Of a DNA stretch of 64,000 nt, positions 1 to 64,000 are shown in pieces. The notes under the pieces were generated by a model. The model was not told the origin of the DNA and made no database searches. It was given only the letters and a program-made list of their open reading frames with translations. The translations under genes and the position numbers were made by a program. Origin of the DNA: Endozoicomonas sp. 8E (GTDB lineage: Bacteria; Pseudomonadota; Gammaproteobacteria; Pseudomonadales; Endozoicomonadaceae); assembly GCF_032883915.1 (NCBI RefSeq), contig NZ_CP120717.1, positions 812,501 through 876,500 on the forward strand. Direction: 5' to 3'. Each line of letters opens with the position of its first letter. Position 1 is the stretch's first letter.

Positions 1-954
<954 letters not shown>

Positions 955-1174
955 TATAACGCCAAAGCGATTTGTGCAGCGCAGCGGCCAGCTGAAAGAA
1001 GCTGGAAGCCTGAAGCTGTAAGCTTGAAGCCGTACACAGTGAACGAGAGTGTTGAGCAAGAATAAACAACACAGCTTAAAAAGATATTTGGATTCCAGAG
1101 CCTTCTGCTTGCGACAAACAGCTTCAAGCTTCCAGCTTCAGGCTTCCAGCTCAAAAGCAAGGTTCGACCAGTTT
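955..1174 (+). other. 23S-5S internal transcribed spacer with inverted repeats
   Basis: The spacer has no tRNA gene and no credible ORF. Near its left end (about 994-1030) and right end (about 1121-1153) are related purine/pyrimidine segments (GAAGCTGGAAGCCTGAAGCT and its complement AGCTTCAGGCTTCCAGCT). They could pair into a long stem across the spacer. Such stems are commonly RNase III processing sites, but the same AAGCTTGAAGC-type units may simply be dispersed repeats. Confidence 0.6.
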
Positions 1175-1293
1175 TGCCTGGTGACCATAGAGTGTTGGAA
1201 CCACCCGATCCCATCCCGAACTCGGAAGTGAAACGACACATCGCCGATGGTAGTGTGGGGCTTCCCCATGTGAGAGTAGGTCATCGCCAGGCA
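1175..1293 (+). rRNA. rrf: 5S ribosomal RNA
   Basis: A complete 5S rRNA. It opens with TGCCTGGTGACC, has the conserved CCCGAACTCGGAAGTGAAAC and CCGATGGTAGTGTGGGG segments, and closes with the pairing partner GCCAGGCAT. Its length of about 119 nt is normal. It lies about 220 nt after 23S in the usual operon order. Confidence 0.97.
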
Positions 1294-1304
1294 TTGAATA
1301 AAGC

Positions 1305-1343
1305 AAAACCCCAGTTGAGAGATCAACTGGGGTTTTTGTTTTG
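1305..1343 (+). terminator. Rho-independent terminator of the rRNA operon
   Basis: A perfect 14-bp stem (AAAACCCCAGTTGA / TCAACTGGGGTTTT) with a GAGA loop, followed by a T-rich tail. It sits directly after 5S rRNA. Confidence 0.92.
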
Positions 1344-1386
1344 TGGGCAAAGAAGTGCGGCTGAACAGAAGTGAAACGACACATAC

Positions 1387-1428
1387 CTGGGCGGCCCCAC
1401 CTGGGCGGTCCCACCTGGGCGGTCCCCA
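1387..1428 (+). repeat. Three GC-rich 14-bp tandem repeats
   Basis: Three near-identical copies of ACCTGGGCGGTCCC lie head to tail between two pieces of the 5S remnant. The unit resembles part of the 5S helix (GGTCCCACCTG in many 5S genes), so it could be slipped 5S-derived sequence rather than foreign DNA. Confidence 0.7.
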
Positions 1429-1437
1429 CCGATGGTA

Positions 1438-1685
1438 GAGGGTGTCGCAAAACTCTCTCCAGCGTGGGAACGAGTTAACTCCCGTCATTCCCGACTTCAT
1501 TCTCGTCATTCCCGCGAAGGCGGGAATCCACACTGACTCACCACCAGAACCATACTGCCCGGTGCCCCCCTGGCCTTGTCATCCTCAAGAAGGCAGAGAA
1601 CCACCGTTGGCGCTGGATTCCCGCCTTCGCGGGAATGACGACCTCAGAGCATGGGAACGAGCTGTTGGAGTTTTGCGACACCCTC
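1438..1685. mobile_element. MITE-like non-coding insertion in the 5S remnant
   Basis: The element is bounded by perfect 18-bp terminal inverted repeats (GAGGGTGTCGCAAAACTC at 1438-1455, complement at 1668-1685). The host bases GGTA occur on both sides (1434-1437 and 1686-1689), as expected for a 4-bp target duplication. Joining the flanks at GGTA restores the 5S sequence GATGGTAGTGTGG. Inside is a second inverted pair of about 26 bp (ATTCCCGCGAAGGCGGGAAT core, 1506-1532 and 1615-1641), plus two direct GGGAACGAG copies. It encodes no protein and would need a transposase in trans. Confidence 0.8.
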
Positions 1686-1743
1686 GGTAGTGTGGGGCTT
1701 CCCCGTGTGAGAGTAAGTCATCGCCAGGTATTGAATAAAGCAG

Positions 1744-1778
1744 AACCCCAGTTGAGAGATTGACTGGGTTTTTTGTTT
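1744..1778 (+). terminator. Duplicated copy of the rRNA terminator
   Basis: Stem AACCCCAGTTGA / TTGACTGGGTT followed by a T run. It is a slightly decayed copy of the terminator at 1305-1343, and the intervening GAATAAAGCA context is also duplicated. Confidence 0.8.
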
Positions 1779-1780
1779 AT

Positions 1781-2160
1781 CCAATGCTTTGTTCCCAAGA
1801 GAAATTGAGTCCCGGACAAGAAGCCCGGGATCTCAGTGGGTGATTATCCCAGAAACGCCTGATAAGCCTTCTTATCAGCATGTGAACCTTGCCAGCCATG
1901 ATTCATTCTATTCCGATTCAAAGCAAGTCAATGAGCCCGGAAGAGAAGTTTGGGTTGCCATTCAGTATCTGTTTTAGTACAGCTAAGCCTAACTATCCAA
2001 ACAACAAACCGGATTGTCTGGCTATCCTTTTCGCTCAAACAGACCATCCATGTCTGAGTTGCTGAGATCCCGGTCTCTGAAAGGATAACCAGAGCGCCCA
2101 ATCAAGATCGTGTCTGTATATCAGTGCTTAGATGCACGATTCACTTTCGAGGAGTTAGCC
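1781..2160. other. Intergenic region before the aldehyde dehydrogenase
   Basis: No convincing gene is present. A near-perfect inverted repeat (TCTGGCTATCCTTT at 2017-2030 and its near complement at 2080-2093) brackets about 50 nt just upstream of the dehydrogenase. It could be a leader hairpin or an operator pair. A GTG at 2110 is open into the dehydrogenase frame but has no good ribosome site. Confidence 0.5.
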
Positions 2161-3615
2161 ATGAACCTGAACGACTCTGGTCTTTTTAAACAGCAGGCCT
2201 ACATTAATGGAAATTGGATCAGCGCCAGGGATACGCTTCCTGTTAATAACCCGGCTACAGGCAAGGTGATTGCCCGCATTCCCATGCTGAGCGCTTCAGA
2301 TGTTCAAAGTGCAATCAAGGCTGCAGAAAATGCTTTTATTGAATGGCGAGCAAAAACTGCAGCAGAGCGTTCGGGTTTGCTCCGCAAGTGGTACCAATTG
2401 ATTCTGGATAATCAGGAAGATCTGGCCATACTGATGACCGCAGAACAGGGTAAACCGCTGTCAGAATCCAGAGGTGAAGTGGCGTATGGGGCTTCTTACG
2501 TAGAATGGTACGCCGAAGAAGCTAAACGAGCTTATGGTGATCTGATTCCTGCGACCAAAAGCAGTCAGAGAATTATGGTCACCCGGGAACCAGTCGGTGT
2601 GGTCGCAGCCATAACGCCCTGGAACTTCCCTAATGCCATGATCACCCGAAAAGTGGCTCCGGCTCTGGCGGCAGGCTGTACCATTATTATCAAGCCTTCG
2701 GAACTGACGCCGCTCTCGGCTTTTGCCCTGGCAGAACTGGCAGAGCGTGCAGGTATTCCAGCAGGTGTCATTAATGTTGTCACGAGAGATGCCAAAGCAA
2801 TCGGTAGCGAATTGACAAGCAGTTCTACAATAAGAAAATTGTCGTTTACTGGCTCGACCGCTGTTGGCAAGTTGTTGATGAAACAATGCGCTGACTCGGT
2901 TAAAAAAATCTCGCTGGAGCTAGGTGGTAATGCACCTTTCATCGTTTTTGATGATGCCAATATTGATCAGGCGGTTCAGGGCGCCATAGCTTCCAAGTAT
3001 CGAAATTCAGGCCAGACCTGTGTTTGTATGAATCGTCTGTTTGTTCAGGACGGTATCTATGACGAGTTCGTTGAAAAGTTTTCCGGGGCAGTCTCCAGAC
3101 TTACAGTAGGTTCCGCAACGGACGGAGACTTCGATCTGGGGCCATTAATCAACGAGGCTGCACTGCTGAAGATCAGGAGTATTGTCGATGATGCCTTGGC
3201 CAAAAAGGCTCGATTGCTCACAGGTGGCCGCCCTCATAACCTTGGTGGTCTGTTCTATGAGCCGACTGTTCTCACGGATGCTTCCATAGAGATGAAGTGC
3301 TATAAGGAAGAGGTATTTGGCCCCATAGCCCCAGTCTTCCGGTTTCAGTACGAAGAGGATGTGGTCAAAATGGCTAACGATACTCAATATGGTTTGGCTG
3401 CGTACTTTTATGCTAATGACATTAGTCGTGTATTAAGAGTAGCCGAGGCACTGGAGTACGGTATGGTGGCTGTCAATGAGGGAGTGTTATCCACAGAGGT
3501 AGCTCCGTTCGGAGGCATCAAGGAGTCAGGTATTGGTCGGGAAGGATCAAAGTACGGTCTGGACGAGTATCTGGAAATGAAATATTTACTGTTAGGAGGC
3601 ATCAGCGCTTCCTGA
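2161..3615 (+). CDS. gabD: NAD(P)-dependent succinate-semialdehyde dehydrogenase
   Basis: A 484-aa soluble aldehyde dehydrogenase, close to the usual GabD length. It should oxidise succinate semialdehyde (or a similar aldehyde) to the acid with NADP+ or NAD+, feeding the TCA cycle from GABA or polyamine breakdown. The nucleotide-binding TPWNFPNAM segment is near residue 150, the general-base Glu lies in LELGGNAPF, and the nucleophile is Cys287 in SGQTC. The C-terminal APFGGIKESGIGREG is typical of the SSADH branch. The start is set at ATG 2161, 51 nt inside the longest frame, because GAGGAG lies just upstream. It stands alone, with no gabT or gabP beside it, so substrate is inferred from family only. 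Confidence 0.85.
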   Translation: MNLNDSGLFKQQAYINGNWISARDTLPVNNPATGKVIARIPMLSASDVQSAIKAAENAFIEWRAKTAAERSGLLRKWYQLILDNQEDLAILMTAEQGKPLSESRGEVAYGASYVEWYAEEAKRAYGDLIPATKSSQRIMVTREPVGVVAAITPWNFPNAMITRKVAPALAAGCTIIIKPSELTPLSAFALAELAERAGIPAGVINVVTRDAKAIGSELTSSSTIRKLSFTGSTAVGKLLMKQCADSVKKISLELGGNAPFIVFDDANIDQAVQGAIASKYRNSGQTCVCMNRLFVQDGIYDEFVEKFSGAVSRLTVGSATDGDFDLGPLINEAALLKIRSIVDDALAKKARLLTGGRPHNLGGLFYEPTVLTDASIEMKCYKEEVFGPIAPVFRFQYEEDVVKMANDTQYGLAAYFYANDISRVLRVAEALEYGMVAVNEGVLSTEVAPFGGIKESGIGREGSKYGLDEYLEMKYLLLGGISAS

Positions 3616-3751
3616 GAGCAGCCTTATACATCAGAGGTGATGGGCATATAATTAAAGAAGGTCAAGATGCCAGATCAGGAAGCCTCAGGTTGGCGGTCAG
3701 ACTTAAGCCTGACCTGGCGAAAAATGATTGGATGGATTAATCCTTAGTCAA

Positions 3752-5341
3752 TCAGGCGGCCACAGCAGTATCGCCTTCAAAACTGTTTCTGATCAGGTAA
3801 TCAAAAGCACCCAGTGAGGCGTTGGCGCCGCTGCCCATAGCAATAATAATTTGCTTGTAAGGTGCGGTTGTCACATCCCCGGCCGCAAAAATACCTGGAA
3901 TCGAGGTTTCGCCGCGGCTATCAACAACAATTTCGCCGCGTGGGGTTAATTCCATTGCGCCTTTGAGGAATTCGGTATTCGGTACCAGACCAATCTGAAC
4001 AAAAATACCTTCCAGTTCTAAACTGATTTCGTCGTCAGTATTACGGTCTTTATAAGTCAGGCCATTTACTTTATTACCGTCGCCCAGTACTTCTGTCGTC
4101 AGTGCGCTGGTAATGATAGTGACATTTTTTAGAGAGCGCAGTTTGCGCTGGAGTACTTCGTCAGCTCTTAACTGGCTGTCAAACTCAATCAAAGTGACCT
4201 GGGCAACAATGCCTGCCAGATCAATAGCCGCTTCAACACCTGAGTTACCACCGCCAATCACCGCAACACGTTTGCCCTTAAAGAGAGGCCCGTCACAGTG
4301 AGGGCAGTAGGCCACTCCTTTCCCTCGGTATTCCCGCTCGCCCGGCACATTCATCTCTCTCCAGCGGGCACCGGTTGCTATCAGTACCGTTTTACTTTTC
4401 AGGCTGGCGCCACTTTCCAGTTGGATTTCAACCAGTTCTCCGGCACTGCGGTTGTTTTCAATCAGGGCGCTGGCGCGCTGGTTACTCATAACATCTACAT
4501 CGTAGTCAAGAACGTGCTGCTCCAGATTGGCCACCAGTTTTGGACCTTCTGTTTCCTTAACGGAGATGAAGTTTTCAATGGCCATGGTATCCATAACCTG
4601 CCCGCCAAAGCGATCGGCCACCAGACCGGTACGAATGCCTTTGCGAGCGGCATAGATAGCGGCGGCCGCACCAGCAGGACCGGCACCGACAATCAGCAGG
4701 TCATAAGGGTCTTTATTGTTGATGGCCTCTGCTGCACGTTTTTCAGCGTTCACGTCCAGTTTGGCGACGATTTCGGCGGTACTCATACGACCATGACCAA
4801 ATGGCTCGCCGTTAACAAAGACGGCAGGTACGGCCATGATCTGTTTTTCATCCACCTCATCCTGAAACAAGGCTCCGTCGATCATGGTGTGTCGGATACC
4901 AGGATTCAGAACAGCCATCAGGTTCAGAGCCTGCACGACCTCAGGGCAGTTCTGGCAGGAGAGGGAGATATAGGTTTCAAAATTGAACTCGCCTTCCAAT
5001 TGTTTGATCTGCTCGAGCAAGTCAGCTTCCAGCTTGGCTGGATGACCGCCACTCTGGAGAATGGCCAGTATCAATGAGTTAAATTCGTGGCCCATTGGCA
5101 GCCCGGCAAAGCGGATTGCAGGGCGATTGTCCTGGCCTTGAATGGCCATGGAAGGTTTTCTTACCAGATCGTTGTCGTTTTTACTTAACGTGATCTGACT
5201 GGAGAGTGATTCAAGGTCCTTAGCCAGTGAGGCCATTTCCTGTGATTTCGCAGAGTCATCAAGAGACACAGCGATCTCAACAGGCGTTTTCAGGTTCTGA
5301 AAGTAAGCTTCCAATTGCTTTTTGATATTTGCATCTAACAT
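3752..5341 (-). CDS. ahpF: Alkyl hydroperoxide reductase subunit F (FAD disulfide reductase)
   Basis: This is the 529-aa flavoprotein that passes electrons from NADH to the peroxiredoxin AhpC. It has the N-terminal double-thioredoxin domain with redox Cys129-Asn-Cys-Pro-type centre (C129, C132). The FAD-binding GAGPAGAAA follows near 219-227, then the thioredoxin-reductase-like active site C346-PH-C349 and the NADH-binding GGGNSGVEA around 363-371. The C-terminal [10 protein letters not shown] contacts FAD. Length matches E. coli AhpF (about 521 aa). It lies 73 nt downstream of ahpC on the same strand and is almost certainly co-transcribed, with a hairpin between the two. Confidence 0.95.
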
Positions 5342-5374
5342 GATTGACTCGCTTGATCGTTTTGATTTGGTTCA

Positions 5375-5406
5375 GGCTCCCCGCTGTTGACTGATGGCAG
5401 GGAGCC
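5375..5406 (-). promoter_or_regulatory. Hairpin in the ahpC-ahpF intercistronic gap
   Basis: GGCTCCCTGC and GCGGGGAGCC (minus-strand reading) form a 10-bp stem with a 12-nt loop just after the ahpC stop. No U run follows on the minus strand, so it is not a classical terminator. A stem here could stabilise the upstream ahpC message or partly reduce read-through into ahpF. Confidence 0.5.
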
Positions 5407-5414
5407 CGGGCGCT

Positions 5415-5978
5415 TTAGATTTTGCCGACCAGGTCCAGAGAAGGTGCCAGTGTTTCTTCACCTGGTTGCCATGCAGCCGGGCATACCTGACCTGGGTTCT
5501 CTGCGATGAACTGAGCCGCCTGAATCTTGCGAACCAGATCTCCAGCGTTACGGCCAATACCTGAATCGTTGGTTTCAACGACTTTGATTTCACCTTCAGG
5601 GTTCATGACAAAGGTGCCCCGCAGAGCCAGACCTTCTTCTTCGATCATGACTTCAAAGTTACGGGTGATCTGACCTGTCGGGTCGCCGATCATTGGGTAT
5701 TTGATCTTGTTGATGGTCTCAGAGCTGTCGTGCCACGCTTTGTGAGTGAAGTGGGTGTCTGTGGAGACGGAGTAGACTTCAACACCCATAGCTTGAAGCT
5801 GTTCGTAGTGGTCGGCCAGGTCGCCCAGTTCAGTGGGGCAAACGAAGGTAAAGTCTGCCGGGTAGAAGAAGACAACAGACCACTTGCCTTTCAGGCTCTC
5901 TTCGGTTACTTCAATGAAGTCGCCATTATGAAAAGCAGTGGCTTTGAACGGCTTGATTTGAGTATTAATGAGGGACAT
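5415..5978 (-). CDS. ahpC: Alkyl hydroperoxide reductase subunit C (2-Cys peroxiredoxin)
   Basis: A 187-aa cytoplasmic AhpC/Prx1-type peroxiredoxin that reduces H2O2 and organic hydroperoxides. The peroxidatic cysteine is Cys47 in FVCPTE, within the [14 protein letters not shown] signature, and the resolving cysteine is Cys166 in VCPAAW. The length equals that of E. coli AhpC. ATG 5978 is preceded by a good AGGAA-type site. It is the first gene of the ahpCF pair, and the divergent spacer upstream carries an OxyR-like motif. Confidence 0.97.
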
Positions 5979-6056
5979 GGTTCATTCCTTCTTGCGGGTA
6001 GTCATTGTGTTTTTTAGTCAGCCGTTTTCGGTGGCGACATGGAAAGAATATGCTGA

Positions 6057-6110
6057 TCTGGTTTATTGGTATAATTAATCATTCAAATGCTGCTAATAGT
6101 TTTAATCTAT
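6057..6110 (-). promoter_or_regulatory. Probable ahpC promoter with an OxyR-like site
   Basis: ATAG-N7-CTAT (ATAGTTTTAATCTAT, 6096-6110) matches one half of the four-part OxyR consensus; it reads ATAG-N7-CTAT on either strand. On the minus strand it sits immediately upstream of a possible -35/-10 pair ending in TTATACC (about 6070-6076), the position OxyR takes at activated promoters. The second ATAG-CTAT half is not recognisable. The spacer also serves the divergent peroxidase gene. OxyR control is inferred. Confidence 0.5.
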
Positions 6111-6192
6111 TAAATGGCTGGCGGGTTATATTTCTTCGCCCGTTCCAGTATCTTTGAAGGAGTCGATTTAAAACAGCTCAGGGAAGGCTACG

Positions 6193-9100
6193 GTGCGACA
6201 GGGATGCATGTTGACGCTGATATTGGGATCAGTAAGCGTACTCGGTGCTCAAGATCATCAACCTGGCGAGGAACTCAAAGACTGGCTTAAAACTTATCAG
6301 CTATCAGACAGACCCACTGCGGATATTGAAGGGCCCGGGATTCATTCAGACCTCAGTCAACTTGGTAAAAAACTTTTCTTCAGCCCCGATCTTAGCCTCG
6401 ATGGCAAAGTGGCTTGCTCGACCTGTCATCACCCGAGGCTGGGTGGAGCAGACAGTCTGGCTCTGCCCGTTGGAGTGACCGTTGATGATCCTTTTCTGAC
6501 CGGGCAGCCGAGATTGGATCAATTAATTAAGCTCAGCCCGGACGACTATGTTCGTCATTTGATTCCACGTAATTCTCCTACGGTTTTCAATGTCTCTCTT
6601 TATCGAAAGAATCTGTTCTGGGACGGTAGGGTCCAATATGTGGATTCTGACGTTTCCAGTCGAAAGATAAAAGTCGGTGGCGGTTATTCCGAACTTCCCA
6701 CCAGTCGTTATCAGACCCGTAGCCTGCTCCAGGCTCAGGCCAGGCTGCCGATGGTGTCACCTTTTGAAATGAAGGGGCTGTCCGATGCCAGTCATAATAA
6801 CCTGGAGATACATCAGCTCATTGTGAGTCGGCTGGCTTCAAGTGATGAGTGGTGCAGACAATTCAAAAGCGTTTTTTCTCCGCAAGACACCAATGTTTCC
6901 TGTGAAGCGGTGGTTCAAATTGACACATTGACAAAGGCTCTGGCGGCTTTTCAGGCAGACTTGGTATTGATTGAAAACCGCTTCTTTGGATTCCTCAATA
7001 ATAAAAATAAGCTGTCAGAATCTGAAATGAAGGGTGCCCGACTGTTTTTCACAGCGGTCAGTGAGGGGGGGGCTGGTTGTTCAGGCTGTCATTCAGGGAG
7101 TCATTTCTCGGATGAACAATTCTACAATCTTGGCATAGAACCTTCAGGTCCCGGGGTGAATGGCAGGGGATTGGACTACGGTAGAAGCAATATCGAACCT
7201 GACACTGACACTTTTTCATTCAGGACGCCGAGCCTTTTGAATATTTCACGGACAGCTCCTTATTTTCACAACGGCAGTGCAGCGACCCTTTCTGAAGCCA
7301 TTAAAGCTCATATCAGAAACAAGCCTGAAAAGAGCCTGTCTGACAGCAATAAGGGTGACAGTAATAGGAGTGATGTCGCTTATATGAAGCGTTCATTGAC
7401 GACGATTCGGGAAAAAGCAGCGCAATCTCCCTTTCAGAAGCTTTTACCCGAAGCGCTCTCCGATCACCAAGTAGATCAACTATCAGCCTTCCTGGAGACG
7501 CTGACGGACCCCTGTTTGCTCGATGAGTCCTGCTTTCAGGTTTTTATTGATGATCAGCCGATCGTGACGCCTTTTACCAGGCCAGTTTCTTTAGAAGAGT
7601 CTTCAGCAGAAAAGTTATCAGCTGTACCCAGACAGACCGTTGATAAAATGGAAATTCGTACTCCGTCGTTTGAGAAGTGTGTTGCCATTCCGGCGGTTAT
7701 CCCGGTAGCAAAAACTAATCAGAACAGACTCTGGTTCAGAGAAGCAGGTGCTAAAAAGGGCATTGACCACAGGCGCAAAGTCGGTCTGATAAAGCCTGGA
7801 TGGATCATGGATGTGATTAACTGGGGAGGAGTGAGCGCCGCAGATTTGAATCGAGACTGTCTGGATGATCTGGTCTTCGCTGATAACGATAATAGAGTTT
7901 GGGTTTATTACCAGCAGTCCGATGGCCAGTTCAAGCAGCAAAACATTCTTTTGAAGGGGGCAGAGCTTAAGGGTGTGATTACTCCATTGGTAGGGGATCT
8001 TGATGGCGATTACCAGCCGGATCTTTTCCTGGGTAATGATGGACGATTTTATCCACAGGTGGTTTATGATTTTACTCGAGCCCCTGAGTCTCTGGTCTTT
8101 TCTGATGTCTCGGGACCGACACTGAATGCCAGTTTTGGTGATCTGGATCAGGATGGTGATCTGGATGCCGTGATGGCATTCTGGCGCACTTACAAGTCGG
8201 TCAGGCAGCCGCAAATATGGCGCAATTCTGGTTATCGTCAGATGCAGCCCGCTGATTCTAAAGTTCCTGAATTAAGAGAAAGTTATGGGCCGGTTACTTT
8301 AAATGATGGTCTGATTCATCAGAAACATGAAGCGCCAGTATTCGGTGGGGACGACTTTACCTTTACCCCTAATTTTGCTGACGTTAATCAGGATGGTATT
8401 TCTGATATTCTGATGACAGCCGACTTTTTTACCACGCAGCTTTGGAAGAATACCGGCACTGAGTTGCAGGATGTTACCGATATCAGGGAGATCCATGGTA
8501 GTTTTGGTATGGGAGCAGCGATTGCGGATTTTGATAATGATGGCGATCTGGACTGGTTTGAAAGCAGTATTTTCAGCCTTAGTCAAAGCAGCAGTTATAC
8601 GGGCAACCGCTTGTATCAGAATGAAGGTGACTATCAATTCCGGAATGTCACGGAAAATTCCGGCCTTCGCGAAGGCGGTTGGGGCTGGGGAAGCTGTGCG
8701 GCGGATTTTAATAATGATGGTCTGTTGGATATCTTTCATGCCACTGGTTACGGTAATATTCCGGAAACAGCGACCTATCCCAGCCAAGATTATAAGACAC
8801 TGGCCACGCAAATTTTGAATAACCACAGTGAGTTTCAGCAATCCAGAGCACGACTGTTTATTAATTTGGGTGAGATGACCTTTAAAGAGCAGGCTCTGGA
8901 AGCCGGGCTTGAAAAGGCTATGGATGGCAGGGGAATCAGTTGTTTTGATTACCAGCAGGATGGCGATATTGATATCGTAGTGAGTAACTGGGAAGGTTCT
9001 CCCGATTTTTTTGTCAATTCAAATCCGGACAATCATCACTGGCTTTCTGTGCGACTCATCGGCCCTCCCGGTAATACGGAAGCGCTTGGGGCTAAAATAA

Positions 9101-9342
9101 GGCTGTATAGCCAGGATGGGACACAGTTCCGTGAAGTCCGTTTTGAAAATAACTTCGTTTCTACTAATCCCAGGCAGCAGCACTTTGGATTAAAACAATT
9201 AGAAAAGGTAGATCGGTTAGTCATTGACTGGCCAAAACCTTATTCAGCCAGGACGGTTCTGGAAAACCCCCGAATTAATCAGCGACACCTTGTTTTTCAT
9301 CCAGTATTAAATCAGCAGCCTCCATCGGGCACGAACAGGTGA
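6193..9342 (+). CDS. Secreted di-haem cytochrome c peroxidase/MauG-like protein fused to FG-GAP/VCBS repeats and ASPIC/UnbV domain
   Basis: A 1049-aa protein, three times the normal length of a bacterial cytochrome c peroxidase (about 330-350 aa). It starts with a signal peptide-like segment (about residues 1-20). A CCP/MauG region follows with two haem motifs, C75-x-x-C78-H79 and C296-x-x-C299-H300, and the family block FRTPSLLNISRTAPYFHNG. From about residue 545 there are at least seven calcium-binding FG-GAP/VCBS-type loops of the form D-x-[DN]-x-DG-x-x-D. The end (about 955-1035) resembles the ASPIC/UnbV domain. It probably reduces peroxide, or oxidises a partner, in the periplasm or outside. 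The GTG start is chosen because it adds the Arg before the hydrophobic stretch; ATG 6208 is an alternative. The gene is divergent from ahpC. Confidence 0.85.
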   Translation: MRQGCMLTLILGSVSVLGAQDHQPGEELKDWLKTYQLSDRPTADIEGPGIHSDLSQLGKKLFFSPDLSLDGKVACSTCHHPRLGGADSLALPVGVTVDDPFLTGQPRLDQLIKLSPDDYVRHLIPRNSPTVFNVSLYRKNLFWDGRVQYVDSDVSSRKIKVGGGYSELPTSRYQTRSLLQAQARLPMVSPFEMKGLSDASHNNLEIHQLIVSRLASSDEWCRQFKSVFSPQDTNVSCEAVVQIDTLTKALAAFQADLVLIENRFFGFLNNKNKLSESEMKGARLFFTAVSEGGAGCSGCHSGSHFSDEQFYNLGIEPSGPGVNGRGLDYGRSNIEPDTDTFSFRTPSLLNISRTAPYFHNGSAATLSEAIKAHIRNKPEKSLSDSNKGDSNRSDVAYMKRSLTTIREKAAQSPFQKLLPEALSDHQVDQLSAFLETLTDPCLLDESCFQVFIDDQPIVTPFTRPVSLEESSAEKLSAVPRQTVDKMEIRTPSFEKCVAIPAVIPVAKTNQNRLWFREAGAKKGIDHRRKVGLIKPGWIMDVINWGGVSAADLNRDCLDDLVFADNDNRVWVYYQQSDGQFKQQNILLKGAELKGVITPLVGDLDGDYQPDLFLGNDGRFYPQVVYDFTRAPESLVFSDVSGPTLNASFGDLDQDGDLDAVMAFWRTYKSVRQPQIWRNSGYRQMQPADSKVPELRESYGPVTLNDGLIHQKHEAPVFGGDDFTFTPNFADVNQDGISDILMTADFFTTQLWKNTGTELQDVTDIREIHGSFGMGAAIADFDNDGDLDWFESSIFSLSQSSSYTGNRLYQNEGDYQFRNVTENSGLREGGWGWGSCAADFNNDGLLDIFHATGYGNIPETATYPSQDYKTLATQILNNHSEFQQSRARLFINLGEMTFKEQALEAGLEKAMDGRGISCFDYQQDGDIDIVVSNWEGSPDFFVNSNPDNHHWLSVRLIGPPGNTEALGAKIRLYSQDGTQFREVRFENNFVSTNPRQQHFGLKQLEKVDRLVIDWPKPYSARTVLENPRINQRHLVFHPVLNQQPPSGTNR

Positions 9343-9348
9343 GACCCG

Positions 9349-9391
9349 AGAGACTCAAAAACTTTTCCAGTTATCTTATCTCTCGGTATTC
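9349..9391. terminator. Possible bidirectional terminator
   Basis: CCGAGAGA and TCTCTCGG arms enclose an AT-rich loop between two convergent genes. The loop is long (about 27 nt), so the call is tentative. Confidence 0.35.
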
Positions 9392-9406
9392 TTTTTAGAA
9401 GCAAGT

Positions 9407-9964
9407 TTAAGAGCAAGTTTTGCGAGCAAAGAGATAAGGAAACAACTTTAATTTCTCATCGGCTGTCAGGTTATTCATCTGTCTGATATTTCTATCGGGA
9501 ATACCATCGGGATCCGGGTGGCTGGCCAGAGCCTTTTCAAGACTGTCTTCCCGGATAATATGCAGAAGAGGGTAGGGCGAACGGTTGGTCAGGTTCTCAT
9601 CATCTTCCGGGTCGGTGCCGGCAAAGCAATAGTTTGGATGAAAACTGGCTACCTGGAACTGACCTTCCCAGTGGAAGCCGCGAAGCAGGGCGTCCACATG
9701 ATGTAGAAACTGGTTGTAGTCATCAAAATCCTGAAGCATGTCCGGAATGACAATCAGGGTGGTTTCCAGTTCACTGGCTGGTGTTTCGGCAGCCAGCGTC
9801 AGTTCAGACTGCAACGTCTCCAGCAGGGCTTCTTCCGAGGTATCCCTTGAGAGAGTGATACGAATCTGGTTGTGCTGCTCTGGCCAGGCCGCAAAGGGGC
9901 AGAGATCCAGGCCGATCACTACCTCTTTAAGCCATTGGCTGACTGCTTCAATCTCTTTACTCAT
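9407..9964 (-). CDS. DUF1415 family protein
   Basis: A 185-aa soluble protein with the DUF1415 pattern. The N-terminal WLKEVVIGLDLCPFA segment is followed by LIVIPDMLQDFDDYNQFL, WEGQFQVASFHPNYCFAGT, and NRSPYPLLHIIRE near residue 130. The full family length is present. Function is unknown. The conserved Cys/His-Pro and Asp-rich stretches could form a small-molecule site, but nothing in the neighbourhood names a substrate. Convergent with the peroxidase gene and divergent from rmuC. Confidence 0.85.
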   Translation of the reverse strand: MSKEIEAVSQWLKEVVIGLDLCPFAAWPEQHNQIRITLSRDTSEEALLETLQSELTLAAETPASELETTLIVIPDMLQDFDDYNQFLHHVDALLRGFHWEGQFQVASFHPNYCFAGTDPEDDENLTNRSPYPLLHIIREDSLEKALASHPDPDGIPDRNIRQMNNLTADEKLKLFPYLFARKTCS

Positions 9965-10124
9965 AAGGTGAAGTCCGGGTTAATGTGTAACGAAGTATGG
10001 CAGAAAGCATGTTTCTAAGCACAAAAGCGGCAGGGATAGGCAACAGTGCTGCGCTGTTGATTTCAGTAAAAATACCGTAATGTTCACCAGTAATTATCTA
10101 ACCTGTGCTGATGAGAGAGCGTGC

Positions 10125-11615
10125 ATGTCTGTAAGTGAAATGGCTGTGACCATTCTTTTGGTTCTGATCTGTTCCGGATTATCCTGGCTGTTTGCCAGAC
10201 AGAGAGCGTCTGCCGGATTGGCAAAGCTGACTGCACAAATGCAGCAGCAGGGTCACAGAATTTCTGAACTTGTCGCAGAGCAGGATCAGCATTTCAGTGT
10301 GAGAGACAGGCTGCAACAGGACAATCGTGACCTGCACATTATAAAAGGAAAGCTGGAAACTCTCTTGAGTAATGAAAAGCGAAGAGTTGAAGAAAAGGAA
10401 GAGCTGCTCAGGAAAGGCCTCCTTAAACAGCAGGATGATCAGGAGGCTCGGTTCAGTGCGGAAAAGCAGGTTCGGGAGCTGAAGGTCAGGTTGGAGGAGC
10501 AGCAGTTGCAAAATGAAAAGTCATTGCGGCAGCTCGAAGACAATAAACAGGCACTCAAGGAAGAATTTGGCAATCTGGCTAACGAGATTCTGGAAGCCAA
10601 GAGTCAATCAGTTTCACAGCAGCATCAGGCAGGTCTGGAAAACCTGCTAAAACCTTTTAAAGAACAACTGGGTGAGTTTCGAAACAAGGTCGAAGAAGCC
10701 AGAAAAGCGGATAACGAAGGTCGCGCTGCACTCAAACAACAGCTGGAGACCCTGCATAATCTGAACCAGAAGATCACCGATGAAGCAGGCAACCTTGCCA
10801 GAGCCCTTAAAGGTGACAAAAAGTTGCAGGGTAACTGGGGGGAATTACAGGTAGAAAAGATTCTGGAAAGCAGTGGCCTGATTAAAGGGCAGGAGTACGA
10901 GCGGGAAGCCAATTTCAAGGATGAAGAAGGCCAGAACAAGCGGCCTGACTTTATCGTCTATCTACCGGAACAAAAGCATCTGATCATTGACTCCAAAGTT
11001 TCGCTGGTGGACTACCTGAGTTATGTCAATGCCGAAACCGATGCTGAGCGTGAAGCTGCACTGAAGCGACATATACAAAGTATCCGGAATCACATCCGAA
11101 GTCTTAACGAAAAAGATTATCCCTCGCTGCCAGAGGTTAAAGCTCCTGACTTCGTCTTTATGTTCATGCCTGTTGAACCCGCATTCATGGTGGCCTTCCA
11201 GCATGACCAACAACTATTCAATGAGGCTTTTGAGAAGCGTATTGTGGTTGTGACACCCACCACGCTGCTGGCCACGCTCAGGACAGTGTCTAACCTCTGG
11301 ACGATAGAAAGACAGAATGCCAATGCCCGAAAACTGGCTGACAAGGCTCGTCAGGTGTACGACAAGCTTCGTGTTTTTGTTGAAAAGATGGAAAAGCTGG
11401 ATCAACAATTGACCAGTGCCAGAAGCACTTATGATGACGCTATGGGAACCTTGAAGCATGGTCGGGGGAATCTGATATCTCAGGCGGATCAGTTCTTAAC
11501 CCTGGGGGTGCGTGTTAAAAAAGAGTTGCCCAGACAGACGCTGGAAACAGCTGACCTGGGAAGCGATATAGTCATCGAGTCTGATCAGCAATCTATTCAG
11601 GGTGATGAAGTTTGA
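10125..11615 (+). CDS. rmuC: DNA recombination protein RmuC
   Basis: A 496-aa RmuC, close to the E. coli length (475). One N-terminal membrane anchor (about residues 5-23) is followed by a long Glu/Gln/Lys-rich coiled coil to about residue 200. The RmuC domain, a predicted PD-(D/E)xK nuclease fold, contains GNWGELQVEKIL, RPDFIVYLP and LIIDSKVSLVDY. RmuC limits recombination at inverted repeats in E. coli. The start is placed at ATG 10125 rather than 10080, because GAGAG precedes it and the anchor then begins normally. The 3' end overlaps the convergent LysR gene by 19 nt. Confidence 0.9.
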   Translation: MSVSEMAVTILLVLICSGLSWLFARQRASAGLAKLTAQMQQQGHRISELVAEQDQHFSVRDRLQQDNRDLHIIKGKLETLLSNEKRRVEEKEELLRKGLLKQQDDQEARFSAEKQVRELKVRLEEQQLQNEKSLRQLEDNKQALKEEFGNLANEILEAKSQSVSQQHQAGLENLLKPFKEQLGEFRNKVEEARKADNEGRAALKQQLETLHNLNQKITDEAGNLARALKGDKKLQGNWGELQVEKILESSGLIKGQEYEREANFKDEEGQNKRPDFIVYLPEQKHLIIDSKVSLVDYLSYVNAETDAEREAALKRHIQSIRNHIRSLNEKDYPSLPEVKAPDFVFMFMPVEPAFMVAFQHDQQLFNEAFEKRIVVVTPTTLLATLRTVSNLWTIERQNANARKLADKARQVYDKLRVFVEKMEKLDQQLTSARSTYDDAMGTLKHGRGNLISQADQFLTLGVRVKKELPRQTLETADLGSDIVIESDQQSIQGDEV

Positions 11616-12517
11616 TAAAACTGTTTATCGGTTTTCTGCATCGACACTGGATTCGAAAAAAGCGTTTCCTGGATAAACTGGAATCTGGAAGGGAGTAGCC
11701 GGTGCTTTTTAAAAACCCGGTAGATTGTTTCATAAGCAGGTTGAGGCAGCGTGACAACCTTGATTCTTTCAGGAAAAGCGTAAGATCTGACGGCTGATTC
11801 AGGCAGCACCGTAAACCCCAGTCCCGCTGCTACCGGTTCAAGTATCAGGTTAATCTGGTTGATGTAGCCTTGGGCAGGGAAGTCAGAGATGCCCCTGAAG
11901 GCGTCAGGAAAATTTTCCTGAAGCAGCAGGCTGGCATGATGTTCTGCGTCCGGGTGATGAATCATGCCCAGTGTCTGCAACTGTTCATATTCCTGAAGTT
12001 GGAAGTTTGCAGGCACGACCAGACAGACTTGTTCAGTCATGACAGATTCAGCTTCCAGGCTGCTGGATTCCGGCTTCTGGCTCATATACCCACAGTCCAG
12101 ATGGTTGTTCAGCAATTCAGATTCAATCCGGTGGTTCGGGGCAATCTCAAAAAATATTTTCAGGCCAGGGTATTTTTTCTGGGCGTTGATGAGTTTCGGG
12201 TAAAGAGCCAGACCCAGAGCCCCGGGTGAAGATAGACGACATAAGCCGGAATGGGGGTCGTCCTTGTTCAGAGTCTCCCTCAGGTTTTCTTCACCTTCAA
12301 GTATTTTAAGGGCAAAGCGATACACCATTTCACCGGATGGAGTCAGCTCAAAGTGTTTGCCCTGGCGGTTGATCAGACTTGTCTGATAGTGACTTTCCAG
12401 CTTTTTAATGTGCTGGCTGACTCCGGGTTGGGTCATAGCCAGAAGGTCTGCGGTTCGGGTAAAGTGGCCCTGTTCGGTCAGAGTGATGAAGGTTCTCAGC
12501 CAGGCGGGATTTACCAT
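11597..12517 (-). CDS. LysR-family transcriptional regulator
   Basis: A 306-aa LysR regulator. The N-terminal winged helix-turn-helix (residues 1-60, FTRTADLLAMTQPGVSQHI) is followed by a substrate-binding domain of two alpha/beta lobes. It is divergent from the VOC-family gene across a 99-nt AT-rich spacer, the classical arrangement for a LysR protein controlling its neighbour and itself. The effector cannot be read from sequence. Confidence 0.9.
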   Translation of the reverse strand: MVNPAWLRTFITLTEQGHFTRTADLLAMTQPGVSQHIKKLESHYQTSLINRQGKHFELTPSGEMVYRFALKILEGEENLRETLNKDDPHSGLCRLSSPGALGLALYPKLINAQKKYPGLKIFFEIAPNHRIESELLNNHLDCGYMSQKPESSSLEAESVMTEQVCLVVPANFQLQEYEQLQTLGMIHHPDAEHHASLLLQENFPDAFRGISDFPAQGYINQINLILEPVAAGLGFTVLPESAVRSYAFPERIKVVTLPQPAYETIYRVFKKHRLLPSRFQFIQETLFSNPVSMQKTDKQFYQTSSP

Positions 12518-12616
12518 AATAAAATATTATCAAAAATATCATAAATGATAATTTTATGTTTTTTGGTGAGCTTTTTAAACTGCAGCCATTGATGAAAAAC
12601 GGATGGAGTTTATTCA

Positions 12617-13126
12617 ATGTCTAATACAGTTTACCCTCGTACCTTTTCCCACATAGGTATCTCAGTGCCGGATCTGGAGAAAGCCGTTAAGTTCTACACC
12701 GAAGTGCTGGGCTGGTACCTGATTATGGAGCCCACTGAGATTGTAGAAGATGATAGTGCTATTGGAGTCATGTGTACTGATGTTTTTGGTCCTGAGTGGG
12801 GATCATTCCGTATCGCTCACCTGTCAACAGGCGACAGAATCGGTGTAGAGCTTTTCGAATTCAAGAACTACGAAGAGCGCGACAATAACTTTGAATACTG
12901 GAAACCCGGTGTCTTTCACTTCTGTGTTCAGGACCCGGATGTTGAAGGTCTGGCAGATAAAATCGTTGCCGCAGGTGGTAAGCAGCGCATGCCGGTAAGA
13001 TACTACTACCCGGACGAAAAGCCCTATCGCATGGTTTATATGGAAGACCCGTTCGGCAATATTCTGGAAATCTACAGCCACAGCTACGAGCTTATATACT
13101 CTTCCGGTGCTTACACCAAGAGCTGA
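12617..13126 (+). CDS. VOC/glyoxalase-family protein
   Basis: A 169-aa vicinal-oxygen-chelate protein built of two beta-alpha-beta-beta-beta modules. Metal-ligand candidates are His in FSHIGISV (about residue 12), Glu in IGVELFEF, His in GVFHFCVQD, and Glu in DPFGNILEIY. This set is typical of glyoxalase I or extradiol-dioxygenase-like enzymes. The reaction is unknown: it could be an isomerase, a dioxygenase or a lyase of a glutathione adduct. It is probably the target of the divergent LysR regulator. Confidence 0.8.
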   Translation: MSNTVYPRTFSHIGISVPDLEKAVKFYTEVLGWYLIMEPTEIVEDDSAIGVMCTDVFGPEWGSFRIAHLSTGDRIGVELFEFKNYEERDNNFEYWKPGVFHFCVQDPDVEGLADKIVAAGGKQRMPVRYYYPDEKPYRMVYMEDPFGNILEIYSHSYELIYSSGAYTKS

Positions 13127-13156
13127 CGTTGGGTTCACTGCTTCTGATTTTTTTAG

Positions 13157-13201
13157 CCGGTAAAGAATAATCTGCCCAAGGATCTGATTATTTTTTACCG
13201 G
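13157..13201 (+). terminator. Hairpin after the VOC gene
   Basis: CCGGTAAAGAATAATC and GATTATTTTTTACCGG form a 16-bp stem with one G-T pair, 31 nt after the VOC stop. The stem itself is A/T-rich and no long T tail follows. Confidence 0.6.
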
Positions 13202-13330
13202 GTCAAGATTGGGCCGAAAAGTTAATATGATGACTGTCGAGTTGTTATAGATGACCTGCCTGAGATGATTGGTGTCCTGTGGTCTGCAGCCGTTTAATAG
13301 ACCAGAAGTCCCGGTTTATGGAGTGAAGCA

Positions 13331-14164
13331 ATGAAAAATGTACTGATTACCGGCTGTTCATCCGGTATTGGTCTGGCGTTGGCCCTGGAGTTGGATCAGA
13401 GGGGGTATAAAGTCTGGGCTACAGCAAGAAAGCTGGAATCAATCAAACATCTGTCAGATAGAAGTATCAGGACAGCAGAGCTGGATGTTACCGATGAAAA
13501 TCAGGTTGGCAGGATACTGAAAGAGATTCAGGAAGAAGAGGGTAAGCTGGATGTTCTGATCAATAATGCAGGCTATGGCGGAATGGGAGCAGTGGCTGAA
13601 TTACCCAGAGAAGAACTTCTGAAGCAATTTGAGACCAATGTATTTGCACCGGTGTTGTTAGCCAATAAAGTTATCAAGAAAATGTGTACTAATAAGGAAG
13701 GAACAATCATTAATATTGGCAGTGTTTCAGGAGAAGTTACCACGCCCTTCTCAGGGCTTTACTGCGCTTCAAAAGCTGCCTTCAACGCCTTTTCCGATGC
13801 TATGAGGATGGAGCTTCAGCCGTTTGGCATAAGAGTTCTGACCGTATTGCCCGGAGCGATTAAATCCCGTTTTGCAGAGAATGCCAATGAAGCTCTTGAC
13901 CGGGTTTTTTCTGAAGACTCCCTGTATTTTCCTATCGAAGAGGGAGTCAGAGCTCGAGCGAATGCCTCTCAGGATAGGCCCACCCCTGCCAAAAAAGTAG
14001 CATCAGAGATTGCTTCATGGCTGGAGTCATCAAACCAGCAGGGCATTTTAAGAGTGGGCAATGGCAGTTGGGCGCTGCCCGGGCTCAAAAGATGTCTGCC
14101 TGTTTCATGGTTTGAGGCTATTCTCAGACGCAAGTTCGGACTTAGCCGTTTAACAGTTAGGTAA
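13331..14164 (+). CDS. Short-chain dehydrogenase/reductase
   Basis: A 277-aa classical SDR with a Rossmann fold. The NADP(H)-binding TGCSSGIG is near residues 7-14 and NNAG near residue 83. The catalytic triad lies in IINIGSVSG (Ser) and YCASKAAF (Tyr-x-x-x-Lys). It resembles the SDR group of retinol/steroid dehydrogenase-like oxidoreductases, but the substrate is not predictable. It is a single transcription unit preceded by GGAGTG. Confidence 0.9.
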   Translation: MKNVLITGCSSGIGLALALELDQRGYKVWATARKLESIKHLSDRSIRTAELDVTDENQVGRILKEIQEEEGKLDVLINNAGYGGMGAVAELPREELLKQFETNVFAPVLLANKVIKKMCTNKEGTIINIGSVSGEVTTPFSGLYCASKAAFNAFSDAMRMELQPFGIRVLTVLPGAIKSRFAENANEALDRVFSEDSLYFPIEEGVRARANASQDRPTPAKKVASEIASWLESSNQQGILRVGNGSWALPGLKRCLPVSWFEAILRRKFGLSRLTVR

Positions 14165-14199
14165 TTGCCCTAAAAGTAGGAAAAAAGTGCATTTTGGCT

Positions 14200-14226
14200 T
14201 TGCCTTTCAGACGGTCCTGCTATAAA
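14200..14226 (+). promoter_or_regulatory. Promoter for the tRNA pair
   Basis: TTGCCT and TATAAA lie 15 nt apart and are followed by a GC-rich stretch, about 40 nt before tRNA-Ser. GC-rich discriminators are usual at stable-RNA promoters. Confidence 0.5.
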
Positions 14227-14267
14227 GTACGGCTCCGTTCGCAGCAACAGATGCGGACGACGACAAT

Positions 14268-14355
14268 GGTGAGGTGTCCGAGTGGCCGAAGGAGCACGCC
14301 TGGAAAGTGTGTATACGGAAACGTATCGAGGGTTCGAATCCCTCCCTCACCGCCA
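14268..14355 (+). tRNA. serX: tRNA-Ser (anticodon GGA)
   Basis: A class II tRNA with a long variable arm. The acceptor GGTGAGG pairs with CCTCACC, the T arm is GGTTCGAATCC, the anticodon loop is CTGGAAA and CCA is encoded. It is nearly identical to E. coli tRNA-Ser(GGA). The gene symbol follows E. coli usage. Confidence 0.95.
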
Positions 14356-14374
14356 GTGAACAATTTAGTATTAC

Positions 14375-14451
14375 GCGCTCGTAGCTCAGCTGGATAGAGT
14401 ACCTGGCTACGAACCAGGCGGTCGTAGGTTCGAATCCTACCGAGCGCGCCA
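14375..14451 (+). tRNA. tRNA-Arg (anticodon ACG)
   Basis: A cloverleaf with acceptor GCGCTCG/CGAGCGC, D arm GCTCAGCTGGATAGAGT, anticodon loop CTACGAA, T arm GGTTCGAATCC and encoded CCA. It lies 19 nt after tRNA-Ser, probably one transcript. The prophage starts a few hundred bases downstream, but no copy of the tRNA 3' end was found at the far side within the window. Confidence 0.95.
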
Positions 14452-14456
14452 TCTTC

Positions 14457-14486
14457 AGAAAGCCCTATTTTTATAGGGCTTTTTGT
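14457..14486 (+). terminator. Rho-independent terminator after the tRNA pair
   Basis: AAAGCCCTA and TAGGGCTTT form a stem with a short T-rich loop, and a TTTTT tail follows. Confidence 0.9.
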
Positions 14487-14828
14487 CGTTTTGGGGGGTG
14501 GTTTTTTCTTGCCCTCTGTCTGTTTTATAGTCTTCCGATGTCTTATAACTGGGTACTTGGAAAATTCTTAAAAAAGCCGATTTTTGGCCATTTTTGGGCC
14601 GTTTTTTCTCTCTCCTCTCTGAATAACGTACTTCGGCCACTTTGAAGTACGTTACTTGATTTCCCCTTTATAATCAGTTGGTTGCCGGTGGTTTTTGGCT
14701 ATTCAAACGGTTGTTTAGTTTGCACTTTTGTAGCGGTATGCGCAGGGAACCATCAGCGAACTTTGGCGAAGTGATTTCTTTATTTGTTATGCTCTGTTTC
14801 CCTTCATTTGTATTGAGAGACTTTAATC
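14487..14828. other. Non-coding stretch between tRNAs and prophage genes
   Basis: No credible gene. A perfect 11-bp inverted repeat (TAACGTACTTC at 14624-14634, complement at 14644-14654) with a 9-nt loop is the only clear structure. The left attachment site may lie here, but without a matching right end it cannot be defined. The AT-rich stretch just before 14829 can serve as a promoter. Confidence 0.5.
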
Positions 14829-15242
14829 ATGTGTGCCTGGCATTTTGATCCACATCACGGGGGAACAAAGATTCCAGACTCAATAAAGAGTCAGGTTCAG
14901 CAGCGGGTGACTGGCTATGCCAATAAGCACTATAGCGGTAAGTTTTCCCGGCTGGGTTTTCGGTTTAAAAGCCAGTTCTGCTATATCGATGCTTATACAG
15001 AACCTTCAGTCCCGGAGAGCTTTGATGAAGAACGGTTTGGCATCAGCCGGGAAGATTATATAGAACGGCTGAGAACTACACCGACCCACTTGTGCAGGAT
15101 TCGTTATTTCGGTGGGGATAAATGGAGTATGGCTTTCTTTACCTACAGCAATGAAAAATATACTCCAAGCTACTTTGTTACAGGGCAAGAGACGGGTACT
15201 CCAGAGGAGGCTTTTGAAGCATCGGCCATTTACCTGAATTAA
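14829..15242 (+). CDS. Conserved hypothetical protein
   Basis: A 137-aa protein with no recognised domain. It is rich in aromatic residues and His (MCAWHFDPHHGG at the start, then FRFKSQFCYIDAY and RIRYFGGDKWSMAFFTYS). It reads as a small beta-rich soluble protein. The 3' end overlaps the convergent gene to its right by 4 nt. Depending on where the attachment site lies, it is either the last host gene or the first element gene. Confidence 0.6.
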   Translation: MCAWHFDPHHGGTKIPDSIKSQVQQRVTGYANKHYSGKFSRLGFRFKSQFCYIDAYTEPSVPESFDEERFGISREDYIERLRTTPTHLCRIRYFGGDKWSMAFFTYSNEKYTPSYFVTGQETGTPEEAFEASAIYLN

Positions 15243-15664
15243 TCTTCCGGTATCCCCAAAGCTTTCTTCTGCTCAGACCAGAGCAGGGGAAAGGGCTTCA
15301 TAAAGTCGGCCAGAGTCAGTCCTCCCAAACTTCTGCCATCAATGATGGCCTCCTGAATCTCTGGCGACAGGGTGGTGAGTCGAAGGATTCGAGACGCGTA
15401 GCTGACACTGGTAATCCCTTCTTTCTGAGCCAGTGTTTTCAGGTGCTGCTCTTTGCCAGATTCCAATGCCTTCAACCAACGATGGGCCCTGACCAGAGCA
15501 TTCCTCAAAGCCGGATCGACCTCTTCCAGTGCCGGACGACCATCCGGGGTGGTGATCTGGCTCTTGCCCTTGCGGTTGATGAACTTGATGGGGATGTGCA
15601 CCAGAATGCAGTTCTCGTCTTCGAGATAGGTGCGGGTCGCCTTGCCGGTTACTTTTATGGCCAT
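15239..15664 (-). CDS. Putative HTH protein of the integration operon
   Basis: A 141-aa protein. The N-terminal half is beta-rich, and the centre (about residues 60-115) has a helix-turn-helix-like run: HLKTLAQKEGITSVSYASRI then LTTLSPEIQEAIIDGR. This resembles the ParB/KorB-type HTH found in recombinase-linked proteins. It overlaps the recombinase end by 10 nt and is clearly translated with it. It may act as a DNA-binding accessory or directionality factor; that role is inferred from position. Confidence 0.65.
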   Translation of the reverse strand: MAIKVTGKATRTYLEDENCILVHIPIKFINRKGKSQITTPDGRPALEEVDPALRNALVRAHRWLKALESGKEQHLKTLAQKEGITSVSYASRILRLTTLSPEIQEAIIDGRSLGGLTLADFMKPFPLLWSEQKKALGIPED

Positions 15665-17016
15665 GTCACTTCTCCTTGTAACTCATTGGTAATGTTGGGT
15701 ATCCCTTCCTGATGGAAGCGAATCTCAATGCCCTGCTGGTGGACGTCTATACGACTGACCAGTAGTTTCATTAAACGGCGCTGTTCTTCCGGGAACAGCA
15801 GGTTCCAGATGTCCGACAGATCATTCAGGGCTTCTCGAACCTGATCTTCATTGAACGTGTCCTGATCCGTCAGCATCTGCCAGGTGGTGAAAATGATCTC
15901 CGGTTGCTTGAGTAAATCCCGAAGATGCTCGACTACCAGAAACTCAATCTCTCTGGCTGGCAGGGTAGGCAGGGGTGAGTGTTTATGACCATGCTTCCGG
16001 GCCGTGCTGCTGACGTAGTAGCGGTGCAGTTTGCCCTTGCTGCGGCTGGCCGTGGGTATCAGGGCTTCCTGCTCCGGTCCGAACAGAAAACCCCGCAGAA
16101 AGGAACGTGTGTTGCGGTGTCGGCTGTCTGTCTGCCGGGTCGAGCTGTTGCCCTGGAGAATGGTTTCGACCTGCTCCCAGACGTCGGGTTTGATAAGGGC
16201 TTTATGCTCACCCGGATACCATTCTCCCTTGTGGCCGATCTCACCTTTATAGAGGCGGCTCTTCAACAGCTTGTAGATGGCGGTGCGAGTGAACTTTTTG
16301 CTACCGGCGACTTGGCCACCCTTGCGCGGCAGTCGTTTGGTTCGAAAGCCCATCTCATTAATCCGTTCAGCGGTTTCAATCTGAGAGCGGGTTTCAATAA
16401 AAGTCTTGAAGATCTCCCGGATAATTACTGCTTCCCCCTCATTAGGGATCAGCTTGCGATCCACCACGTCATAACCCAGCGGTGGCGTCCCACCCATCCA
16501 CTTGCCTTTCTTCTTGGAGAGCAGGAACTTGTCCCTGATTCGCTCGCCAGTCACCTCACGCTCAAACTGGGCAAAGGATAGGAGAATATTAAGCGTCAGT
16601 CGTCCCATGCTGCTGGTGGTATTGAACTGCTGGGTGACGGCGACAAATGACACCTGATGCTTGTCGAACACCTCCACCAGCCGGGCAAAGTCAGCCAGCG
16701 ACCTGGAGAGACGATCCACTTTATAAACCACCACTACATCAATCTTTCCGGCTTCCACATCTTTCATGAGACGTTGAAGCGCAGGCCGTTCCATGTTCCC
16801 TCCAGAAAAGCCGCCATCGTCGTATTCGTCCGGCACCAGAATCCAGCCTTCCTGTTTCTGGGAGGTGATATAAGCTTCACCCGCTTCCCTTTGGGCGTGG
16901 AGTGAATTGAACTCCTGCTCCAGACCTTCTTCCGAAGACTTGCGGGTATAGACTGCACAGCGCTTGAGATCCTTAATCTTGCTTTTACTTCTGCCCATGG
17001 GTTTTTCCCCGCTCAT
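15655..17016 (-). CDS. Large serine recombinase (site-specific integrase)
   Basis: A 453-aa serine integrase. The N-terminal resolvase domain has the nucleophile Ser in AVYTRKSSEEG (about residues 21-31). It continues through VYKVDRLSRSL and ends with the long helix ILLSFAQFEREVTGERIRDK. A recombinase domain follows (PPLGYDVVDRKL, then ETAERINEMGF), then a DNA-contacting C-terminal region where the usual zinc-ribbon Cys are not evident. It should catalyse integration through a covalent Ser-DNA link and probably excision with a helper. GTG/ATG choice: ATG 17016 is preceded by GGGGAG and overlaps the DUF2924 gene. Shorter than many phage integrases (about 500-600 aa). Confidence 0.92.
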   Translation of the reverse strand: MSGEKPMGRSKSKIKDLKRCAVYTRKSSEEGLEQEFNSLHAQREAGEAYITSQKQEGWILVPDEYDDGGFSGGNMERPALQRLMKDVEAGKIDVVVVYKVDRLSRSLADFARLVEVFDKHQVSFVAVTQQFNTTSSMGRLTLNILLSFAQFEREVTGERIRDKFLLSKKKGKWMGGTPPLGYDVVDRKLIPNEGEAVIIREIFKTFIETRSQIETAERINEMGFRTKRLPRKGGQVAGSKKFTRTAIYKLLKSRLYKGEIGHKGEWYPGEHKALIKPDVWEQVETILQGNSSTRQTDSRHRNTRSFLRGFLFGPEQEALIPTASRSKGKLHRYYVSSTARKHGHKHSPLPTLPAREIEFLVVEHLRDLLKQPEIIFTTWQMLTDQDTFNEDQVREALNDLSDIWNLLFPEEQRRLMKLLVSRIDVHQQGIEIRFHQEGIPNITNELQGEVTWP

Positions 17017-17464
17017 GGCTGCTCCCCTTCAGTCCAAAGAACACCGGCCCCGACCAGTGACTTCCAGTAATCAGCTTGGCGATACCAGAAAGGCTCCGGT
17101 ATATCTGTCCGCGATACTCGAAACCTTCCCTGGTGACAATCACCTCGTGGGTTTCACCTTCATACTCCTTAACAATCCGGGTACCTGCGGGTGGCTTATT
17201 GACTCTGGCTTTGGGCACCGACTTGTCTTTAGCTGATGGCTTTTGCAGCCGTTGCAATCGATTCCTATGCTTCTCGGAAAGACTGCCCAGTTCCAGCTCT
17301 TGAACCCGAAAGGCCAATCTCTGTCGTAGCAGTCGTTTATTGAGCCTGGGGGCTTTGGTGCCATAGAGCTTTGGCCAGAGTTCCAGCAGTGCCTTGGTGG
17401 ACATCTTCTGAATGGCAGCTACCTTGGCCGCCAGACTTGACTGTTCAGATAATTCATTCTTCAT
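16985..17464 (-). CDS. DUF2924 domain protein
   Basis: A 159-aa protein matching DUF2924. A helical N-terminal part (LWPKLYGTKAPRLNKRLL) and a C-terminal beta part (GTRIVKEYEGETHEVIV, then SLSGIAKLITGSHWSGP) are both seen. This family is typically found directly upstream of serine recombinases in prophages, as here, and is thought to assist or regulate them, though its function is unproven. ATG 17464 is chosen because AGGAG precedes it by 7 nt. It overlaps the recombinase start by 32 nt. Confidence 0.85.
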   Translation of the reverse strand: MKNELSEQSSLAAKVAAIQKMSTKALLELWPKLYGTKAPRLNKRLLRQRLAFRVQELELGSLSEKHRNRLQRLQKPSAKDKSVPKARVNKPPAGTRIVKEYEGETHEVIVTREGFEYRGQIYRSLSGIAKLITGSHWSGPVFFGLKGSSHERGKTHGQK

Positions 17465-17657
17465 TGTTGGACTCCTGTCGTTGAACCGTATGAGACATAC
17501 AGGCTCTGGTTCCGGCATTAGTCCAGTTATCTTTCTCTCTTTCGGTGTTTTCCGGCTCCTGCTGCTTCATATGGCGACGTTCAATAGCGACAGCCAGAAT
17601 CTGGCAGATAGCCAGGGTATTGGGGTGCGGCTGATGGCTTGATAGGGTTTTGTTCAT
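17454..17657 (-). CDS. Small hypothetical protein, first gene of the integration operon
   Basis: A 67-aa hydrophilic protein of unknown function. ATG 17657 has GGGAG at a good distance, and the gene overlaps the chosen DUF2924 start by 11 nt, as in a translationally coupled operon. One His, two Cys and many Gln/Glu give no known motif. It might be a regulator of the operon. Confidence 0.5.
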   Translation of the reverse strand: MNKTLSSHQPHPNTLAICQILAVAIERRHMKQQEPENTEREKDNWTNAGTRACMSHTVQRQESNNEE

Positions 17658-17793
17658 GGTGGGCTCCCATCCCTGGGTGGTGCGGATTTATTGATTATTG
17701 TCGGAAGCTCTGAAGCCTTTGTAAAAGGGCAATTTGACCCCGTTTGTACCCTCCGATCTGCTATCTGTTATCCCTGTCTTTGAATGTACTCTA

Positions 17794-17822
17794 TTGACCG
17801 AATAGCTGATTATTTATACAGT
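17794..17822 (+). promoter_or_regulatory. Early promoter overlapped by a LexA-box-like site
   Basis: TTGACC (17794-17799) and TACAGT (17817-17822) lie 17 nt apart. CTG-N10-CAG (CTGATTATTTATACAG, 17806-17821) covers the -10 region and fits the gammaproteobacterial LexA pattern of an AT-rich centre. The first gene to its right begins at 17875 with AAGGAG. SOS-linked expression of the early genes is inferred. Confidence 0.55.
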
Positions 17823-17874
17823 GTTTAATCCGTACGAAGTTAAGGGTTAACTCACGCCATGGCAAGGAGCCAGT

Positions 17875-19053
17875 ATGAAAGCAGTCCAACAAGTACTGCA
17901 AGGCGCTGATCTGGAGTCAGATACCTTTTTTGAACTCTGCAAGATTGACCTCAACGCCGTCTCTCCGGGTACGACCCGCATCATTACTCCCAAAGAAGTC
18001 TACAAAAATATTCTGACGCTGGATGAGCAAGACCAGGCTCGTTTGGAGTATGTGGCTATCCGGATTGTTGGTCTGGCCTGTGAGGTCGGACAACAGGTTA
18101 TGAGTGACTTATCTCATAATTTCACCAGCAATCCATACGACAATGCCCTTCGGCTTCTGGCAGCGAATGAAAGCGACTTCAGGAAAGCCGAAGAGATCCG
18201 CTATGTGGAGTATCACCGACATCATGGTCGCATGTGGGATGGCTATTACCTTCCCACTCCGGTGCCTCTGGATAAAGACGTTGATCTGACTGACTTTGTG
18301 CAGAAGCTCAGAGATCAGTTCAACAATGACAAGCTGGTGATCAGGCGGCAGAAGCGACAACGTCATAGTGATCATCAGGGGTTGGTCACTGTGTTGCAGT
18401 TCATGATTTACCGGGAAGGCTTACCGGTCAGCTTTGAAGTGCTCGATGAAGAAGGCAAGGATGTAGTACTGGAAACCATCCACCCCGCTCGTGAGTACGC
18501 AGTGACGTATGAGCCGGAGACCGGTGTTATTGAGCTCTACGCAGAACAGGTAGCCATTCGTAATCTGCTGAAGAAAGCCTTCTGTGAGTCGGTTCTGGAA
18601 CAGGAAGACAGCCCTGAAAAGCTGAAGCTTAGGCAGATCAATCTGGAGATCTTTCGCCAGCGACCTGATTTTGAAGATAGCTTTGATCTGAAGCACGGAG
18701 TCATGGAAGTGACAGTCAAGAATATTGACATTCAGACATTGCCCGGGCGGGGTGGTGCGATCTTAAAAGCCACTTCAAGAAAATTCTTTGACAAGGATGC
18801 CTATCAAACCATCGAAGACCTTGGGATCAACCTTCTGAATCCGAACAAGCTCCGTATTCGGGGCGTGACTCTGGCATTCCTTTGTGAAGCTGTGGGCAGC
18901 CTGCCGAAAGAAACGATCACGGTTAAGTTGAGAGCCCCCAACGGTTGTTCATTACGGGATCTGTCTCAACGAGAACGCTACTTGAATCATGATCTGCTGG
19001 TGCAGATGGGGGTTCTTCTGGAGGACAAGGATGATGAAGCGACAAGCGTTTGA
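17875..19053 (+). CDS. Hypothetical phage early protein
   Basis: A 392-aa soluble, acidic protein that I do not recognise. An N-terminal helical half is followed by a central segment from about residue 130 rich in charged residues (RRQKRQRHSDH) and a beta-rich second half. No signal peptide or membrane segment is present. It is the first gene after the LexA-like site and overlaps the next gene by 23 nt, so the two are probably made together. Possible roles such as repressor/antirepressor or exclusion are open. Confidence 0.6.
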   Translation: MKAVQQVLQGADLESDTFFELCKIDLNAVSPGTTRIITPKEVYKNILTLDEQDQARLEYVAIRIVGLACEVGQQVMSDLSHNFTSNPYDNALRLLAANESDFRKAEEIRYVEYHRHHGRMWDGYYLPTPVPLDKDVDLTDFVQKLRDQFNNDKLVIRRQKRQRHSDHQGLVTVLQFMIYREGLPVSFEVLDEEGKDVVLETIHPAREYAVTYEPETGVIELYAEQVAIRNLLKKAFCESVLEQEDSPEKLKLRQINLEIFRQRPDFEDSFDLKHGVMEVTVKNIDIQTLPGRGGAILKATSRKFFDKDAYQTIEDLGINLLNPNKLRIRGVTLAFLCEAVGSLPKETITVKLRAPNGCSLRDLSQRERYLNHDLLVQMGVLLEDKDDEATSV

Positions 19054-19966
19054 TTTTTTACAAAGTTGTTTTGAGGCAGCTACGGATAAAGAGCGAATCA
19101 GTGAGCTGAAGTTCTATTACCCTGAGTGCTGGCAAGACATCATTGGCAATAATGCCTTTATCCCGAAAGGCCCTGCCGATGACCGGCTGATCATGGTGGA
19201 TTATCCTGATGACTTGCAGGACGGCTATCGTCAGGTGCACAGGGTCAAGGATGAGTTTGTCTACTATTACAACGGCTGCCACAAGGTCACGGACGATGAA
19301 TTAAGAATGTACAAATTCCGAATGGAGTGGTTCCCGGAATGGTTGGCTGAAAAGCTCAATCTGGATCAGGCAGAACCCATACTGGATGACCGGGTCTGGA
19401 AGTTGGGAGAGATCAAAGGCGTCACTGTATTACTGGTTCGAGAGCTGAACCCGAATTTTGATGACATTGCTGACTGTTTGTTTGCTCAATCCTTATCCTC
19501 CTGTGTAGTGATTTCCAGCCAAAAGCCCAAGTCCCGCTATATGATTTTACCTCCTGGGTTTCAGTTACTGCCTCTGGATGAGTTATTGCCGAAAGGTCCG
19601 GTCGCTGTCGACTATAATCGCTTTCTTTCGTATGTTGATCCGGATCAGGCACGACTGGAGCGGGAAGGCATTATCTGGGATGAGCATAACGGGATACTGA
19701 GAGTGTTGGGCCTTGATCCCTGGCTACTGAAAGGTGGGCCAGCCCGTTGCCAGCTGGTGGATCAGTTGGTGCAGGCCGGTAAAAGAGGGGCTCCACAAAT
19801 TCTGACCCAGTTACTCCTGGAAGAGTCCAGTTCCAGTAATCTCAGCCAGTTCTTCCACAAGGAACCTCGCTGGAGAGATTTTATCGGCTACGAGCCAGGA
19901 GCTTCAGGACGATGTTGGTTAAAGGCTTTTGAAGAACTGGAGATGTTTCAAACATCTGAAGCTTGA
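19031..19966 (+). CDS. Hypothetical protein, partner of the preceding gene
   Basis: A 311-aa soluble protein of unknown function. The start is set at the ATGATG at 19031-19036, preceded by GAGG, rather than an upstream ATG at 18989 that would overlap its neighbour by 65 nt. Aromatic- and Asp-rich stretches (FYYPECWQDI, VYYYNGCHKV, MEWFPEWLAEKL) suggest a compact globular fold. A strong terminator follows. Its overlap with the upstream gene implies a two-protein unit. Confidence 0.6.
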   Translation: MMKRQAFDFLQSCFEAATDKERISELKFYYPECWQDIIGNNAFIPKGPADDRLIMVDYPDDLQDGYRQVHRVKDEFVYYYNGCHKVTDDELRMYKFRMEWFPEWLAEKLNLDQAEPILDDRVWKLGEIKGVTVLLVRELNPNFDDIADCLFAQSLSSCVVISSQKPKSRYMILPPGFQLLPLDELLPKGPVAVDYNRFLSYVDPDQARLEREGIIWDEHNGILRVLGLDPWLLKGGPARCQLVDQLVQAGKRGAPQILTQLLLEESSSSNLSQFFHKEPRWRDFIGYEPGASGRCWLKAFEELEMFQTSEA

Positions 19967-19990
19967 TCAATAAATCACAATGACATTAAT

Positions 19991-20014
19991 ACCGGCCTCT
20001 GAGCCGGTTTTTTT
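19991..20014 (+). terminator. Rho-independent terminator
   Basis: ACCGGC and GCCGGT arms with a 6-nt loop, followed by seven T. It closes the two-gene early unit. Confidence 0.92.
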
Positions 20015-20037
20015 GCATTAATTTCAGGAAAAAACCT

Positions 20038-20179
20038 CCTCCTACAGTTTCTCCTACAGCTCCTACACTTCTCCTACAGTAACTCCCCCACTATCAGTCT
20101 TGCATGAACACGAAAAGCACGGAGGTCATCATGCAAGACACACTACCGGGAGCCGTTGCTCCTACACTTTGTCCTACAC
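20038..20179 (+). repeat. Six CCTACA(G/C) iteron-like repeats
   Basis: CCTACA occurs at 20041, 20053, 20062, 20073, 20161 and 20173, mostly as TCCTACAG/C on one strand and spaced 9-12 nt. Four lie just before the HTH gene and two within its start. The helical spacing suggests a binding array, either an operator for the HTH protein or a replication-initiation site. Confidence 0.6.
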
Positions 20180-20400
20180 CTGAAAATCAGGTGGTTCATC
20201 TGGACTCACTCCAGCTGTCCAAACGCCTCAATATCAGCATCAAGTCTCTGGCCAGAATGCGTCAGGACGGCACCGGTCCCCGCTTTATGCGGATCGGAGC
20301 CAGAATCCTGTATCGCCTGTCGGATGTTCTGGAGTACGAGCAATCCCGGCTCTATAACGCAGTGGGCTCACCGGTGATGGAACAGGAGGGTGAGTCATGA
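20131..20400 (+). CDS. Excisionase/MerR-like helix-turn-helix protein
   Basis: An 89-aa DNA-binding protein. The HTH_17-type winged helix runs from about residue 25 (LDSLQLSKRLNISIKSLARM) to LYRLSDVLEYEQ. ATG 20131 is preferred to 20104 because GGAGG lies 5 nt upstream. The gene sits directly on the CCTACA repeats, so it may bind them. It is the first of a tightly packed replication operon and overlaps the next gene by 4 nt. Confidence 0.75.
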   Translation: MQDTLPGAVAPTLCPTPENQVVHLDSLQLSKRLNISIKSLARMRQDGTGPRFMRIGARILYRLSDVLEYEQSRLYNAVGSPVMEQEGES

Positions 20401-20864
20401 GCAGTGAGCTGGAAAACATCCAGAATATGGGAATCGCAGAACTGGCAGCTCGTTCCGGAGCGGATTTGGCGACGTTGGTCGGGGATACGGAAAAAGCCCT
20501 GGCCCAACTCCAGCTGCAAAAAGACTGGCTGGAGTCAGTGATCGCCTACAAGTATGTCTACAAGGCTTCCCAGGTTCGAGCTCAGTTGCAGCAGGACTTC
20601 GGAACCATCAGTTTTGATGACGAAGGAACGCGTGTGCTGGTGGATTTGCCCAGAGAAGTCAGCTGGGACCAGCAAAAACTGAAGGCAATAGCCCAGCGCA
20701 TTCAGGAACAGGGCGAAGACCCATCTGAGTTCCTGGATGTTCACTACTCAGTGCCTCAGGAGAAGTTTGATCTCTGGCCCCAAGAGATTCGTCGATCCTT
20801 CGAGCCAGCCTTGCAAGTGAAGCCAGGTCGTTGCACTTACCGGCTGGTGGGAGGTGTGAAATGA
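20397..20864 (+). CDS. Hypothetical phage protein
   Basis: A 155-aa protein. The N-terminal half is helical and Gln/Leu-rich (ALAQLQLQKDWLESVIAYKY) and probably coiled. The C-terminal half includes REVSWDQQKLKAIAQRIQEQ and FDLWPQEIRRSFEPALQV. It starts on the ATGA overlap with the HTH gene and ends on an ATGA overlap with the ATPase gene. The tight coupling suggests a recombination or replication accessory. No domain is recognised. Confidence 0.7.
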   Translation: MSSELENIQNMGIAELAARSGADLATLVGDTEKALAQLQLQKDWLESVIAYKYVYKASQVRAQLQQDFGTISFDDEGTRVLVDLPREVSWDQQKLKAIAQRIQEQGEDPSEFLDVHYSVPQEKFDLWPQEIRRSFEPALQVKPGRCTYRLVGGVK

Positions 20865-21703
20865 GCCTACCCATTCTCAATGCAGACCAGCGCAGCGAGG
20901 AGCATAAGGGCATCAAGTGCGTGCTGCTGGGCAACAGTGGGGTGGGTAAAACCACCCAGCTGTTGAGCCTTAACCCGGACACCACTTTGTTTGTGGATCT
21001 GGAAGCGGGTGATCTGGCGGTGCAGGAATGGCCCGGTGATGCCCTTCGACCAGCCACTTGGCCGGAGTTCCGAAACTTTGCCGTCTATCTGGCGGGTCCT
21101 AACCCAGCGCTTCGGGACGACCAGGTGTACTCGAAAGCACATTATGAGGCTGTGTGTCGCAAGTATGGTGACCCTGAGTCGTTGGAGAAATACGACACCT
21201 ACTTTATCGACTCCATCACAGTGCTGGGCAGACTCTGCTTCCAGTGGTGCAAAGGCCAGCCCCAGGCGTTCTCCGAGAAAACCGGTAAGCCGGATACTCG
21301 CGGTGCTTATGGCCTGCACGGTCAGGAAATGTTAGCGGCACTGACTCACCTGCAACACGCAAGGGGCAAGAACGTAGTCTTTGTCGCCATCCTCGAGGAG
21401 CGGGTGGACGACTTTAACCGCAAGCTCCACCAGCCGCAGATTGAAGGCAGTAAAACCGGTCTGGAGCTTCCCGGCATCGTTGACCAAGTGATCACCCTGG
21501 GCAGTCTGCCCGATGAAGAAGGCAACCTGCGTCGTACTTTCGTTTGCCAAACTCTTAACCCTTACGGCTATCCGGCCAAAGATCGCAGCGGTCGTCTGGA
21601 TGTATACGAACCGCCTCACCTCGGACAGCTGTTTACCAAGATCCGGAGTGGATCAAGGCAACCTGTCCAGTTTGAAACTCAACCTCAAGGAACGGAGAAA
21701 TAA
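20861..21703 (+). CDS. RecA-like AAA ATPase (AAA_24; Sak4-type recombinase candidate)
   Basis: A 280-aa P-loop ATPase. Walker A GNSGVGKTT is near residue 26, followed by LFVDLEAGDLAVQEWPGD and the Walker B-like YDTYFIDSITVL around residue 110. C-terminal motifs are ELPGIVDQVITLG and RTFVCQTLNPYGYPAKDR. This layout is that of phage AAA_24 proteins, including Sak4, a single-strand-annealing recombinase that works with an SSB. An SSB-like gene follows immediately, which supports this reading. ATG 20861 overlaps the upstream stop. Confidence 0.8.
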   Translation: MSLPILNADQRSEEHKGIKCVLLGNSGVGKTTQLLSLNPDTTLFVDLEAGDLAVQEWPGDALRPATWPEFRNFAVYLAGPNPALRDDQVYSKAHYEAVCRKYGDPESLEKYDTYFIDSITVLGRLCFQWCKGQPQAFSEKTGKPDTRGAYGLHGQEMLAALTHLQHARGKNVVFVAILEERVDDFNRKLHQPQIEGSKTGLELPGIVDQVITLGSLPDEEGNLRRTFVCQTLNPYGYPAKDRSGRLDVYEPPHLGQLFTKIRSGSRQPVQFETQPQGTEK

Positions 21704-21705
21704 CC

Positions 21706-22359
21706 ATGAGCCAACAAAGAGCCATGACACGCTGGAACGACTTTAACGATGCTACCGATCAGGGCAGCTACGATGTCATTCCTTCAGGCACCCTGGTCAA
21801 GGTACGTATGACCCTTAAGCCGGGAGGCTACGACAATCCCGAAATGGGCTGGACCGGTGGTTACGCTACTTGCGGCGATACCGGAGCTATCTACCTCAAT
21901 GCTGAGTTCACTGTGCTGGAAGGCCAGTACGCCAGGCGCAAGATCTGGTCCCTGATCGGGATGCACAGCCCCAAAGGCCCGGAGTGGGAAAACATGGGCC
22001 GGTCCTTTGTACGGGGTGTCCTGCAATCAGCTCGCAATATCAAGGCCGAGGATAACAGCCCACCGGCTTATAAAGCCCGACAATTGCAATCTTTGTCAGA
22101 GCTGGACGGCATTGAGTTCGTTGCAAAAGTCAGTACTGAAAAGGATCAGTACGACGAACCGAAAAATGTCATCAAACAGGCCATCACACCGGAGCACAAG
22201 CAGTATGCCCAGTTGATGTTTGGTCAGGTTACTCCTCAGGGGAATCCATCCGCTAATCAGCAGGGTAGCCACCCTCAGGCTCAGCTGCAATCCCAGCTCT
22301 ACAGTCCTCCGGAATCAGCGCCTCACCCAGCTGAAAGCTACAACAACCAGTGGGATTAA
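21706..22359 (+). CDS. DUF669-like / single-stranded DNA-binding candidate
   Basis: A 217-aa protein. A beta-rich first two-thirds (YDVIPSGTLVKVRMTLKPGG, then IYLNAEFTVLEGQYARRKIW) is followed by a Gln/Pro/Ser-rich flexible tail ending in NNQWD, an acidic tip like that of SSBs. Phage DUF669 proteins with this organisation bind single-stranded DNA. It sits between the Sak4-like ATPase and the primase. Its N-terminus carries the same W-x-DFNDA-x-x-QG motif as the primase, which is unusual. Confidence 0.7.
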   Translation: MSQQRAMTRWNDFNDATDQGSYDVIPSGTLVKVRMTLKPGGYDNPEMGWTGGYATCGDTGAIYLNAEFTVLEGQYARRKIWSLIGMHSPKGPEWENMGRSFVRGVLQSARNIKAEDNSPPAYKARQLQSLSELDGIEFVAKVSTEKDQYDEPKNVIKQAITPEHKQYAQLMFGQVTPQGNPSANQQGSHPQAQLQSQLYSPPESAPHPAESYNNQWD

Positions 22360-22368
22360 GGCTCTAAC

Positions 22369-22390
22369 GCCCACCTGCGGGTGGGCTTTT
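22369..22390 (+). terminator. Short terminator before the primase gene
   Basis: GCCCACC and GGTGGGC arms with a 4-nt loop, followed by TTTT. It sits 10 nt after the SSB-like gene and may reduce read-through into the primase. Confidence 0.75.
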
Positions 22391-22409
22391 CCCTACAGAG
22401 ACTGTGACA

Positions 22410-24518
22410 ATGAAAAACAAATGGCTTGATTTTAACGATGCCCAAGAGCAGGGCACGACACAGAAACGGGATGCAGAAGACGTTAAGCGTCGTATTCAGG
22501 AACGAATGCCAGAGTACCTGGCCTGGCTCTTTCCCAATGGCAAAAAACGAGGTCAGAAGTTTGTATTGGGCAACGTCCAGGGCAAGAAGGGCAAGAGCCT
22601 GGAAGTGGAGCTGGGCAGTGGACTTTGGCACGACTTTGAAAGCGGTGAAGGCGGTGACATTATCAGTCTGACCGCAGCGCATCAGTCTCTTGATCCTCAA
22701 AGAGACTTTCCAGAAATCATAGAGCTCATGGCGGAGTGGCTGGGTATGCCGTCATTCACGCCACCAGCTACGGTTAGTCACCAGGAAGAATATGAAGACT
22801 TGGGTCATCACACAGGCAAGTGGGACTACCAAGATGCCGAAGGCAATTTGATTGCTTGTGTTTACCGTTATGACACACCAGATGGAAAGGAGTTCAGACC
22901 CTGGGACGTGAAGACCCGTAAAACCAAAGCTCCTAATCCGAGACCGCTTTATAACCAGCCGGGCATCAAGGTAGCGGACGAAGTACTGCTGGTGGAGGGT
23001 GAGAAAGCAGCTCAGGCACTGATTGATACTGGTTATTGTGCTACGACTGCCATGAACGGTGCCAAGGCTCCAACGGATAAAACGGACTGGTCTCCGCTTA
23101 AAAACAAACGAGTGCTGGTGTGGCCCGACCATGATGAGGCTGGATTGCTTTACGCCCAGCAGGCGGCACAGGCTATTTCTGATGCTGGTGCGGCCTCCGT
23201 CATTATCTTAAAACCACCTGAGCAGCAACCTGAGAAGTGGGACGCAGCAGATGCTGTGGCAGAGGCATTCGATATTCGTCAATGGATGATTACCACACGA
23301 CGAAAGACGATCAAGGAGTCTGTGCCCGTCTATCGTTTTGGTGAGTTGCTGGATGATGAATCCCCCATGCCAGAGGATTTGTTGTCTCCGAGGATATTGA
23401 CGCCTGGTGGCATGTTGGTGTTGGGTGGTGCTCCGAAGGTAGGCAAGAGTGACTTCCTGCTTAACCTTCTCGCGCATATGTCGGCAGGCTTGACCTTCCT
23501 GGATATGCGCCCCAGTCGTCCCCTGAAGGTGTTCTATCTACAGGCCGAGGTGCAATACCACTATCTGCGTGAGCGGGTGAAGCAATTACCTCTCGAGGAC
23601 TTCCAGCTTAACCGGGTTCGAGAGAACCTGGTGATGACAGCCCGGTTAAAACTGATCCTTAATGCGGTGGGCTTGCCCATCATCGCCAGAGCGATTCAGC
23701 AGGCTTTTTCTGAAGGACCTGATGTCATTGTTATTGACCCCATCAGGAATGTGTTCGATCCGGGGCCGGACGGCAGCAGCGAAAATGATAACAACGCTAT
23801 GCTATTTTTTCTCAAGGAGCGAGTGGAGCAACTGCGGGATATCGTCAACCCGGACGCAGGCATAGTGCTCGTTCACCACACCCGAAAGATGAGTAAACGA
23901 CAGCTTGAGGAAGATCCTTTTCAGGCGCTTTCCGGGGCTGGCAGCCTAAGAGGTTACTACACCTCCGGGATGTTGCTGTTCAGGCCGGAAGAGCTGGAGC
24001 CTGAACGAATGCTCTATTACGAGCTGAGAAACGGCCCTTCACCCAAAGCTCAGAGGATCATCAAAAGAGATGGACAATGGCGGGAAGCACCTCCCAACAG
24101 TATGCGTCTGGCGGGTGAAGAGTTAGGCAAGAAGCACGATGCAGAGCGCATCAGGAAGCGGGAAGTGATCGTTAACTTGCTCTACCAAGAAGCACTGAAA
24201 GGCAGGGTGTTCACCGTTAACCAGTTCTCTGAGCAGTTTGAAAACCAGCTGGGCCTGGGTGGCAAAACGACCATTTATGATCGAATTCAGGTGCTGGCTA
24301 CCAAAGGCTATATCAAGTTTTTCCGGGATTATGACGAGTATAATTTGCCTGCTCCAAAGCGCAGCAAACTGGGGTATTTATGTGTTGATGGCATGGCCTA
24401 TGGCGTGGATGGCGAGGCATTGTGCAGCATCAGGCCAACGGATTTCAAATGCCCCAATACCGGCACATTGCTGCCTGTCGAAAATCCAGATGTGTGGGTT
24501 TACCAGGACGCCCTGTAG
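22410..24518 (+). CDS. Phage primase/helicase (Toprim plus RecA-like ATPase)
   Basis: A 702-aa replication protein. The N-terminal part has the DNA-primase-like block LWHDFESGEGGDIISL (about residues 70-85). A Toprim domain follows (VLLVEGEKAAQAL, then VLVWPDHDEAG, about residues 190-240). A RecA/AAA_25 ATPase with Walker A GAPKVGKSD starts at about residue 335; Walker B is VIVIDPIRNVF, with VLVHHTRKM beyond. The C-terminus has a winged-helix-like part. It should prime and unwind the phage origin. ATG 22410 is preferred to GTG 22404. No N-terminal zinc finger is seen, unlike DnaG/T7 gp4. Confidence 0.85.
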   Translation: MKNKWLDFNDAQEQGTTQKRDAEDVKRRIQERMPEYLAWLFPNGKKRGQKFVLGNVQGKKGKSLEVELGSGLWHDFESGEGGDIISLTAAHQSLDPQRDFPEIIELMAEWLGMPSFTPPATVSHQEEYEDLGHHTGKWDYQDAEGNLIACVYRYDTPDGKEFRPWDVKTRKTKAPNPRPLYNQPGIKVADEVLLVEGEKAAQALIDTGYCATTAMNGAKAPTDKTDWSPLKNKRVLVWPDHDEAGLLYAQQAAQAISDAGAASVIILKPPEQQPEKWDAADAVAEAFDIRQWMITTRRKTIKESVPVYRFGELLDDESPMPEDLLSPRILTPGGMLVLGGAPKVGKSDFLLNLLAHMSAGLTFLDMRPSRPLKVFYLQAEVQYHYLRERVKQLPLEDFQLNRVRENLVMTARLKLILNAVGLPIIARAIQQAFSEGPDVIVIDPIRNVFDPGPDGSSENDNNAMLFFLKERVEQLRDIVNPDAGIVLVHHTRKMSKRQLEEDPFQALSGAGSLRGYYTSGMLLFRPEELEPERMLYYELRNGPSPKAQRIIKRDGQWREAPPNSMRLAGEELGKKHDAERIRKREVIVNLLYQEALKGRVFTVNQFSEQFENQLGLGGKTTIYDRIQVLATKGYIKFFRDYDEYNLPAPKRSKLGYLCVDGMAYGVDGEALCSIRPTDFKCPNTGTLLPVENPDVWVYQDAL

Positions 24519-24820
24519 AAGTCAGAAACCGACTGAAAATGGCCTTTCAGAATTCGGCCAGATTTCAGAATTCGCAGAATTCAAAAAAATTGAAATCTGG
24601 TTGAGAACTTATTTTTAAAAGGATTTCAAACGGTTATGTGGGCTTTTTAGAATTCAATTCAGGTTTTCCGAATTTTGGAATCCGAAGTCTGTAAGTTGTT
24701 GTTTATTAAGCAATATTTTCTAGTTTTCAGAATTCAACAACACCGTATATATAAATATATACAGGCGAGCCTCCTTCAGGTCGGCCTCGCCTGTATAACA
24801 AAACCACAGGAGCTGAAGTC
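24519..24820. promoter_or_regulatory. AT-rich region with AGAATTC repeats and an inverted repeat
   Basis: There is no gene here. AGAATTC occurs five times (24549, 24567, 24576, 24651 and 24728 as approximate starts), several within a TTTCAGAATTC context. Near the right end a 12-bp inverted repeat, TATACAGGCGAG / CTCGCCTGTATA (24758-24769 and 24786-24797), forms a hairpin before the next gene. The mix of repeats, low GC and a position next to the primase would suit a replication origin or the operator of the late regulator. Confidence 0.5.
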
Positions 24821-25201
24821 ATGGAGTGCAAGGATGAACTGGCCCATCGCTATCGGGAAGCCTGGCTGGTGGCACGACGAGTGTCGTCAGGTATTAATCT
24901 CCGGTACTCCGCTTTCTGGCCGGAGATCAATCCCAACCGCTGGGAGGTCTACCAGGGAGAAAACAAAATCCTGAGACTGCCTGAGCCCTCGGAAGACGAA
25001 GTGGATCGCATGGTGAAGTGTATGCGCTGGTTGCGATGGGTCAGCGAGGAGGAACGCAAGCTGATCTGGCTTCGTGCTTCGGGATTGCCCTGGCGAGTGA
25101 TTGCTGACGACCTCGGGGTGAATCGAAAAACAGCCTATGGGCACTGGTGCAAGGCCATAAACCGGATTTCTATCCACATTTTACAAAAAAATTCAGGGTA
25201 A
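24821..25201 (+). CDS. DUF6362 family phage regulator
   Basis: A 126-aa protein with the DUF6362 layout. A conserved N-terminus (LAHRYREAWLVARRV) is followed by a helical part (DRMVKCMRWLRWVSEEERKL). An HTH then runs WLRASGLPWRVIADDLGVNR with KTAYGHWCKAI. The sigma-like or LuxR-like HTH suggests a transcription factor, likely controlling lysis and late genes that start just downstream. That role is inferred from position. Confidence 0.75.
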   Translation: MECKDELAHRYREAWLVARRVSSGINLRYSAFWPEINPNRWEVYQGENKILRLPEPSEDEVDRMVKCMRWLRWVSEEERKLIWLRASGLPWRVIADDLGVNRKTAYGHWCKAINRISIHILQKNSG

Positions 25202-25331
25202 TTTGACCCGTGTAGAGTGTTTAAAGAGGCGTTTGTCTGTCGTTGTCGCTTAAAGTCCGTATATGGAGGATTGGACACTTTCGCCAAATTTGACAAGAAT
25301 TAACGCTAAGCTCGAAGCGAAGTGCACCTGA

Positions 25332-25362
25332 ACCTCACACCTCCCCGGTCTGAGGTTTTTTT
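25332..25362 (+). terminator. Terminator after DUF6362
   Basis: AACCTCA and TGAGGTT arms with a 13-nt loop and a following TTTTTT run. Confidence 0.75.
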
Positions 25363-25386
25363 ACGTCTGGAAATCACGGAAGAACC

Positions 25387-26664
25387 ATGTCCAGAATCCT
25401 TGTCGAAGCCATAGAACATCGCCCCGTCGCCACCCTGGTGCCCTACGCCAACAACGCTCGTACTCACTCCGATGAGCAGGTGGACCAGATTGCCCGATCC
25501 ATCGAGGAGTTCGGGTTTGTCAATCCGGTGCTGGTGGGCAGTGACGATGTCATCGTAGCCGGTCATGGTCGTCTGATGGCGGCGAAGCAGCTGGGTATGG
25601 AAACCGTGCCGGTGATCGTGCTGGGGCACTTGAGTGAAACCCAGCGCAGGGCGCTGATCATTGCCGACAACCAGATCACGGCCAACTCAGGCTGGGACGA
25701 AGAACTGCTCAAGCAGGAACTGGCAGAACTGGATGCCCTGGATTTTGACCTGGACCTGATGGGCTTTTCCGATGAAGAACTGGAAGGTCTGCTGCTGGTG
25801 GACGAACCAGAAGGGCAGACTGATGATGACGAAATTCCTGAACCGGAGGAGCATCCCGTCAGCCAGCTGGGTGACCTCTGGATTTTAGGAAATCATCGGG
25901 TGCTATGCGGCAGTGCTACCGAACAGGCTGATGTGGAAACCCTGATGGCAGGCCAGCTGGCGGATATGGTGTTCACCGATCCACCCTACAACGTTGACTA
26001 TGCCAATCCCGGGAAAAACACCCAAGCCAAAAAAGATCGCCGGATCAAAAACGACAATCTCGGCTCTGAGTTCCACGCTTTCCTGCTGGCCGCCATGACC
26101 AACCTGCTCGGAGTCTGCAAGGGGGCCATTTATATCTGCATGTCGTCGTCTGAACTGGATACGCTCCAGAAAGCTTTCCGGGAAGCCGGTGGCAAGTGGT
26201 CCACGTTTATCATCTGGGCCAAGAACACCTTCACCCTGGGTCGTTCCGATTATCAACGGCAGTACGAGCCAATCCTCTACGGCTGGAAGGAAGGCAACGA
26301 ACATTTCTGGTGTGGAGCCAGAGATCAGGGCGACGTTTGGTTCCATAGCAAGCCTGCCAGGAATGACCTTCATCCCACTATGAAACCCGTGGAGCTGGTA
26401 GAGCGAGCTGTTCGCAACTCTTCCAAGACCTACGACATCGTGCTGGACCTGTTTGGCGGTTCCGGCTCCACACTGATTGCATGCGAAAAGTCACACCGCA
26501 GTGCCCGGCTTACCGAACTGGACCCCAAATACGTTGATGTCATTGTGCGCCGATGGGAGGAGTACACAGGCAAGGAAGCCTATCTTGAATCCAATAATCT
26601 GACCTTTGCCCAGGTCAAGGAAGACCACGATGGACGAACTCTCAAGGCGACTGGATCAGATTGA
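25387..26664 (+). CDS. ParB-domain DNA methyltransferase fusion
   Basis: A 425-aa two-domain protein. Residues about 8-100 are a ParB/Srx-type domain (NARTHSDEQVDQIARSI, then VIVAGHGRLMAAKQLGM). A beta-class DNA methyltransferase follows, with the catalytic motif DPPYNVDY at 198-205 and the SAM-binding motif DLFGGSGSTLIACE near 355. DPPY is typical of N6-adenine or N4-cytosine methylation. Phage versions of this fusion are believed to modify phage DNA against host restriction, and a role in packaging has been proposed because of their position near terminase genes. No restriction partner is adjacent. Confidence 0.9.
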   Translation: MSRILVEAIEHRPVATLVPYANNARTHSDEQVDQIARSIEEFGFVNPVLVGSDDVIVAGHGRLMAAKQLGMETVPVIVLGHLSETQRRALIIADNQITANSGWDEELLKQELAELDALDFDLDLMGFSDEELEGLLLVDEPEGQTDDDEIPEPEEHPVSQLGDLWILGNHRVLCGSATEQADVETLMAGQLADMVFTDPPYNVDYANPGKNTQAKKDRRIKNDNLGSEFHAFLLAAMTNLLGVCKGAIYICMSSSELDTLQKAFREAGGKWSTFIIWAKNTFTLGRSDYQRQYEPILYGWKEGNEHFWCGARDQGDVWFHSKPARNDLHPTMKPVELVERAVRNSSKTYDIVLDLFGGSGSTLIACEKSHRSARLTELDPKYVDVIVRRWEEYTGKEAYLESNNLTFAQVKEDHDGRTLKATGSD

Positions 26665-26905
26665 TTCCAAGCTCGACAAGCTGAGCGACGCAGTGTCTCG
26701 CCTGGCCATGATCGAAGAGCGGATTACTCACCAGACCAGCAATCTTTCCCGTCAGGATGAACGCCTGGACGAGCAGGAAAAACGCATCCGAAAACTGGAG
26801 TTCCAGGCCAGTCGCCGGGGTGTGATGCTGGGCTATATCGAACGCTTCGGTTGGATCGTGCTGACTGCTGCTATTGGCCTGTTGGCTTACTTTCTTAAAA
26901 CATAA
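26630..26905 (+). CDS. Coiled-coil protein with C-terminal membrane segment
   Basis: A 91-aa protein. The first 60 residues have coiled-coil heptads (LDQIDSKLDKLSDAVSRL, LDEQEKRIRKLEF). A single hydrophobic helix follows near the end (WIVLTAAIGLLAYFL). It overlaps the methyltransferase by 35 nt, and ATG 26630 has AAGGA upstream. Its place directly before amidase and holin suggests a lysis-cassette membrane protein, perhaps a holin partner or spanin-like protein. That is inference. Confidence 0.7.
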   Translation: MDELSRRLDQIDSKLDKLSDAVSRLAMIEERITHQTSNLSRQDERLDEQEKRIRKLEFQASRRGVMLGYIERFGWIVLTAAIGLLAYFLKT

Positions 26906-26921
26906 ACTCAGGGGATGAGTG

Positions 26922-27365
26922 ATGGGCAAGCGTAAGGAAACCAATTACATCGTCGTTCATTGCTCGGACACCCGAGCCAACCAACACGTTACCTTTGACG
27001 ACATCAAACGCTGGCACACCATGGAACGGGCCTTTCTGGATATTGGTTACCATTGGGTGATTGAGCGGGACGGTTCCGCAAAGCAGGGTCGTCTTATTGA
27101 AGACTGGGGTGCTCATGTCAAATACCACAACCATGAGAGTGTTGGCATCTGTTTGGTGGGTGGCCTGAATGAACACAATGAGCCAGAAGATAACTTCACT
27201 CCGGAACAGAAGCGAATGCTGAAGCTTCTGGTGGCTGGCCATCAAGCTATTTATCCAAACGCTGTCGTTCATGGTCATCATCACTTTAGCAAGGTGAAGA
27301 CCTGTCCTAACTTTGATGTACACCGCTGGCTCAGACAGGAAGGACTGCTGGGAGGCAAACGGTGA
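26922..27365 (+). CDS. N-acetylmuramoyl-L-alanine amidase (endolysin)
   Basis: A 147-aa amidase_2/T7-lysozyme-type enzyme that would cut the amide between MurNAc and the stem peptide for host lysis. Zinc-site candidates are His in IVVHCSDT near residue 15 and His and Cys in the HGHHHFSKVKTCPNFD block around 117-132, as in T7 lysozyme. WVIERDGSAKQGR is also typical. ATG 26922 is used, with the GTG three bases earlier dismissed. No signal peptide is present, so a holin is needed for release. Confidence 0.9.
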   Translation: MGKRKETNYIVVHCSDTRANQHVTFDDIKRWHTMERAFLDIGYHWVIERDGSAKQGRLIEDWGAHVKYHNHESVGICLVGGLNEHNEPEDNFTPEQKRMLKLLVAGHQAIYPNAVVHGHHHFSKVKTCPNFDVHRWLRQEGLLGGKR

Positions 27366-27730
27366 GTTTGGTGGCTGCCATTCCGGTGATCGGGAAGGTC
27401 ATCGACAAGCTTTTTCCTGATGCTAACAAAGCCAGGGAAGCCAGAGCGGAATTGAGCAAGATGCTGCTCAACGGTGAGCTGAATGAACTGGAGCAAAAGG
27501 CTGGCGTTGTTAAAGCCGAAGCTCAGGGTGAAAGCTGGCTGCAAAGGAACTGGCGACCCATGGTGATGCTGGTCTTTACGGCATTAGTCGTGTGTTGCTG
27601 GATGGGTTGGTCAGCACCGAATCTAACTGAGGCAGTGGAACTGAAACTGTTCAGCATTATCCAGATGGGTATTGGCGGATACATAGCCAGCCGGGGACTG
27701 GAAAAGGTGGTCAGCACAATTAAACACTAA
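27362..27730 (+). CDS. Three-helix holin (holin_3TMs family)
   Basis: A 122-aa protein. An N-terminal hydrophobic stretch (VAAIPVIGKVIDKLF) is followed by EAQGESWLQRNWRPMVM and two membrane helices (MLVFTALVVCCWMGW; MGIGGYIASRGLEKV). This is the layout of the 3TM holin group common in prophages and gene-transfer agents. A GTG start overlaps the amidase stop (GTGA). It forms the lysis pair with the amidase. Confidence 0.85.
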   Translation: MSLVAAIPVIGKVIDKLFPDANKAREARAELSKMLLNGELNELEQKAGVVKAEAQGESWLQRNWRPMVMLVFTALVVCCWMGWSAPNLTEAVELKLFSIIQMGIGGYIASRGLEKVVSTIKH

Positions 27731-28413
27731 CTGAGTTCTTTTAATGGAACGTGTCTGGTCGTTCGGTTAGTTGGGATGTGTAAGTCCAAATAGGATGAAG
27801 CAGAGGTTTCTATTTTCGATACAGGCTTGATATTAGCGTGTACCTCTGACAAGGATGAAGAACCGCCAGCCACTACTTTCATGCCTTTTTTTTGGTAGAA
27901 GCCAACAACATCTCTTGCTGCCAGTAGCTTCAGTGTTGAGATATTTGCATTTTTTGCGTAATCCATAGCGCAGTCACAAAGGTATGAACCCAGCTTTTTA
28001 CCCTGGAAACTGGGAGTGACAGCAAGCTTGCTCAGCCAAAGCTCAGAAGGCTTACAGTCTGCTGTCTTTTTTAAAGAAACGAAACCGGCCAGCTTTCTAT
28101 TTCTAATGCTGTGTAATTCAAATATCACGTCATCTTTATATCTATCCGAAATCCTTTGTGATTGGGTATCACGAAGAAAAGTTTTCATGAAAGTCCTATG
28201 AGATCGTGGAATCTTGTAGTTTTCAGACCTTCCAAAGTTAACAGAATAGGATTCATCAGAAAGACCTTTGATAGCTTCAACACGAAAGCCTTTGTATTTG
28301 GCTCGCTCTAAAAGCTCCGTTGATAGCTGTTTGTTTTGGAGTGGTTTAACCATTGTATCAATGCTTGAGATCATCCCTGTTTCCTCATTGCCTGTATCGG
28401 TAACTTTTGACAA
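27727..28413 (-). CDS. GNAT-family acetyltransferase (accessory gene)
   Basis: A 228-aa protein. The GNAT core (about residues 90-190) includes ELWLSKLAVTPSFQGKKLGS, the acetyl-CoA pyrophosphate loop, and ARDVVGFYQKKGMKVV. The N- and C-terminal extensions are unlike common GNATs and may bind a partner. It lies on the strand opposite to the late genes, overlaps the holin end by 4 nt, and is more AT-rich than its neighbours, so it is probably a horizontally acquired accessory gene. The substrate is unknown; ThioN-type toxin or antibiotic roles are possible but unsupported. Confidence 0.75.
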   Translation of the reverse strand: MSKVTDTGNEETGMISSIDTMVKPLQNKQLSTELLERAKYKGFRVEAIKGLSDESYSVNFGRSENYKIPRSHRTFMKTFLRDTQSQRISDRYKDDVIFELHSIRNRKLAGFVSLKKTADCKPSELWLSKLAVTPSFQGKKLGSYLCDCAMDYAKNANISTLKLLAARDVVGFYQKKGMKVVAGGSSSLSEVHANIKPVSKIETSASSYLDLHIPTNRTTRHVPLKELS

Positions 28414-28750
28414 TAAATCTACAAATAAGTTCAGTGGTAGTTGTGTTTGCTAAAGGAAGAAAGGTGACAAGAACATGGAAAGGCTGAGGCTTAATTTAAG
28501 CCGCTCTGAGAGCTTCTTTTTAAATACAGGGAGCGTCTCGGGATCGAAGAGAACGCTTGATAAACATCTTCTGACGGCTGTTCCGGGGTCCCTGGGAGGC
28601 GTCTTCTAGTGCGGGTATGCATCAGCGCGGAATAGCGCCAGCGACAGAGTGAAAATCGGGGTTGACACTCAGGTTGACAGATTGAGCTTCAGCCAAGTAA
28701 TGACCGGGTTTTCCGGTGTCAACCAGTCAGGGGTTTTGTGAAGCAAACTG
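28414..28750. promoter_or_regulatory. Non-coding region with TGTCAACC operator-like sites
   Basis: No gene is seen. Half-sites of GGTTGACA or its complement TGTCAACC are present at about 28660-28667, 28672-28679 and 28718-28724, with more just beyond 28748. The left half contains the GNAT promoter. The sites look like operators for a phage regulator. Confidence 0.55.
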
Positions 28751-28787
28751 TCAACCTTTGCGACCAGGATTGTCAACCTGGTTGACA
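28661..28787. repeat. Cluster of GGTTGACA/TGTCAACC half-sites with one full palindrome
   Basis: Six half-sites lie within about 130 bp. TGTCAACC-T-GGTTGACA at 28771-28787 is a perfect 17-bp palindrome with a one-base centre. The last part falls inside the 3' end of the minus-strand gene 28751-29119 and encodes its C-terminal SVNQVDN residues. I infer operators for a dimeric repressor. Confidence 0.6.
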
Positions 28788-29119
28788 GATTTAAGACTCA
28801 ATTCAAACCATTGTTGATTCCGGTTGCAAAGCATTGTGTTGATCTTCGTACTGCGAGCCAATGCCTCCAGGTGATTGAGGCTTGGACTGATACGAGGCTG
28901 ATGATCCGTCCAGTTTTCTCCCCAGTCTCGATGCAAGGCTGAAGCCTGTTTTCCTTTCAGGTATTGCAGATCTCCCAACTGGATCAGGAAGATGGCTTCA
29001 GGCAAGGTTTGGTACCAGCGTTTGAGGCTTGGCAGTGTGTGACGATCAGGATGGAGCAGGCGGCAGGAGAGGAAGGATCCGCTACTAAGTTCAACGGCCA
29101 GCAGGATAGGGACTCTCAT
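28751..29119 (-). CDS. Hypothetical protein, last of a four-gene minus-strand unit
   Basis: A 122-aa protein of unknown function. It starts on an ATGA overlap with the upstream gene (ATG 29119), so an earlier ATG at 29134 is less likely. The centre (LPEAIFLIQLGDLQYLKGKQ, then RDWGENWTDHQPRISPSL) looks globular. Its C-terminal coding bases run into the operator palindrome. Confidence 0.6.
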   Translation of the reverse strand: MRVPILLAVELSSGSFLSCRLLHPDRHTLPSLKRWYQTLPEAIFLIQLGDLQYLKGKQASALHRDWGENWTDHQPRISPSLNHLEALARSTKINTMLCNRNQQWFELSLKSVNQVDNPGRKG

Positions 29120-29457
29120 GATTGAGGGCCCCACATGGATATTGTCTGCCAGCAGCCATCTTGCCAGTAGTGAATGTATTCGGCTCCGGTTTCCCAGGCA
29201 AGGGCAATCAGGCCCTGAAGGTCATCACTGTTGCGAGGCCGGATCTTGGACCAGGGTTCGCCCCGATCCCTGTAGGCATCGAAGCTATCCTTGGTGATGC
29301 AGGACATGTCTCCACGTTTCATAATAAACTCGGCATCGTCCTCAGTGGGATAATGCTCCTGAAGCACATTACCCACCAGATCTCCGTCAAAGTGGCAGTA
29401 AATGGAGCAATAGCGACCGTCAGCCAGCCGCCTTGCAATTCGGGAGCGGGTGCTCAT
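29116..29457 (-). CDS. Hypothetical phage protein
   Basis: A 113-aa protein of the conserved phage type beginning MSTRSRIARRLADGRYCSIY, with HFDGDLVGNVLQEHY and a C-terminal WETGAEYIHYWQDGCW. The pattern CHFDGDLVG is shared with many prophage proteins that have no assigned role. It begins on an ATGA overlap with the DUF3489 gene and so forms one operon. Confidence 0.7.
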   Translation of the reverse strand: MSTRSRIARRLADGRYCSIYCHFDGDLVGNVLQEHYPTEDDAEFIMKRGDMSCITKDSFDAYRDRGEPWSKIRPRNSDDLQGLIALAWETGAEYIHYWQDGCWQTISMWGPQS

Positions 29458-29933
29458 GCGGTCTCTCCCTGAAAGAGCGCTTCTAGCCCGGCGGTAATTC
29501 GGTAAATGCGATCCTTGCCTTCAGGCTTTTCTGATTCAATGGTCAGCCCCAGTCGTTTTTTCAAGGCTCCGGCCAGGGTGCCGCGAACAGTGTGCTGCTG
29601 CCAGCCGGTCTCGCGCATGATTTCGTGGATCTCAGCGCCCTCGGGTCGGCTCAGCAGCTCAATCACCCTGTGGAGTTTGGTACCGGTTCGGATCTTGCCT
29701 TTCTGAGCGGGTTGGTCGTCTACCGGGAGGCCAATGGCTGCCTTGCCCTGCGGACTGATGTCGTAGGTGTCAGCCTTTTTCATGGGGATCAGAAAGCCTT
29801 TGCTGGTCAGACTGTCCAGCACTTTCTTCCGGGCACCACCCTTCAAGGTGAGTGCGGAGGTATGGAGAGTTCCTGTCTCAGCGGCTTGCTTCAGAACAGT
29901 CTCTTGGGTAGCAGTGAGTTTTGTTGTTTTCAT
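29454..29933 (-). CDS. DUF3489 family protein
   Basis: A 159-aa protein with two winged-helix-like parts. The first (residues about 5-60, TLHTSALTLKGGARKKVL) is followed by the DUF3489 block TKLHRVIELLSRPEGAEIHE with GWQQHTVRGTLAGALKKRLG. That block is a DNA-binding-like fold found in phage and mobile-element regulators. AGGAG precedes ATG 29933. It is probably a transcriptional regulator, possibly the ligand of the TGTCAACC sites; this is inferred. Confidence 0.8.
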   Translation of the reverse strand: MKTTKLTATQETVLKQAAETGTLHTSALTLKGGARKKVLDSLTSKGFLIPMKKADTYDISPQGKAAIGLPVDDQPAQKGKIRTGTKLHRVIELLSRPEGAEIHEIMRETGWQQHTVRGTLAGALKKRLGLTIESEKPEGKDRIYRITAGLEALFQGETA

Positions 29934-29952
29934 GGTGCTTCTCCTTTTGGGG

Positions 29953-30126
29953 TTATTGTTTTTGGCCTTGTTTCAGGCCCAATTGATAAGCCTGTTCCAA
30001 AGCCTTTCTGACTTGCCAGACGGCGACTTCCTCGAAGTCTTCCGAGGTGTTTCGGGTTTTGAGGGTGTCCATTAGCAGGGTCTTTTGGGCGATGGTTTCC
30101 AGGGCTTGTTCGGTCTTCTTATTCAT
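29953..30126 (-). CDS. DUF6900-like small protein
   Basis: A 57-aa protein, first gene of the minus-strand unit. It has the DUF6900 pattern: ETIAQKTLLMDTLKTRN, then EVAVWQVRKALEQAYQLG. DUF6900 proteins often stand next to DUF3489 as here, 19 nt apart. AAGGAAACAGG precedes the ATG. It is entirely helical and hydrophilic and possibly a partner of DUF3489. Confidence 0.75.
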   Translation of the reverse strand: MNKKTEQALETIAQKTLLMDTLKTRNTSEDFEEVAVWQVRKALEQAYQLGLKQGQKQ

Positions 30127-30279
30127 GGCCTGTTTCCTTTTTGATGCTTGTTTGCGTTATGTACAGTAAGGCTCCATAACCGGTGGTTATCAAGGAAAAA
30201 ACTATTAATAATCAATAGGTTGTAGAAACAGGAGGACGCATCCGGCCACGGCGGGACAGAGGAGGTTATACAAATCGCT
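30127..30279. promoter_or_regulatory. Divergent promoter region of the late and regulatory operons
   Basis: The spacer separates the minus-strand DUF6900/DUF3489 unit from the plus-strand packaging operon and is AT-rich (AAAAACTATTAATAATCAATAG at about 30196-30217). It ends with GGACAGAGGAGG before the terminase start. No classical -35/-10 pair is certain. Confidence 0.4.
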
Positions 30280-30771
30280 ATGACACTCATCTCGCAATCG
30301 GAATTCGCCAAACGTCAAGGCTGGAGCCGCCAATATGTGGCCAAATTGGTCAAGTCCGGCAAGATTCGTCTGCACAAGGGCAAGGTCAATCCGGATGAGG
30401 CCCTGAAGGCGATCCAGGCCCAGGCTGAGCCCTCGACTGTGCTTAGGAAACCTGTTTCCCGAGATACCCTGCCAGTGGCCCCCACTGATTCAAGACAGGC
30501 GGTGGATTTCGTTACGGCTCGGACCATGCGGGAAGCTTTCAGGGCCAAGATGGCGAAGATGGAGTACGAGGAAAAGGCCGGAAAGCTGACCGAAGCCAGC
30601 AAAGTTCGAGAAGATGCTTACCGAGCGGGAAGAATGCTGAGGGATGCTTTGTTAGGTATGCCCGATCGACAAGCCGACATTCTTGCTGCAGAAACTGATC
30701 CATCAGTAGTACGAAGACTCTTGGAAGAGGATCTTCTTGCAGTGTTGGAGCAACTGATTCAGCCGAAGTAG
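30280..30771 (+). CDS. Terminase small subunit (Nu1-like)
   Basis: A 163-aa protein that should recognise the packaging site. The N-terminal winged helix (SQSEFAKRQGWSRQYVAKLV) resembles lambda Nu1/MerR-type HTHs. The rest is a helical assembly region (REAFRAKMAKMEYEEKAGKL). Length and its place before GpA fit. GAGGAGG precedes ATG 30280. It is separated from the large subunit by the unusual gene 30814-31200. Confidence 0.8.
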   Translation: MTLISQSEFAKRQGWSRQYVAKLVKSGKIRLHKGKVNPDEALKAIQAQAEPSTVLRKPVSRDTLPVAPTDSRQAVDFVTARTMREAFRAKMAKMEYEEKAGKLTEASKVREDAYRAGRMLRDALLGMPDRQADILAAETDPSVVRRLLEEDLLAVLEQLIQPK

Positions 30772-30813
30772 TTTAGTAGTCAGAGAGAATGGAATGACAA
30801 AAAAGATAGATCT

Positions 30814-31200
30814 ATGAGTAAACACGAAAGTTGGCGAACAAGGCAGTATTGGAAGGAAGTGGGTGGGCTTCTAATCGAAGAATTTTATGCGGTTAGAAGA
30901 TCTGATAAGAACAACACGGCTGGTAGGCACATTGATGGTGTCATTGTGCTTGGTGAGAAAGAACAGATTGCTAAAAGCTCAGTTTATGACCTTCAGGGTA
31001 AGGACATCATAGTCATTCAAACAAAGGCAAGCCGATTAGGAATGTATCTTATGGGACAAGCATTTTTCAGCCGAGAACTTATGAAAAGATTCAAACCTAA
31101 TTCAATTCGAGTTGTGGCCATTTGCAAACAAAGTGATGTGGAAATGGAGAAGCTCTGTGCCGAGCACAACATACAGGTCGTCGTAATTCCAGACAAGTAG
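30814..31200 (+). CDS. Hypothetical protein with nuclease-like motif, inserted between terminase genes
   Basis: A 128-aa protein. The order ...EEFYAVRR..., HIDGVIVLG, DIIVIQTKASRLGMYLMGQA follows the PD-(D/E)xK fold pattern (Asp then Q/E-x-Lys), with Gln replacing the usual Glu in Q-T-K. A beta strand and Cys-containing end follow (VVAICKQ, then VVVIPDK). It is more AT-rich than its neighbours. It may be an accessory nuclease or a defence-related protein carried by the prophage. The fold is my inference from motifs only. Confidence 0.55.
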   Translation: MSKHESWRTRQYWKEVGGLLIEEFYAVRRSDKNNTAGRHIDGVIVLGEKEQIAKSSVYDLQGKDIIVIQTKASRLGMYLMGQAFFSRELMKRFKPNSIRVVAICKQSDVEMEKLCAEHNIQVVVIPDK

Positions 31201-31207
31201 CAACAAA

Positions 31208-33055
31208 GTGACATCTCCCTATTTTGAAGGCTTTTTTGCCGGATTAAAACCTGATACCCGCTTAACAGTGTCGGAATGGGCCGATGAATATCGCATTCTG
31301 CCAATGAAAGCGGCCAAAGAGGCCGGACGCTGGCGAACCGCTCGGACGCCTTACCTCAAAGAAATTATGGATTGCCTGTCACCCTCTTCGGATGTGGAAC
31401 GTGTCGTTTTTATGAAAGGTGCACAGGTTGGTGGCACCGAATGTGGCAATAATTGGCTGGGCTATGTGATCCATCATACGCCCGGTCCCATGATGTATGT
31501 GCTGCCGACGTTGGATATGGCCAAGAGAACCTCCAAGCAGCGCATAGCGCCGATGATTGAAGAGATGCCGATCCTGCGGGAGCGGGTGAAAGACCCTCGT
31601 TCCCGGGATTCTGGTAATACTCAGATGGTGAAGGAATTCCCTAACGGTGTATTGATCATCACCGGAGCCAACTCCGCCACAGGGTTGCGCTCCATGCCTG
31701 CCCGTTTTCTTTTTCTGGATGAAATAGATGCTTATGAAGATGATGTGGATGGGGAAGGCAGCCCTATCAACCTGGCCATTAAACGTACAGCGACGTTTTC
31801 CCGTAATCGAAAAATCCTGATGGTGTCCACACCCAATATTGCCGGGGCCAGCAAGGTTGAATCGGCTTATCAGGCCAGTGACCAGCGGCAATACCATGTG
31901 CCTTGTGTTAACTGTGGGCACTTGCAACCCATAGAGTGGCAGCAGATAAAGTTTGAAAACCAGAACCCGGAAACGGCTTGTTTTGAATGCATCCAGTGTC
32001 AATATCGGATGCAGGAACATGATAAACCGAGATTACTGGAGAGTGGGCGGTGGGTGCCTATTAACACAGAAAGTGACGGAAAAATCAGGGGCTATCATCT
32101 GAATTCACTTTACAGCCCGAATGGCTGGTACAGCTGGAAAGATGCAGTGGCGGATTTTCTGGCGGCTAAAGATGATCCGGTTCTCTTGAAAGACTGGACC
32201 AATACTGTGTTGGGCCAAACCTGGCAGGAAGCCGGAGAAACCGTCGATTACGAATTACTTTACCAGCGTCGTGAGCACTATGTTGCTGAAGTACCTTGGC
32301 CAGTAGAAGTGCTGACCTGCGGTATCGATGTTCAGGATGATCGGGTGGAGTATGAAGTAGTGGGCTGGGGTGCCGGTGAAGAGAGCTGGTCTATTGATTA
32401 CGTCCGGCTCTATGGTGATCTGAGTCGTCCGGAGATATGGAAGATTCTGGCGGATAAACTGAGGACGACTTATCGGCGGCAGGATGGAGTTTTAATGAAC
32501 CTCGCCCAGATTTGTATGGATTCCGGTGGTCACTTTACCGATGAGGTGTATGCCTTTTCCCGTAAGCAGGGGGCCGACTGGCTGATTCCAATCAAGGGGG
32601 CTTCCCAGTCTGGCAAACCCATCGCTACCTTTCCGAAAACTCGCAACAAGAAAGGTGTCTACCTGACTCTGGTGGGCACTGACACGGCCAAAGAACTGAT
32701 CTATCAGCGTTACCGAATTCTGGAGCCAGGCGCAGGTTACTGCCACTGGCCGGTGAAGGACTGCTTTGACGAAGACTACTTCAAGCAGGCTACGGCAGAA
32801 GAAAAGGTGCGCAAATACAAACACGGGGTCGCTTACTTTGAATGGGATGCTCGCAAGAAGCGGAATGAAGCTCTGGACTGTCGGGTTTATGCCCTGACGG
32901 CGGTGCGTATTCTGCAGCAGCACCGGGGATTGGATCTGGAACAGTTGACCGCTCAACGTCCGGAGCCAGAAATCAGGTTAGAAGCGTCTGAACCAGAGGC
33001 TTTGACTCAAGCCCGATCCCGACGATTTTCTCGCAGCAGCTACCTGAATGGATAA
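31208..33055 (+). CDS. Terminase large subunit, GpA family
   Basis: A 615-aa packaging ATPase/nuclease. Walker A-like MKGAQVGGTE is near residue 70, followed by the Walker B RFLFLDEIDAYEDD near 170. The centre contains two C-x-x-C pairs (PCVNCGHLQ, then CIQCQ) typical of GpA proteins. The nuclease domain lies in the C-terminal half (VLTCGIDVQDDRVEYEVVGW, D/E-rich). It should drive DNA into the prohead and cut at cos. A GTG start without a strong ribosome site was kept; a later ATG would cut into the conserved N-terminus. Confidence 0.95.
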   Translation: MTSPYFEGFFAGLKPDTRLTVSEWADEYRILPMKAAKEAGRWRTARTPYLKEIMDCLSPSSDVERVVFMKGAQVGGTECGNNWLGYVIHHTPGPMMYVLPTLDMAKRTSKQRIAPMIEEMPILRERVKDPRSRDSGNTQMVKEFPNGVLIITGANSATGLRSMPARFLFLDEIDAYEDDVDGEGSPINLAIKRTATFSRNRKILMVSTPNIAGASKVESAYQASDQRQYHVPCVNCGHLQPIEWQQIKFENQNPETACFECIQCQYRMQEHDKPRLLESGRWVPINTESDGKIRGYHLNSLYSPNGWYSWKDAVADFLAAKDDPVLLKDWTNTVLGQTWQEAGETVDYELLYQRREHYVAEVPWPVEVLTCGIDVQDDRVEYEVVGWGAGEESWSIDYVRLYGDLSRPEIWKILADKLRTTYRRQDGVLMNLAQICMDSGGHFTDEVYAFSRKQGADWLIPIKGASQSGKPIATFPKTRNKKGVYLTLVGTDTAKELIYQRYRILEPGAGYCHWPVKDCFDEDYFKQATAEEKVRKYKHGVAYFEWDARKKRNEALDCRVYALTAVRILQQHRGLDLEQLTAQRPEPEIRLEASEPEALTQARSRRFSRSSYLNG

Positions 33056-33058
33056 CGC

Positions 33059-33259
33059 ATGATTACAGAAGCTGAATATAGGGCTTTGAAACGAGCCGTG
33101 TTACTGAGAGAAACCCGCACAGTGGAATTTGAAGGTCGCAAGGTGGAGTATGCCAGCTTCTCAGAAATGGAAAGACGACTGCAGGCTATCGAACGGGAAT
33201 TGATCAAGCAACAGAAGCGACCCCGGCAGTACGGTATCTATTCCAGCAAAGGCATCTAA
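33059..33259 (+). CDS. gpW-like head-completion protein
   Basis: A 66-aa helical protein between terminase and portal, the place and length of lambda gpW (68 aa). Pattern: EAEYRALKRAVLLRE, then SFSEMERRLQAIERELI. It would close the portal after packaging. It lies 3 nt after the terminase and 1 nt before the portal, clearly co-translated. Confidence 0.85.
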   Translation: MITEAEYRALKRAVLLRETRTVEFEGRKVEYASFSEMERRLQAIERELIKQQKRPRQYGIYSSKGI

Positions 33260-34753
33260 ATGAAGCTTCGACATCGTATTGCAGGCTGGCTACTGCCCGA
33301 ACTGAAAAACCTGGCCTACACCTCAGCAGGGCAGGGCCGCAGAAGCCAGAGTTGGATGGCACCTTCTACCGGCCCCAATAATTCACTGACCGGAAATCTT
33401 GGAACCCTGATCAAACGCTCCCGGGCAGCAATTCGTAACGATCCCTGGGCCGCTTCCGGGCTGGAAAAGCTGGTCGCTAATATTGTCGGCACTGGCATCA
33501 AGCCCAAGTCAGAAGCCCGGGATAATGGGTTTCGTAAAGAGTTACAGGCCTTGTTTCTGGACTGGACCGATGAGTCCGATGCCGATGGCCAGCTCGATTT
33601 TTATGGCCAGCAGGCACTGGCCATGCGTTCGGTATTGGAAGCTGGAGAGTGCTTTGTTCGCTTCCGTCCACGCAAACCCGGCGATGGTTTGAGCGTGCCG
33701 CTGCAGCTGCAATTGCTGGAAGCGGAGTTTGTCCCCTGGGACTACAACGATGATCTGAAAAAGGGCCACAAGATCCGGGCCGGTATCGAGTTTAATGCCA
33801 TCGGGCAGCGTGTCGCTTACTGGCTGCACAAGCAGCATCCTTCGGATTACACCACACTGGATACTGCCGACCTGCGACGGGTGCCTGCCGATCAGGTGTT
33901 GCATCTTTATGAACCGCTGCGGCCAGGTCAGCTGCGTGGGCAACCTTTGTTGAGCCAGGTACTGCTTCGAATGTATCACCTGGACAAATTCGATGATGCC
34001 ACGCTGCTTCGGCAGGAAATCGCCAACCTGTTCACCGGCTTTATCACCAAACCGGCTCCGGAAACGGAAAAGGTCGATCCTTTAACCGGTCGGCCCATTG
34101 TCTATGACCTGCAAGGTGTACCTATGGTAGCAATGGAGCCGGGCACTATGCAGGAGCTATCACCGGGTGAAGAAATAACGTTTAACACACCACCGGGAGC
34201 GGCCAGTAACTACCCGGACTTTATCCGCCAACAGCTGATGGCGGTGTCGGCGGGTATTGGTCTGCCTTATGAGATTCTGTCCGGCGATATGAAAGGCGTC
34301 AGTGACCGGGCTTTACGGGTGGTGCTTAATGAGTTCCGCCGTCGTATTCAACAGATCCAGCATAATTTGATGGCATTCCAACTTTGTCGCCCGGTCTGGA
34401 AACGATGGCTGGAACTGGCCGTGCTCAGTGGGGCTATCTCAGCCCCGGACTTTCATCGAAACCCCGCTCACTATCGCAAGGTGAAATGGATTCCCCAGGG
34501 CTGGGCTTATATTCATCCGGTTCAGGATGTGCAGTCCCAGAATCTGGCAGTCCGTAGTGGTTTCAAATCTCGTTCAGAAGTGGTCTCTGAACAAGGCTAC
34601 GACAGCGAACAAATTGACGATGAGATCGCAGCAGATAACCAGCGAGCCGACGAGCTGGAGCTGCAATACGACAGTGATGCCAGAACTCAGGAAATAAACA
34701 ACACCATCATGGAAGAGGAACCCGATAACGATGAACAAAAAGCCGCTCAATAA
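33260..34753 (+). CDS. Portal protein (lambda gpB family)
   Basis: A 497-aa portal. It has RAAIRNDPWAASGLEKLVAN, then LEAGECFVRFRPR and the wing/stem blocks DQVLHLYEPLRPGQLRGQPL and GLPYEILSGDMKGVSDRA, all typical of lambda-type portals. It forms the dodecameric ring through which DNA is packed. The C-terminus is acidic and Asn/Glu-rich. It overlaps the protease gene by 23 nt. Confidence 0.95.
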   Translation: MKLRHRIAGWLLPELKNLAYTSAGQGRRSQSWMAPSTGPNNSLTGNLGTLIKRSRAAIRNDPWAASGLEKLVANIVGTGIKPKSEARDNGFRKELQALFLDWTDESDADGQLDFYGQQALAMRSVLEAGECFVRFRPRKPGDGLSVPLQLQLLEAEFVPWDYNDDLKKGHKIRAGIEFNAIGQRVAYWLHKQHPSDYTTLDTADLRRVPADQVLHLYEPLRPGQLRGQPLLSQVLLRMYHLDKFDDATLLRQEIANLFTGFITKPAPETEKVDPLTGRPIVYDLQGVPMVAMEPGTMQELSPGEEITFNTPPGAASNYPDFIRQQLMAVSAGIGLPYEILSGDMKGVSDRALRVVLNEFRRRIQQIQHNLMAFQLCRPVWKRWLELAVLSGAISAPDFHRNPAHYRKVKWIPQGWAYIHPVQDVQSQNLAVRSGFKSRSEVVSEQGYDSEQIDDEIAADNQRADELELQYDSDARTQEINNTIMEEEPDNDEQKAAQ

Positions 34754-35717
34754 GAACCGGGCCTGGTTCACGTTGAAAAATCAGTCAGGCCAACCAGCGG
34801 AGCTGCTGATTTACGATGTAATTGGCGATTGGGCAGGCTTATCTGCCCGGCAACTGGTCAGCAGCCTGAAAGATCTGGACACGGATGACATTACCGTTCG
34901 GATCAACAGCCCCGGTGGCTCAGTGTTTGACGGAGTCGCCATTTACAATGCCCTGCGCTACCACAAGGCTAACATCCATGTTCGGATTGAAGGGCTGGCA
35001 GCCAGTATCGCCAGTGTCATTGCTATGGCAGGCGACACCATACATATGGCTGAAAATGCCTTGCTAATGATTCACAATCCTTTCGGCTGGGTCGGAGGCG
35101 ACGCCGGTGAGTTGCGCAAAATGGCGGATATGTTGGACAAAACCACGGAGGTCATTGCCCAGACCTACTGCAATCGCTGTGAACTGGATCTGAAAGCCAT
35201 GCTGAAACTAATGGATGAGGAGACCTGGTTCACCGCCACTGAAGCCCAAGGCCATGGCCTGATTGATGAGGTGGAAGCGCCGGTAAAAATGGCGGCCCAT
35301 TTTGATCTTTCCAGCTTTATGCATCCACCTCAGCCCGCAAACTCTGAATCTGAAAATGGGGATAAAGGGGCTCATGCCCTGGCAGTAATGACCCTGTGTA
35401 ATCAGGCCGGTTACCCGGAAATGGCAGAAGCTTTTGTCCGCCAGCAACAGGGGATCGAAGACGTCAAAGCGCGTCTGGCGGAATGTGAAACGATCAAATC
35501 CCTGTGTGCAGCAGCGCACTGTGAAGATCGAGCCGGACAGTTTATCCAGTCTGGCAAGACGGAAGCTCAGGTACGCACTGAACTGTTTGATCTGCTCTTG
35601 CAGGATGACGACAGCATCAATAACCAGCTGACACCCGATCAGCAGGATAAAAAAATCCAGCCTCTGGTGGATACCCAGGCCGTTTACCGCAAGCGTAACG
35701 GTCAATCGGTGGCCTGA
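34731..35717 (+). CDS. ClpP/S49-type head maturation protease
   Basis: A 328-aa protein. The N-terminal protease domain has GLAASIASVIAMAGD (catalytic Ser near residue 100) and MIHNPFGWVGGDAGEL (His near 121), in the serine-lysine/ClpP-like fold. A helical C-terminal half (from about residue 215) may act as an internal scaffold, as in lambda gpC/Nu3. It should process the prohead. ATG lies in the portal gene with GAGGAA upstream. Confidence 0.92.
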   Translation: MNKKPLNKNRAWFTLKNQSGQPAELLIYDVIGDWAGLSARQLVSSLKDLDTDDITVRINSPGGSVFDGVAIYNALRYHKANIHVRIEGLAASIASVIAMAGDTIHMAENALLMIHNPFGWVGGDAGELRKMADMLDKTTEVIAQTYCNRCELDLKAMLKLMDEETWFTATEAQGHGLIDEVEAPVKMAAHFDLSSFMHPPQPANSESENGDKGAHALAVMTLCNQAGYPEMAEAFVRQQQGIEDVKARLAECETIKSLCAAAHCEDRAGQFIQSGKTEAQVRTELFDLLLQDDDSINNQLTPDQQDKKIQPLVDTQAVYRKRNGQSVA

Positions 35718-35768
35718 GATCACTCACCCTTTCATAACTTTCCCTTTCTCACTCAAAGGAACTGAACC

Positions 35769-36149
35769 ATGCCTGTGATGACAGAGCCGGTGCATGCTGG
35801 CGAATTTATCGTGTCCGAAGTAAACAACAGTATCAGCCGGGAGCTGATCGAACTGGCTCCGGATCTGGCGCTACTGCCCGGCACCATTCTTGGCAAGAAT
35901 ACCTCCACAGGTGTTTATGGTCCTATTGATCCGGCTGCTGACACAGGCTTGCAAATGGCCGCTGGAGTGCTTTGGGACCATGTCATTACCGATGCCACAG
36001 GCGGTGAGGGCGTCATTATTGCCCGACTGGCAGAAGTGGATCAGGAGTTACTGGTCTGGCCGGAAGGCATCACTAACGAAGAAAAAACGACGGCTGTCGA
36101 GGAGCTGTCGTCACTGGATATCATTCTCAGGACAGGAGAGCAGGGATGA
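35769..36149 (+). CDS. Head decoration protein (lambda gpD-like)
   Basis: A 126-aa protein with the gpD-like pattern of a disordered N-terminus (MPVMTEPVHAGEFIVSEVN) and a beta barrel (PGTILGKNTSTGVYGPIDPA, then GVIIARLAEVDQELLVW). It trimerises on expanded capsids. AAGGA precedes ATG. It overlaps the capsid gene by 4 nt. Confidence 0.88.
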   Translation: MPVMTEPVHAGEFIVSEVNNSISRELIELAPDLALLPGTILGKNTSTGVYGPIDPAADTGLQMAAGVLWDHVITDATGGEGVIIARLAEVDQELLVWPEGITNEEKTTAVEELSSLDIILRTGEQG

Positions 36150-37141
36150 ACTTGCTGGATATTTTTAACAACGATGCCTTCAGTCTCACCAGCCTGACTG
36201 CAACTCTGAACGATATGCCCTATAAGCCAGGGCGTATCGGTGAACTGGGACTGTTTACTGAAAGTGGCATTAACACCACCACGGCCATTGTGGAGTCACG
36301 GAATGGTGAGCTGATCCTGCTGCCCACTTCTGAGCGGGGTGCTCCGGCTGCCCAGGCTCGCGGAGGCAAGCGGAAGGTACGCAGTTTTGTGATCCCTCAT
36401 ATTCCCTATGACTCCACCATCATTGCTGATGAGGTGCGCAATGTCCGGGCCTTTGGTTCTGAGAGTGCTTTGGAAGGTGTGAAAACGGTGGTTAATGATC
36501 GACTGTCGTCCATGAATGCTAACCATGAAGTGACCCTGGAGCACTTGCGACTGGGAGCCATCAAGGGACAGATTCTCGATGCCGATGGCTCCAGTGTGAT
36601 CTACGACCTGTTTCAGGAATTCGGTGTCACTCAGCAAACTCACACCTTTAAATTCAGTGTGGCTGAAACGGATATCCGGTTAGAGTGTGTGGCTCTTCGC
36701 AGGAAGGTAGACACGGCTCTGGGCGCTCAGCCTTACACTGGATTAAGGGCCTTCTGTGGTGCTGATTTTTATGATGCTCTGGTCGGACACGACTACGTCA
36801 AAGATGCTTACCATCGCTATCAGGACAGCGCTTTACTGCGCAATGATCCCAAGACCGGATTCCGGTTCGGTGATATCGATTGGGAAGAGTATCGCGGGCA
36901 GGTAGGCGATATTCCTTTCATTAAACCGGATGAAGCCTATGTGATCCCGGAAGGCACCGGCATCTTCCGCACCTGGTTCGCCCCAGCGGACTTTATCGAA
37001 ACTGTGAATACCATTGGTCTGCCACGGTACGCGAAACAGAAAATTCTCGACTTCGATAAGGGCGTGCAGGTCCACACTCAGTCCAACCCACTGCCCATCT
37101 GTCTTAAGCCAAGAGCCGTGATCAAATGCAAGGTGAGCTAA
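36146..37141 (+). CDS. Major capsid protein (lambda gpE family)
   Basis: A 331-aa HK97-fold capsid protein. Family blocks are ELGLFTESGINTTTAIVE, PHIPYDSTIIADEVRNVRAF, LRAFCGADFYDALVGH, and the C-terminal FAPADFIETVNTIGLPRYAK. It forms the head shell. ATGA coupling links it to gpD, and the next gene starts within its 3' end. Confidence 0.95.
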   Translation: MNLLDIFNNDAFSLTSLTATLNDMPYKPGRIGELGLFTESGINTTTAIVESRNGELILLPTSERGAPAAQARGGKRKVRSFVIPHIPYDSTIIADEVRNVRAFGSESALEGVKTVVNDRLSSMNANHEVTLEHLRLGAIKGQILDADGSSVIYDLFQEFGVTQQTHTFKFSVAETDIRLECVALRRKVDTALGAQPYTGLRAFCGADFYDALVGHDYVKDAYHRYQDSALLRNDPKTGFRFGDIDWEEYRGQVGDIPFIKPDEAYVIPEGTGIFRTWFAPADFIETVNTIGLPRYAKQKILDFDKGVQVHTQSNPLPICLKPRAVIKCKVS

Positions 37142-37425
37142 GTGATCTGAAACGGCAGTTACTGGCTACCTTTGGAGAGGCAGTCACACTGAAAAAGTCA
37201 GATGACAGTAGGCTGGAAGTGACGGGCATTCTGACTCGCGAGCTGGTGCCTACGGGTCCTTATGAACAAGTTCTACAAGAGGTAACTACATTGGCATTGC
37301 CTAATGATGTAAAGGTGAGCCGAGGTGACGAGGTGATCTCTGCAGCACAACAATGGACCATTGACCGGAAACTGAAAGGCGATGGTCAAATGAACTGGTG
37401 GTCACTCCATGAAGCTGGAGCTTGA
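37126..37425 (+). CDS. Head-tail joining protein (gpFII-like position)
   Basis: A 99-aa beta-rich protein directly after the capsid gene, overlapping it by 16 nt and the gpZ-like gene by 17 nt. The position and size fit the lambda FI/FII connector group. Sequence signals are weak, with VTLKKSDDSRLEVTGILTRE the most conserved-looking part, so the role is mainly positional. Confidence 0.65.
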   Translation: MQGELSDLKRQLLATFGEAVTLKKSDDSRLEVTGILTRELVPTGPYEQVLQEVTTLALPNDVKVSRGDEVISAAQQWTIDRKLKGDGQMNWWSLHEAGA

Positions 37426-38011
37426 GCTGAATGACAGCATTGATGAGTTGATCCGTTACTTCAAGAATACTCCGGAAACTCTCCAGCTCGCCATTCGAAG
37501 ATCATTGAGGAAGTTATCCCGGTTTGCTGAACGACGAACCCTGAGAGCATTAGCCCGAGAGCAAGGCATTACTCAAAAGAAGCTGAAAGAGCTGGGCCGG
37601 GTCAAGGTCAATCTCCTGCAACCGGGCGAGCGGGGGAGTGAAGGTTACAGTCTGGTGATCTGGATTGGTGCCTGGGATATACCGGCTCATTATCTGGGCA
37701 AACCCAGACAGACCAGACAAGGTGTCAGAACTGGCAAGCATTTCTGGGGAGGGGCTTTTTTAATGCAGCCGGTCAATGCTACACACTCGATGGTCTTCAG
37801 ACGAAAAGCCAACTGGCGGCATAAATACCAGCGCTCCAAAAAATCCGGTCGCATGATGTGGATGGGCTTGCCCCTGGAAAAGAAGACTTTGCCGATCCTG
37901 AACAGTGCCATTCAAGTACTGGAAAAGCTTCAGCCCATTTTACTGGAGCGGTTTGCCACCCTGATGCAGCAAGAACTGAATTTCATCGTCAACGGAGCCG
38001 GTCATGCTTAA
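37409..38011 (+). CDS. Minor tail protein Z-like (tail completion)
   Basis: A 200-aa basic protein. KLSRFAERRTLRALAREQ, then GVRTGKHFWGGAFLM and RRKANWRHKYQ..SGRMMW are typical of prophage tail protein Z. It should complete the tail where it joins the head. It overlaps both neighbours by a few bases. Confidence 0.8.
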   Translation: MKLELELNDSIDELIRYFKNTPETLQLAIRRSLRKLSRFAERRTLRALAREQGITQKKLKELGRVKVNLLQPGERGSEGYSLVIWIGAWDIPAHYLGKPRQTRQGVRTGKHFWGGAFLMQPVNATHSMVFRRKANWRHKYQRSKKSGRMMWMGLPLEKKTLPILNSAIQVLEKLQPILLERFATLMQQELNFIVNGAGHA

Positions 38012-38405
38012 CCCAGAACAACAACTGGTTAGCCTTTTGGTAGGTGTTCTGGAGACAGTGTGTAATCAGGTATTGTTGGGCCATGCTGCCAGCGGCATTG
38101 AACAGGGTCTGAAGCCGCCAGCCGTACTGGTGCAACTGGAATCAATCAGTGAATTACAACAACAGGGCAGCCGTCGTAAAGATCAATGGCTTTTTAATCT
38201 CAGTGCTGTAGTGCCCACCAATGATCAGGCAACTTATGCCTTGCTGGAGCTCTCCAGAACGATTCGCCAAGCCCTGAGCAATGATAAAGCCCTGTCAGAA
38301 CATTGCCGCAAGCTGACCTTCTCTGAAACCCAGTTTGATATTGCTCCCAGCCAGGGACAATTGTCCTTCGCAGATATCACCCTAACCCTCGAAACCGTCT
38401 TTTAA
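38004..38405 (+). CDS. Minor tail protein U-like (tail terminator)
   Basis: A 133-aa protein in the place of lambda gpU, after Z. An N-terminal helix and a beta sheet (KPPAVLVQLESISELQQQG, then QWLFNLSAVVPTNDQATYAL, and DIAPSQGQLSFADITLTLE) match the gpU fold layout. It stops tail-tube growth. The call is based on order and length as much as on sequence. Confidence 0.75.
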   Translation: MLNPEQQLVSLLVGVLETVCNQVLLGHAASGIEQGLKPPAVLVQLESISELQQQGSRRKDQWLFNLSAVVPTNDQATYALLELSRTIRQALSNDKALSEHCRKLTFSETQFDIAPSQGQLSFADITLTLETVF

Positions 38406-38430
38406 ATCCTCTTCAAGGAAGGAGAATTCT

Positions 38431-39174
38431 ATGTCTACTATCGACCGCAGCTTTATCGGCGCAGGCAGTATCCATATTCAACCCTACGACAAATCCGCAC
38501 CACTCTTGCCCATCGGCAATGTCAGTGAGTTTAACTTCAGCTTTGAAGAAGATCGTAAAGAGTTGAAAAACTATCTGGGCGGTGGTGGCAATCGCAATGT
38601 TATCAGCCGAGTGTCGGGTATTACTGCCAATCTGGTAGCTCATGATTTTACCGCCAGCAATATCTCCCTGGCACTGCGAGGCAGTGTTACTGAGGCTTCG
38701 ATCACGCCGGTGACTGATGAAGCGCAAGAAACCTATGGTGTGGCAGGTGAACTGATTCCTTTCCAGCGGTTACCTGATTTGAGTCAGACCATCACGGTAA
38801 AAGACAGCCTGGATACCGTATTGGTAGAAGGTGACGACTACCAACTGATGAAATCTGGCATTCAGGTCATTGAAGGTGGAGGTATTGATGATCAGGGCAT
38901 CAAGGTCAGCTACACCCCACTTAAGGCTAATATGGTTCAAGCACTCGTAGAGTCCGGGCGGGAGTTTACCTTGTTTATGGAAGGATTGAATGATGCTCAG
39001 GAGGGCTTGCCCTTCAATATCCGGGTGCATCGGGTGAAGTTCTCGCCGGTACAGAATCTGGGTTTTATCTCGGATGACTTCGCCAGCATTCCCCTACAAG
39101 TCGATGTGCTGGCGGATACGGCGATTTCAGGGAGTGGGCTGAGTGCATTTATGCAACTGGATCTGGCGGGGTAG
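38431..39174 (+). CDS. Major tail tube protein (gpV-like)
   Basis: A 247-aa protein, the usual length for gpV-type tube proteins. The beta-sandwich begins SFIGAGSIHIQPYDKSAPLL and includes FNFSFEEDRKELKNYLGGGG, then a central QTITVKDSLDTVLVEGDDYQ and a C-terminal FMEGLNDAQEGLPFNIRVHR. AAGGAAGGAG precedes it. Lambda has G/GT next, but here an AT-rich accessory block follows. Confidence 0.85.
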   Translation: MSTIDRSFIGAGSIHIQPYDKSAPLLPIGNVSEFNFSFEEDRKELKNYLGGGGNRNVISRVSGITANLVAHDFTASNISLALRGSVTEASITPVTDEAQETYGVAGELIPFQRLPDLSQTITVKDSLDTVLVEGDDYQLMKSGIQVIEGGGIDDQGIKVSYTPLKANMVQALVESGREFTLFMEGLNDAQEGLPFNIRVHRVKFSPVQNLGFISDDFASIPLQVDVLADTAISGSGLSAFMQLDLAG

Positions 39175-39231
39175 TCGCTGACATTTATAGGTGTTCTGAT
39201 TTGAGGCAGTATAGATGGTCAATGGACCGAG

Positions 39232-39855
39232 TTACTTTTGCCAACTCATATTTTCAAGGGTTTCCATATACTCATTAGACCTCGCTTGAAGCTCGCTAAG
39301 CTCCTTTCTGAAAGTGATGCAGTCGTAATTATCTGATTCTATTTGGGGATGCCATTTTGTGGTGAATGGTCTTATGTGTTTGGTCAGAAACTGGTTTGAT
39401 GACTTTTGAAATTGAATACAGGATTCTCCATAAGAATGACAAATGTCTCTTTGATTTTGAAATAATGAATAAATACTTTTTAGTGCAGAGCGGTTGCAAC
39501 CTGAAATTTTTTCTAATGCTATTGTCGTTACTCTGCTGGAAAGCTCTATATAAAAATCAAAAGCAGCATTTTTATTATCTTCTTGATGGTTTTTAGATTT
39601 TTTGCCGAAGTGGTTTTCAAAGAAGTATAGAAATAAAATGATTTTGTCCGGATCTTTTTGTTTTCTTAATTTTGAAATTTTATTTCTGTTTAAATATGAT
39701 TCAAGTGATCCTTTATTTTCTTTATTGTGGAAGTAATAAAAACAATTAGTGAAAAAATCTTTTTTTGGTACTCCTGATGTTTTTAATTTTTCTTCCAGTT
39801 TATTGCATAGATCTACAACTATAGGGTTTTCTCTATTGCTCATAGGGTTGCTCAT
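39232..39855 (-). CDS. Hypothetical protein of the TIR cassette
   Basis: A 207-aa protein of low GC, rich in Lys, Asn and Phe, that I do not recognise. The first 90 residues (LCNKLEEKLKTSGVPKKDFF, LESYLNRNKISKLRKQKD) are helical and basic and could bind DNA. The second half is a probable four-helix region. It faces away from the palindromic repeats at 39903-39960, which lie just before its start, so it may be the regulator of the cassette. Its AT content and strand differ from the tail genes. Confidence 0.6.
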   Translation of the reverse strand: MSNPMSNRENPIVVDLCNKLEEKLKTSGVPKKDFFTNCFYYFHNKENKGSLESYLNRNKISKLRKQKDPDKIILFLYFFENHFGKKSKNHQEDNKNAAFDFYIELSSRVTTIALEKISGCNRSALKSIYSLFQNQRDICHSYGESCIQFQKSSNQFLTKHIRPFTTKWHPQIESDNYDCITFRKELSELQARSNEYMETLENMSWQK

Positions 39856-39902
39856 AGTTTTGGTGAAAACGAGAATTTTAGATCATATAATGGGTGTACG
39901 CC

Positions 39903-39960
39903 ATTTTCCCCTGAAAATGGAATTTTTCCCCTGAAAATGCAGTTTTTTCCCCTGACAAAG
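39903..39960. repeat. Three tandem palindromic units (TTTTCCCCTGAAAA)
   Basis: Three units of about 19-20 bp follow each other. The first, CCATTTTCCCCTGAAAATGG, has perfect 8-bp arms and a CCCT loop. The second keeps the pattern and the third is cut short. They lie between the divergent genes 39232-39855 and 40017-40166, where a repressor or RNA structure could control both. Confidence 0.75.
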
Positions 39961-40016
39961 ATGCCAGAGATATTCATACTTACCTGTGCATTATCAAGCA
40001 ATATGGTGTAATTATC

Positions 40017-40166
40017 ATGGCTAAGAAAATTGATCCTGAAGATAATCAGGCTAATCAGAAAAATCCAAATACAGGGACTGATGGTACAAATCGTCAGTAT
40101 GATCAAGCTCAGGGAAATAGAGGGAAAGAGTTAAATCCAAACCAAAAACCAACCAGTGGTGAATGA
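40017..40166 (+). CDS. Tiny hydrophilic protein 1 of the TIR cassette
   Basis: A 49-aa protein (begins MAKKIDPEDNQANQKN, ends NQKPTSGE) with almost no hydrophobic residues: Asn, Gln, Gly, Asp and Lys dominate. It is probably disordered. The start has no strong ribosome site. The stop overlaps the next tiny gene's ATG (ATGA). I do not recognise it. Confidence 0.5.
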   Translation: MAKKIDPEDNQANQKNPNTGTDGTNRQYDQAQGNRGKELNPNQKPTSGE

Positions 40167-40291
40167 AAATGTCAAAGATCCAACCTAAACGTGCTCCAGC
40201 TGCTCGCCCCGTGGTACCTAACTGGCCTAGTAAAAAGCCCGGCAGGCCTTCAGGGAAAAAACGTGATAATAATCCTCCGAAAGTAGGATAG
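40163..40291 (+). CDS. Tiny Pro/Lys-rich protein 2 of the TIR cassette
   Basis: A 42-aa basic protein with repeated Pro, Arg and Lys (KIQPKRAPAARPVVPNWP, then SKKPGRPSGKKR). It lacks hydrophobic segments and is likely disordered; a nucleic-acid or partner-protein binding peptide is possible. It starts on the ATGA overlap with tiny protein 1 and faces the TIR gene. A second ATG three codons in is also possible. Confidence 0.55.
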   Translation: MKMSKIQPKRAPAARPVVPNWPSKKPGRPSGKKRDNNPPKVG

Positions 40292-40330
40292 GTTTTCATA
40301 ATCAGGGCAGCTTAGCTGCCCTCCTTTAGG

Positions 40331-40759
40331 TTAGCTCGAAAGCCATTGAGACAATGTAGATTGATCCCAATCATAGATTTTTTCTTCCATGATGTACTTG
40401 GGCATACCTGCAGTACAGCAATTTCTATGTCTCAGTAGTAGTAAATATTTATTATTACCATGTATATTTAAAAAAGTTTCTATTTCCCATTCTACCCATT
40501 CACTGCTATGAGTATTTTCTCCAATGATAACAAGTAGTCTGTTACTTCTTTCTAATAGTTGATGAATTTTGTTTCTTACTTCACTAGCGGCTTCATGATG
40601 CGGTGATTTTGTGATTATATGGCCATATTCGTTCTTTATTGGTCCAGGTAAGGACTCGTCAATAAATTTTATCTTGTTATTTGAATTTTTAGCGATAGAT
40701 TGAATACCTCGTACATATTGCACGTCCTCAGATTTGTAGCTGATGAAAAGATGTAACAA
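40331..40759 (-). CDS. TIR-like domain protein (ThsB-type candidate)
   Basis: A 142-aa single-domain protein. MLHLFISYKSEDVQYVRGI is the TIR/ThsB-like first strand and helix. NRLLVIIGENTHSSEWVEWEIETFL is the central block of TIR-like defence proteins, where hydrophobic-IG-x-x-T is followed by W-x-x-x-E-I. The start is TTG at 40759 with GGGAG upstream. In Thoeris such proteins sense infection and make a cyclic ADP-ribose-type signal. No ThsA-like effector gene is adjacent, so it may act alone or with the two tiny genes. The region is very AT-rich. Confidence 0.7.
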   Translation of the reverse strand: MLHLFISYKSEDVQYVRGIQSIAKNSNNKIKFIDESLPGPIKNEYGHIITKSPHHEAASEVRNKIHQLLERSNRLLVIIGENTHSSEWVEWEIETFLNIHGNNKYLLLLRHRNCCTAGMPKYIMEEKIYDWDQSTLSQWLSS

Positions 40760-40859
40760 GGTTCTTACTCCCAGAAGGTTAAATTTAACTAATCAGGAGT
40801 AAGCATATCAGGCATTTAATACTTCATATGATTTTTTTATTTGACTCATGGAGGGAGCC

Positions 40860-43847
40860 ATGTCATCGATAAAGGAATCCGCCCTTCGGCTGGTACTAAA
40901 AGCCAAAGACTCCCTATCCAAAACCGTCTACCAGTCAGCAACCTCCCTCGAGTCCCTCCGCAAAGAAGCCCAAACCCTCAAACAAAAACTGTCTGATTTG
41001 CAGAAGCAAGATCGTCTTTTGTCGTCTTTTCAAAAACAGACAGCAGCCGTAAGAGATGCAGGCAAATCATACCGGGAAGCGGAAGTCAGGGTTGAGAAAC
41101 TTGCCAGGGAGTTTCAACAGACTGAGAAGCCTTCCCGATCCCTTCAGCGTTCCCTGGAGTCGGCTCGTAAGTCCGTGGTCTCAACCAGTCGAGCTTATCA
41201 GGCTCAGCGCCAGAAACTGGCCGGGTTACGCAGCAGTTTGGAGCAGGCGGGGCTTTCCAATAAGAATCTGTCTGCCCAGCAGCAGCGTCTGCAAAAGGAG
41301 CTGAAAGAAACCGCTTCAGCTTTGCAAAAGGTGGATGCCAAAGCTAAGACATCTTCCCGCACCTTCAAACGTTCCGGCTTCAGGCAGTTAGCCCGAGATG
41401 CAGATCGGGCATCTGGCAGCATGGGTCGTCTGTCTCAGCGGTTCGGCGCTCTGGTGGCTGCCAGTGTGGGTTTGTATACCGTCAAGCGGGCGATTCAGGG
41501 ATTGCTGGGAACAGGTGATCAGTTTGAACGCTTGAGGGTGCAGCTCAATGCCGTGATGGGTTCGGTGGCTGAGGGTGAACGAGCCATTCAGTGGATCAAG
41601 CAGTTTACCCGTGAAACCCCTTATCAGCTGGAGCAGGTGGCGGAGGCTTTTGTACGACTAAAGGCGTTCGGTCTCGATCCCATGGACGGCAGTATGCAGG
41701 CCATGGTGGATCAGGCTTCCAAGCTGGGCGGTGGCATGGAGCGTCTGAATGGGATTTCTTTGGCGGTTGGGCAGGCTTGGGCCAAGCAGAAGTTGCAGGG
41801 CGAAGAGATCCTGCAACTGGTCGAGCGGGGCGTACCGGTTTGGGAGTTACTGGAAAAAGCCACTGGTAAAAATGTTCAGGAACTGCAGAAGCTTTCTACA
41901 GCGGGCAAACTGGGTCGGGATACTATTGCCCTGCTGATCGAGGAAATTGGCAAGAGTTCAGCCGGTGCCGCTGCTGAGAATATGTCCCTGTTGTCCGGTT
42001 ACGTCAGCAACCTGAAAGACAGCTGGCAGAACTTTCTGGATGAAGTGGCCCAGAGTGGCGCATTGTCTTATGCCAAGGATCAACTCAAAAGCCTTTCCGA
42101 CCAGATCGGTATTATGTCTGAAGATGGTCGTCTGTCTCGACTGGCTCAGTCCATCAGTGATGCGTTTGTGCAGATGGGGGAGGCGATCAAGGCCAACTTC
42201 ACTGGCCTGACGTTTGAAGATGTGGTGGCCAGCATTCAGTCTGCCAGCCAGCGTATTGCATCCACCCTGACCAGTCTCAACAACACCTTCACTCTGACGG
42301 GTAATGCTGTCCAGCTCTTGTTTAATGGCTTTACCCTGGCCGTTAAGTCTTTTGGTCTGGTGTTCAGCGAAGTTATCTCATCCGTTTCCCGAGGGATGGG
42401 CAGTCTGTTGAATGCATTAGGCGCGACAGAGTCAGCCCAAAAACTCCAGTCCTTTGGTGAATCGCTGAAAGCAGTGTCGGCGGGCTTCAGGGAAGCCGTA
42501 AAAGAAGATGTGCAGGACATTAACCAAAGCTGGCAGTCGCTGGGTGAAGCGATTGTTCAATCCAGCCAAAGTACGCAGCAAGCTATCCGTAATGAGAGCC
42601 AAAAAACGACAGCGTCCGTTGAGCAAGACGTCGTCAAACTAAACTCGGTCTACGTCCAGTCAGCCCAGACTGCTAAGAAAGCCTTCACCGATGCCGCCGA
42701 TGCCCTCAAGCAGATCAATGCTGCCGAAACCCGCACAGAGCTGGCTAATCTGGCCGTGAAACTGTCTCAAGCCTTCGCTGACGGTACCCTGACCCAAGAA
42801 CAGTACAACCAAGCATTAGCGGCCAGCAGAGAGAAACTGGCCGAGCTGGAAGACGGTGCCCACACAGCTGCAAATGCAGCCCGGTCATTGGGCGATGCCG
42901 TGGATGAGGCCGGAAATAAACAAACACAGGGAGCAGAACGTGCATCCGGCACACTCAACGGTTTGGTGGGTTTTTACAACAATATCACCTCCGAACTCTA
43001 TGGTCTCAGCGCCCAGGCAGAAGACACTTTCCTCTCCATGCAAGGCGCTACCCAGATCGATACCACAGACACTCTGGGTGAGCTGGGACAGCTAAAAGCG
43101 ACACTGGCTGAAACCAAAGAGGAACTCCAGGCTCTGGCCACTGCCAATGTCGGACTGGATACCACCGGCATCGGACACTGGATGAAGGATACAGCGACCA
43201 ATGCTGCTTCAGTAAGAGCTGAATTCTATGAGCAGAAAATCGCTCTGGAAGCGTTGGTACAGAGCTATGAAAACGGCTCTGTCTCTGCCCAACAGATGGC
43301 CAGCGATGGTCAGAATCTGGCTGACAGTCTGAACCTGCTCGACCAGCAAGACCTGGATCGTTTGAATCAATCCATCGAGCAAGCCAACGACAGTATGCAA
43401 CGGCTGTCAGACAGCACCCAAGGCACACTGGACAGCCTCCAGGATGAACTGGACCGACTCCAGGGTAGGCACGGCGATATCGAACAACGCCGCCATGAAG
43501 CCCGAAAGAAAGACCTCGAGCTGGAGCTGGCCATTGCCAAACAGGACGGTGACGCTCAGGCGGTGAGTAACTTGCAGAAGGCGCTCTCGCTCAATCAATC
43601 GATCCGGGCCGAGAAGCAGCGCCAGTTTCAGCTTCAGCAGCAAGAGAAAGTGCAAAAGCAAAGGGAGCAGCAAGCTCAACAGGAAAAATCACGTATTCAA
43701 ACCCAACGGCAGCCCACCCAAAGTAGATCACCAGAGAAAGTCATTCGTCTGGAATACCCGGGAGGCCAAGTGGATGTGGGCGTTAAGCCCGGTGATGAAA
43801 AACGACTGCTGGAAGCTCTGAAAAATGCCGGAATGAGGTCTGCCTGA
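40860..43847 (+). CDS. Tape measure protein
   Basis: A 995-aa tail length ruler. It opens with a coiled coil (residues about 20-185), followed by the tape-measure N-terminal domain near 200-400 (YQLEQVAEAFVRLKAFGLDP, then LQGEEILQLVERGVPVWELL). Hydrophobic stretches and a long Gln/Ala-rich helical end follow. ATG 40860 is chosen because GAGGGAG lies upstream; ATG 40848 overlaps that site. Length suggests a tail of roughly 140-150 nm by the usual scale of 1.5 Angstrom per residue (inference). Confidence 0.92.
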   Translation: MSSIKESALRLVLKAKDSLSKTVYQSATSLESLRKEAQTLKQKLSDLQKQDRLLSSFQKQTAAVRDAGKSYREAEVRVEKLAREFQQTEKPSRSLQRSLESARKSVVSTSRAYQAQRQKLAGLRSSLEQAGLSNKNLSAQQQRLQKELKETASALQKVDAKAKTSSRTFKRSGFRQLARDADRASGSMGRLSQRFGALVAASVGLYTVKRAIQGLLGTGDQFERLRVQLNAVMGSVAEGERAIQWIKQFTRETPYQLEQVAEAFVRLKAFGLDPMDGSMQAMVDQASKLGGGMERLNGISLAVGQAWAKQKLQGEEILQLVERGVPVWELLEKATGKNVQELQKLSTAGKLGRDTIALLIEEIGKSSAGAAAENMSLLSGYVSNLKDSWQNFLDEVAQSGALSYAKDQLKSLSDQIGIMSEDGRLSRLAQSISDAFVQMGEAIKANFTGLTFEDVVASIQSASQRIASTLTSLNNTFTLTGNAVQLLFNGFTLAVKSFGLVFSEVISSVSRGMGSLLNALGATESAQKLQSFGESLKAVSAGFREAVKEDVQDINQSWQSLGEAIVQSSQSTQQAIRNESQKTTASVEQDVVKLNSVYVQSAQTAKKAFTDAADALKQINAAETRTELANLAVKLSQAFADGTLTQEQYNQALAASREKLAELEDGAHTAANAARSLGDAVDEAGNKQTQGAERASGTLNGLVGFYNNITSELYGLSAQAEDTFLSMQGATQIDTTDTLGELGQLKATLAETKEELQALATANVGLDTTGIGHWMKDTATNAASVRAEFYEQKIALEALVQSYENGSVSAQQMASDGQNLADSLNLLDQQDLDRLNQSIEQANDSMQRLSDSTQGTLDSLQDELDRLQGRHGDIEQRRHEARKKDLELELAIAKQDGDAQAVSNLQKALSLNQSIRAEKQRQFQLQQQEKVQKQREQQAQQEKSRIQTQRQPTQSRSPEKVIRLEYPGGQVDVGVKPGDEKRLLEALKNAGMRSA

Positions 43848-44236
43848 TGACACTGGATACCATCACACTGCCCGACGATTTGTTATGGATCAATGAGTTC
43901 GACTGGAACCCGGTGGCCCAGAGCCAGGATCGCAGCCTGACCGGAGGCTTGCTGATCCAGGAGCAGTCAAAACAATCGGGTAGATCCATAGAGTTATCGG
44001 GAGGTTTGGACGCCGGTTGGGTAGATCGTTCAACAGTCGTTGAACTGCAGTCTCTCAGTGAATTAGCCAATAAAAGCATGCTTCTGAAACTTCCTGATGG
44101 GCGTCAATTTACTGTCATTTTTGACCGAACTAACGGTAGCCCGATTGAAGCAAGGCAGGTTCTACCTTCTGCATATCCTGATGACCATCATTTTTATCAG
44201 CTCTCTCTTCGATTATTGGTAGTACAGGACACATGA
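43847..44236 (+). CDS. Distal tail protein-like
   Basis: A 129-aa protein starting on the ATGA overlap with the tape measure. It has a short N-terminal LPDDLLWINEFDWNPV, and a beta-rich core (LLIQEQSKQSGRSIELSG, then QFTVIFDRTNGSPIEAR) with the double-strand pattern of small tail-tip proteins. By order it takes the place of lambda gpM or of distal tail proteins. Confidence 0.65.
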   Translation: MTLDTITLPDDLLWINEFDWNPVAQSQDRSLTGGLLIQEQSKQSGRSIELSGGLDAGWVDRSTVVELQSLSELANKSMLLKLPDGRQFTVIFDRTNGSPIEARQVLPSAYPDDHHFYQLSLRLLVVQDT

Positions 44237-44263
44237 AGTGGTCATCGTGACAACTATACTGGT

Positions 44264-44770
44264 ATGACAGTAGAACAAGGAAGTCAGCTGATGGATATAA
44301 GGAAAACAGAGGGAAAGTCGGTTACATTTTCTGAACCTGAGACGTCTGAATCGCCTGAAGATGATGCTTCCTGGGAATCTCGAAAAGTTGAAAAAGCCTG
44401 CAAAAGAAAACCAGAAGAAACCACACAAGAAGCTCCAGAGTCCAAAAAAAGTAAATTGGAGCCCAATGTAGCATCAGTTTCAGATAAATCTTTGCAGGAA
44501 AGAGATCTGGAAGAAATGAACGCTGCTTTAGTAGAAGCAAGGTTGTATCCTGGTTGGGAGTCAAGGGAAAGCAGGGCTCTCGAGGATATGAATTGGTACG
44601 ACACAATTGTTCGTCGAATGAAAGATGAAGAGCTTTCTCTGGAATCTTTATCCAACAAAAACTCAGAAGAAGTGATGGCATTTTTGCTTGAAAATGAAGT
44701 CATCACGCAGAGTATGTCGACGTATATAAAAGAGGACGGAGTTGACTTGGAAGGCTCTCCGTACTGGTAA
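44264..44770 (+). CDS. Charged hypothetical protein in the tail operon (accessory)
   Basis: A 168-aa protein with a low-complexity Glu/Ser/Lys-rich first half (SEPETSESPEDDASW) and basic patches KACKRKPEE and PESKKSKLE. A helical second half follows (LEEMNAALVEARLYPGWESR, VMAFLLENEVITQSM). No phage family is recognised and GC is lower than in the neighbours. The basic patches resemble eukaryotic nuclear-import signals, so an effector-like accessory gene is possible, but this is speculative. A terminator follows it. Confidence 0.55.
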   Translation: MTVEQGSQLMDIRKTEGKSVTFSEPETSESPEDDASWESRKVEKACKRKPEETTQEAPESKKSKLEPNVASVSDKSLQERDLEEMNAALVEARLYPGWESRESRALEDMNWYDTIVRRMKDEELSLESLSNKNSEEVMAFLLENEVITQSMSTYIKEDGVDLEGSPYW

Positions 44771-44798
44771 TTGAATTCTTACCTAACCCTTCTCCAAC

Positions 44799-44829
44799 AT
44801 AAAAACCACTCTTGCGGGTGGTTTTTTTT
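44799..44829 (+). terminator. Terminator after the accessory gene
   Basis: AAAACCACTC and GGGTGGTTTT arms with a TTGC-type loop and eight T after. It marks the gene before as an independent unit and argues for the downstream start at 44852. Confidence 0.88.
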
Positions 44830-44851
44830 CGTCTTAAGAAAAGGAATTTCT

Positions 44852-47800
44852 ATGCCCATCAACAACGAAGACGTGAAACTCTTTGAAAGCCAGCGTCTCA
44901 GTGACGAGGAGGACGGCGGTGGCCGGGCCACTGGCACTGTGGTGATCGACGGGAATGTGAATAACCTCTTTCAGGACATCTCCCGGATTGACCGCACCAT
45001 TGGTGATGTCGCCCTGCGTAAAGCCTACATAGGCATCAGCACCGACAACAACGATGCTTATCTGGGCAGTCATATCATCCTCACCGATGCACCGGATGAC
45101 GACAATGTCAGTGTGCTGCTGTTCAACACCGACAGCCAGACTGATGAGCGCAATGCCGCCCGGGATCGGATCGAAGCCTATGTGGTGCCTGGCACCTCTG
45201 CCAGCTTTGAACTGCTGGGTGATCAGCTGGTAGGCCAGCGCAGCATTGTCGGCATTCAGCGAGAAGAAAAAGCCCTGCCGGAAATTGGTGAAGTTTATCG
45301 ACTGTACAACGGTGACAGTAAAAAAGAGCAGTACGTCCGCATCACCAAAGTAGAGCACCGTATCGAAACCTTCACCTATGCCTACAGTGAAGGCAGCTAT
45401 GTCGACTTTGAACGTCGGCGGCTGGATATGGAGATCAGTTCGGCCCTGATAGATCGCTTTGCTGGCGGCACTGCCACACCTGCGGGGACCGTCATGTCAG
45501 TGGATGGGCAAGGAGCCAGTGAAGCGAAGACCTCAGTGCAGTCGACACAGATTGCAGACACTTCTCGCTACTACGGTATCCAGCCGACAAAAGCAGCCAT
45601 TAAACAGGGCGATCTGACTGTGAAGGTCAACAGCGTTTATTCACCTCTGGTGCCCAGCGCCCGGGTTGAAAGTCCGGTGGTCGATCAGTACGGGGGCTAC
45701 ACCGCCAAGAGGATGGTGGCCACCTCCTCCAGCCAGCGCAATGTCAGCCTTTCTTTTGTGCATCTTTCTGGCAACCAGAGCAGGGGCTTTCTGCAGACGG
45801 GAGCACTGCCAGGAACCGTGACTCTGTCGTTAGAAGGCGGCACCTTTGAAGACGACAAGACCGGCCAGCTGGTACACAAAAGTGGGTCCAATAACTACAG
45901 TAACCTGACCATTGACTATGACAGTGGTGAGCTGAACGTCTGGCGCAACAGCAGTTACTATACCAGTACGGCTACTGCCCTATACCAACCTGCCACAGGC
46001 ATCACCGGAGCCGCCATCAGTGGCACCCTGGACATCACCGCCCAGAACCGGGGCTTCAACTACACCTTCAACTTTGCTGAGGCCAAGCCCAAGCCTGGCA
46101 CCCTGGTGGTCAGCTATATCTCTCTGGGCAAATGGCAAGACCTGAGCGATCCGGGCAATGGCCTGCTGGCTGGTTCAGGCTCAGGCACTATGGACTTCAG
46201 TACTGGCAGCGTGGCGGTGACTCTCGATGGATTGCCCGATCCTGACAGCAAGCTGGTGTTCAGCTATATCGCCCAGGCGGATGATGAAATCACCCTGAGA
46301 ACGAGCACAGTGGCGGTAGATAAGTTTTCTTTCCGGCACACCACTGCCAAGCCTGGCATCAAGCCGGGCAGCGTCGTCATCACCTATCTGGCCAGTGAGC
46401 AAACCAAGACTCTGACCGATCAGGGCAACGGCCTGTTGACGGGTGATGGCTCAGGCAGTGTCTACTACGCCCCGGGTGAGCTGGGCTTTGTGTTGAATGC
46501 CTTGCCAGACCAGGGCACAGAGATTGAGATTCAGTACAAAGAAGGCGCAGTAGCCGGTGGCATTGTGGATGTGGCAGTGGATGGTTCAGGTTTAATAACC
46601 GGCACCATTGCAGGTGCGCCTCTCTTGCCAGGCTCCGTTCAGGTTCAGCTTTCGGTGGATCGGCAAAATAATGTGCCACAGCATGCAGGCAGTCGCAGCA
46701 GTGACTACACCACCTACCAGACCACCTCCCAGCGATTTAAAAGCTACGGTGATGATGGCAATGGCAACTGGCGTGATATTGCCGGCACGATTGATTATCA
46801 GACGGGGAATTTCACCCTGCAGGCGACAGAGAACTACAGCTATCCGGAGTATATACTCAGTAGAGAATCCTACAAATACCGACTGAGTTTTACCAACACC
46901 ACCAAGACCGAAGTTTTCTCAGGCAGCACCGTGACCAGCAAGGCCCAGAGCAACAGCCTCAGCCACCAGGCGAATACCGATACCTTAAGTATGCCTGAGC
47001 TGACCATCGACCTGCTGCCTCTGATTGAAGATCCACTGCTGCCCGGCAGTGTCATTCTGGAATGGAACGGGGAGCTCTACTTTGACCGTGACGGTGTGCT
47101 GTACAAAAACGTCAGCAGTCAGACGAATGCCGGATCATCTGTGGGAACAATAGATTACACCGGAGGCGTGGCGACACTGGCCGTTTATCCCTCGGGTACC
47201 GTTAACACAGCAACAGTGCAGGCGGCTGCCACCATCTCCGGTGGCTTTAAAGTCGATGCGGTGGCTTTCAGGACACCAGGTGCACCCATCCGGACCGGAA
47301 GCCTGCAGCTCACTGCAGTGCGTGTGGATAATGCCGAGATCATTACCGCCAGCGCCGACTTTAATGGTGACATTAACACGCCAGAGGTCCAGGGCACCAT
47401 GGATGCCACCTCCGGCTGGTGTGAGCTGACCTTCACCGATGGCACCGATCCTATCTATGTCATCCCTCAAAGTGTGCGCTACAACTGCATCGTCGAAACC
47501 AGCCTGCCACTGGATGCTGAGCTGATCGGTCTGGACCCGGTACGTCTGCCACCCGATGGCCAGGTGCCGATTTATCGTCCGGGGGATATCGTGGTCATCA
47601 GTCATAGCCAGAATACCGATGCGGGCACACCCACAGCTGGCCAACTGGTCACCCTGAACCGGGATCATCAGGCTGAGATCACTGTGGAGGACAGTCAGGG
47701 CCAGGCCCTCGATCGAGCCCAATACACGACGGATCGTGAAGCAGGTACCGTTACCTTTGCCGATCCACTGCTGCTTCAAGATGCAGAGAGCAACAGTCTG

Positions 47801-48400
47801 ACAGCGCCGTTTACGATCAAGGACCGGGTCGAGCATATGAGCGTGGCCAGCGACGTGCAGATTAATGGCGAGATCACCATCATCGCTCCGGTGCCCTGGG
47901 ACTTACCGGCCAATGAAACACAGGTTAGCAGTGCCGTGGTTTATGGTGACCTGCAGGCCAGGTTTCACAACTTCTTCAGTCAGAAAGTCTGGGACGGTGG
48001 CGACCCCAACTGGACCGATGAGCGCATCGGCGATAACACGACTGCCCAGTACAACACCATTAACTATCCATTGGTGGTGACCAACAAGGGAGCCATCTTC
48101 GGAAAGTGGGCGATTATTTTCACGTCCGGCTCCGCCTTCCAGATTGTGGAAGAGAAGCTCGGGATTATTGATACGACCACCACTGCCGCTGATGCCGCAC
48201 CCATTAATCCGGAAACTGGTACACCTTACTTCACCATCAAGGCTGAGGGTTGGGGTACCGGATGGGCTGTGGGCAATGTTATTCGTTTTGATACAGACGG
48301 TTGTCTGGCTCCGGTGTGGATCTGCCGAACCGTGCTAGCCGGGCAGGGTACCGAAACCAGTGACCAGTTCACACTGCAGATTCGGGGGGATGCTGACTGA
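44852..48400 (+). CDS. Large tail protein with repeated beta modules
   Basis: A 1182-aa structural protein, probably of the tail tip or a tail fibre. The N-terminal part (residues 1-140) is globular. Repeated units of about 90 residues then occur, such as LVVSYISLGKWQDLSDPGNG (about 415) and VVITYLASEQTKTLTDQGNG (about 505), each continuing into GLL-x-G-x-GSG and ending LPD. Further looser copies (PLLPGSVQVQL, PLLPGSVILEW) follow. The start at 44852 is set after the terminator, with AAGGAA upstream; the longer frame begins inside that terminator. Confidence 0.75.
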   Translation: MPINNEDVKLFESQRLSDEEDGGGRATGTVVIDGNVNNLFQDISRIDRTIGDVALRKAYIGISTDNNDAYLGSHIILTDAPDDDNVSVLLFNTDSQTDERNAARDRIEAYVVPGTSASFELLGDQLVGQRSIVGIQREEKALPEIGEVYRLYNGDSKKEQYVRITKVEHRIETFTYAYSEGSYVDFERRRLDMEISSALIDRFAGGTATPAGTVMSVDGQGASEAKTSVQSTQIADTSRYYGIQPTKAAIKQGDLTVKVNSVYSPLVPSARVESPVVDQYGGYTAKRMVATSSSQRNVSLSFVHLSGNQSRGFLQTGALPGTVTLSLEGGTFEDDKTGQLVHKSGSNNYSNLTIDYDSGELNVWRNSSYYTSTATALYQPATGITGAAISGTLDITAQNRGFNYTFNFAEAKPKPGTLVVSYISLGKWQDLSDPGNGLLAGSGSGTMDFSTGSVAVTLDGLPDPDSKLVFSYIAQADDEITLRTSTVAVDKFSFRHTTAKPGIKPGSVVITYLASEQTKTLTDQGNGLLTGDGSGSVYYAPGELGFVLNALPDQGTEIEIQYKEGAVAGGIVDVAVDGSGLITGTIAGAPLLPGSVQVQLSVDRQNNVPQHAGSRSSDYTTYQTTSQRFKSYGDDGNGNWRDIAGTIDYQTGNFTLQATENYSYPEYILSRESYKYRLSFTNTTKTEVFSGSTVTSKAQSNSLSHQANTDTLSMPELTIDLLPLIEDPLLPGSVILEWNGELYFDRDGVLYKNVSSQTNAGSSVGTIDYTGGVATLAVYPSGTVNTATVQAAATISGGFKVDAVAFRTPGAPIRTGSLQLTAVRVDNAEIITASADFNGDINTPEVQGTMDATSGWCELTFTDGTDPIYVIPQSVRYNCIVETSLPLDAELIGLDPVRLPPDGQVPIYRPGDIVVISHSQNTDAGTPTAGQLVTLNRDHQAEITVEDSQGQALDRAQYTTDREAGTVTFADPLLLQDAESNSLTAPFTIKDRVEHMSVASDVQINGEITIIAPVPWDLPANETQVSSAVVYGDLQARFHNFFSQKVWDGGDPNWTDERIGDNTTAQYNTINYPLVVTNKGAIFGKWAIIFTSGSAFQIVEEKLGIIDTTTTAADAAPINPETGTPYFTIKAEGWGTGWAVGNVIRFDTDGCLAPVWICRTVLAGQGTETSDQFTLQIRGDAD

Positions 48401-49605
48401 TGGCCGCAATATGGTTTACTCCAGAAAACCTCTTAGGACGGCTGGAAAGTCCGCCGGCCAATGCCAGTAACAATGAAGGCTTCTATGGCAGAAGAGATTT
48501 TTCTTTTCATGCGCTTTTGCAGGTGGATTCCAGTCAAGCAGACCAGAACATCCCTCTACTGCGAATATTTGCAGATAACAGCAGTGCTGGCGGTACTAAT
48601 TATCAGACCTTGATCTGGATAGAAAGCGGCATTGTCAAAGTGCTGGGTTATTACGGCACTCGGCAGGGATGCCGTGGGTATAGCGAGTTGAGTATTCCCT
48701 TTGATGAATTATTCGAGCTGGTGGTGACCTTCAATCCTTCTAAAAATAATGTTCAGGATAGAGTCGTCATTAAAATCAATGGCGTAACCCAGACGGTTCA
48801 ATCAATCTATGGACACTCTAGCATGAATACATTTGCTAACTTCACTCGGGTTATTTTAGGAGGGGATGGTTCAGCTTCTGGTAATGCTAAAGGTCTGCTT
48901 GTAGTGCAGGCAACACTGACCAATGCCTATAACAATTCATCGATACCTGTCACTTCGTCTTCCAGCTCCACTATGACCGTTTGGCATTGGGACTTTGAAG
49001 ACAGTGGCAACCCACTGAAAATCATCACCAGCCGTAACAATATTGCCTCAGAACTGCAGTGGACTAACACTGACGACACCACTGTCGTTTGGAGCGACAA
49101 CAATGGTCCACCTTCTTCAGACAATGGCGGCGGTATCATCATCCCGGGAAACGGCAACACCACCTGCATTCAGGGCACCGTTACGGAAGACGATCTGCCG
49201 GTGGCTCGCCGGGTCTTTGCCATCACTCAGGCGCAACTGGAAGTTGATGGCAGCCAGGAAACAAAACATGCCGTTCTGAACAGTGTGCTCAGCGACAGCA
49301 TCAGTGGCAGTTACTCCCTGGACACCAGCCCCTATGAAGGAGCCGTGATCGTGGTGGCCATGGACGACTATGGAGAAGTCTGGCAAGCCAACACCACCTA
49401 TGAAGTGGGCAATGTTATACGTCCGGCCGACTTTCAGGGTTATGTTTACCTCTGCACCGTGGCTGGCACAGGTGACAACACAGAACCCACCTGGTGGTTT
49501 GACGACAGTGTTCAGGCCATTGGCAACGCTCAGTTCAAAGCGAAGCCCTACACTCGCCCCCTGGCCCATGGCCCGGTGATACCCGAGATCGTACCGGAGA
49601 GTTAA
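48400..49605 (+). CDS. Tail protein with lectin-like and carbohydrate-binding-like domains
   Basis: A 401-aa protein. The N-terminal half (about residues 20-180) has the rhythm of a LamG/concanavalin-like sandwich (FSFHALLQVDSSQADQNI, then LVVTFNPSKNNVQDRVVIKI). A Gly-rich linker and a small beta domain follow. The end (about 325-390) includes NTTYEVGNVIRPADFQGYVY, then TEPTWWF, the pattern of carbohydrate-binding modules on phage tails and chitinases. It likely binds host-surface glycans. It overlaps the previous gene stop by 1 nt. Confidence 0.7.
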   Translation: MAAIWFTPENLLGRLESPPANASNNEGFYGRRDFSFHALLQVDSSQADQNIPLLRIFADNSSAGGTNYQTLIWIESGIVKVLGYYGTRQGCRGYSELSIPFDELFELVVTFNPSKNNVQDRVVIKINGVTQTVQSIYGHSSMNTFANFTRVILGGDGSASGNAKGLLVVQATLTNAYNNSSIPVTSSSSSTMTVWHWDFEDSGNPLKIITSRNNIASELQWTNTDDTTVVWSDNNGPPSSDNGGGIIIPGNGNTTCIQGTVTEDDLPVARRVFAITQAQLEVDGSQETKHAVLNSVLSDSISGSYSLDTSPYEGAVIVVAMDDYGEVWQANTTYEVGNVIRPADFQGYVYLCTVAGTGDNTEPTWWFDDSVQAIGNAQFKAKPYTRPLAHGPVIPEIVPES

Positions 49606-51447
49606 GTGGCCTACTTTCCTGAGAAGACTCAAGACTTCAGCTTTACCCGGGAGGCTTATCAACCCGCCTCCCTTTTTGAGTTTTATCCGCAGCCAACCTA
49701 TGCCTTTATTCCACCGCCCACTGTCGTCAGTGTCTGTCAGAGCCAGTGGCAGACAGGTAACGCCTACCAGGTATCTGCCCGGGGACCGTTCCAGCACTCA
49801 ATGACGATTCAAGCCAGTGTTCAACAAAGTAGTCATCAGGCCAACACTCTGGAAACCTCACAGTTAGGACTGTTCTGGGGCAAGGTGCCTGAATTGGAAG
49901 AAGCCGTCAGAATCAGTCACCAGCAAGCCAGTGATCGCCAGACTCAACAACAGGCTCTCTGGCAACAACCACCAGCGAAAGAACTTAGCATCAATGAGTC
50001 CAGGGATCAGAGTATTCAGGCAAGAGAGCAGCAAAGCTCTGAACAGTGGCAGGAAGGTAAGCAGAGAGATCGGCAGAACACTGAGCACTTTGATCACAGT
50101 GACGAGTACGGACCAGCGCATCAGATCACGATCAGTGGCTACCAGATACCAGCACCCGCACTGCTGAACTTCAACTTTCAGTCTCGACGCTACTCACCAG
50201 TGACCACCCCAGCGGTGTATTTCAATTTGGGTGAGAGTGCTCCGAATCGAGCCATCCAACCAAGAGACTCTCTGCAGCAGTCAGCCTTCAGCAGTAACCG
50301 CACTCAGGATGAACCCGTCATCATCCCATGGGGACCCGGCAGAAAAGCCAAAGATGACACAGTCGACAGTGACTATGGCGGTGAGATCGATGTCATCGAA
50401 AAGTCACAACCCGAAGAACCAGAGATCAGGGAGACTTATCTGCTTATGAACACCATCAGTGTGGTGACACTGCCCGACAGGACACCGATCGAGATGAGCA
50501 ACATGGACATCAGCCTCGACATTGACAGCTTCAGCTGGGCACTCAGTGGTGAGCTTTGGGGAGCCAGCAGCCTGGCATTAGTAGAACCCGATCAGGATGG
50601 CCCCAAACAGATCGAAGTCAACATCAATGGCTGGAAGTGGATCTTTATTGTGGAGCGCTATACCGGCTCAAGAGCGTTCGGGCAAGAACAATACACCATC
50701 TACGGAACCAGTCGTACACAACTGCTGGCAGCACCTTATGCACCGAAACGCAGCAAGTCCAACAGCAGCAACCTCAACGCAAAACAGGCAATCACTGAAG
50801 AGCTGGCCAACACCGGCTTCTCTGCAGTCTATCCGCTACTCGATGCCTACAGCACACCCGACTGGATCATCCCTGGAGGCAGCTTCAGCTACCAGAGCGA
50901 AACTGCCATGACCGTCGTTGCTCGACTGGCCAGCACTGCAGGTGCTGTGATCATTCCTTCCCGGGATGCCGACCAGCTGAACATCAAACCCCGTTATCCG
51001 GCCAGTCCCTGGAGCTGGAATACTGCCACCATGGACAAAATCATACCGGCCAGCATGGTCATCAATCTCAGTGCCAGCTGGAGGCCAGAGCCGGAATACA
51101 ATGCCGTCTATGTATCGGGCACCCACACAGGCGTCGCAGTCAATGTTAAACGCCAGGGCACTGCAGGTGATAAACCGGCACCGGATATTCTGGAAGACTG
51201 GTTGACTGAAACGCAGGTCAATACAGAGAGAGGCAGGAATGAGCTGGCCAAGGCTGGGCATCAGAGTATCACTACATTGGAGATGCCTCTGACAGATAGT
51301 AATACCGCTCCCGGGTTGATTGAGCCGGGGCAGTTGGTTGAGGTGCAGGATGTTTCTGGTAATTGGCGGGGTCTGTGTTTGTCTTCCGCTGTCAGAACTG
51401 CAATAGGCAAAGTAACACAGGTCATAGATTTAGAGAGGCACTTCTGA
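49606..51447 (+). CDS. Tail hub/late-control-like protein
   Basis: A 613-aa protein. The N-terminal 250 residues are Gln/Ser-rich and low in hydrophobics, probably fibrous. From about residue 285 a hub-like fold begins (ISVVTLPDRTPIEMSNMDIS, DIDSFSWALSGELWGAS). It contains WKWIFIVERYTGSRAFGQEQ and AMTVVARLASTAGAVIIPSR, typical of baseplate hub and gpD/gp27-like proteins. A GTG start with GGAGAG upstream. It may be a tail-tip component that contacts the tube end. Confidence 0.7.
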   Translation: MAYFPEKTQDFSFTREAYQPASLFEFYPQPTYAFIPPPTVVSVCQSQWQTGNAYQVSARGPFQHSMTIQASVQQSSHQANTLETSQLGLFWGKVPELEEAVRISHQQASDRQTQQQALWQQPPAKELSINESRDQSIQAREQQSSEQWQEGKQRDRQNTEHFDHSDEYGPAHQITISGYQIPAPALLNFNFQSRRYSPVTTPAVYFNLGESAPNRAIQPRDSLQQSAFSSNRTQDEPVIIPWGPGRKAKDDTVDSDYGGEIDVIEKSQPEEPEIRETYLLMNTISVVTLPDRTPIEMSNMDISLDIDSFSWALSGELWGASSLALVEPDQDGPKQIEVNINGWKWIFIVERYTGSRAFGQEQYTIYGTSRTQLLAAPYAPKRSKSNSSNLNAKQAITEELANTGFSAVYPLLDAYSTPDWIIPGGSFSYQSETAMTVVARLASTAGAVIIPSRDADQLNIKPRYPASPWSWNTATMDKIIPASMVINLSASWRPEPEYNAVYVSGTHTGVAVNVKRQGTAGDKPAPDILEDWLTETQVNTERGRNELAKAGHQSITTLEMPLTDSNTAPGLIEPGQLVEVQDVSGNWRGLCLSSAVRTAIGKVTQVIDLERHF

Positions 51448-51680
51448 TGGCCACCACCAACATCTGGCTGCAATTCAAGTCACTGATCCCTGAAGACGGC
51501 AGGACAGTCGCAACCGTCATAGCTAAAAACGGTAACGGCACCAGTCAGGTTCGCCTGCGGGATGGTTCTGTGATCACTGTACGGGGTGAGTCTGTGGGGG
51601 TAGGGCAGAAGGCTTTTGTTCTGGGGGGAGAAATGAAAGGTACTGCGCCAAGTTTGGCGCATTATGAAGTCGTGGTTTGA
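51447..51680 (+). CDS. Small beta-rich tail protein
   Basis: A 77-aa protein beginning on the ATGA overlap with the hub gene. WLQFKSLIPEDGRTVATVIA, then SQVRLRDGSVITVRGESVGV, suggest an OB or SH3-like barrel. It is often found as the last tail-tip gene in related prophages (general impression). It is followed by a terminator and then the convergent BREX genes. Confidence 0.65.
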   Translation: MATTNIWLQFKSLIPEDGRTVATVIAKNGNGTSQVRLRDGSVITVRGESVGVGQKAFVLGGEMKGTAPSLAHYEVVV

Positions 51681-51695
51681 CACAGTCTACTAAGA

Positions 51696-51726
51696 TCCAG
51701 ACGCAGCAAAGCTGCGCTGGTTTTTG
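51696..51726. terminator. Terminator between tail operon and BREX
   Basis: CCAGACGCAGC and GCTGCGCTGG arms with an AAA loop, followed by TTTTT on the plus strand. It may serve the tail operon and sits 20 nt before the brxL stop. Confidence 0.85.
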
Positions 51727-51746
51727 AGACAATATTTCTTACCTAC

Positions 51747-53834
51747 TTATCTATTTTTAAAAATATCAATTTTGGTTTCAAGACACTTTCTTAACACCAA
51801 ATCATTGGTTCCAACACTGAACCAGCTATCAGGCTTCTGGAAGAAATCCAGCCCCCGTCCAATCTTGATAATCCAGCCATTGTCGATACGAATTTCCCGG
51901 TCATGCATATGCTCATTCACTTTCAAATCAAGCTCAATATCCATTTCCAGAAGGCTCTGTTTCAGCTCTCCCAGCTTGTCTGACATATCCTTAACATCGG
52001 TATCATCATCGTAACTGGTGATCAGCCGGATTTTTTTGATGGTCGATGTCTTGATAACGGCTTCACAGAAACGGACAAAATTCTGTATCTGGTGAGTCAG
52101 GCGGATATATGGGTCTTCAATCTCAATGGATTTAGCCCCCTCAAGATAGGGGCTGATAATCGACTCATAGCTGTAACCAGTTGCGCCATAGTGAATGGTA
52201 AAATGCTGCTCCTGAAGCTGAGCTTCAGGCTCGGCATTTACGTTCTCAGTTGTGACAGAAGTCTTGTTGAGTACATCATCGAATACCGAACCCTTGTCGG
52301 GAATCTCCGCTACTGGAGTTTCAATAACAACCGTTTCATCATCACCATGAATATCCCGGCGAACAGGGTCTTGGGTGGCCGGTGCCAGCCTTGACTCTGG
52401 ACAGTAAACAATGATTTCCTGACCATTAGCGTTAATATAAGAGAGATTGATCTTGGCAAATTCATCGTCGGATTTGCGTTTGTTCATCTGCTCCTTTACA
52501 CGACGCCGAGCTTCAACCGCATAAGCGACATATTCTTCAAATTCTTCATCAGAAGGTGAACCACTGGGATGAAGGATTTTCAAGAAGGCCGCAACGGTTT
52601 TCTTGATGCCTTTTTCATCTCGCCCTTCCACCGCTTTGCCAAGGCGAATACGCTTGCTGACATCTTCATAGCGGTTGGTATGCTTCAGCTGATAGTGAAA
52701 GGCTTCCGCCAGATAATCGGTAATAAACCCATAATTATCGGTTAAGAACTCACTGCTATTCTTAGGCATTTCCCAGCCGGGTAGGTAACAGGCAAAACGA
52801 TCCATGACCGCCAGGTCAAACTCTTTGGGGAGGGGCTGGAACAGGTCAAAAACCTCGGAGTTAACAATCTGGTCCACCGATAAATCCAGGTTACCCACAA
52901 ACGCCATGGAGGCATCGGCAATCACCTCAACGCCCCGAGAGAATCGGCCATTGGCCATAAAGTCCTTCATTATCTGGATAGTGTCATGGTCTTTAACCTT
53001 GATGCCACCCACCTCATCAAAGGCCACGGTATCCCAGAAGCCCACCAGACCGATTTTCTTGCGCTGGTTGTTATAGAACAGCGTCGCTTTGGTTGCCTGG
53101 CCACCGCTGATGAGCGTTGAATAGGGTGAGAACTCACTGAAGAAGTAGGACTTACCGGTGCCCCGTGGCCCCAGTTCAATAAAATTAAAATTGGGTTCCA
53201 CCAAGGGCAGCAAACGGGCAATAAAGTGCATTTTTACCCGATGGGAAAGTTTGCCCGGCTCCAGGCCCACAGAGCGGAGAATAAAGCTCATCCATTCATC
53301 CCGGGAGCAGGCCTGGCGTCCTTCGCAGTACTGATCAAAATTAAATCGGCTTAACTGAATGGGCCGAAAATCTTCAATGTAAAAAGCGTAATCATCGTCT
53401 TCAATGTCGTTATAGGCGATGGTCACCTCTGCCCACAGCCCACCCTGTAAAAGCCGGTCATTGTCACGGTAAAACTTTTCACTGATGGCGACTTTGCGAG
53501 AGTCAAAGTTTTCCAGTGCTGCCCAGTGGCGGCGGTTCTTCTCGACATAGTTAACGTGCACCTTGTCGATAAACCGGTACTTGCCTTTGGTGGCCACTTT
53601 GGACTGTGCCTTGTTGGCTTCGTTAGGACGCACGTAGTTGTCGTTAAGAGTATCCAGCACCGCTTCCATACCAGCCTGAATTTCCGCTTCATCATCGCTG
53701 GCGCAGTAGCGCGCCAGCAAAAACTCCAGCACAAAGGTCGGGACATTAGTGCCTTTTTTAATGCGATGGACCAAGTCTTTCCGAACCACCTTGCCATCAA
53801 ACAGCGTATTAATCTTTTTATCTGTGTTATCCAT
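51747..53834 (-). CDS. brxL: BREX AAA+ protein BrxL with MITD1-like C-terminal domain
   Basis: A 695-aa protein. The N-terminal domain (about 1-200) precedes the AAA+ core with Walker A GPRGTGKSY at 222-230 and Walker B VAFDEVGGIKV. ELGPRGTGKS and GGQATKATLFYNN are signatures of BrxL. A linker (about 460-540) is followed by a last domain (544-695). Instead of the Lon-like region, that domain matches the PLD-like domain of eukaryotic MITD1, with HDREIRIDNGW, then IKIGRGLDFF and KPDSWFSVG close to the human protein as I recall it. BrxL supports host protection in type 1 BREX. The domain swap is inferred from motif recognition. Confidence 0.8.
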   Translation of the reverse strand: MDNTDKKINTLFDGKVVRKDLVHRIKKGTNVPTFVLEFLLARYCASDDEAEIQAGMEAVLDTLNDNYVRPNEANKAQSKVATKGKYRFIDKVHVNYVEKNRRHWAALENFDSRKVAISEKFYRDNDRLLQGGLWAEVTIAYNDIEDDDYAFYIEDFRPIQLSRFNFDQYCEGRQACSRDEWMSFILRSVGLEPGKLSHRVKMHFIARLLPLVEPNFNFIELGPRGTGKSYFFSEFSPYSTLISGGQATKATLFYNNQRKKIGLVGFWDTVAFDEVGGIKVKDHDTIQIMKDFMANGRFSRGVEVIADASMAFVGNLDLSVDQIVNSEVFDLFQPLPKEFDLAVMDRFACYLPGWEMPKNSSEFLTDNYGFITDYLAEAFHYQLKHTNRYEDVSKRIRLGKAVEGRDEKGIKKTVAAFLKILHPSGSPSDEEFEEYVAYAVEARRRVKEQMNKRKSDDEFAKINLSYINANGQEIIVYCPESRLAPATQDPVRRDIHGDDETVVIETPVAEIPDKGSVFDDVLNKTSVTTENVNAEPEAQLQEQHFTIHYGATGYSYESIISPYLEGAKSIEIEDPYIRLTHQIQNFVRFCEAVIKTSTIKKIRLITSYDDDTDVKDMSDKLGELKQSLLEMDIELDLKVNEHMHDREIRIDNGWIIKIGRGLDFFQKPDSWFSVGTNDLVLRKCLETKIDIFKNR

Positions 53835-53837
53835 GGC

Positions 53838-56369
53838 TTATACCGTGTAGTCAGTCTCTAAATCCAACTGGCAATAAGTCGCCATGGTGGAAGGATTTAG
53901 TGCCTTTATTTTAAACTTGCCCTCGAATTCCACCTGCATTTTTACAGTGATTGGCACTTTATTCCCGGGCTTTAATGTGATGGTACCGGTGGCAGGATTG
54001 ACCTCACCGCCGGGTTTGGCTTCACCGACAACATTGCCATTTTTATCCTGGGCTTCCAGCAAGATCTCAAAATCACTGCCGGTGGAGAACATATCATCCG
54101 TTTCTACCGCTATTTCCAGCACTGGCATCCGCGTGGTAATCCGTTTGGCACCATTCTTATAGTTCAGCACCACTTTAGCCTGCTCAATAGCGGTCTGCTT
54201 CGATGCCTCCAGTTTGACGGTAATCACCGGAACCACACACTCCTGCAAAGAGGCACCACCATGATAATAGAGCATTCCCGAGCGATAAGACGCCATGGTT
54301 CTTGGCCCGGCCAGTTTGGCCATATTGCTACGGATGCCGACTTTCTCGGTGGATAGCTCGTAGTGGTTGCTATCAACCGACCCATCACCCAGCAGGCAAC
54401 GTTCATGGATGGTTAGCCAGTCACCACTGGGTTTACCAATAGTGTCTCCGGCCTGGGCATGGGTATTCATAAAGAAGCCGTGGTCAGTGGCAATGACCAC
54501 CTCGTTAAAACCGGCATCTTTCAGCTTGTGGATAGCCACCCGAATACGTTTCAGTGCATTGATGATTTCATTGGGTGCGGTGTCCGGATGGTGTTCAAAA
54601 TGCCCATCAATTTCGACACTGCGCAGTACCAGCAGTTCAGTGCCCGCTTCCAGCTTAAGGCGGTTGCGGACAAATTCTTCGAGCCGACCTTCCTGGAAGC
54701 GATGTCCATAACGTTTGCGAATAAGGTCCATGCGCTGATTAACGTTTTTTACTTTCTGGCCATTAATAGCGGGTAACAGCTTGTTATCGATATTATTGAT
54801 GGTCAGTCCGGTACTGGCATCGGGGAGCAGGCTGGCCATACCCACTAAGGTGATGCTGGGCAGCTGGGCCAGTGCCGGGGTCAATTCAACCTTGCCGTCT
54901 TCCGTCAGCTGCTGTTCAAGGGCAACGCCCAGCTCATAGCGGAGGGCATCCACCATCAGATAGGCGACTTTATGGCCGCTCTGGCTCAGTTTGGGGGCAA
55001 CCAGCTTATCAAATACCTCGGTATTGGCCAGTCTACCAGGGAATGGCCAGCCGGATTGGCTGAGATGCCTGGTGAACAGCGTTTGCAAACTGACGATCAA
55101 ACGGCCGTATTGCTGACGCACCTGCAGCTGCAACGGGTGCATAAGCCCGTGGGCATCTTGCCAGTCATAATCACTGACTGCCTGCTCAAACTCCCGGTGC
55201 AGGCGGTCAACTTCCCGGAACTGGGTGATGTAATAATTGACCAGCGAGTCCATGGACTGGGCATGGTCGGGCAATATCCGCTCATTGTCCTGGCACGCTT
55301 CCACCAGGGCCAGTGCTGAACGCAGCAGATCCCATTGCGCCTGGCTCTCCCCTTTACCAATCCACACGGACTGCACATGGTGGGATAAAATACGACGAAC
55401 AGTATCCGTATCATCTCGTTGCAGGGCGTCCATGGCCTGGTGTAAAAATGTCCGCTCCTCAAAGGGAAACGTATCCCGCTCGCCCAAGTCAGAAATACCC
55501 TGACAATGGTTTGACAGCTCCAGCTCTGCTTCCACTGCCTCCGCCCGTTCAATGTAGGTGGGCTGTGTGCGCCGGTCACTGCGCAGCCGTTCGCAAATAT
55601 CCGCAATCAGCGGTTTGGCGGCTTCTTCAGCTGAAGGTACATTGGTCAGGGGCGGGGGAAGGTCTTGTGGCAGATCAAACACAAATTCACTGAATAGCAC
55701 AAAGCGCCATAACTCATCGGCAATGGCCGACCAGCTTTTAGCACGGGTTTTCAGAGTCAAACCGATACTCGTTTTCAGCAGCTCCCTACTCTCACTGACC
55801 CAGCCTTCAGTGCTATTCAGTGCCACCATCTGCGTATCGCTGGGTACTAGCAGGCTGAACAGAATGTCACGGGTGGATTCCACTTTCAGCGTAGCTTTCA
55901 GCGTCGGCCAGTTTACCCCGCCACCAATGGCATTGATCACATTAAAATCCGGGTTTTTATTTTGCTCAAACACCGCCCTGACCTGGGTAGCAAACTCCGA
56001 TTTAGCCACCAGGCAGATATTGAAAAAGCTGTCGCCATCACCACCGGGGAAAACTGCACCGCAGGCACCGTACAGAGCAAAGGGATCTTTCTGCTTCTGT
56101 TCCTCTTCGGTAGGCACGGTGGCAGGCACGTAGATCAGAAGTTGTTCAATGGTGTTGTGGCCTAATGCCGCCAGTGAGCTGATCCCTTGTGCCCGGGAGA
56201 CAATACTGGACTCGGTGGCATCCACCACTTGTAGCGATTCACTGGCCATATCCAGACAAATCTGGCGGTAACGCTGGTCCGGGTCATAAACCACCAGAAT
56301 GTGGTTGTTCTCGTCTTTGCCAAGGCGGGGGGCAAACACCTGAGTTTGTATATATTCTTGAATGGTCAT
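53838..56369 (-). CDS. pglZ: BREX alkaline-phosphatase-like protein PglZ
   Basis: An 843-aa PglZ of type A. The phosphatase domain contains KVAYLMVDALRYELGVAL (metal-binding Asp near residue 473) and VVIATDHGFFMN near 635, two motif blocks of the alkaline-phosphatase superfamily. It is one of the core BREX genes. The stop lies 3 nt before brxL and the start is 3 nt after the DUF4276 gene, so they are tightly co-transcribed. The length is close to usual (about 830-860 aa). Confidence 0.9.
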   Translation of the reverse strand: MTIQEYIQTQVFAPRLGKDENNHILVVYDPDQRYRQICLDMASESLQVVDATESSIVSRAQGISSLAALGHNTIEQLLIYVPATVPTEEEQKQKDPFALYGACGAVFPGGDGDSFFNICLVAKSEFATQVRAVFEQNKNPDFNVINAIGGGVNWPTLKATLKVESTRDILFSLLVPSDTQMVALNSTEGWVSESRELLKTSIGLTLKTRAKSWSAIADELWRFVLFSEFVFDLPQDLPPPLTNVPSAEEAAKPLIADICERLRSDRRTQPTYIERAEAVEAELELSNHCQGISDLGERDTFPFEERTFLHQAMDALQRDDTDTVRRILSHHVQSVWIGKGESQAQWDLLRSALALVEACQDNERILPDHAQSMDSLVNYYITQFREVDRLHREFEQAVSDYDWQDAHGLMHPLQLQVRQQYGRLIVSLQTLFTRHLSQSGWPFPGRLANTEVFDKLVAPKLSQSGHKVAYLMVDALRYELGVALEQQLTEDGKVELTPALAQLPSITLVGMASLLPDASTGLTINNIDNKLLPAINGQKVKNVNQRMDLIRKRYGHRFQEGRLEEFVRNRLKLEAGTELLVLRSVEIDGHFEHHPDTAPNEIINALKRIRVAIHKLKDAGFNEVVIATDHGFFMNTHAQAGDTIGKPSGDWLTIHERCLLGDGSVDSNHYELSTEKVGIRSNMAKLAGPRTMASYRSGMLYYHGGASLQECVVPVITVKLEASKQTAIEQAKVVLNYKNGAKRITTRMPVLEIAVETDDMFSTGSDFEILLEAQDKNGNVVGEAKPGGEVNPATGTITLKPGNKVPITVKMQVEFEGKFKIKALNPSTMATYCQLDLETDYTV

Positions 56370-56371
56370 TA

Positions 56372-56986
56372 TTAATTCCAGGCTAATGCGGTGTTAATGG
56401 CAGCGACAAAGGCGTTAAAACTGGGGGAGTTATTGTGTGCAGGGTTCATATACTGGCCAATCTCCCGGGCGCATTGGAGCTTGTTAATGCCGGTTGAGAA
56501 GTAACCCGCTTTTTTCATCTCACGTTCCAGGGCTTCCCAGGTGCCACCGGTAATTTCATCCGGGTTTCGGTACTTGGCTCTGCGGGGAATATTTTCCGGA
56601 ACCCTGGGATAAGCTTGGCGAACGGCAGACCAGTCGCCAAAGAACCAGGACTCCAGCTCTTCAATCACCACACGGTTAACCACCTGAAATCGTTCAGCAC
56701 CTTGAGTTTTGGTCACCAAACCAGCTTCAATGGCCATCTGCTCAAGCTGTTGTTTCAGCTGCAGGCAGTCATCCCGGTCACGATCCACCAATACCATAAT
56801 CGCATGTTCGGCGGGTAGCCAGGCGCTATAGCCCCTTAAACGACTGGGTAATTGTTTCAGCAGGTCATCCTTGCACTGAAATTGAATGATCTGAAACTCA
56901 ACATCCCCCAGTATTTTTGGCAACAACTTCTCCAGAGCCGCTTCCATGGAGATCTCTTCAACAAAGACAATGAGTTTCTCCAACAT
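56372..56986 (-). CDS. DUF4276 protein (Toprim-like nuclease candidate)
   Basis: A 204-aa protein matching DUF4276. LIVFVEEISMEAALEKLLPK gives the first Glu, HAIMVLVDRDRDDC the DxD-type acidic motif near residue 90, and VIEELESWFFGDW the later family block. The arrangement resembles the Toprim metal site of OLD-type nucleases. It is 3 nt from the ATPase upstream and from pglZ downstream, so the pair is embedded in the BREX operon. Its probable role is the effector nuclease of an ATPase/nuclease pair. Confidence 0.75.
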   Translation of the reverse strand: MLEKLIVFVEEISMEAALEKLLPKILGDVEFQIIQFQCKDDLLKQLPSRLRGYSAWLPAEHAIMVLVDRDRDDCLQLKQQLEQMAIEAGLVTKTQGAERFQVVNRVVIEELESWFFGDWSAVRQAYPRVPENIPRRAKYRNPDEITGGTWEALEREMKKAGYFSTGINKLQCAREIGQYMNPAHNNSPSFNAFVAAINTALAWN

Positions 56987-56989
56987 GAC

Positions 56990-58231
56990 TTACTTCCCTG
57001 CTTTGCTGTTGGGTTTAGGCGCTCCAAAGTTGACCAGTGGGTCGCCAATCCCAAAGTGACCCTCCATCCATAAATAGCCCAACGAAGCGCCCGCATTCAG
57101 CAGCTCTTTTACGCCCTGAATATCACTGGCGCGCACTGCCTGGGTAAAGCCCTGCTCATCCCGGTAGAGAATGCGCACCTCTTCGGCCCGCATGGCGTTC
57201 AGCAGAAACGGTGAATGGCTGGTAATCAGCAACTGGGAATTTTGTGCGGCACTGCGGCACTCTTCTGCAAGTTCTGGCAGCAATCGAGGGTGTAAAAAGT
57301 TTTCTGGTTCTTCAATACCGATAAAGCGGGGTGGCTCCGGATCATGCAGCACCGTTAAGTAAGCCAGCATTTTCATGGTGCCATCGGAGGCAAATTTCGA
57401 CAGCACCGGTTGATCAAAAGGTGCATCTTTTATCTGTAATAGCAGACGACCATCGGGCATCGGGTCTGCTGCAACCTTTTCCAGCCGGGGAATGCGCTGG
57501 CGCAGGTTGGCAAAAATAGCTTCCAGCCGTTCCGGGTGTTGCTCTTTTAGGTACTGGATTACGTTGGGCAGGTTTTCACCGCCTTTGCTTAAACGCTCCT
57601 GGGGGCCGGCTTCCGGTTGATTGCGGGTTTGGTCAATGGAGAGATAGGAGACATACCAGTCGGTAATAAACTCCCGCAGGGCGGCAATACGCGGATGTTC
57701 CGAAAGCTGCCCCAGGGTGTTGACGGCAATCAGGTCCGAAGAGCGCAGGTTGGTTTCTGGCCGATCATCATCTTCATCGGGGGTTTCGCCACTGGCAGCA
57801 CGACCCTTGCCCCGGCTGAACTCCAGAAAGCGGAAAGGCTTACCTTTAGCGCCCCGTCGCCACTGTAGCCACTCCTCCACCACTTCCGGGCCTCTGCTGC
57901 CCTCATCAATGGCTAGATGGTAGGTGATAATGGGGGTGCCAGGCTTCTCCCGATATTTCAGTTCAAACAGGATGGGGCCGGAGGCGCCACGGCTTTTCAG
58001 CTCCTTGCCCCGGCCCCGGCGGTCCCAGGCGTGGCGCAGGCCAAACTGAAAACACTCCGACAGAAAGTTAAATACATCAAAAATGGTGGACTTGCCGCTG
58101 CCATTGGGGCCCAGCAGCACCGTTAGGGGGGTAAGGTTCTTAAGTTCGATCTTACGCAGAGCCCGGTAGTTTTCAACTTTGATGGATTCTATTTTGGGTA
58201 TACCGGGTCGTTTTTTTGGTTGTTTTGCCAT
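56990..58231 (-). CDS. AAA_15/AAA_21 ATPase (OLD/RecF-like)
   Basis: A 413-aa SMC-like ATPase. Walker A is [12 protein letters not shown] near residue 40. [20 protein letters not shown] is Walker B with the following D-loop region near 300, and [14 protein letters not shown] carries the switch His. The fold is that of OLD, RloC and AriA. The chosen ATG at 58231 has GGAGG 5 nt before it; longer starts at 58243 and 58279 are less likely. It would sense phage and control the DUF4276 partner. BREX operons with inserted PARIS genes are known. Confidence 0.8.
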
Positions 58232-58340
58232 CATGGCCTCCATTAAACAGCCATGAGCGGAAAATACCGCTCCCCTCAAGCATTGAAGATAAGAAAGTGC
58301 CAGACTGCGGCATTTTCATTATAGGTAGCACGATAGTGGA

Positions 58341-61300
58341 TCAGTCGCTTTCGGCGATCAACTGTTTCACCAGTTCGTTTAAGGCACTATCGCTTAGGTC
58401 TTTTGGTTGCCATTCCAGCTTGGTGTCTCCAGTGAGTTTTTTACCGCGCTTAACCGGTACTTCCACTTCATGCCAGAAATGGTCTTCCACATCGTGGGCA
58501 ATCGCCAGGCTGCGATCCTGATGGCATTTGCGCAATACTCGCTCTGGCCAGATACTGCAGGCTAGGAGAGCCCAATCGTAGTCGCCTTTTTCCAGTTTTT
58601 GCCAGGTCTCTTTCAGCTTTTTCTGCCAGGCTTTGTGCTGGAACAGTTTCCACAGTGGGGCTGCGGTAATCTGTACGCCGTCGTTTAGATTGGGTTTCCA
58701 GACTTTGGCCAGGCCTAGCAGTTCATCGCGGAAGTCCCGGAGTTCACTGGTCAGATCGGTCAGTTTGGCCAGTTCTTTTTCTTCTTGGCTGCTTCGGGGG
58801 GATTTGCCTTGCAGGGCATTCAGATCTTTCTCTACTTGCTGAAGTTTCGGGTCAACAAAATCATTGACGCAGGTGTAGAGGGTTTGTTCGTCTAGGCGGT
58901 GATAGTAGATCCAGAGTGTGTAAGAGCTGGATGGGGTTTGTAGTGGCCAATAGATCGGGGCTTGGCGTCGACTTTTGGAATATTTTTGCAAATGGAAGGA
59001 GAAAAAACTACCAGTGTTGCTGAGAGCATTTAAAAGATTAGAAATAGAAAAATTTTCTTCATCTTTTTGTCGTGCAGGGCAATTCTTATCCAGCCAGTAA
59101 TTTATTTCTTCTGCCAACTTACCCGCTTCGTAAATTTCAGGCTTGGTGGTATTTCTGCTACAAAGCTTTACTTTAGAAAAATGAGAATCAATTTCACTTC
59201 TGGAAGTGTCACCTCCCCATCTTCCAAATAGTTGACCAATAATCATCGAAAGCGTGGAATATTCAAACTCCGCAAATGAAATCGGAAATAACCATTCCTT
59301 CTCATCAAACTCATTTCCTTTTAAATTCTTTTCAATTTCCTTTCTCGTTGAATTCAAATCTTGCAATACAGATTTGTGAAGATCACAGTATGATGTATAT
59401 GAGTTTTCTAGGCTTCTATCAATAAAGTATTTTTTTTCTTTGAAATTTATATGAGATTCGTCGTATAAATCTAATTTGCTAACAAGTTCGACACACTTTT
59501 TTCCAAGTTCAGAAAAAACTACTAGATTTTCAGGTGATGGCTGTGGAATCTTTAGCTCACGGATTATTCCAAGATCATAACTTCTTGCAGCTGCTCCTGA
59601 AGCCCCGACCCGTAAATTGACTAAATTTTGGATTTTTTTAGTATTGCAAATAGCAAGCATTGCATAATTTATATCCTCTGATGCTGCTATTATTGCAGGA
59701 CCTTTCGGCGAGGTATAACACCCTTCAGGTAACACTCTAAAGCTGATGTCGCTCGTAGTTCTTTGTGTATATGTCAGACCTGGTAAAAAATAAAACTTTG
59801 AATCCCCTGGACGTCGGAATACAGCGCCGCCATCCTGTTGTTTTTTATGATTTATAACTAAGTGTATGTCAGTGCTATATCTTTTAAATTCACCACCTTT
59901 AGCGTACCAATTCCACTTGCTTTTAATGCCAATATCATCAGGTCTAACCTCCCACCAACATCTCATATCCTGATTTAAGTCAAATAATTCTGGTCCTCTT
60001 ATTAGTTCTCCCCATGAATTACCCAGTTCTACGTAATCAATATCACAATCAAGTTCAGCCCAATAGGCCAAAGGTTTACCAGGGAGTTTGGATAAATTAG
60101 TGCATTTATGTGTAAATACTCGATTTATGTGTGAAAAATCAAAATTAACTAAACCTAATAAATCAGAGGCTTTCTCCTTATGGAGTCGACAATCTAAAAA
60201 TATTGAACCTCCAGTTTTTGTATTTTTCATTACATAAGCTGCTGCCTCAACCATTGCATCAAGAACACCATCTCCTAAATCTGCAAAAAGATAAAGTTCA
60301 TCTCTCTCAAAAAGGTGAAAGTCACGCCAGCCCTGAAATGTTTTTAAGAAAAATGGAGTACGATTTGAAAGTGCTGCTGTAATCTCTGAGACTTCATTTG
60401 CCCTTTCAAGGAAAGCTATTAGAATGTCGGTTGTGGAAAATTTGTAGTTTTTATAGAGATACTTCCTAGTATTAATTGCAGGTTCTCCAAAAGGCGGATT
60501 CATCAAAACCACATCAAACCGCTTCCGACACAACTCAATAAAAGCAAACCCCTTAGCCGTATCTTCCGCAAACAACCGTTTCTGATCCGCAGAAGATTCT
60601 GCCTTATCTGCATAATCACTTAACGCCTGCAAAATATGCTGTTCAGCATCATCCCAGAAGGTTTCATTATCAATACCGCGCAGATCAAAACCCAGCTTCT
60701 TCTGAGGCGTTGCCGCATCCAGCTCGGATGGGAACATATCCCCCATGGTATTGCTGCCGCTCTCTTTCAGCCACTGCTCCCGTGCTTCTTGAATGGCGGT
60801 TTGCATCTCTTCTTCAATTTTCAGCAGGGTGCCCGCTTCACCGGCCAGCTGCATCTTATCGAAAATTACTTCCAGCAGTTGACCCAGGACTGGCGGGTGC
60901 AGCTTCTCGGTAAACTCCTGCAGCAGCGTTTTTTCACCGGGCATGGGCTCAGCACAGACAATATTAGATTTAACAATGGCGGGTCGTTGCTGAGGCTTAA
61001 TACCTTGTTGATGCCAGGTTCGCTGGGCCCGTTGCCACAAGCTCAACCCGGCAATTTGCACGGCTCGGGGGTCGATATCCACCCCATGAATATTGTGTTC
61101 AATTATCAGTTTGGGAATCTGTTGCTCAAATTCTTCCCAGTTGGCATACGTGTTTTGAAGGGCGTCCTGACCCTCTTCCCGAATAAAGGCATCGGGCCCC
61201 AGCTGCTGTTCCAGTTGCCAGGCTTCCCGATAGATTCGTTCAAACAGATCAAAGGCGTAGAGGCCAAAGTGCATGGAGCCGCAGGCCGGGTCTAGCATAC

Positions 61301-62264
61301 GAATGGAACGTGGGTCTTTTAACGGTCGGTGCGGAATATAGACTGGCTGCTGCAGTAATTCCTCCTGGCTTAATGACTCCGTTTCACCCTCAGGACTTTC
61401 CGGCGCGGCTTCATTGGGTTTTAGAAAAATCTCGGTAGGGCGGCGCACCAGATAACGACAGTTATCTACCAGTGCGGTATTGCCCTGAGTCATTTCATAC
61501 CAGATACGCCCCAGGGTATTGTCCGTTAAAAACTCCACCACATAGCGGGGCGTAAAGAACTGGTTGCGTACCGCCAGCTCCCGGCTGTTGCGGGGCGACT
61601 GGGATTCCGCACGCATTTGCCGCCGCTCTTCCTGGGAGTTGAAGTACTGGTAAATCCAGCCAATGGTCTCATCTTCCGCCCACAGGTGTTCAATATCGGG
61701 GTGATTGATCTCATCCAGCAGGGCCAGCAGGGCACTTTCCCGTGGGAAGAGCTGCCCCTGGGCGCTATGGCGATCAAACAGCACCGCCAAATCCAGACTG
61801 AATTCATCAAACAGGCTGAACAGGTAATTGCGGTAGGCATCACCGGTTTCCCCATGAGCCGTGCCGGCCATTGGTTTGTACAGCTGGAAACCTTTGGAGC
61901 TATAACTCTTGGCTACCGATTCCAGCAGAAAACCCCGGGCCTCTGCCATCCGCAGTGCCGCCAGGCGGTTCAATACGGTAAACGCCTGTTCTCGTATGAT
62001 TCGGCCAAGGGCCTGTTGGGTGCGTTGCTGGTCCCCTGTGCCGGTGGTGACTAAATAGTGGGCAAGGGTCTCCCGCAATAGATGGGCCGTCTGCCGTTGG
62101 CGGTTATCCAGATGAGTAAGGCTGGCCATATCGGCCACCGCCCCTTCACCGGGGTCCAGGCCATAGTTGGCCTGGAGCTGTCGGGTAAATTCCTCAACCA
62201 GCAGCGCGCGGGCACTGCTGACAAACCGTTGCAGACGGTTGCGGGTGCTTTGATCAAAAGACAT
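58341..62264 (-). CDS. pglX: BREX DNA adenine methyltransferase PglX
   Basis: A 1307-aa methyltransferase for the host-specific N6-adenine mark. The SAM-binding motif LDPACGSMHFGLYAFDLF is near residue 325 and the catalytic NPPFGEP near 588. RNQFFTPRYVVEFLTDNTLG comes before them. A middle part (residues about 600-1095) is clearly lower in GC than the flanks and should be the target-recognition region. The length is typical of BREX-1 PglX (about 1200 aa). It lies 29 nt after brxC. Confidence 0.93.
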   Translation of the reverse strand: MSFDQSTRNRLQRFVSSARALLVEEFTRQLQANYGLDPGEGAVADMASLTHLDNRQRQTAHLLRETLAHYLVTTGTGDQQRTQQALGRIIREQAFTVLNRLAALRMAEARGFLLESVAKSYSSKGFQLYKPMAGTAHGETGDAYRNYLFSLFDEFSLDLAVLFDRHSAQGQLFPRESALLALLDEINHPDIEHLWAEDETIGWIYQYFNSQEERRQMRAESQSPRNSRELAVRNQFFTPRYVVEFLTDNTLGRIWYEMTQGNTALVDNCRYLVRRPTEIFLKPNEAAPESPEGETESLSQEELLQQPVYIPHRPLKDPRSIRMLDPACGSMHFGLYAFDLFERIYREAWQLEQQLGPDAFIREEGQDALQNTYANWEEFEQQIPKLIIEHNIHGVDIDPRAVQIAGLSLWQRAQRTWHQQGIKPQQRPAIVKSNIVCAEPMPGEKTLLQEFTEKLHPPVLGQLLEVIFDKMQLAGEAGTLLKIEEEMQTAIQEAREQWLKESGSNTMGDMFPSELDAATPQKKLGFDLRGIDNETFWDDAEQHILQALSDYADKAESSADQKRLFAEDTAKGFAFIELCRKRFDVVLMNPPFGEPAINTRKYLYKNYKFSTTDILIAFLERANEVSEITAALSNRTPFFLKTFQGWRDFHLFERDELYLFADLGDGVLDAMVEAAAYVMKNTKTGGSIFLDCRLHKEKASDLLGLVNFDFSHINRVFTHKCTNLSKLPGKPLAYWAELDCDIDYVELGNSWGELIRGPELFDLNQDMRCWWEVRPDDIGIKSKWNWYAKGGEFKRYSTDIHLVINHKKQQDGGAVFRRPGDSKFYFLPGLTYTQRTTSDISFRVLPEGCYTSPKGPAIIAASEDINYAMLAICNTKKIQNLVNLRVGASGAAARSYDLGIIRELKIPQPSPENLVVFSELGKKCVELVSKLDLYDESHINFKEKKYFIDRSLENSYTSYCDLHKSVLQDLNSTRKEIEKNLKGNEFDEKEWLFPISFAEFEYSTLSMIIGQLFGRWGGDTSRSEIDSHFSKVKLCSRNTTKPEIYEAGKLAEEINYWLDKNCPARQKDEENFSISNLLNALSNTGSFFSFHLQKYSKSRRQAPIYWPLQTPSSSYTLWIYYHRLDEQTLYTCVNDFVDPKLQQVEKDLNALQGKSPRSSQEEKELAKLTDLTSELRDFRDELLGLAKVWKPNLNDGVQITAAPLWKLFQHKAWQKKLKETWQKLEKGDYDWALLACSIWPERVLRKCHQDRSLAIAHDVEDHFWHEVEVPVKRGKKLTGDTKLEWQPKDLSDSALNELVKQLIAESD

Positions 62265-62293
62265 TGAACGATGTTCCTGAAGGTCGCTGGCCG

Positions 62294-64000
62294 TTATTCG
62301 CTGAGGCTGATTTCCAGCTCAAATTCATGGGCGAGAGCCAACTCACCCTGAAGACGTTGCAGTTCGCTAATCAGTACGTTCAACTCTTCAAGGCTGGTAA
62401 TGCGTTTTTTTGGTTTCAGGCTACGGGTGATTTTTGCCGGGGCCGCTGTGCCTTCAGCCTGTTTTGCGGCCTCCTGTTCTTCCCGCAGTTTTTCCTGGAG
62501 AAGCTGTTGCCCTCTGTGCTGAACACGTTTTTTCATATCCTGCAGCTCGGACTGAATGGTGAACTCCTGGTTGATCAGTGTTTGCAAGCCAGAGAGATCT
62601 TCTGTAGCGGTAACGGTGAGTTGTTCCAATTCCGCCAGCTGGGCGTTTTGTTCCTGCTGATTGAGATACTGCCATTGAGCAACGCGAGCCAGATCCTGCT
62701 CCGCCTCTTTGATGCGGTTGCCCTGTTCCTGCTGCATGGCCAGCACGGTATCGCGAACCCGGGTTTTGATATCCGTAAGCTGTCCTGCAAACTGGCTTTT
62801 GTAGCTAAGGAACTCACTGTGATTCAGCCGTTTCTGTAAGTCGTTCAATAGGTCTGCCAGATCGGTTTTTAATTGGCCCGGAGTGCCACTATTGGGTAAA
62901 CGATCCAGTGCACTGCGATGTTGCTGAAGGCTGTTCAGCGTGTCTTCCAACCCATGCTCCAGGCTCTGTTTGAGTTCTGCTGCCCACTTCAGACTGTTGT
63001 AAAGGTCAGAGTCTTCTCCGCCCAATCGAGACGGGGCATCGGATGCATCGGTAGACAACACATCCCGGATATTGTTACTAAGGGATTCAATACGATCTGC
63101 ACCGGGTAAGCTCAGACGTTTGAGTTTTTCCGCCAGTGGTCCGTAGCTGTGCAATAAATCCGGGAACAGTTTGATGGCCGTTTTGCTGATCTCATCTTCC
63201 AGGGGCACCACCATCTCTCCGCTCAGGTCGGTCAGGCGCTCGGCCGCCTTGGCCATCACCTCCATACTGGGGCGTTCTTCACGCAGTGAGACGCCAATGG
63301 ACCGGAAACTGTTGTTGGTTTTCAGGGCATCAATGGCTTGCTGACCATTAACGGTGACTTCCCGACCGGCCACCCGGAGTTTGATTTCGCCGGCCACCAA
63401 CATGGCCGCCACCAGGTAGCGCAAGGTATCCTGGGACCAGCCATAGGGGGCATCGCTGAAGATGTCGCTGAGCCGTTTACCTTCAATGGAACCCTGGCGC
63501 TCGATCATATCCCGGATGCTGGTAATGGCTTTATGGTCGGTGTTGATAGAGGGTTGTCCACCGACGCGCTGTACCAGGCTGAGGGGGTCGATATCGCTGG
63601 TAATTCCGGCCAGGCTGTTGGTGTTCAGGAATTTTTCCGCCAGATTGGTGTTGGCCCGCACGGGAGCTTCATGGTAACGGTCGAACACCTGTTCTGCCAC
63701 ATCGGCCAGATGTTTTTTGGCTGCTTCGGTCAGATTCAGGTCCAAGTTTTCGACGGCAGTGACTTCACCCCGGAAGATAAACGACCCTTGTTGTAAACTT
63801 TTGCGGATCAGAACTTCTAGTTCACCAAATTTTCGAGTAGCAATACTTTGCTGGCTAGCGCAATATTTGTTGATATCTTGATCAGGCTCATTTCGATAAT
63901 CATTCGCAATCTTACGGCAACGGTAAATCTCACCTATCAACTCATCCATCTCGGGTGTAGTGCGCCCAATTGCAAAAATAATATTTTGAGTAGTTTTGTG
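62294..64000 (-). CDS. brxC: BREX ATP-binding protein BrxC, C-terminal part (5' end outside window)
   Basis: A partial gene with 568 residues visible; the frame stays open to the right edge (NIIFAIGRTTPE precedes the first internal Met). The family total is about 1200 aa, so the ATPase domain is missing. Recognisable blocks are SDAPYGWSQDTLRYLVAAML and RLTDLSGEMVVPLEDEISKT. A long coiled coil (about residues 330-500) and a Lys-rich end follow. BrxC is a core gene of BREX and is required for defence and methylation. brxA and brxB should lie just to the right. Confidence 0.88.
   Translation of the reverse strand, partial: HKTTQNIIFAIGRTTPEMDELIGEIYRCRKIANDYRNEPDQDINKYCASQQSIATRKFGELEVLIRKSLQQGSFIFRGEVTAVENLDLNLTEAAKKHLADVAEQVFDRYHEAPVRANTNLAEKFLNTNSLAGITSDIDPLSLVQRVGGQPSINTDHKAITSIRDMIERQGSIEGKRLSDIFSDAPYGWSQDTLRYLVAAMLVAGEIKLRVAGREVTVNGQQAIDALKTNNSFRSIGVSLREERPSMEVMAKAAERLTDLSGEMVVPLEDEISKTAIKLFPDLLHSYGPLAEKLKRLSLPGADRIESLSNNIRDVLSTDASDAPSRLGGEDSDLYNSLKWAAELKQSLEHGLEDTLNSLQQHRSALDRLPNSGTPGQLKTDLADLLNDLQKRLNHSEFLSYKSQFAGQLTDIKTRVRDTVLAMQQEQGNRIKEAEQDLARVAQWQYLNQQEQNAQLAELEQLTVTATEDLSGLQTLINQEFTIQSELQDMKKRVQHRGQQLLQEKLREEQEAAKQAEGTAAPAKITRSLKPKKRITSLEELNVLISELQRLQGELALAHEFELEISLSE

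What the first reader, a model, noticed from the sequence alone, without database searches (positions are those of the whole stretch)
51750..52205. BrxL carries a MITD1-like PLD domain in place of a Lon-like end
The last 152 residues read as a separate domain, beginning HFTIHYGATGYSYES. The block HDREIRIDNGW followed by IKIGRGLDFF, KPDSWFSVG and ETKIDIF closely tracks the C-terminal domain of eukaryotic MITD1, an ESCRT-III-linked protein with a PLD-like, inactive fold. A BREX AAA+ motor joined to a domain with eukaryotic membrane-remodelling relatives is unexpected. It suggests that this BrxL targets membranes or a partner protein rather than acting as a protease-like factor.
Basis: partly seen in the sequence, partly recalled or inferred. 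Interest (0 to 1): 0.85.

Follow-up and report, generated by a model that had tools for sequence, protein, structure and literature searches.

The report
Phage-defence motor with MITD1-like end
A bacterial anti-phage motor protein (BrxL of a BREX system) ends in a phospholipase-D-fold domain that is about half identical to the tail of the human cell-division protein MITD1; such ends on BrxL are common and most likely the nuclease-type ends already described, but the kinship with MITD1 hints that a human protein part may come from bacterial phage defence.

Summary
Residues 544-695 of BrxL (window 51750-52205, minus) match Pfam MIT_C over the whole profile (E 4e-54), human MITD1 by sequence (50% identity, E 5e-41) and, as a confident AlphaFold2 model (pLDDT 94), by fold (TM 0.93). 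The Lon-like end is absent. It is no freak: of 20 BrxL genes drawn by their ATPase domain, 9 had this end, 9 a Lon-like end, 2 none. A 2026 paper reports 1030 of 2913 Type-1 BrxL with an 'HKD endoDNase' end bearing an HRD motif; this domain's conserved HxRx4D fits. Membrane targeting is not supported; a DNA-acting phospholipase-D-type effector is likelier (catalysis untested). New here: end type follows the BrxL core tree; human MITD1 and the window's bacterial clade form one side of a well-supported split (99/96, 100/99) against the other bacterial MIT_C sampled, and MITD1 keeps the conserved site residues except one (D to N). MITD1's tail may thus descend from a phage-defence domain; only one eukaryotic sequence was used; root and exact place are unresolved. 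The BREX operon and a prophage also lie between two copies of a 147-base tRNA-Arg repeat.

The parts
51747..53834 (-). brxL, 695 aa: BrxL core plus MIT_C (MITD1-like PLD-fold) C-terminal domain
   Evidence: ORF; Pfam; NCBIfam; PADLOC full-length BrxL model PDLC02508 matched over 1-694, E 2e-288
53412..53804 (-). BrxL_N, residues 11-141
   Evidence: Pfam PF20442 E 2.3e-46
52443..53384 (-). AAA+ ATPase domain, residues 151-464; P-loop GPRGTGKS at 222-229
   Evidence: Pfam PF13337 E 1.4e-121; G225 T226 G227 K228 invariant in two BrxL-MIT_C alignments; Foldseek hits BrxL 8emc/8emh, then (after MITD1) MCM
52206..52391 (-). linker, about residues 482-543, largely low-confidence in the model
   Evidence: AF2 pLDDT under 50 at 497-515 and 525-537; core-to-domain gap 47-124 aa, median 75, in 159 BrxL-MIT_C ORFs
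51750..52205 (-). MIT_C domain with its lead-in, residues 544-695 (profile match 553-693 = 51756-52178)
   Evidence: Pfam E 3.7e-54; MITD1 E 5.3e-41; AF2 pLDDT 94.1 and Foldseek TM 0.93 to MITD1
51846..51905 (-). HxRx4D...RGLD stretch, residues 644-663 (H644, R646, D651, R660, D663)
   Evidence: Conservation over 90 sequences: 90, 88, 79 (N in 9), 90, 90
52101..52115 (-). DPYIR block, residues 574-578, followed by invariant Q582 and N585
   Evidence: D 86/90, R 89/90, Q 90/90, N 90/90; all kept in human MITD1
53838..56369 (-). pglZ of the same operon
   Evidence: Pfam PglZ E 1.3e-15; PADLOC PglZ
56372..56986 (-). DUF4276 protein (HEC-01B-like) inside the operon
56990..58279 (-). AAA_21 ATPase (HEC-01A-like) inside the operon
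58341..62264 (-). pglX, BREX-1 adenine methyltransferase
   Evidence: NF033452, 645 bits against cut-off 500
62294..64000 (-). brxC, runs past the window's end; brxB and brxA follow outside the window (L209:2479-3123 and 3038-3829, minus)
   Evidence: NF033441 match under its cut-off, as expected for the part inside the window (257 against 400); open frame continues in L209; Pfam BrxB and BrxA

Best explanation
This is a BrxL of a complete Type-1 BREX operon in which the place of the C-terminal Lon-like domain is taken by a single-motif phospholipase-D-superfamily domain of the MIT_C family. Most likely the N-terminal and AAA+ parts assemble as a ring on phage DNA that the BREX complex has marked as foreign, and the PLD-type domain, on a long flexible linker, pairs with a second copy to form one HxRx4D site that nicks or holds the DNA phosphate backbone. 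Shown here: domain make-up, fold (predicted), conserved residues, linker, operon, clade-specific distribution. Inferred from known BrxL: ring assembly on DNA. Inferred and untested: pairing, catalysis, DNA as substrate. On kinship: human MITD1's C-terminal domain and the window-type BrxL end are closer to each other than either is to the other bacterial MIT_C sampled, most simply because the human domain goes back to the bacterial family.
For: Fold: Foldseek of the domain model hits MITD1 (E 1.8e-20), then down to E 0.008 only PLD-superfamily proteins: poxvirus F13, PLD3 crystallised with ssDNA, a PLD. Site: H, R, RGLD and Q39/N42 invariant or nearly so in 90 sequences. Hosts: 154 of 172 ORFs with a match also hold the BrxL core, and of the 18 others 10 are weak matches under 30 bits; another strong host is a DEAD-MZB helicase next to an HSDR_N protein. 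Literature: 1030 of 2913 Type-1 BrxL with an HKD-endoDNase, HRD motif, in place of LonP (PMC12839542, section 19 read); BrxL is an ATP-dependent DNA-binding chambered assembly (PMC10164562, abstract in the listing and passages). Kinship: split A+MITD1 against the rest 99/96, 100/99 with a mixture model, 99/95 with remote outgroups (bootstrap then SH-aLRT), 98.1/100 (SH-aLRT then bootstrap); at 26 sites that separate clade A from the rest, human has the A state at 14, the rest's at 3, neither at 9.
Against: The motif is HxR, not HxK, so catalysis is unproven; D108 is N in 9 of 90, S or A in one each, and N in human MITD1. Sequence similarity to PLDc_2 is weak: 4 of 90 members touch it, best E 0.048; the PDB profile search finds MITD1 and nothing else under E 0.04. 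That this domain is the paper's 'HKD' rests on motif, place and share; its supplement was not read. For the kinship: one eukaryotic sequence, about 150 columns, a long human branch. Three of four trees put human outside bacterial clade A (A without human 87/39; 93/79; 73/60), one beside the Hymenobacter members of A (86.5/55); neither placement nor other rootings are rejected (p-AU 0.28-0.61).
Confidence: 0.6

Rival explanations
1. The domain is a non-catalytic structural module: it binds phosphate or DNA and couples two BrxL rings tail to tail, as the inactive Lon-like end does in Acinetobacter BrxL.
For: It occupies the place of an inactive domain whose known job is ring-ring dimerisation (passages of PMC10164562). 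HxR in place of HxK; D/N variation at position 108. Human MITD1 keeps the same residues and is thought of as a PLD-like domain without known catalysis (recalled; the structure paper that I looked up is not held).
Against: Invariance or near-invariance of H101, R103, R117 and D120 among members down to 26-30% identity to the window is more than a dimer face needs, though a binding site would explain it. The linker is long (median 75 aa).
Confidence: 0.27
2. One reading: the domain targets BrxL to membranes or to a protein partner, as in ESCRT-linked MITD1.
For: Close kinship with MITD1. A dynamin-type GTPase of a Thiodictyon plasmid ends in the same domain.
Against: No MIT domain in BrxL; other hosts are a DEAD-MZB helicase, a Sel1-repeat protein near a methyltransferase and a helicase, and an IF2_N protein. 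MITD1 is brought to ESCRT-III by its MIT domain (PMC9477494 passages), which is what BrxL lacks.
Confidence: 0.08
3. The resemblance came from a eukaryote-to-bacterium transfer: a MITD1 tail was captured by clade-A BrxL.
For: Clade A and the other MIT_C BrxL are separate clades of the core tree and could have gained the domain apart; human lies outside A in three of four trees.
Against: MIT_C in bacteria is far more diverse than clade A, with several BrxL clades and at least four other hosts, and A plus human sits inside that diversity when remote relatives are added (rooting weak).
Confidence: 0.12

Closest known systems
BrxL with C-terminal HKD/HRD endoDNase of Type-1 BREX (NAR 2026, gkag035, PMC12839542; first report there credited to Li et al. 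2025, NAR gkaf357, not read)
   Same: Same position in place of LonP, same K-to-R motif, same operon type
   Different: The paper's main text has no MITD1, MIT_C, PF16565 or ESCRT (0 occurrences), and 'eukaryot' only in 6 reference titles; that its domain is this one is by motif, place and share, its supplements were not read
Human MITD1 C-terminal domain (PDB 4a5z, 2ymb)
   Same: 50% sequence identity, TM 0.93, the listed conserved polar residues except D108 (N)
   Different: Joined to an ESCRT-III-binding MIT domain instead of an AAA+ core
Acinetobacter BrxL (PDB 8emc, 8emh)
   Same: BrxL_N and AAA+ core, 44% identity over about 480 columns
   Different: Lon-like C-terminal domain, no MIT_C
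PLD-superfamily nucleases such as PLD3 and PLDc_2 proteins
   Same: Fold, and the place of the HxK/R motif
   Different: K replaced by R, one motif per chain, weak sequence similarity

Membership tests
MIT_C (PF16565) | Profile score over the curated cut-off | tested here: met
   183 bits against 25 for the end alone; all 90 aligned relatives match at E 1 or better
MIT_C (PF16565) | MITD1 C-terminal fold | tested here: met
   Predicted model, TM 0.90-0.93 to five MITD1 chains
BrxL (TIGR02688) | Core profile over cut-off | tested here: met
   486 against 329 bits
BrxL (TIGR02688) | Place in a BREX operon with pglZ, pglX, brxC, brxB, brxA | tested here: met
Lon-ended BrxL (TIGR02653) | Lon-like C-terminal domain and score over cut-off | tested here: not met
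   Match stops at 482 of 675, 563 against 628 bits; seven Lon-ended controls match to 671-674 of 675, six of them over cut-off and L187 at 613
MITD1 protein family | N-terminal MIT domain | tested here: not met
   No MIT domain in the Pfam scan of the whole protein
HKD nucleases of the PLD superfamily | PLD fold | tested here: met
   Foldseek: F13, PLD3, PLD follow MITD1
HKD nucleases of the PLD superfamily | HxK(x)4D motif (recalled definition) | tested here: not met
   HxR in 88 of 90, D at +7 in 79 of 90
HKD nucleases of the PLD superfamily | Phosphodiesterase activity with two motifs per site (recalled) | not testable with these tools
   No dimer prediction or assay available

The most novel reading that the evidence does not exclude
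The phospholipase-D-like tail of the ESCRT-linked human protein MITD1 descends, by transfer from a bacterium, from the effector domain of a BREX anti-phage BrxL (clade A, the window's type), and still carries the domain's substrate site; the 'inactive' human domain may therefore bind or cut nucleic acid or another phosphodiester.
Probability: 0.4. Interest if true: 0.78.

Novelty: new member of a known kind. Interest (0 to 1): 0.5.

Why it matters
BrxL is the motor of Type-1 BREX, and how it restricts phage is open; a PLD-type end in a large share of BrxL makes a direct test possible (site mutants of one domain). The half-identical human MITD1 tail turns a cell-division protein into a possible descendant of phage defence and says which residues to test in it. 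The match of end type to the BrxL core tree (46 rows) suggests that the two ends are stable alternatives, not assembly accidents.

Tried and rejected
Chance similarity: rejected (E 4e-54 and 5e-41, next PDB hit 0.55). Assembly artefact: rejected (138 distinct C-termini among 159 BrxL-MIT_C ORFs, some loci being the same gene). Standalone clade-A MIT_C as a non-BrxL source: not found; L154/L175 and L003 have BrxL core sequence beside them, L099 and L116 are short frames not followed further, L025 is a PglZ-BrxL hybrid on a 4.6-kb metagenome contig, possibly a misassembly. Weak MIT_C hits around 20 bits with frames of 350-445 aa: ABC transporter ATPases by Pfam for L016 and L172 and by the same VTHDQ stretch for L017-L019 and L173; they fell under the 60-bit limit and are not in the trees. 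Rows dropped from the domain trees: matches under 60 bits or shorter than 125 aa, near-duplicates over 88% identity; searches used hand-picked subsets of 52 and 53 rows, without the long-branched non-BrxL rows. From the core tree: over 82% identity for MIT_C rows and over 95% for the others, cores under 420 aa. A first core tree with 18 rows and motif-based labels split the MIT_C labels and put a clade-A row under another label; replaced by score-based labels. Whether all MIT_C BrxL form one clade: not decided (p-AU 0.158). MITD1-like domains in viral contigs from the human sequence: 9 pattern matches, none a relative; phage records: none; but IMG/VR viral contigs hold 27 relatives of the bacterial alignment, mostly BrxL by motif and length, whose viral nature I did not check. 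Paper searches linking MITD1 or PF16565 with bacteria, BREX, prokaryotic architecture or gene transfer, or BrxL with MIT or phospholipase D (34 and 106 list only 10 of 2,766 and 10 of 1,480 papers): besides PMC12715929, which names PF16565 and BrxL together, no listed paper was seen to make the link; this says nothing about papers not held or not listed.

Full report
WHAT IS THERE. The window's minus strand carries brxL, 695 aa, at 51747-53834. Pfam gives BrxL_N (11-141), BrxL_ATPase (151-464) and MIT_C (553-693, E 9.5e-53); the last 152 residues alone give MIT_C and no other family at E 0.01 (E 3.7e-54). Human MITD1 is found in PDB at E 5e-41, 50% identical, next hit 0.55. The model of Lon-ended BrxL stops at the core and stays under its cut-off, whereas seven Lon-ended controls match it end to end. 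AlphaFold2 on an alignment of 54 rows gives pLDDT 94.1 for the domain; Foldseek finds MITD1 (TM 0.90-0.93, rmsd 1.4-1.8), then down to E 0.008 only PLD-superfamily proteins: poxvirus F13, PLD3 with ssDNA, a PLD. In the full-length model the core resembles BrxL 8emc/8emh and more remotely MCM, the end resembles MITD1, and the two are joined by a stretch of low confidence.

THE OPERON. brxL is the last gene of a complete Type-1 BREX operon: brxA and brxB (just outside the window), brxC (open frame), pglX (NF033452 over cut-off), an AAA_21 plus DUF4276 pair resembling HEC-01, pglZ, brxL. The best match in named genomes is an Endozoicomonas MAG (99% in the domain), so the genome, whose name is not given, is probably Endozoicomonas or near.

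HOW COMMON. One scan of the genome collection (84,980 species by the tool's description) gave 551 pattern matches, 474 of them relatives; the best 80 were kept. IMG/VR viral contigs gave 27, their viral nature unchecked. A profile search found the domain over cut-off in 7 of 398 genomes of the window's phylum, 26 of 394 (phylum of a Chlorobiaceae MAG), 5 of 296 (of a Propionibacterium MAG), 4 of 301 (of a Levilinea MAG) and 13 of 292 (of a Leptolyngbya MAG); each sample includes the centre genome, which was chosen for having the domain. On plasmids it is in 20 records (2 of them in non-BrxL proteins) against 316 with a BrxL core; in phage records none. To avoid choosing by the end, BrxL genes were drawn by their ATPase domain: in 190 and 99 genomes, 20 genes over cut-off, of which 9 had MIT_C (the window's own included, and the centre of the second sample), 9 a Lon-like end and 2 no end (MIT_C places as; six of the nine Lon-like ends confirmed with TIGR02653, the other three by reading and alignment of the tails). 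No other end type was met. Of 172 ORFs with a domain match, 154 hold the BrxL core in the same frame; of the 18 others 10 are weak (under 30 bits), several of them ABC transporters. Other strong hosts: a dynamin-type GTPase (L004), an IF2_N protein (L005), a DEAD-MZB helicase of 1986 aa beside an HSDR_N protein (L174), and, fetched later, a Sel1-repeat protein with a methyltransferase and a helicase nearby (L176).

THE END FOLLOWS THE CORE. In a tree of BrxL cores (46 rows, ends left out) the five labels need four changes, the least possible: window-type MIT_C (clade A) 100/100, other MIT_C 100/100, Lon-like 1 100/99, Lon-like 2 70/94, short 100/99 (bootstrap/SH-aLRT). Whether the two MIT_C clades are one is open: held together p-AU 0.158; clade A with Lon-like 1 p-AU 0.305. 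Both kinds occur in one genus: 2 of 9 other congeneric genomes have BrxL, and both have the Lon-like end.

THE SITE. In 90 MIT_C thinned for redundancy: H101 90/90, R103 88/90, D108 79/90 (N in 9, S and A in one each), R117-G118-L119-D120 90/90, Q39 and N42 90/90, D31 86/90, R35 89/90. H-x-R-x4-D is the HxKx4D motif of the PLD superfamily (recalled) with K to R. Human MITD1 has all of these except N at 108. A bridge to ordinary PLD enzymes exists in one 154-residue frame with HQKFAIID that matches PLDc_2 (E 1.6e-12) and MIT_C (E 2e-4, under cut-off); otherwise the sequence link is weak (4 of 90 touch PLDc_2, best E 0.048).

LITERATURE. PMC12839542 (passages, and section 19 whole) reports that in 1030 of 2913 Type-1 taxa with BrxL the LonP domain is replaced by an HKD endoDNase with an HRD motif, credits a 2025 paper on Menshen (gkaf357, not held) with the first sighting, and proposes DNA degradation. 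Its main text has no MITD1, MIT_C, PF16565 or ESCRT, and 'eukaryot' only in six reference titles. Place, motif, share, and the absence of any third end type in my 20 genes make it very likely that this is the same domain. PMC12715929 names PF16565 and BrxL side by side in one sentence (one passage seen). PMC10164562 (abstract start, passages) shows BrxL as an ATP-dependent DNA-binding assembly whose Lon-like end couples two rings. PMC9477494 (passages) treats MITD1 as an ESCRT-III-binding, PLD-family midbody protein. The MITD1 structure paper that I looked up was not held.

MITD1 KINSHIP. Against 144 distinct bacterial domains, human MITD1 has 36.6-52.4% identity (median 49) to 95 of the window's clade A and 30-40% (median 34.5) to the 49 others; the window's domain is closer to human (50%, 144 bits) than to any of those 49 (at most 42%, 102 bits). 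The split A plus human against the rest has support 98.1/100 (SH-aLRT/bootstrap), and as bootstrap/SH-aLRT 99/96, 100/99 with a mixture model and 99/95 with three remote relatives added (there the rest is not one clade). At 26 sites that separate A from the rest, human shows the A state at 14, the other state at 3, neither at 9. Where human sits relative to A is open: the tree joins it to the Hymenobacter members of A (86.5/55, SH-aLRT/bootstrap); those put it just outside A (87/39, 93/79, 73/60), yet trees that force it beside Hymenobacter score slightly better (p-AU 0.55 and 0.61). No rooting is secured (p-AU 0.28-0.40 for the alternatives). Only one eukaryotic sequence was at hand. Clade-A bacterial members examined are BrxL ends or pieces of one, apart from the hybrid L025 and the two short frames L099 and L116, not followed up.

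MECHANISM. Most likely: ring assembly on DNA through the N-terminal and AAA+ parts (known for Acinetobacter BrxL, inferred here), PLD-type ends on long linkers (median 75 aa) that pair to make a phosphodiester site and nick or hold the DNA. A purely structural role as ring coupler is the main rival; membrane targeting is unlikely. No step of the mechanism was tested here.

VERDICT. Real, well supported, most likely already described as a kind; its MITD1 kinship was not seen discussed in the papers searched here (within the limits of those lists) and is testable.

Noticed in passing
window 14348-14494 and L209:4784-4930 (genome 880,783-880,929, about 4.3 kb past the window's end): A 147-base direct repeat, 146 of 147 identical, that spans a whole tRNA-Arg(acg) gene, flanks an integrase (15655-17016), phage genes from terminase to tail (30280-51680) and the whole BREX operon. 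It suggests that BREX is carried at one end of a roughly 54-kb tRNA-integrated prophage; two native tRNA-Arg copies are the alternative. In the Endozoicomonas MAG locus L047 the DNA past brxL does not match these phage genes.
   Followed up: partly
window 56372-58279: An AAA_21 ATPase and DUF4276 pair resembling PADLOC HEC-01 sits between pglX and pglZ; another MIT_C BREX operon, L006, carries PDDEXK and Shedu proteins there.
   Followed up: no
L004:9634-12474: A plasmid-borne dynamin-type GTPase of 947 aa that ends in MIT_C, the one host seen that hints at membranes.
   Followed up: partly
L174:3588-11500: A 1986-aa DEAD-MZB helicase with a C-terminal MIT_C beside an HSDR_N protein, perhaps an undescribed defence pair; L170 has MZB and a weaker, under-cut-off MIT_C match.
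   Followed up: no
L176:129-12945: A gene row of a helicase, an Eco57I-type methyltransferase, two ORFs not searched, a 1065-aa protein with MIT_C and 16 Sel1 repeats, and another protein: a possible BREX- or DISARM-like cluster.
   Followed up: no
L168:1417-2343 and L169:1399-2358: Frames of about 310-320 aa with a remote MIT_C-like half carrying HDRYLISN or HDRYLITD, in genomes of the sample; function unknown.
   Followed up: no
L020-L046 (IMG/VR contigs): 27 contigs filed as viral carry relatives of the domain, mostly in BrxL-sized frames; whether they are phages, prophages with flanks or plasmids was not checked.
   Followed up: no
window 44264-44770: A charged 168-aa ORF inside the phage tail module, not searched against any library; overlapped on the other strand by two ORFs.
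   Followed up: no
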